Source: Nitrospinota bacterium (lineage in GTDB: Bacteria; Nitrospinota; Nitrospinia; Nitrospinales; JACRGP01). Taken from it: a DNA stretch of 32,349 bases. Shown piece by piece: positions 1 through 32,349 of the stretch (its first letter is position 1; every line of letters starts with the position of its first letter). The stretch is from contig JACRGP010000171.1 of assembly GCA_016217765.1 (NCBI GenBank), positions 1-32,349 on the forward strand. The letters run 5' to 3'. The notes under the pieces are model-generated. The model ran no database searches. It worked only from the letters and a program-made list of their open reading frames with translations, and was not told the origin of the DNA. A program made the position numbers and the translations under genes.

Positions 1-1
1 C

Positions 2-490
2 CTGGCCCTGGTATTCTGGCTTTTGAAAAACCTCAACTCCTTGAAGGAATCCGTCTCCAAAGTTCAACAAGCCTTGATCGACCAGGATTACCGTATGCAA
101 GGCGGGTGGGAGAATAATTCGGAGAAAATCGAGAGACTGGCCGCGCTTCTGACCCCGTCGGGATCGAGGTTGCCCGCGCATCGCGTGGAACTTGAAAATA
201 TTCAAAAGACCCTGGTCGCGCGCGCCTCGGACGTCGACCTCCTGACCCTGGCCCGCGAGGACAACATACTGATCTCCACCGGTTGTTATGGGGAGGGCAC
301 CTGCGGCCAATGCGCGTTCACCGTCGTCAGCGGCGCGGAGAACCTGACCGCGCCAACGGAACAGGAAAAAACCTCCTTGAACAACCTCGGCTTGAACGAC
401 GGAAGACGCCTGGCCTGCCAATGCAAAATCAAAGGCGATCTAACGGCAAGGTTGGTCAATCCAGTCCAGGGCATGAGCGATTTTTCCTGA
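2..490 (+). CDS. Membrane-anchored 2Fe-2S ferredoxin-domain protein, 5' end outside window
   Basis: The frame is open to the left edge. Before the first possible start (TTG at 23) it reads a hydrophobic stretch LALVFWLL, so the TTG is probably internal and the gene begins outside the window with a membrane segment. A short charged, probably helical linker follows. The last 85 residues form a 2Fe-2S domain. Numbering from the TTG, the ligands are C88, C94 and C97 (spacing CX5CX2C, as in adrenodoxin-type ferredoxins) and C132 in LACQC. The domain would carry one electron on the side of the membrane where the C-terminus lies. The electron partner is unknown. The stop lies 8 bases from the stop of the converging gene, leaving no room for a separate terminator. 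The fold is confident; the role is not. Confidence 0.85.
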   Translation: MALVFWLLKNLNSLKESVSKVQQALIDQDYRMQGGWENNSEKIERLAALLTPSGSRLPAHRVELENIQKTLVARASDVDLLTLAREDNILISTGCYGEGTCGQCAFTVVSGAENLTAPTEQEKTSLNNLGLNDGRRLACQCKIKGDLTARLVNPVQGMSDFS

Positions 491-498
491 GAGTTTTT

Positions 499-1188
499 TT
501 ACTTTTTGGAGTATTTTTTAAAATACGCCCCTACGCCTCCGAGCAAAACCAGGTAAAACGACAGAAAATATTTTTCCCGCCACAACCTCTCGCCGGACTC
601 GCCGAGAATCTTGGTCCATTCAAAACGAAACTGGCAATAAGAGTAAAATGCCCCGTACGCCGATCCCTTGACGCCGTCGATCAAAATCGGCTCCAATTGC
701 GAATTCGCCGGGAGCGTCAGATAAATCCCAACCCCGCTGGCGGGACGCTCCGGATCGGCCTTCAATTCCCAGAAGTGGCTTTGCTGTTTCGAGGGCGATT
801 GCGGCGGGAACCAAATGGAGTGGATAACCCCGGCCAGATAATGGGTCCCTATTTTCGCGGGGGGGGGGAATTCCCCCACGTCGATAGTCGTCGAAAATAA
901 CGGTTTTGTCCCGGGACCGGTTTGGTAAAGATTGAACGTCAACGTCCCTTTCCGGGCGTCATCCTCCACATAAAACGGGATGATGATCCGGTTCAAGTTG
1001 GAACAGTTAGAAACGAAGGGCTGGACGACGGACTGTATCCGTCCAAAGTCCGGAGATCGATAAGGCTTGCCGACAAAGTTATGAATATCGTTATAGAAGA
1101 AGGCCCTCTCCATCAGGCCCGGCGGTCCCGCCAGGACAACGCCCGGGCTCAGCGCCATGAAAACGAGCCAGGCAAGAATGGGCATCAT
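499..1188 (-). CDS. Exported membrane-anchored protein of unknown function
   Basis: I do not recognise this family. The chosen ATG at 1188 overlaps the TGA of the upstream glycosyltransferase gene in an ATGA arrangement, typical of translational coupling; an in-frame TTG at 1209 is possible but less likely. The 229-residue product starts with a signal-peptide-like hydrophobic stretch (PILAWLVFMALSPGVVLAG). A beta-rich middle part contains two isolated cysteines and no catalytic motif I can name. A single C-terminal membrane segment (FYLVLLGGVGAYF) ends in a basic tail, KKYSKK. That layout suggests a periplasmic domain held in the inner membrane by its C-terminus. Being coupled to a membrane glycosyltransferase, it could be an accessory protein for glycan or lipid-linked sugar assembly; this is inference from position only. 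Confidence 0.75.
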   Translation of the reverse strand: MMPILAWLVFMALSPGVVLAGPPGLMERAFFYNDIHNFVGKPYRSPDFGRIQSVVQPFVSNCSNLNRIIIPFYVEDDARKGTLTFNLYQTGPGTKPLFSTTIDVGEFPPPAKIGTHYLAGVIHSIWFPPQSPSKQQSHFWELKADPERPASGVGIYLTLPANSQLEPILIDGVKGSAYGAFYSYCQFRFEWTKILGESGERLWREKYFLSFYLVLLGGVGAYFKKYSKK

Positions 1189-2450
1189 CGGGCGATGATG
1201 CGGCGCCAATCGAAATTAAAATGCGCCGTAGTGTAGAGGTTCTTTAAAATCGAGACCGCCGCGAGCGCCAGGACCGCCTTGGTCAGCAAATCAATGACGC
1301 TGTCGTATGTCCCCTGATCGAACAGAAATCCGGTCACGTCCTGCAGAGCGGGAAGACTCAGGAAAAACTCCGGGTTCAACGGGGCAAAAACTCCCAACGC
1401 GGCTGGCCGGGACCTCAGCCCACCAAGAAATATTAACGTCAGCAAGACATAAAAAACCGCCCGCCGTCGCGGCTGGCGTATCGCGAAGAGGACCGCGAAG
1501 GGAAGAAACCAGAGCCAATAGTGGGTGAAACCGACAACAATGCCCCCATTGACCGCCAGGAATATCAGCAGAAAATAATCGACCAACAGGGGATAATCGA
1601 TATCTTTCCGGACGGCAAATAAGATATGGGCCGCGATCAGGGCGTAAATGCCCGCCTGGACGACGCGTAACGCCACGACTTGCAAATTCCGGGAAGCGTC
1701 AAAATTGTAAGAGACGTCCAGGAATATTTTAAAAACCGCTTTTCCGGATATCCAATAGAATCCGCCATAGACCAAGGCGACCGGCACGATGGCGATCAGG
1801 GAGAGACGAAGATAGTCCTTCAGGTTCCTGCCGGCAACCAATACCACGAGCGGCAGAAAAATTATCGGGAATACCTTGAAGAGACAACCCGCGGCGATGG
1901 ACAAACAGGCCAGGTTTTCCTTGCCTTTTTGCAGAGAATAGTCACAAGCCAAAACCGTAAAGAACACCGGGATTAAATCGATCTGCCCCATCATGTAGGG
2001 AGCGTAAATCGCCAGGGGATTGACCGCCCAAAACACCGTGAAGGTCCGCCTTTCCTCGTCGTTCGACAACAATTTCCAGCCCACCGAGAGGAGCATTCCA
2101 TCGAAAAACAGGTAAGGGACTTTCATCAAAAACAGGGAGAAAAACAGATTGTCGAAACTTATAACGGAATCGGACCCGCTCTCCGCAATGGAGCGTAAAA
2201 AGCTCTCGAAAGGCGGGAACAAGAATTGCGCGAGGAACTGGTACGCTGAAATGAAAATCAGCGCCAGCGGCGGATAATAATTCACCCCGTCAGAGGCGGC
2301 CCTTTCATACACATGCCAGTCGCCGTGCGCCATGAAAAAAGGGTATTTATTGACGTGAAGCAAATCCCCCTGCAAGGTGAACGGCATGACCAGCAGTCTC
2401 AGGAGAAAAGCGATCGCGACCCACTGTCGAATGGTTAATTTCCCGTCCAC
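1185..2450 (-). CDS. GT-C type polytopic membrane glycosyltransferase (GT87/mannosyltransferase-like)
   Basis: This 421-residue protein is almost entirely hydrophobic, with roughly ten membrane segments. It has a periplasm-type loop containing YYPPLALIF after the first segment and the motif MMGQIDLIPVFF near the middle. Polyprenyl-phosphate-dependent GT-C transferases of the GT87/DUF2029 group have a comparable GQ-D motif and similar length. Such enzymes transfer a sugar from a lipid-phosphate donor on the outer face of the inner membrane. The start is GTG at 2450 with AAGGGA about 8 bases upstream, and a perfect TATAAT lies 27 bases upstream. The following gene overlaps its stop by 4 bases. 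No acceptor or sugar can be read from the sequence, and no other glycan genes are in the window. Confidence 0.75.
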   Translation of the reverse strand: MDGKLTIRQWVAIAFLLRLLVMPFTLQGDLLHVNKYPFFMAHGDWHVYERAASDGVNYYPPLALIFISAYQFLAQFLFPPFESFLRSIAESGSDSVISFDNLFFSLFLMKVPYLFFDGMLLSVGWKLLSNDEERRTFTVFWAVNPLAIYAPYMMGQIDLIPVFFTVLACDYSLQKGKENLACLSIAAGCLFKVFPIIFLPLVVLVAGRNLKDYLRLSLIAIVPVALVYGGFYWISGKAVFKIFLDVSYNFDASRNLQVVALRVVQAGIYALIAAHILFAVRKDIDYPLLVDYFLLIFLAVNGGIVVGFTHYWLWFLPFAVLFAIRQPRRRAVFYVLLTLIFLGGLRSRPAALGVFAPLNPEFFLSLPALQDVTGFLFDQGTYDSVIDLLTKAVLALAAVSILKNLYTTAHFNFDWRRIIAR

Positions 2451-2476
2451 GGCGTTCCCTTGAAATATACGGTGGA

Positions 2477-2506
2477 ATTATACCCGACTTGATCCACAAG
2501 GATTAA
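2477..2506 (-). promoter_or_regulatory. Candidate sigma-70 promoter for the glycosyltransferase gene
   Basis: On the minus strand a perfect -10 TATAAT occupies 2482 to 2477. A weak -35 (TTAATC, 3 of 6 matches) lies 18 bases upstream at 2506-2501. The -10 is about 27 bases from the GTG start, leaving a short leader with AAGGGA. The -35 is poor, so the call rests mainly on the -10 and its position. Confidence 0.4.
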
Positions 2507-2621
2507 AAAAACTTGCCCGGCATCCGCATAAATTCAGTCCATTGACGCTGGCGAAAGCAAAGGCGAAAGGAGGGGGAGCCGGTTACAGGACCGGTTCCGG
2601 TTCGGCGGGGAAAAGAAGGCA

Positions 2622-2855
2622 TTATCTAATGTAGCGGGCTACGGCGAACACGATGCCGGACACGGCAATAATCGAGCCGACCATCCACATGACCAAAACG
2701 CGGCCCATTTGCTCCACATCCGCCTTGGTGGCCATGTACTTTAACTCGGTCTCGATCTTTGTGTACAAGTTTCTCAAATCGGACTTGAGGGAGACGATAT
2801 CCCCCTTTATCTGATTGACGTCCTGCTCTATCTGAATAATATCTTTTTCCGGCAT
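2622..2855 (-). CDS. Small coiled-coil protein with C-terminal membrane anchor
   Basis: The product is 77 residues if it starts at the ATG at 2855 (MPEKDIIQIEQ). An in-frame ATG at 2939 would add 28 residues, but those look unlike protein and the longer start abuts the terminator of the upstream gene, so I prefer the shorter form. No strong ribosome binding site precedes either start. About 45 residues of heptad-like sequence (IEQDVNQIKGDIVSLKSDL and MATKADVEQM) lead into one membrane segment (VLVMWMVGSIIAVSGIVFAV) and end in ARYIR. This layout resembles the small coiled-coil/tail-anchor proteins often labelled DUF1640-like. It is probably a helical oligomer facing the cytoplasm. No function can be given. 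Confidence 0.6.
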   Translation of the reverse strand: MPEKDIIQIEQDVNQIKGDIVSLKSDLRNLYTKIETELKYMATKADVEQMGRVLVMWMVGSIIAVSGIVFAVARYIR

Positions 2856-2941
2856 ACGTTGCTCGTTGGCGACCAACCAAAGTATATCCCGCGCAACGAT
2901 ATTTGTCCACCGGGAACGCCTTGCCAAAGACCCGCCCATTT

Positions 2942-2966
2942 AACAAAACAGCCCGATAAACCGGGC
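2942..2966 (-). terminator. Probable intrinsic terminator after the radical SAM gene
   Basis: On the minus strand, downstream of the radical SAM stop, GCCCG and CGGGC pair around a 6-base loop (2951-2966). They are followed by TGTTTTGTTA. The stem is short but GC-only and the T-rich tail is in the right place. Confidence 0.6.
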
Positions 2967-3008
2967 AGGATTGGAATGCAAATAAAGCCGCGTTTGACGG
3001 GCGCCGGT

Positions 3009-4835
3009 TTACAGGATCAGTTCCGGGGCGGCGAGGCTGTAGTAGGATTCGGGATGGTTCTTGACGTACAACCGGGGCAGGTCGTTGGTCCCATAGTGGG
3101 TGATGTACAGGAAGACGTGCTCCCGGGCGTTGATGCGCAGGGCCCAGGGATTGAAATCGTCGCGGTAGAAGTTCTCGTACCGCCGCATGGCGTCCTCGAT
3201 GGTCAGGCCGGATTGCGGCGTGTAGTAATAGTCAAGGGCCAGGTCGTGCTCCGGGTTCTCCTTCACCGCGATCCCGTATTTCTCGACGGCCCCGAACACG
3301 GGGGCGTGCTTGTACAGGACGAAGAAATACATCTCCGCGGAATGGATGATGTCCTGGTTCGCCAGAAGAAAACGCCGGGTGTCCTCCGCCTCTTCCTGCG
3401 TTTCGCTGGGGAACCCGAAGAACCCCATGACGTGGCTCCAGATGCCCACCCGCTTGGCTTCCCTCAGGTTCGTCAGGGCCGCGTCGATCTTGGTGTCTTT
3501 CTTGACGAGTTTGATGATGCGCTCGTTGGCCGATTCCAGGCCGAAATAGAGCGACCGGCACCCCGAGGCGGCGGCCTTGTCCCAGACTTCCGGCTCCAGC
3601 AGGAGCGACTCGAAGCGGATCAGCGTCGTCCAGTAAATGTCCAGCTTCCGCTCGATCATCATCGGCGGCAGTTTGACGAAAAGGGCGGGCGGGAACGACT
3701 CGTCGGTGAACAGGAAGTGCCGGGCGTTGTATTTGTCTCGCAATGCGGCGAGTTCGTTGACGATCTGGTCGGCATGCTTGGCGCGGAACTGGTCGATGTA
3801 TCCCGCGCCGTGGTCGCAGAACGTGCACTTGCCCCAATAGCAACCCCGCGTGCCGAGATAGGGGACGATCCGTTCCGGGGAAAAATACTTTTCCCACGGC
3901 AGGCCGTCGAAATCGGGGAGCGGCAGTTCGCTCACCCGCTCGGTGTGGAGTTTCTCGTTGACGCGCACCCGGCCCGACGCGTCCTTGTAGATCAGGTTGG
4001 GAACTCCCGAGAGGGGCGTCTGGTTGTCCAGCGCCTCGACCAGCCACGCCAGGGCGTGCTCGCCCTCGTAGCAGATCATCGAGTCGAACGCCTCGTCGAA
4101 GAACCGCCTCTTTTTGGCGAATTCGTCCTTCAACCGCGTGACGATGTTCCCGCCGACGGTCACGTGGATCCCCGGGTACTTCCGCTTGATCAGCTTGCAG
4201 AAGGTGATGCCCGACATGAGCTGGACCGGCGTGCCGATGGATATCCCCACCACGTCCGGGCGCTCCGCCTCGATCGCGGGGAACACCAGTTGTTTGCAGA
4301 CGTCGATGTAGATGTTGACCTTGCCGTCGTCGGGCGCGTTGAGCAGTTCGTCGGAAATCCAGGGACGATACGCGTTCAGATTGCTCTCGACCGGGTAAAA
4401 ATTGATGCTGGCGGGGTGGTACGCGATGGAGATGTATTCCATGACCTCGCGGAAGGCATTCAGCGCCCACTCGCACTTGTCCACGTCGTAAAATTCCCGC
4501 GACCGCATGATCTCCTTCGCCCGCAGGACTTTCCTGATGTGGCGCTCCAGGTCGATGAACTGGATGCGTCCGAGCGCCTCCTTGAGGTCCCTGTCCGCGG
4601 GGGATAGGGTCCCTTCGCGCTCCTGGGCCCGTAGCTCCTTCAAACGCGCCCGGATGCGGGACTTGACGAATTCCAGGAACTCCCGGCTGAAGAAATGGTC
4701 GAAGGACTCGACATTGATGTCCTTCTGGACCACCGGAATGCCTTTTTGCCGTAAAACCGCCGTGAGGCTGGGCAAGGCAAGGTATGGGGCCGTCGGCACC
4801 CATTCCGGCGGAAAAATCAACATGACCTTTTTCAT
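3009..4835 (-). CDS. B12-binding-type radical SAM protein
   Basis: The 608-residue protein has the order expected for the B12-binding radical SAM class. It starts with a nucleotide-fold-like strand (KKVMLIFPP), has a Rossmann-like region at about 190-230 (VGISIGTPVQL, HVTVGGNIV), and the radical SAM core begins near 325. The cluster motif is C332, C337, C340 (GCYWGKCTFCDHGAGY, spacing CX4CX2C). GLESANERI and MGFFGFPSET further on match the usual core strands. The cobalamin DXHXXG motif is not visible, so B12 may bind base-off without it or not at all. An insertion of roughly 130 charged residues (50-180) separates the N-terminal strand from the rest of the first domain. Substrates of such enzymes vary widely (methylations, ring rearrangements, lipid or RiPP modification), and nothing nearby points to one. 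Confidence 0.9.
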   Translation of the reverse strand: MKKVMLIFPPEWVPTAPYLALPSLTAVLRQKGIPVVQKDINVESFDHFFSREFLEFVKSRIRARLKELRAQEREGTLSPADRDLKEALGRIQFIDLERHIRKVLRAKEIMRSREFYDVDKCEWALNAFREVMEYISIAYHPASINFYPVESNLNAYRPWISDELLNAPDDGKVNIYIDVCKQLVFPAIEAERPDVVGISIGTPVQLMSGITFCKLIKRKYPGIHVTVGGNIVTRLKDEFAKKRRFFDEAFDSMICYEGEHALAWLVEALDNQTPLSGVPNLIYKDASGRVRVNEKLHTERVSELPLPDFDGLPWEKYFSPERIVPYLGTRGCYWGKCTFCDHGAGYIDQFRAKHADQIVNELAALRDKYNARHFLFTDESFPPALFVKLPPMMIERKLDIYWTTLIRFESLLLEPEVWDKAAASGCRSLYFGLESANERIIKLVKKDTKIDAALTNLREAKRVGIWSHVMGFFGFPSETQEEAEDTRRFLLANQDIIHSAEMYFFVLYKHAPVFGAVEKYGIAVKENPEHDLALDYYYTPQSGLTIEDAMRRYENFYRDDFNPWALRINAREHVFLYITHYGTNDLPRLYVKNHPESYYSLAAPELIL

Positions 4836-4851
4836 GGCGGCGTTTTATAAT
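4822..4851 (+). promoter_or_regulatory. Candidate promoter for the hypothetical/ferredoxin pair
   Basis: A perfect TATAAT at 4846-4851 has ATGACC (4 of 6) 18 bases upstream, inside the 5' end of the divergent radical SAM gene. It would give a leader of about 140 bases. A second option is TTGTCG at 4907-4912 with TATGGT at 4930-4935, spaced 17. I cannot choose between them. Confidence 0.35.
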
Positions 4852-4995
4852 CGGGCTATGGCGCTGTCGGGCGGAAAAGGCGTTGGCGCGCCCGTCTTGT
4901 ATTGGATTGTCGATCCCGATATCGTACTTTATGGTATCATAACAACCAATAATCCAAGACCTGTAAATCATTTTAAAAGGAGTCAACCCTTTAAG

Positions 4996-5493
4996 ATGTC
5001 TATTTATGAAACCAGCGCGGAAACCAAGGCCAAAATAATACTCGACGAGGCAAATCTGGCATTTTGCGAAACCGCCGAGCGTAAGGACAAACCGGGCGCC
5101 AGGACCCTGGACGGTTCTTGCTGGGACTCCGGGAAAATGGACGGGGAGTACGACGAGCGGGACTTCCACAGGATCCTGGAACTCCAGTTGCAGGCCGCCA
5201 GGATTTGCGACGAACGCCCCGAACTGGAGGAAAAAACGGCCCAACTGTTCCAGAAGGTCGCGGCCGAAAACGCCGGGGAAATCCTCAAGGACGCCCTGAG
5301 CGACTCCGGTATTCTGGAGCTGGGCAGGATCAGCGTCGTCATATTCCTGCTCCGTTTCCCGACGGTGCAATCGTTCGTGAACAAGGGACACCCCCTGGTG
5401 CTGGCGACCGACGAGTACATGCTGGAAAACGCCGACAAGCAGAATTGGCACGATTACAACAACATCGCCCGCGATATGGGCTGGTCGCCCTGA
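4996..5493 (+). CDS. Hypothetical protein, 165 residues
   Basis: The start is set by AAAAGGAG at 4975-4982, 13 bases before the ATG. The frame is open further upstream, but that part is the shadow of the divergent gene. The protein looks soluble and mainly helical, with no signal peptide and no membrane segment. Its three cysteines (in LAFCETAE, GSCWDSG, ARICDER) are scattered and do not form a metal motif. The C-terminal half (ISVVIFLLRFPTVQSFV, then DEYMLENADKQNWHDYNNIA) looks like a small helical domain. I do not recognise the family. It sits 7 bases before the NapG-like ferredoxin gene on the same strand, so the two are very likely one transcription unit. A chaperone or partner role for that ferredoxin is possible but purely positional. 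Confidence 0.75.
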   Translation: MSIYETSAETKAKIILDEANLAFCETAERKDKPGARTLDGSCWDSGKMDGEYDERDFHRILELQLQAARICDERPELEEKTAQLFQKVAAENAGEILKDALSDSGILELGRISVVIFLLRFPTVQSFVNKGHPLVLATDEYMLENADKQNWHDYNNIARDMGWSP

Positions 5494-5500
5494 CCCGTCT

Positions 5501-7012
5501 ATGCAGTTAAGATACAAACTGGCGAAAGAGACGTTCAAGGGAAAAAAAGTCCCCCCCGCGGTCCGTACGACGGAGGACCACGTTTCCGAGGACCAGCGGG
5601 GCAACCGCTCCAGCGGCCCGGGAGACCCGATCCTGAGCCTCGGGGCGGACGACGTCACCGCCGCTCCGAAACCCGCCGCCCCTCCCCAGGAGGAGGCCGA
5701 CTACTCCCGCCGGGACTTGTTCGGCTTTTTCCAGAAGTATGCGGACCGGGTCGCCAAAAAAGAACCTCCGCAAACCGAAAAGAAAAAGAAGAAACGGAAG
5801 GTAAAAAAGAAATCGACGGACGCCCAGACGGCCGCGCCGCTGGACGGAGAAACCGCCCCGCAACCCGCGGCAAACGCGGTCCAGGCGGAGGCGTTGGCTC
5901 CGCGTCCCCGGAAAAATTTTTTCCTCCGTCCGTGGGACTGGATCGTGGACTTCTTCCGCCCCATCCCGAGAGAATTGGAGGAACAACTGCTCGCCCAAGG
6001 ACGGGCTTTGCAAGCCGCGTCCTCCGCCTCGGGAAAAAATAAAACCGCGCGGACGGCCGCCGTCCATAAAGCGGACGTCCAGGCCCTCCCCGCCGCCGAC
6101 CCGTCCCAGCCGAATCCCCCGTCCGCGGACACAATCCCCGCAAACAAAAACCCGGCGCAAACAGTCTCCGGCGCGGACGCCGGACATGAAGAATTGAAGT
6201 TCGACCTCGTGGAAGGCGCGGGTGAAGACGAGGAGCCTGAACAAGAGATGAGCCGGCGCGGCCTGTTGCGCCAGGGCGTCCACTATTTCGCCAAGCCCGC
6301 GGTGGACTCCATCCAGAGCAAGATCGACAAGGTCAACGAGGCGGTCTCGAAAATCACCCGGCGTGTCCCCCTGCTCCGTCCTCCGGGAGCCCTCGGCGAG
6401 CGCCAGTTCCTGCAGGCCTGCACCCGGTGCGACGCCTGCATCCACGCCTGCCCGAAAGACGCCATCCGCAAGGCCCCGAAATCCTTTGGCATGCTGGTCC
6501 TGGGCACGCCTTACATCGACCCGATGAAAAACCCCTGCGTGATGTGCGACGGGCTCCCGTGCATTTCGGCGTGCGCCGACGGCGCGCTTCTGCCCGTGCC
6601 CGGCGGTCCGGCGGACGTCCGGATGGGCTACGCCATCCTGGACAAGGCCAAGTGCCAGGCCTACGGCGACACCTTCTGCCAGCAATGCGTCATCGACTGC
6701 CCGATCCCCGGCGCCATCACCCAGAAAAACGACAAACCCATCATCCATAAGGACGTGTGCACGGGATGCGGCGTCTGCGCGCGGTCTTGCAGTACCGTCA
6801 ACATTCCCGTCGCCATCAAGGTCAAACCGCAAATGGTGATCGAGAGCCAAGCCCGCAAGCAGGAGGTGGAGAAACAGAAAGCGCTGGAAGAGGCGCAACG
6901 TCTGGCCGCCAAACGGTCAGCCGACAAGCAGGAACTCCTGGAACAGCAAGCCGCGGAGAACAAAGGCGCCAACGCCAGCGTGAACGCTGGACCCAACGCC
7001 GCCTCGCGCTGA
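5501..7012 (+). CDS. NapG/MauM-like ferredoxin with four [4Fe-4S] motifs and a long disordered N-terminal extension
   Basis: Residues 300-440 carry four cysteine sets: C307/310/313/317, C346/349/354/358, C385/393/396/400 and C420/423/426/430. The spacings, including PCVMCDGLPCISAC for cluster 2 and the wide first gap in cluster 3, match NapG-type quinol-side electron carriers. NapG is normally a roughly 230-260-residue Tat-exported protein. Here about 295 residues precede the clusters: a lysine block (KKKKKRKVKKK, 94-104), Ala/Pro-rich linkers and an acidic patch near 240-250. Two SRR motifs (69-71, 251-253) resemble Tat motifs but have no hydrophobic stretch behind them, so export is doubtful. 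A charged coiled-coil-like tail (445-485) follows. The last 13 or so residues are encoded by a dispersed repeat. No nap, nrf or cytochrome genes are near, so the partner is unknown. Confidence 0.85.
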   Translation: MQLRYKLAKETFKGKKVPPAVRTTEDHVSEDQRGNRSSGPGDPILSLGADDVTAAPKPAAPPQEEADYSRRDLFGFFQKYADRVAKKEPPQTEKKKKKRKVKKKSTDAQTAAPLDGETAPQPAANAVQAEALAPRPRKNFFLRPWDWIVDFFRPIPRELEEQLLAQGRALQAASSASGKNKTARTAAVHKADVQALPAADPSQPNPPSADTIPANKNPAQTVSGADAGHEELKFDLVEGAGEDEEPEQEMSRRGLLRQGVHYFAKPAVDSIQSKIDKVNEAVSKITRRVPLLRPPGALGERQFLQACTRCDACIHACPKDAIRKAPKSFGMLVLGTPYIDPMKNPCVMCDGLPCISACADGALLPVPGGPADVRMGYAILDKAKCQAYGDTFCQQCVIDCPIPGAITQKNDKPIIHKDVCTGCGVCARSCSTVNIPVAIKVKPQMVIESQARKQEVEKQKALEEAQRLAAKRSADKQELLEQQAAENKGANASVNAGPNAASR

Positions 7013-7130
7013 CGTTGAGGCGACCGGCGCGACGCCGGATTCATTAACGCCCCGCAAGCGCGGGGCGGCGCTACCCACCGGGAGCGTCATCGCCGCATTG
7101 CCTCCGAGCGGTTGCCCGGCCATTCCGAAA
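7013..7130. repeat. Degenerate copy of the GC-rich dispersed core repeat
   Basis: Starting inside the end of the ferredoxin gene (about 6978), the sequence follows the core seen at 9431-9540: AACGCTGGACCCAACGCC, CGCCTCGCGCTGACG, then GAGCGTCATCGCCGCATTGC and a GCGGTTGCCCGGCC end. It is clearly diverged. The 532 bases between the ferredoxin gene and aspS hold this copy, a second element (7153-7392) and the presumed aspS leader. I see no gene there. Confidence 0.7.
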
Positions 7131-7152
7131 AACGGCCAGCAAAGCGAAGTTC

Positions 7153-7392
7153 ATTTGTTCCCTCCCCCTTGAGGGGGAGGTCAGGAGGGGGTGAAAAGCC
7201 GGGCAACGCCCGGAGCGGAGGCGACGCGGCGATGACGCTGACGCGATCGCCGGAACGCGATTTCCGCCTCGGCGTCAGCCTGAGGCGGTATCGGGTCCAG
7301 CGTTCACGCTGGTCACCCTCCCCCAGCCCCCTCCCTCAAGGGAGGGGTTGATTTTTGTGTCGCGCCAATCCGTTCATTTTATTAGACGCTTC
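7153..7392. repeat. Decayed copy of the MITE-like element (family 1), long form
   Basis: The interior matches the intact copy at 21781-22040 nearly base for base: GGGGGAGGTCAGGAGGGG, GTGAAAAGCCGGGCAACGCC, ATGACGCTGACGCGATCGCC, CAGCGTTCACGCTGGTCACC, CCCCAGCCCCCTCCCTCAAG. The right end TTCATTTTATTAGACGCTTC differs from the intact terminal repeat at two positions. The left terminal repeat is not recognisable. It is probably an old copy. Confidence 0.8.
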
Positions 7393-7460
7393 AAGTCCGT
7401 CCGCCACCCGCGAAAACGCGAGGCGGGGCGCCCTTCAGCCGGGAACCGGCAATTATCTTC

Positions 7461-7489
7461 TTGCATCTGACCCGCTATTTGAGTATTTT
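7461..7489 (+). promoter_or_regulatory. Weak candidate promoter for aspS
   Basis: TTGCAT (3 of 6) and TATTTT (4 of 6) are spaced 17 bases apart in an AT-rich patch about 55 bases before the aspS ATG and just downstream of the decayed repeat. No better pair is visible between the repeat and the gene. Confidence 0.3.
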
Positions 7490-7544
7490 TATGGGTCTTT
7501 AGCCTCAAGACAACGTCGATCCCTTTCCAAACCAACCGTTTTCC

Positions 7545-9320
7545 ATGGAAAATAAATTTCAAAGGACCCACTACTGCGGGGAAATCTCCGAAAACCATAT
7601 AGGCTCCGACGTGACCCTGTGCGGATGGATTCAGACGCGGCGCGACCACGGCGGCCTGATCTTCATCGACCTCTGGGACAAGGAGGGCATCGTGCAGGTG
7701 GTCCTGAACCCGCAGATCGACAAGCTCGCCCACGAACAGGCGCAAAGCCTGCGCGGCAACTTCGTCATCGCCGTCAAGGGGAAAGTCCGCGCCCGGCCCG
7801 CCGACATGGTCAACCCCAAGCTCAAGACCGGCAAGGTCGAGGTCTACATCGACGACCTGAAAATCCTGAACAAGTCCAAGACCCCGCCCTTTTCGGCGTG
7901 GGAGGACGCGGAAGTCGCCGAGGCGATCCGGCTCAAATACCGCTACCTCGACCTCCGCGGGGAGGACCTCCAGCGCAACCTGAAGATGCGGTACGACATC
8001 ACGCGCGTGGCGCGGGACATCCTGCATAAACGCCGGTTCACGGAAGTGGAGACGCCCATGCTCACCAAGAGCACCCCGGAGGGCGCGCGCGATTACCTGG
8101 TCCCCAGCAGGCTCAACCCGCAAAAGTTCTACGCCCTGCCCCAGTCGCCGCAACTGTTCAAGCAGATCCTGATGGTCGCGGGGCTGGACCGGTATTTCCA
8201 GATCGTCAAATGCTTCCGGGACGAGGACCTGCGCATGGACCGGCAACCCGAGTTCACGCAAATCGACGTGGAGATGTCGTTCGTCGACGAACCCCAGTTG
8301 TTCGGACTGGTCGAGGAAACGGTCTCGGCGATATACAAGGAAGTCCTGGGGATCGACATCCCGGTCCCGTTCCCCGTCCTCAAGTACAAGGACGCAATGG
8401 CCCGTTTCGGCAACGACAAGCCGGACCTCCGCTTCGGGCTGGAATTGATCGACGTGGGCGAGGCCGTGAGCGGCGCCGAATTCAAGGTGTTCGCCGACGC
8501 CCTGAAGGCGGGCGGGCAGGTGAAGGCCATCAACGTCAAAAAGAGCGCCGAGGCCCTTTCCCGCAAGGCCCTGGACGACCTCGCCGAAGTGGCGAAAACC
8601 TACGGCGCCAAGGGCATGGCGTGGATCAAGGTCAATCCCGACGGACCGCAATCGCCCATCGTCAAATTCTTCAAGAAGGAGGAGTTGGACCGGCTGATGG
8701 GGAAAGTGGGCGGCGAGGTGGGCGACGCCATCGTGTTCGTCGCCGACAAACCCAAGGTGGTGGCCGACGCGCTGGCGAACGCGCGCCTGGCGCTCGGCAG
8801 GCAACTCGGCCTCATCGACGAAAACAAGATCTGCCTGACCTGGATCACGGAGTTCCCGCTGGTGGAATACGACGAGGCGGAAAAACGCTACGTCGCCCTG
8901 CACCATCCCTTCACCTCCCCCTTCGAGGAGGACCTGGACAAGTTCGAAACGGCGCCGGACCAGATCCGCGCGCGGGCTTACGACCTGGTCCTGAACGGCA
9001 ACGAGATCGGCGGCGGAAGCATCCGCATACACCAGAAGGAAGTCCAGGAACGGATGTTCAAACTGCTGGGGATCGGCGCCGAGGAGGCGGAGATCAAGTT
9101 CGGATTTCTCCTGGACGCCTTGCAATACGGCGCCCCGCCCCACGGCGGCATCGCCTTCGGGCTCGACCGCATCGCCATGTTGCTGGCCGGGGCGCGCTCC
9201 ATACGCGACGTCATCGCGTTCCCCAAAACGCAGAAAGCCGTGTGCCTCATGACCCAGGCCCCCTCCGAGGTCGACTTGAAACAGATGAAGGAATTGAAGC
9301 TGAAGTACGACTTGTCCTGA
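7545..9320 (+). CDS. aspS: Aspartyl-tRNA synthetase
   Basis: The 591-residue length is normal for the bacterial type. Order: OB-fold anticodon-binding domain (1-110, CGWIQTRRDHGGLIFIDL), class II catalytic core with KYRYLDLRG and TPEGARDYLVPSR, motif 2 at 224-230 (FRDEDLR, then MDRQPEFTQID), the bacterial GAD insertion (about 290-420), and motif 3 GLDR at 539-542. It charges tRNA-Asp with aspartate in the cytoplasm. H35 in RRDHGG sits where Pseudomonas aeruginosa AspRS has H31, one of two positions linked to misacylation of tRNA-Asn. The second position, in RARPADMVN, is not the matching glycine. A non-discriminating enzyme is therefore possible but unproven. No strong ribosome binding site precedes the ATG. 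The upstream repeats do not touch the coding sequence. Confidence 0.98.
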   Translation: MENKFQRTHYCGEISENHIGSDVTLCGWIQTRRDHGGLIFIDLWDKEGIVQVVLNPQIDKLAHEQAQSLRGNFVIAVKGKVRARPADMVNPKLKTGKVEVYIDDLKILNKSKTPPFSAWEDAEVAEAIRLKYRYLDLRGEDLQRNLKMRYDITRVARDILHKRRFTEVETPMLTKSTPEGARDYLVPSRLNPQKFYALPQSPQLFKQILMVAGLDRYFQIVKCFRDEDLRMDRQPEFTQIDVEMSFVDEPQLFGLVEETVSAIYKEVLGIDIPVPFPVLKYKDAMARFGNDKPDLRFGLELIDVGEAVSGAEFKVFADALKAGGQVKAINVKKSAEALSRKALDDLAEVAKTYGAKGMAWIKVNPDGPQSPIVKFFKKEELDRLMGKVGGEVGDAIVFVADKPKVVADALANARLALGRQLGLIDENKICLTWITEFPLVEYDEAEKRYVALHHPFTSPFEEDLDKFETAPDQIRARAYDLVLNGNEIGGGSIRIHQKEVQERMFKLLGIGAEEAEIKFGFLLDALQYGAPPHGGIAFGLDRIAMLLAGARSIRDVIAFPKTQKAVCLMTQAPSEVDLKQMKELKLKYDLS

Positions 9321-9331
9321 TCCCCGCCCCC

Positions 9332-9550
9332 AACGTGCCGTTGGATCCAATGGGCTTGACCCGGATGGCGAATAGGGGTCATCGAAGGCAATCGAGGCTT
9401 GGCCATTTCGCTCCGGGGCGTTCCCCGGACAACGTGCCGTTGGATCCAGCGCCGCCTCGCGCTGACGCCGAGGCGGGAATCGCGTTCCGGCGATCGCGGA
9501 GCCTCGTCGCCGCGTCGCCTCCGGGCGCTTGCCCGGTCAAGGGAGGGGAG
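9332..9550. repeat. 99-bp periodic repeat plus GC-rich core, overlapping the reductase 5' end
   Basis: AACGTGCCGTTGGATCCA occurs at 9332-9349 and again at 9431-9448, exactly 99 bases apart. The first unit aligns with the reverse complement of the 99-bp tandem unit at 32164-32349 (shared CCGGATGGCGAA, GTCATCG). From 9449 to 9535 the sequence is the reverse complement of the core inside 21854-21961 (GCTGACGCCGAGGCGGGAAT, CGCGTTCCGGCGATCGCG, GGGCGCTTGCCCGG). It ends in AAGGGAGGGGAGAA like the right side of the MITE-like element. The reductase reading frame emerges directly from it. Confidence 0.75.
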
Positions 9551-9551
9551 A

Positions 9552-10671
9552 AATGGGCGCGAGTCCAACTTCGGAATTCAGGTTTATCTGGAGCAACGCG
9601 AGCGCTTGACTTGGGACGGGTTTCGAAAATTCAGGATTTTCTCCAAGGTCCAAGAGGGCCGCGACATCTGGTCCTTTTACCTCTCGCCGCTGGACGGCCA
9701 GCCCCTGCCGCCGTTTCTGCCCGGACAATACCTGACTTTCCAGGTCGCCGTCCCTGGAGCCTCCAAACCGGTCACGCGCTGTTACTCGCTTTCCGACAGT
9801 CCCTTTCACGCGGACTATTACCGGATCACCGTCAAGAAAATCCCGCCCCGCCCTGGCGACCCGCAAGGCGCCCCCGGACAGAGTTCGAGTTTTTTTGCCG
9901 ACCGCCTGGCGCCGGGAGACCTCCTCGACGTCAAGGCCCCGCAAGGCCGATTCATCCTGGACGCGACCGCGCACACGCCCGTGGCCCTTTTGGCCGGCGG
10001 CATCGGCATCACTCCCTTGTTGAGCATGTTGAACGCCATCGTGGAGTCCGGCTCCAGGCGCGAAACCTGGTTTTTTCTCGGCGCGCGCAACGGGGACGAG
10101 CACATCATGAAAGACCATCTCCGGCGAATCGCGCGGGAGAACGCGAACGCGCGCCTGCGTGTCTGTTACAGCCGGCCGTCGGAAGAGTACGTCCTGGGCC
10201 GCGACTACCAGCACAAGGGACACGTCGATATCGACCTGCTGAAAAAGTTATTGCCGGGGAAAGATTTCGAATTTTACGTGTGCGGGCCGGCCGCCATGAT
10301 GGACGCCCTGCGACGCGACTTAAAAGCCTGGGGAGTTCCGGAGGGGAGGATTTTCCTCGAGGCGTTTGGCCAAGCCCCGTCCGCGCCGCCGCCCGGCGTC
10401 TCCGGTAGCCGGGCCGGGATCGAAATCAAATTCGCCAAATCGGGCAAATCCGTCTCGTGGGACCCCGGCCGCCGGTTTCCTGCTCGACTTGGCCGAGCGC
10501 CACGGGATCGACATCGATTTCGGTTGCCGGTCGGGCAATTGCGGAACCTGTTGCGTCCGGTTGATCTCGGGGGAGGTCGATTATCCGAACGGGAACGAAT
10601 TTCAGCCGGAGCCGGGGTCGTGCCTGACCTGTTGCACGGTCCCCAAAACCGATCTGACCTTGGACGTCTGA
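9552..10671 (+). pseudogene. Flavohemoprotein-like FAD/NAD(P)H reductase with C-terminal 2Fe-2S domain, interrupted by a one-base frameshift
   Basis: The first frame encodes an FAD domain like that of flavohemoprotein Hmp (LTWDGFRKFRIFSK, PFLPGQYLTF, RCYSLSDSP) and a NAD(P)H domain (LLAGGIGITPLLSML, FYVCGPAAMMDAL). It is intact to KSVSWDP near 10466. The continuation, AAGFLLDLAERHGIDIDFGC, lies in the next frame from 10468. It completes a plant-type 2Fe-2S domain (CRSGNCGTCC, then SCLTCC) ending at the TGA at 10671. One extra base in GACCCCGG explains the break. No globin domain is present, so this would be an NAD(P)H:acceptor reductase, not an NO dioxygenase. The start is unclear. The frame has no ATG before LTWDGF, the nearby ATG at 9553 is out of frame, and the 5' edge is repeat DNA. 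CTG 9588 or TTG 9606 could serve. It is either a real pseudogene or a sequencing error. Confidence 0.8.
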
Positions 10672-10715
10672 ACCGGCGGGATGTGGGTCGGAGATTGGAA
10701 CCCTCTCCTATATTC

Positions 10716-10746
10716 TCCCCTCCCTTGATGGGAGGGGGCTGGGACA
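10716..10746. repeat. Fragment of the MITE-like element interior
   Basis: CCCCTCCCTTGATGGGAGGG followed by GGCTGGGACA is the reverse complement of the right interior of family 1 (CCCCCAGCCCCCTCCCTCAA). It forms a hairpin on its own. It lies between the reductase stop and the 3' end of rnpB. Confidence 0.6.
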
Positions 10747-10778
10747 GGAAAACCGATCAGGCGCCGCCGGAACCCCCG

Positions 10779-11167
10779 CGCCGAAGTAAACCTGTAAGCC
10801 GGGTTCTGTTCTCCATTTGCATGGAGCGGCGGTCATCAATCTAGGCCTGCCGTTGCCGGCAGGCTCAAGCGACCAACCCGAAAGCCTCGGACGAGCCGTC
10901 CTCGATTGCTTTCCTATTTGGTCTTGCTCCGGATAGGGCTTGCCAAGCTACCGCTGTCGCCAACGGTACTGGTGAGCTCTTACCTCGCCTTTTCACCTTT
11001 GCCGCCGGGACGGGAGACCCGCCCCGGGTTGGCCGTGTCTTTTCTGTGGCGCTTTCCTTGGGGTCGCCCCCACTCCCGGTTAGGGAGTATCCCGCTCTGT
11101 GGAGCCCGGACTTTCCTCTCCCCCCGGCCGCGGGCCGGGGACAGCGACCGCCCGGTTTACTTCGGCG
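10779..11167 (-). ncRNA. rnpB: RNase P RNA (bacterial type A)
   Basis: Read on the minus strand, the conserved 5' block GAGGAAAGTCCGGGCTCC is present at about 11101-11118. ACAGAAA follows near 11041, and the 3' block is AACCCGGCTTACAGGTTTAC. The ends pair perfectly: CGCCGAAGTAAACC at 11167-11154 pairs with GGTTTACTTCGGCG at 10792-10779, forming helix P1. That fixes a transcript of about 389 bases. The RNA is the catalytic subunit of RNase P, which removes tRNA 5' leaders. The P1 5' strand overlaps the last codons and stop (11157-11159) of the upstream zinc-ribbon gene, so rnpB is probably co-transcribed with it or has a promoter inside it. Long open frames on either strand across this interval are not genes. 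Confidence 0.97.
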
Positions 11168-11909
11168 CGGCGGTTTCGGTAACGGGTTCGGGGACCCAGT
11201 ACAGGAACCGGTTGCAATGGATGCACTCGAAAACCTTTTCGCCGCTTCTGATCTCTATGACCAACTGCGGAAGAATCTGCTGAAAACACCCCTGGCATAT
11301 GTGGCCCACGAGTCGCGCGACGGCATGGTCCCCCCTTAATTTTAAAACTTTTTCGTAGCGCTGGACCAGCTTGGGATCGGTCGAGCGGACAAGTTCGTCC
11401 CGCTTCCGGCGCGCCGCCTCCAGGTCTTTTTCGAGCCGGGATTTTTCCGCTTCCTTCCGGGACTTGTACTGGTTGAACTTTTTCTCTTCCTCCTGGTATT
11501 CCGCCTTGGAGCCGGGCAGTTCCTTTTCCCTGGACTCGAGCGTTTCCATCAGCTCCAGTTCCCGGTCCTCCAAGCCCGTTATTTTCCGTTCGATCGTTTC
11601 GACCTCCGCCAGGATGGCGGTATATTCCTTGTTGGTCTTCACGGAAGGGAGCTTCAGTTTCGTCTTGGACATATGATCGTTTTCGATCTTGACCTCTTGT
11701 TCCAACTGGCGGCTCCGGTTCTGGACCTCCTTGATCCGCGCGTCCGCGTCGTCGAGCTTCTTCCTCCTGGCCGCCAGGTCCGACTTCGCGGACTCGATCT
11801 GGACCGGGACCAGGGCGAGGCCTTTTTCCCAATTGGCGATTTCCGAATCGGTTTCCTGGAGCGCGATCAAGAACTGGAGTTGGGGGTTCATGGGGACGCT
11901 GTTTTGCAT
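11157..11909 (-). CDS. Coiled-coil protein with C4 zinc ribbon (COG1579 / CdsZ type)
   Basis: The 250-residue protein has a long charged coiled coil (about 20-185) and a C-terminal zinc ribbon with C205, C208, C229 and C232 (ICQGCFQQI, FECIHCNRF). It ends in a short disordered tail. This is the COG1579 family, for which nucleic-acid or protein-partner binding has been proposed. It is cytoplasmic, with no signal peptide. The ATG at 11909 has GGATGG about 10 bases upstream. An in-frame ATG at 11891 (MNPQLQFLIAL) also fits and lacks a clear ribosome binding site. The stop lies inside the P1 helix of rnpB, so processing of one transcript could affect the other. A good sigma-70-like promoter lies about 60 bases upstream. 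Confidence 0.9.
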   Translation of the reverse strand: MQNSVPMNPQLQFLIALQETDSEIANWEKGLALVPVQIESAKSDLAARRKKLDDADARIKEVQNRSRQLEQEVKIENDHMSKTKLKLPSVKTNKEYTAILAEVETIERKITGLEDRELELMETLESREKELPGSKAEYQEEEKKFNQYKSRKEAEKSRLEKDLEAARRKRDELVRSTDPKLVQRYEKVLKLRGDHAVARLVGHICQGCFQQILPQLVIEIRSGEKVFECIHCNRFLYWVPEPVTETAAPK

Positions 11910-11967
11910 TTAGTCCATCCAAGCGCGGATTTTGCGCTGTTTAGGGGGAATTTTCATCCGTACACAA

Positions 11968-11996
11968 AATGTAGCATGCCGCCGGTTTGATTGCAA
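11968..11996 (-). promoter_or_regulatory. Candidate promoter for the zinc-ribbon gene (and possibly rnpB)
   Basis: On the minus strand TTGCAA (11996-11991, 4 of 6) and TACATT (11973-11968, 4 of 6) are spaced 17 bases. The -10 is about 58 bases upstream of the ATG. Downstream genes read in the same direction. Confidence 0.45.
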
Positions 11997-12046
11997 ACCT
12001 CAAAATCCCCGCGGCCGGCGGCGTAAGTTGGGCCGGTAGTTTTTAA

Positions 12047-12202
12047 GAGCGTCTAACAAAATGAAGTATTCCATAACTTCCTCCCCCTTGACGGGGGAGG
12101 CCAGGTGGGGGTGAAAAGCCAGCCCACCCTCCCCCAGCCCCCTCCCGCAAGGGAGGGGAGCAGGTATGGGGTCAGACCATCAGTTCATTTTGTTAGACGC
12201 TC
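12047..12202. repeat. MITE-like element, short form (156 bp) with 19-bp terminal inverted repeats
   Basis: The left end GAGCGTCTAACAAAATGAA (12047-12065) is the exact reverse complement of the right end at 12184-12202. Both flanks are TAA (12044-12046 and 12203-12205), consistent with a 3-bp target duplication. There is no reading frame inside. The interior has CTCCCCCTTGACGGGGGAGG and CTCCCGCAAGGGAGGGG hairpins but lacks the roughly 104-bp GC-rich core of the long form. With the candidate promoter and the secF terminator, this accounts for the 336 bases between the zinc-ribbon gene and secF. Confidence 0.9.
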
Positions 12203-12214
12203 TAAGGGGAATGC

Positions 12215-12244
12215 AAAAAGGCCCGGAGGGACGGCCCCCGGACC
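12215..12244 (-). terminator. Intrinsic terminator of the yajC-secD-secF operon
   Basis: Directly after the secF stop, on the minus strand, GGTCCGGGGG pairs with CCTCCGGGCC (10 pairs, two of them G-T) around the loop CCGTC. TTTTT follows. This is a textbook Rho-independent terminator. The MITE-like element starts 12 bases beyond it. Confidence 0.88.
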
Positions 12245-12245
12245 G

Positions 12246-13154
12246 TCAGGCCCGTTTGAAGGAGAGCGACTTGTTTTCCCAGAAAAGGACGCAAACGCTG
12301 GCGATAAAGATGGAGGAATACGTGCCCACGAAGATGCCCACCAGCAGGCTGAAGGCGAAGCCGTGGATGATCTCGCCGCCGAAGAAATAGAGGGCGATGA
12401 CCACCAGCAGGGTGCAACCGGAGGTCAGGATGGTCCGGCTCAGCGTCTGGTTGACGCTGGCGTTGATGACGTCGAACAATGAGGTTTTGCTTTCCCGGCG
12501 CGCGTTTTCGCGGACCCGGTCGTAGACGACGATGGTGTCGTTGAGGGAATACCCTATGAGGGTCAGGAACCCCGCCACCACGACCAGGTCGAACTCCATA
12601 TTGAGCAGGGAAAACGCTCCCAGCGTGATAATCACGTCGTGAACGGTGGCGATGATGGCCCCGACGGCGTAACGGAGTTCGAACCTCCAGGCAATATAAA
12701 CGAGTATCCCGATGAGGGAATAAAATATGGAAAGGAGGGCCTTCATGCGCAGGTCCTTGCCCACTTTCGGGCCGACAATTTCCACGCGGTCGACAACGAT
12801 GTCTTTCACGCCCAAGGCTTGTTCGAGGCCGTTCTTGATGCGCGATCCCACGTCCTCGAGCTTTTCCTCCGACTTCTGGACGCGGATCAGGATTTCGCTC
12901 CTGGAACCGAATTCCTGTATGGCGCTGTCGCCGAGCCCCAGGTTTTTCAAGCCGTCGCGCACGTGGTCCAGGGACGGCGGCTCCTTGAACTTCAACTGCA
13001 CCAGGGTCCCGCCCGCGAAATCGATGCCGTATTTGAGCCCCCCGCGGAAAACGACCGATAATATGCCGATGAGGATCAGGGCCCCGGAAAAAATCAGGGC
13101 CAGCCGGGCCCTTCCCATGAAATCGATGGTCGTCCTTTGCTTGAAGAATTCCAT
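12246..13154 (-). CDS. secF: Protein translocase subunit SecF
   Basis: The 302-residue inner-membrane protein has an N-terminal membrane segment (17-36). The signature GIDFAGGT is at 43-50, a periplasmic domain spans about 55-135, and five membrane segments follow. The conserved GYSLNDTIVVYDRVREN is at 201-217 with the charged D206. With SecD it uses the proton gradient to pull proteins out of the SecYEG channel on the periplasmic side. The ATG is one base after the secD stop, so the two are translationally coupled. An intrinsic terminator follows the stop. Length and all signatures are normal. Confidence 0.97.
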   Translation of the reverse strand: MEFFKQRTTIDFMGRARLALIFSGALILIGILSVVFRGGLKYGIDFAGGTLVQLKFKEPPSLDHVRDGLKNLGLGDSAIQEFGSRSEILIRVQKSEEKLEDVGSRIKNGLEQALGVKDIVVDRVEIVGPKVGKDLRMKALLSIFYSLIGILVYIAWRFELRYAVGAIIATVHDVIITLGAFSLLNMEFDLVVVAGFLTLIGYSLNDTIVVYDRVRENARRESKTSLFDVINASVNQTLSRTILTSGCTLLVVIALYFFGGEIIHGFAFSLLVGIFVGTYSSIFIASVCVLFWENKSLSFKRA

Positions 13155-13155
13155 G

Positions 13156-14709
13156 TCAGATGCTCAACCGATCCAGTTTCTTGCGGCCCAGCGCCAGGTC
13201 GAAAATGACCCGGCAGGCAAAAACCGCCGTGAACATGCTCGCCACAAGGCCGATGCACAGGGTGATGGCAAATCCCTTGATGGGCCCCGTCCCGAACTGA
13301 AACAGGACGACGGCGGCGATCAAGGTCGTGATGTTGGAGTCCAGAATCGTCGTGAACGCCTTGTCGTACCCCGCCTCCACCGCCGCGCGGACCGTCTTCC
13401 CGATCCGGAGTTCCTCGCGGATGCGTTCGTAGATCAAAACGTTGGCGTCGATGGCCATGCCCACGGTCAGGATGATGCCGGCGATGCCGGGCAGGGTCAA
13501 GGAAGCCTTGAAATAGGCCAGGGACCCCATCAACAAAATGACGTTCAGCACGAGAGCCAGGACCGCCACCAGACCGGAAAGCCGGTAATAGACGATGATG
13601 AAACTGAACAGCAGGACGCACGCGATGATCGCGGAGAAAACGCCCTTTTCGATGGAATCTCTCCCAAGAGAGGGCCCAACGGTCCTGTTTTCCAGGATCA
13701 CCACGGGGGCCGGAAGCGCCCCCGCCCGCAGGACGATCGCCAGGTCGTGCGCCTCGTCGGTCGTGAAATGTCCGGTGATCTGCGCCCGCCCGCCGGCGAT
13801 CTCGTCCTGGATCACCGGCGCGGAATACACGTTGTTGTCCAGGATGATCGCCAGACGCTTGCCGACGTTCTCCTTGGTCGTCTGGTGGAAGACCATGGCG
13901 CCCACGCTGTTGAACGCGATGGCGACATAAGGCTGGCCGAATTCCGAGTCGAAGCGCACCTCGGCGTTGGTCAAGGTTTCGCCGGTCAGAATGGTCCGCC
14001 TTTTCAAAAGAAACGGTTGCTTGGAGGATTCGCCGGTCTCCTTGTCCACTTGCCGCTGATGCAATATCTCGTCGCCTTCGGGGAGGTTCCCGGCCAAGGC
14101 GTCCTGGACGCTACGCTGGTCGTCCACCAGTTTGAACTCCAGGCGCGCCGTCTTGCCGATGAGGTTGACCGCCCGCTCGGGATCCTTGACTCCCGGCAAC
14201 TGGACGAGGATTCTCCGTTTGCCTTGCACTTGGATGGTGGGCTCGGTCACGCCAAACTGGTCCACGCGGTTGCGAATGGTTTCCAATCCCTGATGGACGG
14301 CGTTTTCCTCGATCCGCTGGACTTCGCTTTTATCCAGATTGAAGGTGAGTTCCGCCCCCGATTCGGCGACCTCCCCTTTTTTAAGGTAGGGATAACCTTT
14401 TAAAATCTTATCTACTTGGGCGGCGTCAACGGCGTCCGCGAGCGTCACCCGGACCCGCGAACCCTCCAAATGGGCGGAGACGGACTCCACTTCGATATCT
14501 TCGTCCTGGATCGCCCGTTTGATGTCGTCGGCTATCCGCTCCAGACTGGCTTCGACGGCTTTGTCCGCCTGGACTTCGAGGACCAGGTGCATACCGCCTT
14601 GCAGGTCGAGCCCCAGGGCGATTTTTTCGTTCAACGGGTAGGCCAGCCAGGTCGACCCTGAAACCACCGCTACGATCAAGGGAATTTTCCACCGCAGACT
14701 TTTGAGCAT
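13156..14709 (-). CDS. secD: Protein translocase subunit SecD
   Basis: The 517-residue inner-membrane protein has a first membrane segment at 9-26, GLDLQGGMHL at 33-42, a long periplasmic P1 region (about 45-330), and a C-terminal bundle of five segments. GMAIDANVLIYERIREE contains D421, the residue equivalent to the functional aspartate of the family. It forms a complex with SecF and YajC and assists late steps of Sec-dependent export. It lies between yajC (15-base gap) and secF (1-base gap). The length is a little below that of E. coli SecD but usual for many other phyla. Confidence 0.97.
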   Translation of the reverse strand: MLKSLRWKIPLIVAVVSGSTWLAYPLNEKIALGLDLQGGMHLVLEVQADKAVEASLERIADDIKRAIQDEDIEVESVSAHLEGSRVRVTLADAVDAAQVDKILKGYPYLKKGEVAESGAELTFNLDKSEVQRIEENAVHQGLETIRNRVDQFGVTEPTIQVQGKRRILVQLPGVKDPERAVNLIGKTARLEFKLVDDQRSVQDALAGNLPEGDEILHQRQVDKETGESSKQPFLLKRRTILTGETLTNAEVRFDSEFGQPYVAIAFNSVGAMVFHQTTKENVGKRLAIILDNNVYSAPVIQDEIAGGRAQITGHFTTDEAHDLAIVLRAGALPAPVVILENRTVGPSLGRDSIEKGVFSAIIACVLLFSFIIVYYRLSGLVAVLALVLNVILLMGSLAYFKASLTLPGIAGIILTVGMAIDANVLIYERIREELRIGKTVRAAVEAGYDKAFTTILDSNITTLIAAVVLFQFGTGPIKGFAITLCIGLVASMFTAVFACRVIFDLALGRKKLDRLSI

Positions 14710-14724
14710 ATTCTTGTCGTCTCT

Positions 14725-15054
14725 TTATTCCTTGGAAGGCTCGCTTTTCGTCACGCCTATGGACGACCGGTTGATCTTGATCCGGACGTTATCGGCTATC
14801 TGCAGGGTGACGATATCGTCTTTGACTTTACGGATGGTACCATGAATACCGCTCAAGGTAACCACGTTATCCCCTTCCTTCAACGCGTCGAGCAGTTTGC
14901 GCTGTTCCGCCTGTTTTTTCCGTTGCGGCCTGATCAAGATGAAATAAAAGATCAGGAACATCATGATCATCGGCGGGAGCAGGGCCAGCAGACTGTTGCC
15001 CCCCGCTTCGCCCCCCCCCTGTGGAGGGGCCATGGCATAAACTGAATCAAGCAT
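14725..15054 (-). CDS. yajC: Preprotein translocase subunit YajC
   Basis: The 109-residue protein has one membrane segment (LLPPMIMMFLIFYFILIRP), the family signature RPQRKKQAEQRKLL, and a small beta domain containing GDNVVTLSGIHGTI. It is the accessory subunit of SecDF. The ATG at 15054 is supported by AAAGGAT about 8 bases upstream. It is the first gene of the operon, with a candidate promoter about 65 bases upstream of the start. Confidence 0.95.
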   Translation of the reverse strand: MLDSVYAMAPPQGGGEAGGNSLLALLPPMIMMFLIFYFILIRPQRKKQAEQRKLLDALKEGDNVVTLSGIHGTIRKVKDDIVTLQIADNVRIKINRSSIGVTKSEPSKE

Positions 15055-15118
15055 GTTCCGATCCTTTAACTATCCGGAGATGAAGCCGTATCCTGAGATG
15101 GGAAAAAGCAAAAGGATG

Positions 15119-15147
15119 CTTCTATCAAATCCATCGATATTTGTCAA
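15119..15147 (-). promoter_or_regulatory. Candidate sigma-70 promoter of yajC-secD-secF
   Basis: On the minus strand a perfect -35 TTGACA (15147-15142) and TAGAAG (15124-15119, 4 of 6) are spaced 17 bases. They lie upstream of the first gene of the operon in otherwise AT-rich DNA. Confidence 0.55.
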
Positions 15148-15239
15148 ACTCTAAAAAATTCCGGGATTAACCCCCAACCCGCCGTTTTGATGGATTTTCA
15201 AACGGGAGCGGCCGTTTTTCCATGAACCGGACAGGCCGA

Positions 15240-15803
15240 TCAATAAAATTTATCCGGCAGAGAACTTTCGCCGGTCAATTGCACGTAAAGGGCGTGAAAC
15301 TCCCCGGTGGTCAATTTCGGATCCATCAACCGCTTCAAGTTTTCCGGAGCGATGGGGATCTGCGATTTCTCGTCCCAGGCGGAGGTGGCTATGGCCGCAT
15401 AGTGCGGCGAGTTGAGGCGCTGGACGATGAGGTAATCGATCCGGTCGTTGTATTTCAGGGCCAGGTCGATGACCATGCGCGCGTCTTCCGCGCTCAAGCC
15501 GCTTCCCAAGGCGATATTGGCCGGCGGATGGCCTCCGCTCGGCTTCCAATATTGAATGGTGTTTCGCAACACCTTGATGTCCTTGGACTTGAGAAACCCC
15601 CGGATCTCCTTGTCCTGCTTTGACCGCTGGTGCGCCAACCAGATCTCGATGGTGCAGATGGTGGTCTGGGAATTGCCGCACGCGCTTTGAGCCGCGGGCC
15701 CCTCGCCGGATTTGGAAACCTTGGAAGGCTCGTCTCCGGACGCGGAAAAAGGACTCCCGATAAAAAAGAGTGCGGCAAGAAAACACAAAGCGATTTTTTT
15801 CAT
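15240..15803 (-). CDS. Small exported protein of unknown function
   Basis: GGAGGAG at 15822-15816, 12 bases before the ATG at 15803, sets the start; in-frame codons further upstream are not coding-like. The 187-residue product begins with a signal peptide (MKKIALCFLAALFFIGSPFS, cleavage probably near ASG-DEP), without a lipobox. The mature part is soluble. Two cysteines early on (SACGNSQTTICTIEIW) could form a disulfide in the periplasm. The rest is mostly helical (FLKSKDIKVLRNTIQYW, EDARMVIDLALKYNDRIDYL). I do not recognise the family. It stands alone, with its own good promoter and divergent from the permease gene. Confidence 0.8.
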   Translation of the reverse strand: MKKIALCFLAALFFIGSPFSASGDEPSKVSKSGEGPAAQSACGNSQTTICTIEIWLAHQRSKQDKEIRGFLKSKDIKVLRNTIQYWKPSGGHPPANIALGSGLSAEDARMVIDLALKYNDRIDYLIVQRLNSPHYAAIATSAWDEKSQIPIAPENLKRLMDPKLTTGEFHALYVQLTGESSLPDKFY

Positions 15804-15858
15804 CTTTCGATTTATCTCCTCCCAGACCGGCGAACTAATGCGTTTATCGTGATCCGGC

Positions 15859-15887
15859 ATTGTAAATGTTAGACCGCCCGGAATCAA
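15859..15887 (-). promoter_or_regulatory. Sigma-70-type promoter of the small exported protein gene
   Basis: On the minus strand TTGATT (15887-15882, 4 of 6) and TACAAT (15864-15859, 5 of 6) are spaced exactly 17 bases. The -10 is about 55 bases before the start codon. It is among the best sigma-70 pairs in the window. A small CCCCGC/GCGGGG hairpin (15900-15916) lies just upstream. Confidence 0.6.
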
Positions 15888-16058
15888 GCCTTCTTCTTCC
15901 CCCGCTCGCCGCGGGGGCGCCTGGAAGCCGCGGGCTTGGCCCGGATTGCCCGGAGTCAGCGGCGCTCTGGGCCCAAACTTGCTTTTCGACCTGATTTTGT
16001 CATACCATCCCCACGGAATTGCCGCAGTTCGCCCCAATCAAACGGAAGATCATCCGCC

Positions 16059-18014
16059 ATGAAGAAAGTTCTGGACTGGCTTTTCGGACCGCCGCGCGAC
16101 CCGCTGAACCCCGAAACGCGTCAACACATCGCCCTGGTCGCCTTTTTCGCCTGGGTGGGGTTGGGGGCCGACGGCTTGTCCTCCTCCTGTTACGGTCCGG
16201 AAGAGGCTTTCCTCGCGCTGGGTCCGCACGCCCAGTTGGGCCTGTACCTGGCCCTGGCCACCGCGGTCACCGTCTTTATCATTTCCCTGGGCTACAACCA
16301 GATCATCGCCCTCTTCCCATCGGGCGGCGGCGGTTATAAAGTCGCGTCCAAACTGATCGGCCCGCGCGCCGGCCTGGTCTCCGGGGCCGCGTTGATCGTG
16401 GATTACGTCCTGACCATCGTCATATCCGTCGCCAGCGGCGTGGACGCCCTGTTCAGCCTCCTGCCGGTATCCGCGCAACCGCTGAAACTGGCGGCCGAGG
16501 TCCTCCTGATCCTGACCTTGATACTCCTCAACCTGCGCGGCATGAAGGAGTCGATCGCCGTCCTCATGCCCATCTTCCTTGGTTTCGTGTTCACTCACGG
16601 GTCCCTCATCCTATACGGCATCATGGCCCACTCCGACCGCATCCCGGAACTGGTCCCGGACACGTTGCGCGAAACGTTCCAGCTTTCCGGGCAAATAGGC
16701 TGGTTCTCCGTCGCCGCGCTCCTGTTGCGGGCCTACTCCCTGGGCGGCGGAACTTATACCGGGATAGAAGCGGTCTCCAACAACGTCAACACCCTGGCCG
16801 AACCGCGCGTCAAAACCGGCCGGTTGACGATGGTCTACATGGCCGCTTCCCTGGCCTTCACCGCCGGAGGGATCATCCTGTTATATCTCCTGTGGTCCTC
16901 CTCCCGCGTGGAAGGACAGACTCTGAACGCGGTGACGTTCCGCGCGATCATGCAGGACTGGCAATTGGGCGGTTTCAGCCCCGGACCCGCGATCCTGCCC
17001 GTTGTCATGGCGCTGGAGGGAGGCCTGTTGTTCGTCGCGGCCAACACGGGGTTTCTCGGCGGGCCGGCGGTATTGGCCAATATGGCGGCCGACCAATGGG
17101 CGCCGCACCAGTTCAGCTGCCTTTCCAGCCGCCTCGTCACCCAGAACGGCATCCTGCTGATGGGGGTCGCCGGGCTGGGTATCCTTGTCTGGAGCAACGG
17201 CAAAGTCTCCCTGCTGGTGGTCCTGTACAGCATCAACGTGTTTTTGACCTTTTCCCTGTCCCTGCTGGGGATGTGTATTTACTGGTGGCGCCACCGCCGA
17301 AGGGAGCCGGCCTGGCCCTGGAGGCTGGGCCTCGCCGCATCGGGATTCGCCTTGACCTCGGGAATCCTGACGGTCACCGTGGTCGAGAAATTCATGGAGG
17401 GCGGGTGGGTGACGCTCTCGATCACCAGCGCGCTCATCGTCCTCATGACGCTGATCAAGAGGCACTACAAAAAAACGGGGAAACGCCTCGCCGAGCTAGA
17501 CCGTCTTTTCGCCCAGTTGGAGACGCGGAGGGAAAAGACCCCGCCCAAATTGGACTCCGCGTTGCCGACGGCGGTGTTCATGGTGGGAAAGCACCTGAGC
17601 GCGGGCATGCATTCGCTACTCTGGGTCCAAAGACTCTTTCCGGGTCATTTCAAGAATTTCGTTTTCCTCAACGCGGGAGAGGTGGATAGCAAGAGTTTTG
17701 GCGGGGAGGAAGCCGTGGAGAAATTGAAAAAAGACGTGCAGACGCTGGTCGACTGTTACGTCAATTTCTGCCATAACAACGACCTGGCCGCCGCGTCTTA
17801 CCAGACTTTCGGCACGGACGCCATCGAGCAGTTGACCCTCATGGCCGACAGGATCAAGGAGGATTTCCCCAAAAGCATGTTTTTCGCCACCAAACTCCTA
17901 TTCGCCGAGGAAAACTGGCTCACGCGCCTCCTGCACAACCAGACCGCGATCGTCATGCAACGCCGCCTGCACTTGAAGGGGATGCCCATGGTCATCCTGC
18001 CCATGAAACTTTAA
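16059..18014 (+). CDS. APC-superfamily permease, KimA (YdaO)-like
   Basis: The 651-residue protein starts at the ATG with GGAAG 12 bases upstream; upstream in-frame codons look non-coding. About twelve membrane segments fill residues 25-480. The first part matches the KimA-type K+/H+ symporter layout: GADGLSSSCYGPEEAFLAL in place of the SDALSS-YA-EE motif, FPSGGGGYKVASKLIGPRAG, ALIVDYVLTIVISVASGVDA and LNLRGMKES. A cytoplasmic C-terminal domain of about 150 residues ends with RLLHNQTAIVMQRRLHLKG, also as in that group. It probably imports K+ or an amino acid with protons. In Bacillus, KimA is inhibited by c-di-AMP through this domain; whether that holds here cannot be told. The divergent neighbour gives no clue to substrate. 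Confidence 0.85.
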   Translation: MKKVLDWLFGPPRDPLNPETRQHIALVAFFAWVGLGADGLSSSCYGPEEAFLALGPHAQLGLYLALATAVTVFIISLGYNQIIALFPSGGGGYKVASKLIGPRAGLVSGAALIVDYVLTIVISVASGVDALFSLLPVSAQPLKLAAEVLLILTLILLNLRGMKESIAVLMPIFLGFVFTHGSLILYGIMAHSDRIPELVPDTLRETFQLSGQIGWFSVAALLLRAYSLGGGTYTGIEAVSNNVNTLAEPRVKTGRLTMVYMAASLAFTAGGIILLYLLWSSSRVEGQTLNAVTFRAIMQDWQLGGFSPGPAILPVVMALEGGLLFVAANTGFLGGPAVLANMAADQWAPHQFSCLSSRLVTQNGILLMGVAGLGILVWSNGKVSLLVVLYSINVFLTFSLSLLGMCIYWWRHRRREPAWPWRLGLAASGFALTSGILTVTVVEKFMEGGWVTLSITSALIVLMTLIKRHYKKTGKRLAELDRLFAQLETRREKTPPKLDSALPTAVFMVGKHLSAGMHSLLWVQRLFPGHFKNFVFLNAGEVDSKSFGGEEAVEKLKKDVQTLVDCYVNFCHNNDLAAASYQTFGTDAIEQLTLMADRIKEDFPKSMFFATKLLFAEENWLTRLLHNQTAIVMQRRLHLKGMPMVILPMKL

Positions 18015-18151
18015 CAGGGCGCTGGGAAAATCCCTTTTTGCCCCAAAATCGTCATGCCCGCGACAGCGGGCATCCAGAAAGCCCTTGAAAATACTGCCCG
18101 CTTTCGCGGGCATGACGGCAAAAGACCATAAAATAGTTTTTCAGCGCCCTG
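18015..18151. repeat. Inverted-repeat-ended element, family 2, copy A
   Basis: It begins with the base after the permease stop. The ends CAGGGCGCTG and CAGCGCCCTG are inverted repeats. The interior holds two GTCATGCCCGCG/GCGGGCAT-type hairpins and the marker AAGCCCTTGAAAATACTG. It aligns end to end with the reverse complement of copy B (22910-23049), so the two copies are in opposite orientation. There is no reading frame. GGGAAAATCCCTTTTT at its left end could serve as a terminator for the permease gene. Confidence 0.85.
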
Positions 18152-18209
18152 TGAAACTTGCCGCTCGGATTCCGCCGTCCCCTCTTTCCCCCGTCCCCGC
18201 CAACTCCGC

Positions 18210-18236
18210 TAAAGATTTTTCTTTTTCCGCCGATAT
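18210..18236 (+). promoter_or_regulatory. Sigma-28 (FliA/SigD)-type promoter for the YjfB-like gene
   Basis: TAAAGATT at 18210-18217 is followed after exactly 11 bases by GCCGATAT at 18229-18236. The flagellar sigma-28 consensus is TAAAGTTT-N11-GCCGATAA, so the match is 14 of 16 with the correct spacer. The AGGAGG and ATG of the YjfB-like gene follow 24-35 bases later. No comparable sigma-70 pair overlaps: TATAAG at 18234 has no -35. Confidence 0.72.
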
Positions 18237-18270
18237 AAGACGTGTACGGCGAACTTTGCGAGGAGGGTTT

Positions 18271-18462
18271 ATGGTAAGCGGCGTTTCAGGGTCCGCCCCC
18301 GGTTCCGCGGGGGCCAAGGTATCCTTCGACATTCAAGCGGCAACGGTCAAAAAGGCATTGGACGTGCAAAAACAACAGGGAGACGCGGCGTTGCAACTTT
18401 TGCAATCGGCCACCCAGGCCGAGCCGGGTTCTCCCGGAGGTTTGATCGACACAAAAGCCTGA
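18271..18462 (+). CDS. YjfB-like putative motility protein, 63 residues
   Basis: AGGAGG at 18261-18266 fixes the ATG at 18271. The product has a Ser/Gly/Ala-rich start (SGVSGSAPGSAGAKVSF), a single amphipathic helix (VKKALDVQKQQGDAALQLLQ) and a short Gly/Pro tail ending in GGLIDTKA. This is the layout of the YjfB family (PF14070, annotated only as putative motility protein): LKKALD followed by Q-rich helix and a D-KA end. The sigma-28-type promoter directly upstream supports co-expression with late flagellar or chemotaxis genes. No other motility genes are in the window. Molecular function is unknown for the whole family. Confidence 0.8.
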   Translation: MVSGVSGSAPGSAGAKVSFDIQAATVKKALDVQKQQGDAALQLLQSATQAEPGSPGGLIDTKA

Positions 18463-18521
18463 GAGTTCGTTTCCTGACCGGCAACGCCAACGCGACCGGG
18501 TCGACCGACGTTGGAATGACT

Positions 18522-18582
18522 CTCGCCCCCGACGGGGCCCATGATGGGTTCGAGCGTCGCCCATCGGGCCCCCGGGGGCGAG
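18522..18582. terminator. Large GC-rich hairpin between convergent genes
   Basis: CTCGCCCCCG pairs with CGGGGGCGAG and, further in, GATGGG pairs with CCCATC around an 11-base loop. The bases between are also GC-rich. It lies between the stops of the YjfB-like gene and the VWA-type gene. Only TTTT follows on the plus strand (18588-18591) and no T-tract on the other, so it may stop transcription both ways or simply protect 3' ends. Confidence 0.45.
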
Positions 18583-18624
18583 CCGTGTTTTCAACGGACC
18601 GCGCGCGGTCCGCCGTTCCTCTCC

Positions 18625-20934
18625 TCAACTCAATCCCGACCTTCTCCGGATCCACCAGTCCGCGCACAAGGACATCAGAACCATGCCATAGGACCACCAG
18701 TTGTCCCACAAGCCGATGGTCTTGACGCGGGTCCGCGCGTAAACCGCGGGATTGGGGAAAACGATGCCGGCCATGTCCGTCCGGCCGTCCAGAACTCTGT
18801 AGGACCCGCCTGTCCGCCTGGCGATGGTTTCCAGGAGCCCGGCGTCGATCATGGGCTTTTGAAACTCCGCCGTATCGCTGAACACCCCGAACACGGTTTC
18901 GTTCGACAACGTCTCGCCCGACACGTCGGCCTCCACGCGGACGGAATAATGCCCTTCCAAATCCGCCGGGAACTGAAAACTCCCCTCGCCGTTTTTATCG
19001 GTCTCCAGATTATGCCCCGCGACCTCTTTCCTCCCCTGGACGAAATGGACCGTCGCCCGGGCTTTTCCGTTCGCCAGGGGAGCATAGTTTTCCCGCAGGA
19101 CTTTGATCTTGATCAGGGCTTTTTCGCCGGGCTCATATTTTTCCTTGTCCGTTTCGACGCGCACCAGATGGCTCTCCGGGTCGCCGGTTATCCACGCGAT
19201 GACGTTGTTCCAGAACTTCTGGTAGCTTCTTCCGCTCCCCCCCTTGCCCACGCTCCGGAAGTTCCAGTTCCAGGAGGTATCGGTGGCGAGGGCCATACTC
19301 CGCCCTTTGCCCGCCTTGCCGACGACCAGCAACGGATAGGACGGCCCGCCTTTGGCCCCCGGGTAGCTCGCCAGGACCTGGGAACCCTTTTTCGGCGACA
19401 GCCCGACGTTCATGCCGTTCAGGGGGGGCAGGGATTTCCACGCGCTCCGGCTCGTCTCCTCGTCCTTCTCCAGGCGCAGGATGGGATGGGCGCCGTAGGA
19501 AGGATCGCCCTGAAACTGGAACTCGTCCTGGATAAAGGTTTGAGTTTTTTTCTCCAGCGCCGCCGGGAGGATGTCCTCCACGGGCGTGCCGGCATACCCT
19601 CCGCCCTGGAAGGAAAGGTCCCCGCCGATCATGAGAAAGGCCCCGCCGCCTTCGACGTATTCCTTGATAGCGCTCAGATATTTCTTGTCGATGAACGGTT
19701 CGTATTGGAAGTTTTGGAAAACGATCAGGTCGAAGGAATTGAGATAGTCGGTAAACAACAGATTGGACGGGAACGGGATGAGGCTGAGTTCGCCGGTGGA
19801 GGCCGCCACGTCGTCGGTCAGGGTCCGCAGGATGAAAAACGAGAGCAAGTCCACCTTGGGGTTGTTGATCAGCACCTCCCTGAGGAAACGCGAATCCCAG
19901 GACGGGCGGCCGTTCAGGTGCAATACGCGGATGCGGTCGCGCACGACCCGGACCTGGAAGTCCAGCCGGTTGTTCGTTTCGATCGACTCGCCCGCGAACA
20001 GCGGGACCGACAGGCTGTAAACGTGCCTGCCGACGGGACCGGGGTTGAACTGCAAGTCCGCCTTGTAACGACTTCGATCTCCCCTGACCTCGACGATCTT
20101 GGAGACCAGGACCTGGTTGTCCTTCTTGAGGACCAGCGGAACGTTCTTGTCGCCCAGCGCGGAGGCGTTTATCGAGACCGAGATATTGAACGGCTGTTGC
20201 GCGAAGGCGAATTCGGATTTCTCCACGTATTCGATCCCCAGGTCCTTGAAGTTCTCGTTGGTCCCCGCCTGAAAGGTATGGATGGGGACCTTGAACCGGG
20301 CCAGGGTCTCCGCCAGTTCGGGGGCGATTTCCGGCGGTTCCTGGGCCAGGTCCGCGCCGTCGGAAAGCAGGAGGACCCCCTGGAGCGATTTCCCTTCGTA
20401 ATGGTTCTTCGTCTCCGCCAAGACTTTGTTCAGGTCGGTCGCCGGGGCCAGGGGGCGGTATTTTTCCTCCGCCTCCTTTTCCGATATGGGAACGATCTTG
20501 TCCGAGACGAAAAAAAAGTCCAACTGAAAATCCTTCCTCAACGACTCGAAATAACCGCGATTTTTTTTCAACGCCTCCAGGACGAGGTCCCCCCTCCGCT
20601 TTCCATCGGGGACCGTTTTGATGGACAAGCTCAGGGTATCGTCCAACAAAACCGCGATGGAGTTTTTCAAAAGGTCGCTCTTCCGCATCTCCAGTTCCGG
20701 GCGCAGAAGGACCAGGACGAGCAGTAGACAAGAGAAAACGCGCAACCCCATGAGGAACCCTTTTTTGGCGCGGGACGGGACGCGGGACAAGCTGGACCAG
20801 AAAAACCACAACGCCGGAGGGACGAGAACGGCCAGGACAACCGCCGTCCCATCGAGGCCAAGGGCGGTCCAGCGAACTTCCCAATCGTTGAAGTCCGCGG
20901 AGGACGCCCCCAGAAATTCGAGCAGGGTCTTCAC
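18625..20934 (-). CDS. Membrane protein with VWA-like and GATase1-like domains
   Basis: The GTG at 20934 overlaps the upstream TGA as GTGA and gives 769 residues; longer in-frame starts are shadows of the upstream gene. Two membrane segments come first (AVVLAVLVPPALWFFWSSL and FLMGLRVFSCLLLVLVLL). A VWA-like domain follows (SIAVLLDDTLSLSI; LQGVLLLSDGADLAQ). Then comes an Ig-like part and a class I glutamine-amidotransferase-like domain (IRVLHLNGRPSWDSRFLREV; EYVEGGGAFLMIGGDLSF) with no visible nucleophilic cysteine. A beta-rich region and a final membrane segment close the protein. It is common next to DUF4159 proteins in operons that often also contain MoxR-type ATPases and BatA-like proteins; those are absent here. 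It is probably an inner-membrane scaffold with a large periplasmic part. The function is unknown. Confidence 0.85.
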   Translation of the reverse strand: MKTLLEFLGASSADFNDWEVRWTALGLDGTAVVLAVLVPPALWFFWSSLSRVPSRAKKGFLMGLRVFSCLLLVLVLLRPELEMRKSDLLKNSIAVLLDDTLSLSIKTVPDGKRRGDLVLEALKKNRGYFESLRKDFQLDFFFVSDKIVPISEKEAEEKYRPLAPATDLNKVLAETKNHYEGKSLQGVLLLSDGADLAQEPPEIAPELAETLARFKVPIHTFQAGTNENFKDLGIEYVEKSEFAFAQQPFNISVSINASALGDKNVPLVLKKDNQVLVSKIVEVRGDRSRYKADLQFNPGPVGRHVYSLSVPLFAGESIETNNRLDFQVRVVRDRIRVLHLNGRPSWDSRFLREVLINNPKVDLLSFFILRTLTDDVAASTGELSLIPFPSNLLFTDYLNSFDLIVFQNFQYEPFIDKKYLSAIKEYVEGGGAFLMIGGDLSFQGGGYAGTPVEDILPAALEKKTQTFIQDEFQFQGDPSYGAHPILRLEKDEETSRSAWKSLPPLNGMNVGLSPKKGSQVLASYPGAKGGPSYPLLVVGKAGKGRSMALATDTSWNWNFRSVGKGGSGRSYQKFWNNVIAWITGDPESHLVRVETDKEKYEPGEKALIKIKVLRENYAPLANGKARATVHFVQGRKEVAGHNLETDKNGEGSFQFPADLEGHYSVRVEADVSGETLSNETVFGVFSDTAEFQKPMIDAGLLETIARRTGGSYRVLDGRTDMAGIVFPNPAVYARTRVKTIGLWDNWWSYGMVLMSLCADWWIRRRSGLS

Positions 20935-21707
20935 CGGTATTGATTTCTCCGCAACCGCTCGAGGATGATCGGCAGGTGGACCATGTCCTTTTTGTAATCC
21001 AAGGTGAGGGCGTAAAGGACAATATTCACTCCCAGCCGTATGGCCCTGTTCCGCTGGTCTTCCCCGCCGCCGACCATGTCGTAGGTCCAATGCCCCAGCT
21101 TGTCGCGGGACCAGGCCCCGCCCAGATCGTTGGCGACATAGGCCAGGACCGTCCGGCCCTTGATGGAAATCCCCTCGATGTACGGGCTCACAAGGGCTCT
21201 GCCGGCCGCCTGGCCGATCAAATAGAACGACCGGAAGATGGAATGGTCTTCAGGCAGTTTCTGCAAGGGGACGCGCGGGAACAGTTCGGAGATCATCCCG
21301 CGGACCGAGGCGTCGAACTTGGAGTTGCTCACGGAAGAATTGTCGTCGATCAAGAGAAATCCGCCGTAGCTCAGGTAATTCCGCAAAACGTTCAACTCGT
21401 CCGGGCGGAAGGGGGGAAAAGCGTCGTTCCCCGCCAGATAGACGAACGGGTAATCGAACAAACCGGGGTTGGACAATTCCATGTCCAGCGAAACGCGCTT
21501 GACCTCGATCGAGGTGCGGTTGGCGACCTGGACCAGCAAGCTTTCCAAGGCGTCGGGCCTGGGCTTGAACGAGCCCCCGCGATATTTGATCTGGGGGACG
21601 ACCAATTTCGAGTAATCCCCCATCGCCAAGGCGGGAGAGACCGTCGGGCCGGCCGGCGGGAAACCGGCCAAAAAACAAATCAAAAAAAAGCAAACGCGCG
21701 TTTTCAT
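20931..21707 (-). CDS. DUF4159 exported protein
   Basis: Starting at the ATG at 21707, the 258-residue product has a signal peptide (TRVCFFLICFLAGFPP...SPALA). A DUF4159 domain follows: LVVPQIKYRGGSFKPRPDAL, FVYLAGNDAFPPFRPDELN, YLSYGGFLLIDDNSS and HWTYDMVGGG. The fold resembles class I glutamine amidotransferases without catalytic residues. It ends in a 4-base GTGA overlap with the VWA/GATase-like gene, so the pair is translated together and probably acts as one complex at the membrane. An in-frame TTG or other start upstream (to 21770) adds only residues that do not look like protein. No clear ribosome binding site precedes the ATG. Confidence 0.85.
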   Translation of the reverse strand: MKTRVCFFLICFLAGFPPAGPTVSPALAMGDYSKLVVPQIKYRGGSFKPRPDALESLLVQVANRTSIEVKRVSLDMELSNPGLFDYPFVYLAGNDAFPPFRPDELNVLRNYLSYGGFLLIDDNSSVSNSKFDASVRGMISELFPRVPLQKLPEDHSIFRSFYLIGQAAGRALVSPYIEGISIKGRTVLAYVANDLGGAWSRDKLGHWTYDMVGGGEDQRNRAIRLGVNIVLYALTLDYKKDMVHLPIILERLRRNQYR

Positions 21708-21780
21708 GGTCTGCGGATACGGGGGCGGCGGATCATGCCCAATTATCGATGAACGGAGAACAAGGGTCAATAAACATTAA

Positions 21781-22040
21781 GAGCGTCTAACAAAATGAAG
21801 TATTCCATAACTTCCTCCCCTTGAAGGGGGAGGTCAGGTGGGGGTGAAAAGCCGGGCAAGCGCCCGGAGGCAACGCGGCGATGACGCTGACGCGATCGCC
21901 GGAACGCGATTCCCGCCTCGGCGTCAGCCTGAGGCGGTATCGGATCCAGCGTTCACGCTGGTCACCCTCCCCCAGCCCCCTCCCTCAAGGGAGGGGAGAA
22001 TTTGAGGGCCGAGCCAAATGGTTCATTTTGTTAGACGCTC
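21781..22040. repeat. MITE-like element, long form (260 bp) with 19-bp terminal inverted repeats
   Basis: The ends GAGCGTCTAACAAAATGAA (21781-21799) and TTCATTTTGTTAGACGCTC (22022-22040) are perfect inverted repeats, identical to those of the copy at 12047-12202. Both flanks are TAA (21778-21780, 22041-22043). After GTGAAAAGCC it carries an extra GC-rich core (about 21854-21961) missing from the short form and found alone elsewhere. There is no transposase. With the leader of the next gene, this accounts for the 464 bases between 21708 and 22171. Confidence 0.92.
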
Positions 22041-22171
22041 TAAGGACGGGGCCCCGCCGCCGGGCCGATTTGCAATTTGCGCGAGGCCGAAAGGTGGTAT
22101 AGACTGAATACAATCCAAACCGTCGCGCGACGGCCGCGAGTAACGTTTCGCCAATAAGAGAGAGACCCGAT

Positions 22172-22909
22172 TTGAAGAGCGCGGCCATTTTTTCGAACCC
22201 GTCGACGAACGCCGCCAACCGGCAGACCATGAACTCGGAACGACCGGCAAGCATTTACGAACTGATGAGGGAGTACGCCATTCTCAACAAACTCCCGCCC
22301 GCGTTGGAATCCCTGACCCCGGAGTTGGGAAACAGCCTGTCACTTCTCCACTCGTGTCTTGTCGAATCCGGGATCGAACGCGAGGAGGTCGACGGGAAAC
22401 CCTGCGTCGCCGCTCCGCCGGCGGAAATCAACTCCAATCACCTGAGCCATTTTCTCGTCGGGTTCCTGCCCTTCAATTCCATCACCGCGAAAAACGACAT
22501 CAACAACGCGCTGTTCGAAATTTATTCGTTTTTCCACTGGCTGGACAAGCGGGGCATACCGCGCGGCCTGGCGAACCTGGATTTCACCAAGGCGGTCAGG
22601 GAACTGTCTTCCGACCAGGAACGTTGCCTGCGCTTGAGCCACCTGCTGGACGACGAGACGGGGCGCGTCCTGGAGGACCAGATGGAGATCATGGACACCG
22701 TCGCCGATATCTTTTCGGTGGTGAAAATCGAGGGCGAGTTCGCGTATCTGCGGGGACGCAAATACGCCGAGCCGTTCCGATTGCGACTGCCCAGCCACAT
22801 CCTTCGCCTTCTCGAGCCCAAGGACCACCTGGACCTCGTCCTGGGCGACACGGCGGAGAAATGGGTCCTGCTGGAAGCGGGGCAGGTCTTTCCGGATTAC
22901 GAGATCTAA
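22172..22909 (+). CDS. Hypothetical protein, about 245 residues
   Basis: I do not recognise this family. The preferred start is the TTG at 22172, because AAGAGAGAGA (22156-22165) lies about 7 bases upstream. The ATG at 22229 (MNSERPASIYELM) has no ribosome binding site but gives a more compact protein. The product is soluble with no signal peptide. An N-terminal helical part (ASIYELMREYAILNKLP) and a middle helical domain (FLPFNSITAKNDINNALFEI, YSFFHWLDKRG) are followed by a C-terminal region rich in short strands (VVKIEGEFAYLRG, AEPFRLRLPSHILRLL, KWVLLEAGQVFPDYEI). That region could be a small beta-barrel. The gene converges on the CHAT gene, and a family 2 element fills the gap completely. 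Confidence 0.75.
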   Translation: MKSAAIFSNPSTNAANRQTMNSERPASIYELMREYAILNKLPPALESLTPELGNSLSLLHSCLVESGIEREEVDGKPCVAAPPAEINSNHLSHFLVGFLPFNSITAKNDINNALFEIYSFFHWLDKRGIPRGLANLDFTKAVRELSSDQERCLRLSHLLDDETGRVLEDQMEIMDTVADIFSVVKIEGEFAYLRGRKYAEPFRLRLPSHILRLLEPKDHLDLVLGDTAEKWVLLEAGQVFPDYEI

Positions 22910-23049
22910 CGGGGCGCTAAAAAACTATTTTATCCTCTTTTGCCGTCATTCCCGTGAAAACGGGAATCCAGTATTTTCAAGGGCTTTCTGGATGCCCGCT
23001 TTCGCGGGCATGACGATTTTAGGGCAAAAAGGGACTTTTTCGGCGCCCC
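22910..23049. repeat. Inverted-repeat-ended element, family 2, copy B, filling the gap between two convergent stops
   Basis: The ends GGGGCGCTAAAAAA and TTTTTTCGGCGCCCC are imperfect inverted repeats. Inside are two hairpins, ATTCCCGTGAAAACGGGAAT and TGCCCGCTTTCGCGGGCA, separated by CAGTATTTTCAAGGGCTTTC. It is the inverted counterpart of copy A. It starts right after one TAA (22907-22909) and ends one base before the other stop (23051-23053). The hairpins and flanking A/T runs make it a plausible two-way terminator. Confidence 0.85.
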
Positions 23050-23050
23050 A

Positions 23051-26000
23051 TTAACGGTAATCGCCGGTCAAATTGAACCCCGCCCAATAGCCCGGGTGGG
23101 GATATAGCCTCTTCACCAGCAACTGGGCCTTCCGCAAGCTCTCCGCCTTGTCCTCCTGGATGTAGTTCCGGTAAAAGTGTTTGATCAGGACCGCGGTGGA
23201 AATATCGCTGACCCGCCACAACGAGGAAATAATGGCGTGCGTCCCCGCGTAGATGAACGCCCGGTTGAGCCCCACCAACTCGTCCCCGCCGACGATCTCC
23301 CCCAACCCCGTCTGACAGGCGCTCAGCGTGACCAGGTCGGCGTTGATGTTCAGCGAAAACACCTCGCTCGCCTGGAAACTCCCGTCCTGCTCCAGATCGG
23401 GAGTCAGTTTGAGGGAGGAGAACAGCGGGTTCACGGGATCGAACTCCCCGTGCGAGGCGATATGGATGACCTGGTATTCGCCGATATGTTTATGCACCCA
23501 GCTTTCCGTGGCCTTGTCGCGGGTCAGGACGTCGATTTCCGGGAAATCCCACCGGATCGAATTGGCCTCCAACTCGGCCAGCGGTAAATCGTAATTGAAG
23601 TTCTTGAGGTCCGGATTGCCCAGGGCGAGCGCCTTGATCTTGCCCGTCTTCTCGAATTTGCGCTTGAAGGTGAACTTGAGGACGGAGGCGCTGGGCGTGT
23701 AAAAAATCGGCTTCTTCTCGATCAAGTACCCTTCGGCGTCCCTCAGGGACGCGAACGACACATAGTGCAACTGCCCGTGGGGAACGATGCCCAGGACCCG
23801 CTTGTCCTTGAAGTATTTCTCCGCCGGTTTGACGACCCATTCATATAACCTGGCGGATTGGTCCTCCGCGGGGGCCAGGCGCTGTATGCGCATGCGGTAA
23901 TCCTTGATCAGGGCGTTGAGGTCCGCTTCCTTGACCGGCGCGCGGACGACGTCGATTTTCCCGTTGACGACGATCCACGCCACCAATTCGTTTTCCGTCG
24001 TCAGGTACTCCACCAAAGCCAGATCGTCGCCCAGCAATCCATAAAGTTCCCGCAAGGTCAACGCATCGACGGTGACGAAGGCCGAGACCTCGGGGTTCTC
24101 GGACTTGACCTCGACCAGCAAATCCTGGTAGCGGTTGCGTTCGGCGACCAGTTGTTCCCTCATCTTCTTGACGCTCTCGTCGTCCCCGGACGCCTTGCCC
24201 AGGGACTCCTCCAAGGCGCGTATCGCTTGTTTCTGCTGGAGGAGTTTTTCGTAAGTCTTCTGGCTCGCGTCGTTTTTCAAACCGATCTTCTGGTTTCCCA
24301 GAAGGTCGATGAAACTCCGCGACTTGGCGCGCTCGGCGAAATTAAAGGATTCCTCCACCTTCCCCTGGTCGAGCAGGAGCAGGACCAACTCCTTGTACAC
24401 GTCCTGCTTGTCGGCGAGGAACCCGTTCTGGAACTCCTCCACCTTGATGGCGGCGCGCATCCGGTCCACCGCCTCCGCGGCCTTCTTATAGGCGTCGAGG
24501 GCCTCCTCGGGGCGTTTCAACCGCGCCAGGCAGAACCCCTCGCCGCGATACGCCCGCCAGACGACCTCCTGAATACGCAGTCCCTCAGCCATCTTTCCGG
24601 TCTCCCGGAAAGCGGCGGCCGCCTTCTCGCAGTCCTTCCTCTCGATCGCCAGGTTGCCCATCTCCAGCATCGACTTGACGAGGTTGGTCTTGTTGCCGAT
24701 CTCCGAGCTGAGGGCGACGGCCTGCTTGATGTGTCCCTCCGCCTCGTCCAGACGGCCCATGCGCATGAAGCTCATGCCCAGGTTCCGATGGGTGTAGCCC
24801 TGGCCCCATTTGGACTTGAGCTGGACGTCCATCTCCAGGGCCTTTTGGAAATACTCGACCGATTCGGGATACTGCTTGTCCTTGCGGTAAACCAGCCCGA
24901 TGTTGTTGTAGGCCGTCGCCATGTCCAACGGCGAATGGATTTCCCCGGCCAGACTCAGGCCATGGTTCAAGTGGGTCAGGGCCCGCTTCGAATCGTTGAG
25001 CGTCCAATAGATCAACCCCAGCGTGTTGTAGACAAACGTCTGCTGGCGCTTGTCGCCGATGTCCTCGGCGATCTCCAGGGCCTGTTTTTGGAATTTGAAG
25101 GCGTTCTGATAGTCCCCCTGGTACCAATGGGAGTTCGCTTGATACAGGAGCGCCTTGCTCAATTCCAGTTTTAAGTTTTTGGACTCCGCGAGGGACTGCC
25201 CCTCCCGGTAGAATTTCAGGGCCTCGGCGAAATTGCCTTCTTTCTCGGCAACCAGCCCAAGCTCCAGGCCGGTCTCGACCGCTTGATCGGCCCGGTCGAG
25301 CTTTTTGAACAGTTCGTTCGCCTGGGCAAAATATTTCCGCGCCTCGCCGTAGGCGCTCAACCGCAAATAATAAATCCGCCCGATCCGGCGAAGCTCCCTT
25401 CCCCGGTTCAGGTCCTCCCCGGTCTCCTCGCTGATCTTCAGGGACGCGCGGAACGCGTCCAAGGCCTTGTCGTAATCCAGCGCGTTTTCCTCGACGATGC
25501 CGAGGGCGCTATAACTCTCCGCCAGTTTGTCCAGGGCCTCGTTCTTCTCGTATATGGCCAGAGCGGCTTTCAAATTCTCGGCGGCCTTCGGGTAATTCTC
25601 GGCGCGGGAATACAGGATGCCGAGGAAATAGATCGCCTCGGCATGTTCCTCCGGCTTGGCCTTGTTCTCCGTCAGTTTGACCAGCTCCCGTTGATACTGT
25701 ATGGCCTTCGGGTAATCCTCCTGGTTGTAAGCGGCCTGGGCCAGGACCTTGTATATTTTCGGGGCGGGTTTTTTGTCCTGCATCAGGTCCAGGAGGGCCA
25801 GCGCCTTTTCGAAATAACCGATGGCCAGGGGCCAGTCCCTGGCGATGAACGCCTTCCCGCCCTTTTCCACGTTGGCCTCGAAATGGGCCTTGGCGAACGC
25901 GTTTTTCTCGAACTCGTCCATCCCCGGAAACCCGTAAAACCGGTAGCCCGCCCACGCCAGCGAACCGGGGCGCTTCTTGCGGAGTTCCAACTGCGCCTGG

Positions 26001-27310
26001 CGGAGCGAGTCCGCGGGGTTGCCTTTCCTGAACCCGGAGTAAAACAGGTCGAGAAACTCCGCATGCTCGTTGGGATTCTTCGGCCCGAAATGGAGCAAGA
26101 TCCCGGGGAACCCCATGAAATCCAGGCCGTGGAGAAGCGGCGCGGCCGGCGAGACGTCCAGGCCGGGGTCGATCTCGTAATCCACGTCGTTCAAGGCGAT
26201 GAAATTCGCCTCCAGCGACCTGCCGTAAAGGTCCTCCAGCCTGGCGCGCTCGAACTGGTTACCGCGGTGGGTCACGCCGATATAGGAATTGAACGGGTCC
26301 AGACGCTCCAGAAACGTTTTGCTCTCCACGTCCGCCACGCCGTATTGCGCCAGGCCCGAGAGGAAACGCTCGGCGGTTCCCTCCTCCCCGGTCAGGTTGA
26401 CCGCCGAGGCGAAACGTCCGGCGGTCCGGGCGAACGGTTTGTCCGGGAATTCCGCGGCCAGGAAACGCGAGTTGTAAAGGTTCCTCCTTTTCTGGGAATT
26501 GTAAAACTGCGTCAGCGAGGAGGCGAATACGACCTTCAACTTTTCGGCGAGGACTTTCCCGTCCATGGTCATGGCGGGCCAGGGGAGAAACTCCAAGGGC
26601 CCTCCCGCGACGATGAAAATCGTCTTGGCGTTGGCCAGCGCCTCCTGGTGAGGCGACAAGAGATACTCGGACAAAATCCCCAGGTCGCGCGGTTGAGGCC
26701 GGGCTCCGGAACGGCCCAGCCGCTGTAAAACGTCGTACAAGGCCGGGTTGACGGGGATGCTCCCGCCGAGGACTTTCTTCCAGGTCACGGCCCACGTCAG
26801 GACATGGTCGTGCTCTCTCTGGAACTTGACGATCGCTTCCCCCGGCTTCAAGAATTTACGCACCGCGTCCAACGGCGGCGGTTCGGGGGAAAACAGGTTC
26901 GCCATGTCCTCGTCTTCCTGCCGGAGCGCCGCGATGAACTCCCCGTAATCGTCCAGAAGCTTGTCGAAATTCCCCCGCCGTTCCTCCGCCGTCCCCGGTC
27001 CGGGTTTTCCCCCATCGGCCAGGTCGCGCGCCAACCGGGCGTAATTGACGATCTCCTCGTAATATGCGGCCCGCTCCTTGTCATGGAATTTCAACCGCAG
27101 GTCCTGCCGGAAGGAGGCCAGCGCCCGCTGGAGCCCTTTCTCCGAGTAATACAAGGCCTCGCCGAATTGTTTCCGCTCGAACAACGAGCGCGTCAGGGAC
27201 AGGTAGAGTTCCTCCGCCATGGCCCGGTCCGCCGGGGTGGAAGGCAACAATCCGTAGGGGAGCCGCGACAGAAATTTTTCCGCGTTCAAGAGTATGGACG
27301 TCCGGTCCAT
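23051..27310 (-). CDS. Double-CHAT/TPR protein with active-site C-terminal caspase-like protease domain
   Basis: The 1419-residue product has four parts. A CHAT-like domain fills about 150-460 (VKFQREHDHVLTWAVTW, IFIVAGGPLEFLPWPAMTMD). It keeps a histidine (H348) but has V376 where the cysteine should be, so it is probably inactive. TPR units run from about 470 to 1050 with the usual W-LG-Y-A-A-F-P pattern (AYNNIGLVYRKDKQYPESVE). A short coiled coil follows. The C-terminal CHAT domain has H1287 (VIHIASHGEFD) and C1332 (LVTLSACQTGLGEIVGGDEL), the dyad of this clan CD peptidase group. CHAT proteases act in bacterial immunity and cell-death systems and in heterocyst control. No signal peptide follows the ATG, which abuts the upstream TAG in the same frame and lacks a good ribosome binding site. 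It may therefore be the second half of a split protein. The substrate is unknown; no gasdermin or Cas gene is near. Confidence 0.9.
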   Translation of the reverse strand: MDRTSILLNAEKFLSRLPYGLLPSTPADRAMAEELYLSLTRSLFERKQFGEALYYSEKGLQRALASFRQDLRLKFHDKERAAYYEEIVNYARLARDLADGGKPGPGTAEERRGNFDKLLDDYGEFIAALRQEDEDMANLFSPEPPPLDAVRKFLKPGEAIVKFQREHDHVLTWAVTWKKVLGGSIPVNPALYDVLQRLGRSGARPQPRDLGILSEYLLSPHQEALANAKTIFIVAGGPLEFLPWPAMTMDGKVLAEKLKVVFASSLTQFYNSQKRRNLYNSRFLAAEFPDKPFARTAGRFASAVNLTGEEGTAERFLSGLAQYGVADVESKTFLERLDPFNSYIGVTHRGNQFERARLEDLYGRSLEANFIALNDVDYEIDPGLDVSPAAPLLHGLDFMGFPGILLHFGPKNPNEHAEFLDLFYSGFRKGNPADSLRQAQLELRKKRPGSLAWAGYRFYGFPGMDEFEKNAFAKAHFEANVEKGGKAFIARDWPLAIGYFEKALALLDLMQDKKPAPKIYKVLAQAAYNQEDYPKAIQYQRELVKLTENKAKPEEHAEAIYFLGILYSRAENYPKAAENLKAALAIYEKNEALDKLAESYSALGIVEENALDYDKALDAFRASLKISEETGEDLNRGRELRRIGRIYYLRLSAYGEARKYFAQANELFKKLDRADQAVETGLELGLVAEKEGNFAEALKFYREGQSLAESKNLKLELSKALLYQANSHWYQGDYQNAFKFQKQALEIAEDIGDKRQQTFVYNTLGLIYWTLNDSKRALTHLNHGLSLAGEIHSPLDMATAYNNIGLVYRKDKQYPESVEYFQKALEMDVQLKSKWGQGYTHRNLGMSFMRMGRLDEAEGHIKQAVALSSEIGNKTNLVKSMLEMGNLAIERKDCEKAAAAFRETGKMAEGLRIQEVVWRAYRGEGFCLARLKRPEEALDAYKKAAEAVDRMRAAIKVEEFQNGFLADKQDVYKELVLLLLDQGKVEESFNFAERAKSRSFIDLLGNQKIGLKNDASQKTYEKLLQQKQAIRALEESLGKASGDDESVKKMREQLVAERNRYQDLLVEVKSENPEVSAFVTVDALTLRELYGLLGDDLALVEYLTTENELVAWIVVNGKIDVVRAPVKEADLNALIKDYRMRIQRLAPAEDQSARLYEWVVKPAEKYFKDKRVLGIVPHGQLHYVSFASLRDAEGYLIEKKPIFYTPSASVLKFTFKRKFEKTGKIKALALGNPDLKNFNYDLPLAELEANSIRWDFPEIDVLTRDKATESWVHKHIGEYQVIHIASHGEFDPVNPLFSSLKLTPDLEQDGSFQASEVFSLNINADLVTLSACQTGLGEIVGGDELVGLNRAFIYAGTHAIISSLWRVSDISTAVLIKHFYRNYIQEDKAESLRKAQLLVKRLYPHPGYWAGFNLTGDYR

Positions 27311-30300
27311 CTACTCGGCCTGCAGGGAATCGAGGTATTCGAACTGCCATGCGAACCGGAGCAGTTCGTCCTCCGTGGGGAGCAGTCCAGCTTCCTCCTT
27401 GTCCTTTGCCTTCGCGCCCATCAACCGGCCGGTCAGTTCGAGGTTCTGCTTGAGGGCGGTCTCCATCTCGCGGAGCGGCGCGCCCTTGAAATCGGCGCGG
27501 GCGGAGGCCAGGGCCCCCTCGAAATAACGGCGCGATTCCTTCAGGTACCCGTACTCCTTGGCCATCCCCTCGGAAGCGGCCCGGTATATGGACTTCAACC
27601 GCTCGGGATCGGCGCCCGCCTCGGCCTTGCTCCGGCCGGGGGCCGTGAAACGCAACGCCAGATAATGATAGACGATGCCGAGATAGTTTTTCAGATACAC
27701 TTCGTATTCCGGGTGGCCCAGGACTTTTGCCCGCTGGACCGTCCCAACCGCCTCCTCGAGCAAGAGGCGGACGCTTTCCGCCTCGTCGCGCAGTTTGTTC
27801 AGCGGGACGAACTCGCACTTGACCAGGAAAACGCGCGCCACGTTCGCCGCGTTGACCGCGGTCCCCTGCCGGTTCTCCAACTGGACGCTCAGCTTGTACG
27901 ATTGCCGGAAGGACTCCTCTGCCCGGTCGTAATCCCCCGATCGATAATGGTAATAGCCGATCTGGTTGAGGATGATCGCCTTTTCGAGAACGTCGCCGAC
28001 GCTCTTTTTCGGGTCTGGCCTGGCCGGCAGGAGGGCCAGCTTTTTCTGGTAATACTCGATGGCCTTGTGGTATTCGCCCACGTCCCCATATATCCTGCCG
28101 ATATAATTGAAGATCAGCTTCCGTTCGCCCGTCTTGTCGAACCCCTCGGCGGCCTGGGTGGAGTCCGGGCCCGCGCCCACCTCGACATTGACGTCGATCA
28201 ACGCCGTTTTTTCCTTCTCCATTTCCTTTCGGGCGACGCCGAATTTTTCCAGGTTCTCGATGGCCTGGAAATAATTGCCCAGCGCCAGCCCCAGGGATTT
28301 CGCGTCCTGACTCTCTTTTTTCCGGTTCAGGTCATACAGGTTGTTGGCGATGTTACGCAGGGCCCGCGCCAGGGAAACGGTATTGCCGGTCCGCCGGTGC
28401 AGGTCGAGCGTCTTGGAAAAATACTCGACGGCCTTGGCGAAGCGCCCGCCGTCCTGATACGCCAGGGCGATGCGGTCGTTAAGCTCCGCCATGCGCTTGA
28501 GGTCGTCCGTCCCGGAAACCAGCTTGAGGGCCTTCTTGTAAAGCTCCGCGGCCTCGTCGGCGAATCCCGACTTGAACGCGCTCTCGCCGTACCGCTGGTA
28601 ATAGATGGCGTCGCGGACGGGATCGAGCGGCGTATCGCCGCGGATAGCTCCGCCTCGCGCTTGCGCCGAGGCGGCATCGCCCGCGGGCGTTTGCCCGGAG
28701 CCTCTTCCCCGGTCCCTCTCCCTGTAGAAATGATAGGCGGGGAAATAATTTTTCAACAGGTAATGCCCGTTCCCGAGGTTCAGGAGCAGGTCCAGCCGGT
28801 TATCCGGGTTGTTCCGGTTGTCGTTGAGCGCCAGGGCGATCTGATATTCATGCAGGGAGCGTTCCAGGTATCCGGCGTTTTTTTTCAGCCGTTCCTTTTG
28901 CTCGTAAATCCATCCGAGCGTCTGATGGAAATACGCTTCCTGCGAGTTCAGCGTCAGGGCCTGCGCGATCTCGCTCTCCGCCGCGTCCAGGGCCGGAGGG
29001 TCCAGGTAGGTATAGGCCAGGCCCAGGGCGTAATGGTCCGCGGCCGATTTGCCGTTGGCCGCCAGCCGCGTTTTGTAGAACGGGAGGACCTGATCGATTT
29101 TTTTAAGGGCGGCGTGCCCCTGGACGTATCCCCGATGGGCCTCGACGGTTTCGGGGTACGATTCGATCAGCTTGAGATACGTTTTGACGGCCAGCTTGAC
29201 CTCGCCGACCTTGAGTTCCCATTTCCCTTTCGCCAAGGTTTTGCGGACATACCCTTCCCTGGCCAGCAGAAGGTCCTCCTCGAACCCCTTGGAGGTTTCC
29301 GCAATCCGCCTATAGTAGTTGAGGCTCATCTCCCAGTTTTCCTCTTCCGCGAAAATCCTGGCGAGGGCGAATTGCGCCGCGAACTTTTCCCGCGCCTCCT
29401 CCGGGAACTGGTCGACGGTTTTCCGGTAAGCCTCCTTGGCCAGCAGGTCCTCGCTGGCCTGATAAAACAGCTCGCCGACCCGGTTCTGCGCGGCGGCGGA
29501 CAGCAGGGGGAGGGACTTGTACCGCTCGACGATGCCTTGCAGGTTCGAAACCTTTTTCTCCAGGCTCGGTTGTTTTTCGAACAACTCCAGGACTTCATGG
29601 ATGGCCTTTCGCGTCCACGACTCGACGTCGTAATAATCGCGGACCACTTGCACAAAAGCTTCCACCAACCGGTCGTGGTCGCCCACGGCCGAATAAATCC
29701 TGCTCCGCGAAAAAGCCGCTTCGGCGGCGATCGCCCTCTGGCCGGGGAACCCGGCGATGACCTTCTTGTAAAATCGCAGGGCCTTCTCCGGTTCCTCCAG
29801 CGCGAAATACAGGTGGCCCTTTTCCAGCGCGGCGCGGGCTACGACTCGCGGCTGGGCCGAATCGCGGGCGGCGATGCGGTCCAACGGCTCCAGGGCTTTC
29901 CGGCTCGTTTCCTTGTAGGCGGCCGGCCCCTCTTTCCGGGCGTCGGCGACGTCGAGCAGGAGGACCTCGATCTCCGCCAACCCCTTGTACACCGGGTCGT
30001 CCGGAAACTCCTTGAGGAGCTTGGAAAAGATTTCCCGCGCTTGTTCCGCGTGTCCCATGTCCTTGTAGCCGACGCCCGACCGGTAAAGGATGCGGGGCAG
30101 ACCCTTCTCGCCGGCAAACTCCAGCGTCACATTGCCGAGGGCCATCAGGCATCGATAGGAAATCCCGTCTTCCGGGCAAAGGCCTTCGGCCGTTTGCAGG
30201 GCTTTCCCGTATTCCTTGTCCTTGGGAACAAGCCCCTCGGCGGGGAGTTCCCATACGTCCACGCTCCCCTTGCGGTTGGAAACGAAATACAGGCTTTGGC

Positions 30301-31333
30301 CATGCAGGGCGGGCTGGAGGTCGTACGTGGAGCTGTCGGTCAATTGCCGGAACTTGCCAGGCCAGACCGGTTCGGCGTTTTGTTCCTCGCTATCCGCGGA
30401 GGCGGGGGGACTTTGCGGAGCGGGCGTCCCGGCGGCAGGTTTTTTTTCCGGAGGGAATTCCAGCCATTCGACCCTCCATATATTGGGGCGGTCGTCGATC
30501 GCGACCTGCCCGTCGAAATTTGTGTCGTCATGGTACCGCGCGAAATAGACCCATTTGCCGTCGGGCGACCAGCGGGGCGAAACGTCGATCGCCTTTCCGC
30601 TCGCGATCCGCCTCCGCGCGGAGCCTTTCAAATCGAGGACCCATAGCGCGTTCCCGCCGCCATTGGCGCCGGCAATATAAGCCAGATACCTCCCGTCCGG
30701 CGACACCGAGGGATTGACCCCTTCGGCAACGGCGTCCGGGTTTTTCGCCCGGGTTTTGACGTCGATCGAAAAAATTCTTTTCGGGCCGTCCCCGGCATCG
30801 TGGGAGGAAAAATAGATCGATTTTTGGTCGGGAGACCAAACGGGATCGGCGTCGGCGGTCGAGGCGTCGGTGAGGCGGACCAGGTTTTCCTCGGGACCGC
30901 TTCCGCGTTCGGGGCCTTCAGCCCGGGAGCGTCCCAAAAGGTCCGCGACTTTCGAGAGACCGAGGGGGAGCAGATAAATATCGCCGCGCGGGTCGGACCG
31001 GTTGGAGACAAAGGCGACCCATTCGCCGTCGGGACTGATGGCGGGGGAATTGTCCTCGGCGCCGTGAAACGTCAGTTGGCGGTCCGGGGGATGGGCCCCC
31101 GGCCCCAGTTCTTTCAACCACAAGTCGAGGTTGCCCGACCGGTCCGAAACGTAGACCAGGAATTTGCCGTCGGGCGAAACCGCGGGGGCGAAATCCTCGC
31201 CCGGATTGGCGGTGACTTGGACGGGCTCGGCGAATCGGACGGGTCCGGCCCACGCGTCCAGACGCGGCAAGAGCAGGAAACCGGAGAAAAGAAACGCCCC
31301 GATGGATTTCAGCTTTGTTCCCAGGATTCGCAT
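27311..31333 (-). CDS. Exported TolB-like (PD40) propeller plus TPR protein
   Basis: The ATG at 31333 (MRILGTKLKSIGAFLFSGFL) begins a clear signal peptide ending AWA-GP near residue 30; earlier in-frame ATGs would bury it. GGAG lies about 13 bases upstream. Residues 35-365 form about six PD40 blades (AVSPDGKFLVYVSDRSGNLD, AISPDGEWVAFVSNRSD, VWSPDQKSIYFSSHD, SVSPDGRYLAYIAG, RWSPDGKWVYFARY, ALHGQSLYFVSNRKG), as in TolB. A long TPR superhelix fills about 380-1310. Around residues 875-907 a Gly/Ala/Arg-rich stretch (SGQTPAGDAASAQARGGA) derived from a dispersed repeat interrupts a TPR. The protein should be periplasmic, sensing or binding through the propeller. It ends in TAG directly before the CHAT ATG, in frame. 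Confidence 0.9.
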   Translation of the reverse strand: MRILGTKLKSIGAFLFSGFLLLPRLDAWAGPVRFAEPVQVTANPGEDFAPAVSPDGKFLVYVSDRSGNLDLWLKELGPGAHPPDRQLTFHGAEDNSPAISPDGEWVAFVSNRSDPRGDIYLLPLGLSKVADLLGRSRAEGPERGSGPEENLVRLTDASTADADPVWSPDQKSIYFSSHDAGDGPKRIFSIDVKTRAKNPDAVAEGVNPSVSPDGRYLAYIAGANGGGNALWVLDLKGSARRRIASGKAIDVSPRWSPDGKWVYFARYHDDTNFDGQVAIDDRPNIWRVEWLEFPPEKKPAAGTPAPQSPPASADSEEQNAEPVWPGKFRQLTDSSTYDLQPALHGQSLYFVSNRKGSVDVWELPAEGLVPKDKEYGKALQTAEGLCPEDGISYRCLMALGNVTLEFAGEKGLPRILYRSGVGYKDMGHAEQAREIFSKLLKEFPDDPVYKGLAEIEVLLLDVADARKEGPAAYKETSRKALEPLDRIAARDSAQPRVVARAALEKGHLYFALEEPEKALRFYKKVIAGFPGQRAIAAEAAFSRSRIYSAVGDHDRLVEAFVQVVRDYYDVESWTRKAIHEVLELFEKQPSLEKKVSNLQGIVERYKSLPLLSAAAQNRVGELFYQASEDLLAKEAYRKTVDQFPEEAREKFAAQFALARIFAEEENWEMSLNYYRRIAETSKGFEEDLLLAREGYVRKTLAKGKWELKVGEVKLAVKTYLKLIESYPETVEAHRGYVQGHAALKKIDQVLPFYKTRLAANGKSAADHYALGLAYTYLDPPALDAAESEIAQALTLNSQEAYFHQTLGWIYEQKERLKKNAGYLERSLHEYQIALALNDNRNNPDNRLDLLLNLGNGHYLLKNYFPAYHFYRERDRGRGSGQTPAGDAASAQARGGAIRGDTPLDPVRDAIYYQRYGESAFKSGFADEAAELYKKALKLVSGTDDLKRMAELNDRIALAYQDGGRFAKAVEYFSKTLDLHRRTGNTVSLARALRNIANNLYDLNRKKESQDAKSLGLALGNYFQAIENLEKFGVARKEMEKEKTALIDVNVEVGAGPDSTQAAEGFDKTGERKLIFNYIGRIYGDVGEYHKAIEYYQKKLALLPARPDPKKSVGDVLEKAIILNQIGYYHYRSGDYDRAEESFRQSYKLSVQLENRQGTAVNAANVARVFLVKCEFVPLNKLRDEAESVRLLLEEAVGTVQRAKVLGHPEYEVYLKNYLGIVYHYLALRFTAPGRSKAEAGADPERLKSIYRAASEGMAKEYGYLKESRRYFEGALASARADFKGAPLREMETALKQNLELTGRLMGAKAKDKEEAGLLPTEDELLRFAWQFEYLDSLQAE
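28645..28703. repeat. Dispersed GC-rich core repeat inserted in frame in the PD40-TPR gene
   Basis: CCGCCTCGCGCTTGCGCCGA GGCGG at 28650-28674 and CGGGCGTTTGCCCGGAG at 28685-28701 match the core at 9449-9535 (CCGCCTCGCGCTGACGCCGA, CGGGCGCTTGCCCGG) with few changes and a deletion between them. The reading frame stays open through it. Within the gene this is the only stretch rich in Gly, Ala and Arg. Confidence 0.65.
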
Positions 31334-31465
31334 GTCGCCAAGAGTCTCCGCCCGGACGGCGTCGCGGTTTTCCATTTCGGCCAGGAAAGGCGCCGGGCGG
31401 ACGAGCGGCGAGCCGGGGGTCTCCCCGCTCGCGGATAATGCCGTTCGGTTCCCGCGCCGCTCCCG

Positions 31466-31471
31466 ATTATA
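31466..31471 (-). promoter_or_regulatory. Candidate -10 element upstream of the PD40-TPR gene
   Basis: A perfect TATAAT is read on the minus strand from 31471 to 31466, about 130 bases before the chosen start. No convincing -35 is seen at 16-18 bases upstream. If it is used, the PD40-TPR gene cannot start upstream of it, which agrees with the ATG at 31333. Confidence 0.35.
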
Positions 31472-31569
31472 ACCCAACCGCGCAAGAAACGGGAAACCGA
31501 TCCGAAACGGTTTTGAGAATTAGCGTAATAAGAGGAAAGGCGGGGGGAAAACGCCCGGCCAGCGACCTT

Positions 31570-32349
31570 TTAGAGGAGGAGGGCCGTCCAAACAAAATCG
31601 GCCAGGGGCTCGAACGCGCTCATCGCGTTCCGCGTCTCGGATGCGGATTGCGAAAGCGTCGCGTAATTTATGACCGCGGCGTTGAACTGGTCGCGGAGGG
31701 CGAATATGGAACCGAGAAGGCTCTGGATGCTTTGATATTTTCTTCCCGCGGGTTTTCCCCGCAGGCTCCCCTCCAAATGCATGGCGTTATAGAGAACGTC
31801 CACCGCCAAAAACAGTTTATGCCGTTTTTCCCCCAGGGACTTGTCCTCCTCGAAGCCCCTTTGCCTTGCGGAAAAATCGGGTCTTTTCATGGAGAAAATC
31901 AGATAGTACGGCTGGGTCAAGCCCGCGGACTGCAAGGTCCGCGGATGCGTTTCGGGGGCCATCTCAAAGCCGACGAACATCCAGCCTTCCATCTCCAGAA
32001 TGGCGGCCGTCGTCCTGGCGAGGATGATATTGTCCAGAGTCAGTAAAAGGCAACCCCGGTCGCCGAGGAAGTCCTTGGACCGGAAGGCAAAAAGGGAGGA
32101 CACCCGGGGGTTGGGCAAAAAGGCCGTCACGCAATCGCACGGGAAAAAATCCGCCTGGCCGGCGCCATCCGAGTCGAGCCTATCGAGTCCAGCGTCGCGC
32201 TGGCCGGGCAAGCGCCCGGAGGCAATTTGCCCCGCCCGGACTGCCCCCGATGACGATTGTTCGCCATCCGAGTCGAGCTTATCGAGTCCAGCGTCGCGCT
32301 GGCCGGGCAAGCGCCCGGAGGCAATTTGCCCCGCCCGGACTGCCCCCGA
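31570..32349 (-). CDS. Unrecognised protein, 5' part made of 33-residue repeats and running off the window
   Basis: The frame is open from the TAA at 31570 to the right edge, so the true start is not visible. The first 66 or so residues read are two copies of a 33-residue unit (SGAVRAGQIASGRLPGQRDA, GLDKLDSDGEQSS), the translation of a 99-bp dispersed repeat. Convincing protein begins at about AGQADFFPCDCVTAF. It continues for about 190 residues with no signal peptide or membrane segment (LLLTLDNIILARTTAAILEM, GLTQPYYLIFSMKRPDF, KRHKLFLAVDVLYNAMHLEG, SIFALRDQFNAAVINYA). I know no family for it. Either the repeat has been captured as an N-terminal extension or it has replaced the original start. 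GTG codons at the C-V-T and R-V-S positions are possible downstream starts but lack ribosome binding sites. The gene lies 236 bases upstream of the PD40-TPR gene on the same strand. Confidence 0.6.
   Translation of the reverse strand, partial: SGAVRAGQIASGRLPGQRDAGLDKLDSDGEQSSSGAVRAGQIASGRLPGQRDAGLDRLDSDGAGQADFFPCDCVTAFLPNPRVSSLFAFRSKDFLGDRGCLLLTLDNIILARTTAAILEMEGWMFVGFEMAPETHPRTLQSAGLTQPYYLIFSMKRPDFSARQRGFEEDKSLGEKRHKLFLAVDVLYNAMHLEGSLRGKPAGRKYQSIQSLLGSIFALRDQFNAAVINYATLSQSASETRNAMSAFEPLADFVWTALLL
32164..32349. repeat. 99-bp tandem repeat, nearly two units in window
   Basis: GCCATCCGAGTCGAGC starts at 32164 and again at 32263. The 99-bp unit is repeated with only one or two differences (GCCTATCG against GCTTATCG) up to the window edge. 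It contains the hairpin CCGGGCAAGCGCCCGG. It is related in reverse orientation to the 9332-9430 unit. Confidence 0.9.

Follow-up and report, generated by a model that had tools for sequence, protein, structure and literature searches.

A conserved sigma-28-type promoter motif precedes a YjfB-like gene of Nitrospinota at a site apart from flagellar genes

The FliA (sigma-28) consensus is TAAAGTTT-N11-GCCGATAA, and the exit of FlgM after completion of the hook-basal body frees FliA for the late flagellar genes. YjfB is a conserved small protein that has so far carried a vague label alone, and in Bacillus subtilis its gene was reportedly placed under SigD control by the work of Serizawa et al. 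in 2004. The main text of PMC5200910, a paper that cites Serizawa et al. 2004, does not name yjfB, and in the accessible part of PMC4326333 the gene is merely an entry in an expression table. In other phyla YjfB belongs, according to the available part of PMC11607428, which calls it small and uncharacterised, to a gene module shared with the flagellar sigma factor, FapA and FlgV. A search of the literature on yjfB, on sigma-28 in Nitrospina and on flagellar C-terminal motifs found no paper on the Nitrospinota promoter described here.

The window, by which we mean the whole stretch of 32,349 nucleotides analysed, is one contig (C111) of a Nitrospinota MAG 2.29 Mb in size and 71% complete. On its + strand a -35-like element, TAAAGATT (18210..18217, preceded by a C at 18209), is followed exactly 11 nt later, past the spacer TTTCTTTTTCC, by a -10-like element, GCCGATAT (18229..18236); both are conserved in relatives, and together (18210-18236) they match 14 of the 16 positions of the FliA consensus, with its 11-nt spacing. 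Downstream on the same strand come a Shine-Dalgarno sequence, AGGAGG (18261..18266), and the ATG at 18271 of a yjfB-like reading frame of 63 aa, the stop codon of which ends at 18462 (18271..18462). The original prediction of a FliA-like motif with exact spacer ahead of AGGAGG-ATG was thus borne out when these positions were read again. A search of 17900-18700 for a sigma-70-like promoter gave none. Past the gene, a strong GC-rich hairpin (18520..18583, + strand) possibly marks the 3' end; the fold of 18500-18605 has an energy of -61.5 kcal/mol and a z of -4.49, and a terminator scan did not call the hairpin as an intrinsic terminator on the + strand.

The core TAAAG-N14-GCCGATA has its sole exact match in the window at this site, with four others at two mismatches (1.69 are expected by chance at up to two), and the whole 2.29-Mb genome holds three exact matches, the window site among them. 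When up to two mismatches are allowed, the core is not enriched in its own genome (153 sites, as against 322 for the reversed pattern), so that only near-perfect sites are informative; a lone site proves little, and the proof therefore rests on relatives.

That the reading frame belongs to the YjfB family, as had been proposed, holds up. Against PF14070 it scores 24.6 bits (E 2.7e-5; family cut-off 27 bits), with the C-terminal profile positions covered to 57/57, and an alignment-based search retrieves it at 3.6e-24, the search alignment including the protein itself; relatives that pass the PF14070 cut-off occur in 4 of the 64 genomes of the order. The YjfB label is real, marginal by PF14070 and firm via the relatives. 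NCBIfam gave no match for 10 YjfB members, and tblastn with one relative against plasmids found nothing. An AlphaFold model (mean pLDDT 60) predicts, at low confidence, one helix over residues 14-49 with loose ends; for the first 13 residues, many of them small, no structure is predicted. Variation is least at K-x-A-x-x-x-Q-x-Q, within the helix, and at the C-terminus, which reads GGLIDTKA in the window protein and G-x-x-[IV]-D-x-x-[AVI] in 23 of the 26 proteins checked, a count that leaves out the identical G002, the damaged G026, G041 and G057, plus G022 and G063.

The gene had also been described as lying in a genomic place without flagellar genes, and a Pfam scan of 21 window ORFs indeed found no flagellar family. 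Upstream of yjfB, on the opposite strand, lie yajC, secD and secF, with an amino-acid-permease-like gene in between. SecD and SecF relatives stand within a few kb of yjfB at six of the seven loci examined, so that yjfB retains both its location and its promoter away from the flagellar clusters. In three genomes a NERD-domain (nuclease-related) gene lies just past yjfB on the opposite strand (L104:8407-8967, L101:9936-10472 and L099:9469-10053). The window further contains a palindromic CCCGC-NNN-AGCGGGCATCCAG repeat, seen at 18057-18118 and 22951-23008 (two exact copies and one with three mismatches, where 0.10 are expected), which has the look of a repeat dispersed through the genome.

Among 77 genomes of the phylum, alignment-based search detects YjfB in 32, all of them among the 64 of the order and none among the 13 outside it. 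The original prediction had suggested looking for the same motif before YjfB-like genes elsewhere, and it is found there: of the 30 yjfB loci, out of 32, whose upstream 200 bp were scanned, 22 have a FliA-like site of at least 14/16 and 23 one of at least 13/16, mostly ending 33-40 nt before the ATG, though the genomes are related and the locus counts hence not independent. The best sites score 16 at one locus, 15 at 10, 14 at 11, 13 at one, 12 at four and 10 at three. Two loci fall outside this count: G022 has a 13/16 site, and at G063 the ORF is a fragment and has no site. Random sequences of first order, derived from these upstream regions, reach at least 14 in 1 of 3000 cases and at least 13 in 19 of 3000, and the other 200-bp windows of the same loci reach at least 13 in 0 of 792, these being tiled without overlap so that an edge-spanning site would be missed. 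Over the 25 sites with an 11-nt spacer, information content peaks at CTAAAG and CCGATA, and the spacer is T-rich and variable, with one conserved T. At genus level, a site of 13/16 or more is present in at least one member of nine of the 12 genera with YjfB and in no member of the other three. The seven loci without a good site are G018, G044, G045 and G046 (12/16) and G003, G057 and G040 (10/16). The ORFs of G057 and G040 look damaged or shortened; that of G040, for which a GTG start was chosen, has no site in the 160 bp upstream, and its N-terminus looks lost.

Perfect TAAAGTTT-N11-GCCGATAA sites number 23 in the 64 genomes of the order, as against 0 for the reversed pattern. If spacers of 2-26 nt are allowed, 38 matches result, 23 with 11 nt, 11 with 12 nt and four with other lengths, the reversed pattern then giving a few matches as well. 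Behind the 23 perfect sites stand a long low-complexity protein in 15 cases and a SprA-related protein, FlaG and yjfB in one case each; behind five no convincing ORF was seen. In the window's own genome, sites of 14-16/16 precede genes for a flagellin (C96), FlaG (C1), a SprA-related protein (C17) and the long protein (C155) as well as yjfB. Of eight sites in this genome, three have no gene assigned, namely those on C3 (where a single large ORF is seen), C23 and C41. Three other flagellin-type genes of this genome have no good site (best scores 12, 10 and 10). The SprA-related protein (PF12118; G000:C17, L107) lies behind a 16/16 site at a contig end and has an internal ARNIDGF near its C-terminus.

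The presence of fliA and flagellin genes in this genome, also put forward as a check, was confirmed: a FliA_WhiG match on C106, truncated by the contig, scores 196 bits against a cut-off of 189.6, flagellins are encoded, and FlgM has two matches. Across the order, FliA does not track YjfB, being found in 27 of 32 genomes with YjfB and in 27 of 32 without. Because the presence of YjfB does not follow that of FliA, YjfB is dispensable for flagella as such. FlgM was found in 59 of the 64 genomes, and for that reason the idea of YjfB as an anti-sigma factor in place of FlgM was dropped. One genome that is 98% complete and without a FliA match (G026; L078, L122) has a perfect sigma-28 promoter before a yjfB with a changed reading frame close to its C-terminal end, a state compatible with an assembly error or with a system that has recently decayed.

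The long protein that recurs behind perfect sigma-28 sites across the order is rich in E, Q, R and N and about 210-330 aa in length (G000:C155, i.e. L095/L108, and L113, L115, L118, L121, L123 and L130); two such proteins had no Pfam match. In the window's own genome it is encoded beside FliD and FlgN, and wherever its surroundings were checked, FliD, a flagellin-type gene or both lie nearby. Its C-termini read GQNVDRLI, GQNIDRFI, GQNVDDLI and similar, so that a C-terminal peptide, G-x-N-[IV]-D-x-x-[aliphatic], is common to it and to YjfB. A DNA pattern for this peptide finds 39 places in the order, as against two for the reversed pattern, and these comprise 14 yjfB genes, 18 long proteins and seven others with no sensible ORF or a short one; as the pattern was made after both families had been seen, these counts describe its spread and not its discovery. 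The long proteins of genus g7, different in body from the rest, may form a separate family. In G010 (L140, L164), of a genus without YjfB, two long proteins ending GQNIDRFI are encoded on one contig.

Read together, the motif, its conservation and the presence of FliA argue strongly that the site is a functional FliA promoter and that yjfB is part of the late flagellar regulon, a reading in which we place high confidence. It is very improbable that the site is instead a chance match before a gene of no flagellar relevance. The absence of enrichment at up to two mismatches and the non-flagellar character of the neighbouring genes speak for chance; against it stand a motif that recurs at nearly equal distance in most relatives (at least 14/16 at 22 of 30), the 0 of 792 background windows and the strict 11-12 nt spacing of 34 of the 38 sites, and cross-genome conservation brings this explanation close to refuted. 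Since 22 of 30 loci reach 14/16 whereas no background window among the 792 reaches 13, and since this is so despite the yajC-secDF flanks, yjfB is very probably a late (class-3) flagellar gene that stands alone.

What the gene product does is a separate matter. We lean towards a small late-stage flagellar accessory protein, and two other readings were weighed. Late sigma-28 genes often encode export substrates, and the unstructured N-terminal 13 residues of YjfB, rich in small residues, could pass for the putative disordered Ser/Ala/Gly-rich signal of an exported substrate of flagellar secretion; yet it is the helix and the C-terminus that are conserved, not the N-terminus, and we regard export as unlikely. 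Somewhat less unlikely, to our minds, is a promoter that is real and sigma-28 dependent before a gene without a flagellar role, be it a passenger or part of another programme of motile cells (envelope, secretion or surface growth). No phenotype of YjfB is known, the yajC-secD-secF neighbourhood might hint in this direction, and all eight genomes of genus g7 have FliA and seven have flagellin, while none has YjfB; on the other side, the C-terminal motif of YjfB recurs in a protein whose gene neighbours fliD, and in other phyla, according to the available part of PMC11607428, YjfB lies in a neighbourhood with fliA and fapA.

In the reading that we favour, FliA-RNA polymerase would act at the yjfB promoter once the hook-basal body was finished and FlgM had left, and would start about 7 nt past 18236, the usual sigma-28 geometry pointing to 18243..18244 (+ strand) as the probable start region. 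Translation would then follow from a leader of some 27 nt that includes AGGAGG, yjfB being transcribed alone, as a monocistronic message, late in flagellar assembly. The 63-aa product, a predicted single helix with a conserved C-terminal peptide, may dock through that peptide, a tentative suggestion, to a partner common to YjfB and to the other sigma-28-driven protein, that encoded beside fliD; such a common partner is suggested by the presence of one C-terminal peptide on two dissimilar late flagellar products. In its wider and equally speculative form, several late flagellar proteins of Nitrospinota might carry a docking peptide G-x-N-[IV]-D-x-x-[aliphatic]-COOH that recruits the YjfB helix and the long disordered protein beside fliD to a single partner in the flagellum, be it export gate, chaperone or cap. 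The shared peptide is a new lead and offers a concrete, testable hypothesis on the binding partner of YjfB.

The original prediction had taken a sigma-28 promoter away from flagellar genes as independent support for a motility role. That interpretation is supported, FliA being present and the motif kept, though the promoter shows membership in the regulon and not function. YjfB does not track FliA in the order, and PMC11607428 had already tied YjfB to the flagellar sigma factor by gene neighbourhood, so that the promoter extends this link and is not its first instance. New here are a well-supported Nitrospinota instance of the link between YjfB and sigma-28 and the lead given by the C-terminal peptide. 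Conservation of the promoter where no flagellar genes are nearby indicates that selection holds yjfB in the FliA regulon whatever its neighbours, and this makes a direct test of YjfB worthwhile.

Measured against class-3 FliA promoters, for example those of flagellin genes, the yjfB site is alike in its -35 element, 11-nt spacer and -10 element and in the presence of FliA and FlgM; it differs in its two consensus mismatches and in a product without a known role. Compared with PF14070, the family of the putative motility protein, the window protein shares the length and the C-terminal extent of the profile match, whereas it falls just under the curated cut-off and its gene lies beside yajC-secDF, away from flagellar genes. 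With B. subtilis yjfB, said to be under SigD control, it has a sigma-28-type promoter in common. The flagellar superoperons with FlgV, as the available part of PMC11607428 describes them, feature the same small family, likewise tied to the flagellar sigma factor; there the link is a neighbourhood with fliA and fapA, whereas here it is a promoter at a separate place. The putative sigma-28 promoter of the Nitrospinota yjfB thus fits the earlier link between YjfB and fliA.

Follow-up and report, generated by a model that had tools for sequence, protein, structure and literature searches.

Two long open reading frames on the minus strand of a Nitrospinota contig adjoin without an intervening base, which raises the question of whether they are two genes or one. 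The window, i.e., the whole stretch of DNA that was analysed (32,349 nucleotides; contig C111), belongs to a fragmented metagenome-assembled genome (MAG) of 2.29 Mb in 200 contigs that is 71% complete. Frame A (PD40-TPR; minus strand, 27311-31333; 1,340 amino acids plus TAG) ends in GAG TAG, and frame B (TPR-CHAT; minus strand, 23051-27310; 1,419 amino acids plus a stop) starts with the next base after this TAG in the same frame, the junction reading ...CTG CAG GCC GAG TAG ATG GAC CGG ACG TCC.... A preliminary description of this DNA had proposed one frame split by a single TAG, B following A in frame, with PD40 and TPR domains in A and TPR and CHAT domains in B. Reading of the junction on the minus strand, a strand that the description had not named, agrees with the former, and Pfam matches agree with the latter.

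Comparison with relatives answers the question of gene number. Sixty relatives were searched for the B protein together with the open frame around it, and the phylum was then covered by a profile search. The junction is open in all 36 Nitrospinota relatives carrying an orthologue. The gene is whole as a single frame of 2,565-2,800 amino acids in 28 of these, seven orthologues run off a contig end with no stop met, and one (in genome G045) is broken by its own TAG elsewhere in the gene. Separate genes in relatives would have spoken against a fusion; the outcome was the opposite (36/36 fused), and a conserved two-gene arrangement is thus rejected. The two adjoining frames are therefore decisively supported as one gene, ancestrally single, and the proposal that one gene originally encoded a probably exported PD40 propeller-TPR-pseudoCHAT-TPR-CHAT giant is borne out. 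The same-genus relative is the groundwater Nitrospinota MAG JACQQK010000127. The break in G045 is an independent single-stop break, located in the first TPR array (L060, near reverse-strand position 8631, on a contig shared with L091).

The sister species (G001; about 97% DNA identity, B protein 98% identical) has GAG GAG ATG at the place of GAG TAG ATG in the window. The in-frame TAG (minus strand, 27311..27313) therefore reflects one G-to-T change or an assembly error, and the earlier suggestion of CAG as the ancestral codon is not supported. The ATG that follows (minus strand, 27308..27310) is an ordinary sense codon: Met is otherwise found at this position only in the sister species, and the residue varies in the other relatives.

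How should the TAG itself be understood? Recoding was considered, and an in-frame stop at the junction was sought in relatives as a sign of recoding or readthrough, with none found in 36. In counts made with a crude ORF picker, TAG ends about 25 of the 158 longest frames in a 237-kb sample of the genome and so is not rare there; of 32 frames in the loci examined, nearly all of them relatives' copies of the giant gene, 21 terminate in TAG. The preliminary description had counted only TAA (9) and TGA (12) at the other protein-coding genes of the window. TAG recoding is rejected, as TAG serves as an ordinary stop in the window genome and usually terminates those frames of relatives that were examined. 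A functional coupled pair in the window species, made by termination at the UAG and restart at the abutting AUG or by readthrough, would suit the abutment of the two codons, and abutting in-frame genes do exist in the same genome, where a TPR-CHAT gene and a CHASE2 gene are joined by TAA and ATG in an arrangement kept in the sister species. However, no relative has the arrangement seen in the window, the genome uses TAG as a normal stop, and the split would fall inside a TPR-CHAT module, leaving the CHAT half without a signal peptide. Coupling, which the preliminary description had entertained, is thus unsupported and very improbable, the ATG being a sense codon with Met shared by the sister species alone.

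The TPR-CHAT/CHASE2 pair differs from the A/B junction in that its second protein starts with its own membrane segment, whereas B starts inside helical repeats. This second TPR-CHAT protein (1,075 amino acids) is encoded at L061 (reverse-strand frames 9116-15400, contig C126) and L063, and abuts in frame a 691-amino-acid CHASE2-type protein with a cyclase-like C-terminus; a FecR-like frame follows the latter. This TPR-CHAT protein contains a lipobox-like LPSC and so is probably a lipoprotein.

Substitution patterns bear on the age of the stop. Between the window and the sister species, the B half has 53 synonymous and 27 nonsynonymous differences and the A half has 65 and 84, respectively; residue changes are even on the two branches, at 12 versus 11 in B and 28 versus 28 in A. 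This absence of decay behind the TAG indicates that the stop is either very recent or not real. If it is real and recent, the strain would make a truncated propeller-TPR protein, with the CHAT half lost or becoming a pseudogene. The otherwise clean frame, which has no second lesion, is consistent with this possibility, and loss of the giant is tolerated, as the gene carries a separate TAG in G045 and is missing from several Nitrospinota. Against inactivation, changes are not in excess in the B half on the window branch, although a recent stop would leave no trace. A real and recent stop is given a little less than an even chance. The other explanation is that the TAG arose as an error of assembly or sequencing, or reflects a minor allele, in the MAG, and that the organism makes the full protein. 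The fragmented and incomplete state of the MAG, the full frame kept in every relative and the undiminished selection on the B half favour an error, whereas the main other genes in the window appear intact, so that errors are not obviously frequent; this explanation, too, falls only a little short of an even prospect. Both are compatible with an intact gene in the family at large, and in either case the TAG is an ordinary nonsense change or an error and does not point to a novel way of expressing the gene.

The intact protein starts with a putative Sec-type signal peptide (residues 1-29, MRILG...LDAWA|GP, as read from the sequence; minus strand, 31247..31333). An AlphaFold2 model contains an N-terminal helix at residues 3-20, and relatives have hydrophobic N-termini of the same type. 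A TolB-like PD40 beta-propeller follows (residues ~36-365; minus strand, 30239..31228; Pfam PD40, E=3e-45); the model of residues 1-560 has a mean pLDDT of 84, and the best Foldseek matches of the propeller in the PDB are TolB structures (E about 6e-15, probability 1.00). Between the propeller and the first TPR array (residues ~400-1340; minus strand, 27314..30136; Pfam TPR families and helical repeats in models) lies the pair C386...C395, a candidate disulfide (minus strand, 30149..30178). Of the 30 aligned rows, 29 have both cysteines and the other is truncated. Each whole protein contains 3-9 cysteines, of which the C386/C395 pair and the catalytic Cys alone are conserved, and some orthologues have just these three in ~2,600 residues; the Cys content of other window proteins is 1.2%. 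Such a pattern would suit an exported protein in which one disulfide is combined with one reactive thiol and, together with the putative signal peptide, suggests that the giant is exported and periplasmic.

The region after the stop contains a second caspase-like fold. The middle domain (~residues 147-463 of the second frame; minus strand, 25922..26872) has no Pfam match by sequence, and a sequence profile of the junction region gave no meaningful relative in the PDB; matches were obtained by structure search alone. An AlphaFold2 model in which the TAG is read as Glu (pLDDT 87.5) runs from where the first TPR array ends, across the stop, to the middle domain, and in it the TAG codon forms the first residue of a confident helix within a continuous helical stretch (pLDDT near 89). 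The whole stretch across the stop matches Csx29/TPR-CHAT (E about 1e-12 to 1e-9) and separase in Foldseek, with modest whole-chain TM-scores to Csx29 (0.35-0.40). These matches assign a CHAT fold to the middle domain and, because they span the stop, indicate that the stop cuts through a TPR-CHAT module. In the 30-row alignment, this domain has no conserved catalytic His or Cys and retains the scaffold motifs LEFLPW, GYPGxLL, ESLRxAQ and YRxYGFPG. As judged from the models and the alignment, it is a catalytically dead CHAT fold, here called pseudo-CHAT.

A second TPR array (~residues 480-960 of the second frame; minus strand, 24431..25873; Pfam TPR_12, E=4e-48, and conservation) leads to the C-terminal, active-type CHAT domain (residues 1152-1417 of the second frame; minus strand, 23060..23857; Pfam CHAT, E=9e-67). 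This domain scores 225.9 bits against the CHAT family PF12770, well above the curated cut-off of 24, and is the best conserved part of the giant. The predicted catalytic His (minus strand, 23450..23452) and Cys (minus strand, 23315..23317) are H1287 and C1332 of the second frame, i.e., H2628 and C2673 in the fused count. The preliminary description had singled out both residues; they are present and invariant in the alignment, and the dyad is invariant in all sequences reaching it, including a 36%-identical protein of Planctomycetota and more distant homologues.

Comparable giants are also present beyond Nitrospinota. The Planctomycetota homologue (L093) is a single-frame giant of 2,834 amino acids with 36% identity, found in two of the nine genomes of its class; giant relatives are likewise present in 12 of the 39 genomes in the class of 'bacterium RI_26', with frames exceeding 2,500 amino acids in eight. 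L093 and a further homologue, L099, both contain PD40, TPR and CHAT with the dyad, and both lack the Cys pair; L099 gives no clear alignment over the pseudo-CHAT.

In Nitrospinota, the gene occupies a conserved chromosomal site, alone and divergent from nuoN, and the conserved genes downstream are DUF4159-like, VWA-like and aminotransferase genes (names read from sequence). Neither a substrate or ligand nor a conserved operon partner emerged from the analysis, and the gene seems to be solitary. Nitrospinota relatives without the gene retain the flanks, and several such relatives indicate that the giant is not essential. The site is essentially empty in one of them (G028, L135), and has unrelated genes in others. 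At the equivalent site, L130, L131, L132 and L138, which lack the giant, have a protein of 263-291 amino acids starting MKRVAIG or MKRVTIG that adjoins nuoN, and L133, which also lacks it, has a TonB-receptor-like gene. An origin from a defence island or mobile element was considered and is unlikely, given the conserved site beside nuoN and the retained flanks; comparison with the anti-phage families of PADLOC gave only generic TPR and weak partial matches. Dispersed palindromic intergenic repeats of about 90-270 bp occur in the window at 22915-23050 and also, e.g., at 18005-18160 and 21780-22045; the sister genome has dozens of copies. The contig end (32160-32349) is a near-exact tandem repeat of about 100 bp (GGGGCAAATTGCCTCCGGGCGCTTGCCCGGCCAGCGCGACGCTGGACTCGATA...).

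What is known of TPR-CHAT proteases concerns mainly intracellular sensing, as in Craspase, or their likeness to separase. In structure, the stretch across the stop is matched best by Csx29, the protease of the type III-E CRISPR system Craspase, which likewise consists of a TPR superhelix followed by a separase-like CHAT domain with a His-Cys dyad. Unlike Csx29, the giant is predicted to be exported, is about four times longer, and has a propeller and two TPR-CHAT units, the first of which is dead. It scores 50.6 bits against the NCBIfam Csx29 model NF041237 (cut-off 300), and no cas genes, including Cas7-11, were recognised among the listed frames of the window. Eukaryotic separase, also a structural match, shares a helical-repeat superhelix with a C-terminal caspase-like protease, but is intracellular and controlled by securin, whereas the giant is bacterial, probably exported, and has a TPR array between its dead and live domains. 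The transmembrane anti-sigma factor DdvA (PDB 8rot, 8rw5) matches the TPR/pseudo-CHAT stretch (E about 3e-10) and is thus a membrane protein with a related fold; it has a transmembrane segment, whereas in the giant a propeller is present and no anti-sigma part was recognised. TolB shares the propeller fold and export, the latter predicted for the giant, in which the propeller is fused to TPR and CHAT; the score of 119.4 bits against the TolB equivalog TIGR02800 (cut-off 343) is in line with likeness in propeller fold only. Pseudo-orthocaspases are likewise caspase-fold domains without the His-Cys dyad (PMC6426788), but these are of the p20 family rather than CHAT, and the dead domain of the giant shares a chain with an intact one.

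This anatomy suggests a mechanism. The Sec system would take the giant across the inner membrane, where the TolB-like propeller and the two TPR superhelices would together serve as a scaffold that binds a ligand or partner in the envelope. Ligand binding would reposition the C-terminal CHAT domain, and the His-Cys dyad would then cleave an envelope protein. Craspase offers a precedent, in which binding of target RNA narrows the His-Cys dyad of TPR-CHAT from ~7 to ~3 A (PMC9729208); by analogy, the giant would be an allosterically activated protease with a ligand and a substrate of its own. The dead CHAT would be a structural or regulatory domain, and it may act as a regulatory partner in the manner of cFLIP, an inactive caspase homologue, for caspase-8 (discussed in PMC6426788). 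From the order of domains, a periplasmic sensor-protease is the most likely function, and the periplasmic caspase-like sensor put forward in the preliminary description is plausible. Alternatively, the giant might be a non-catalytic envelope scaffold in which the CHAT dyad is kept for the fold rather than for proteolysis. In favour of a scaffold, most of the chain consists of repeats and the first of the two CHAT domains is dead already; however, invariance of the dyad in all sequences reaching it, distant homologues included, and the superior conservation of the CHAT domain argue against this alternative, and a pure scaffold is improbable. Taken as a whole, the explanation that the locus is the gene for one exported protein of ~2,750 residues (~300 kDa), interrupted here by a G-to-T stop, whose intact form is a sensor-protease, is judged to have somewhat better than an even chance.

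Automatic annotation would give two unrelated genes at this locus, and comparison restores one conserved giant. Searches of the literature on CHAT with PD40, the periplasm or Nitrospina found no report on the giant protein; its unbroken form is conserved and so far unstudied, and the intact protein merits biochemistry. More tentatively, the homologues may represent cross-phylum giant exported separase-like proteases, combining a TolB-type sensor propeller with dead and live TPR-CHAT modules in one chain and turning extracytoplasmic ligand detection into site-specific proteolysis, as a self-contained equivalent of Craspase in the periplasm or as a separase of the envelope; this broader proposal is a fair possibility that falls short of being probable. 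For Nitrospinota, best known for nitrite oxidation, the giant raises a clear question, namely what the propeller binds and what the CHAT domain cuts. If the proposed function is true, caspase-like regulation would reach into the bacterial envelope through a conserved exported TPR-CHAT protein that has a built-in propeller as sensor and a dead domain as partner.
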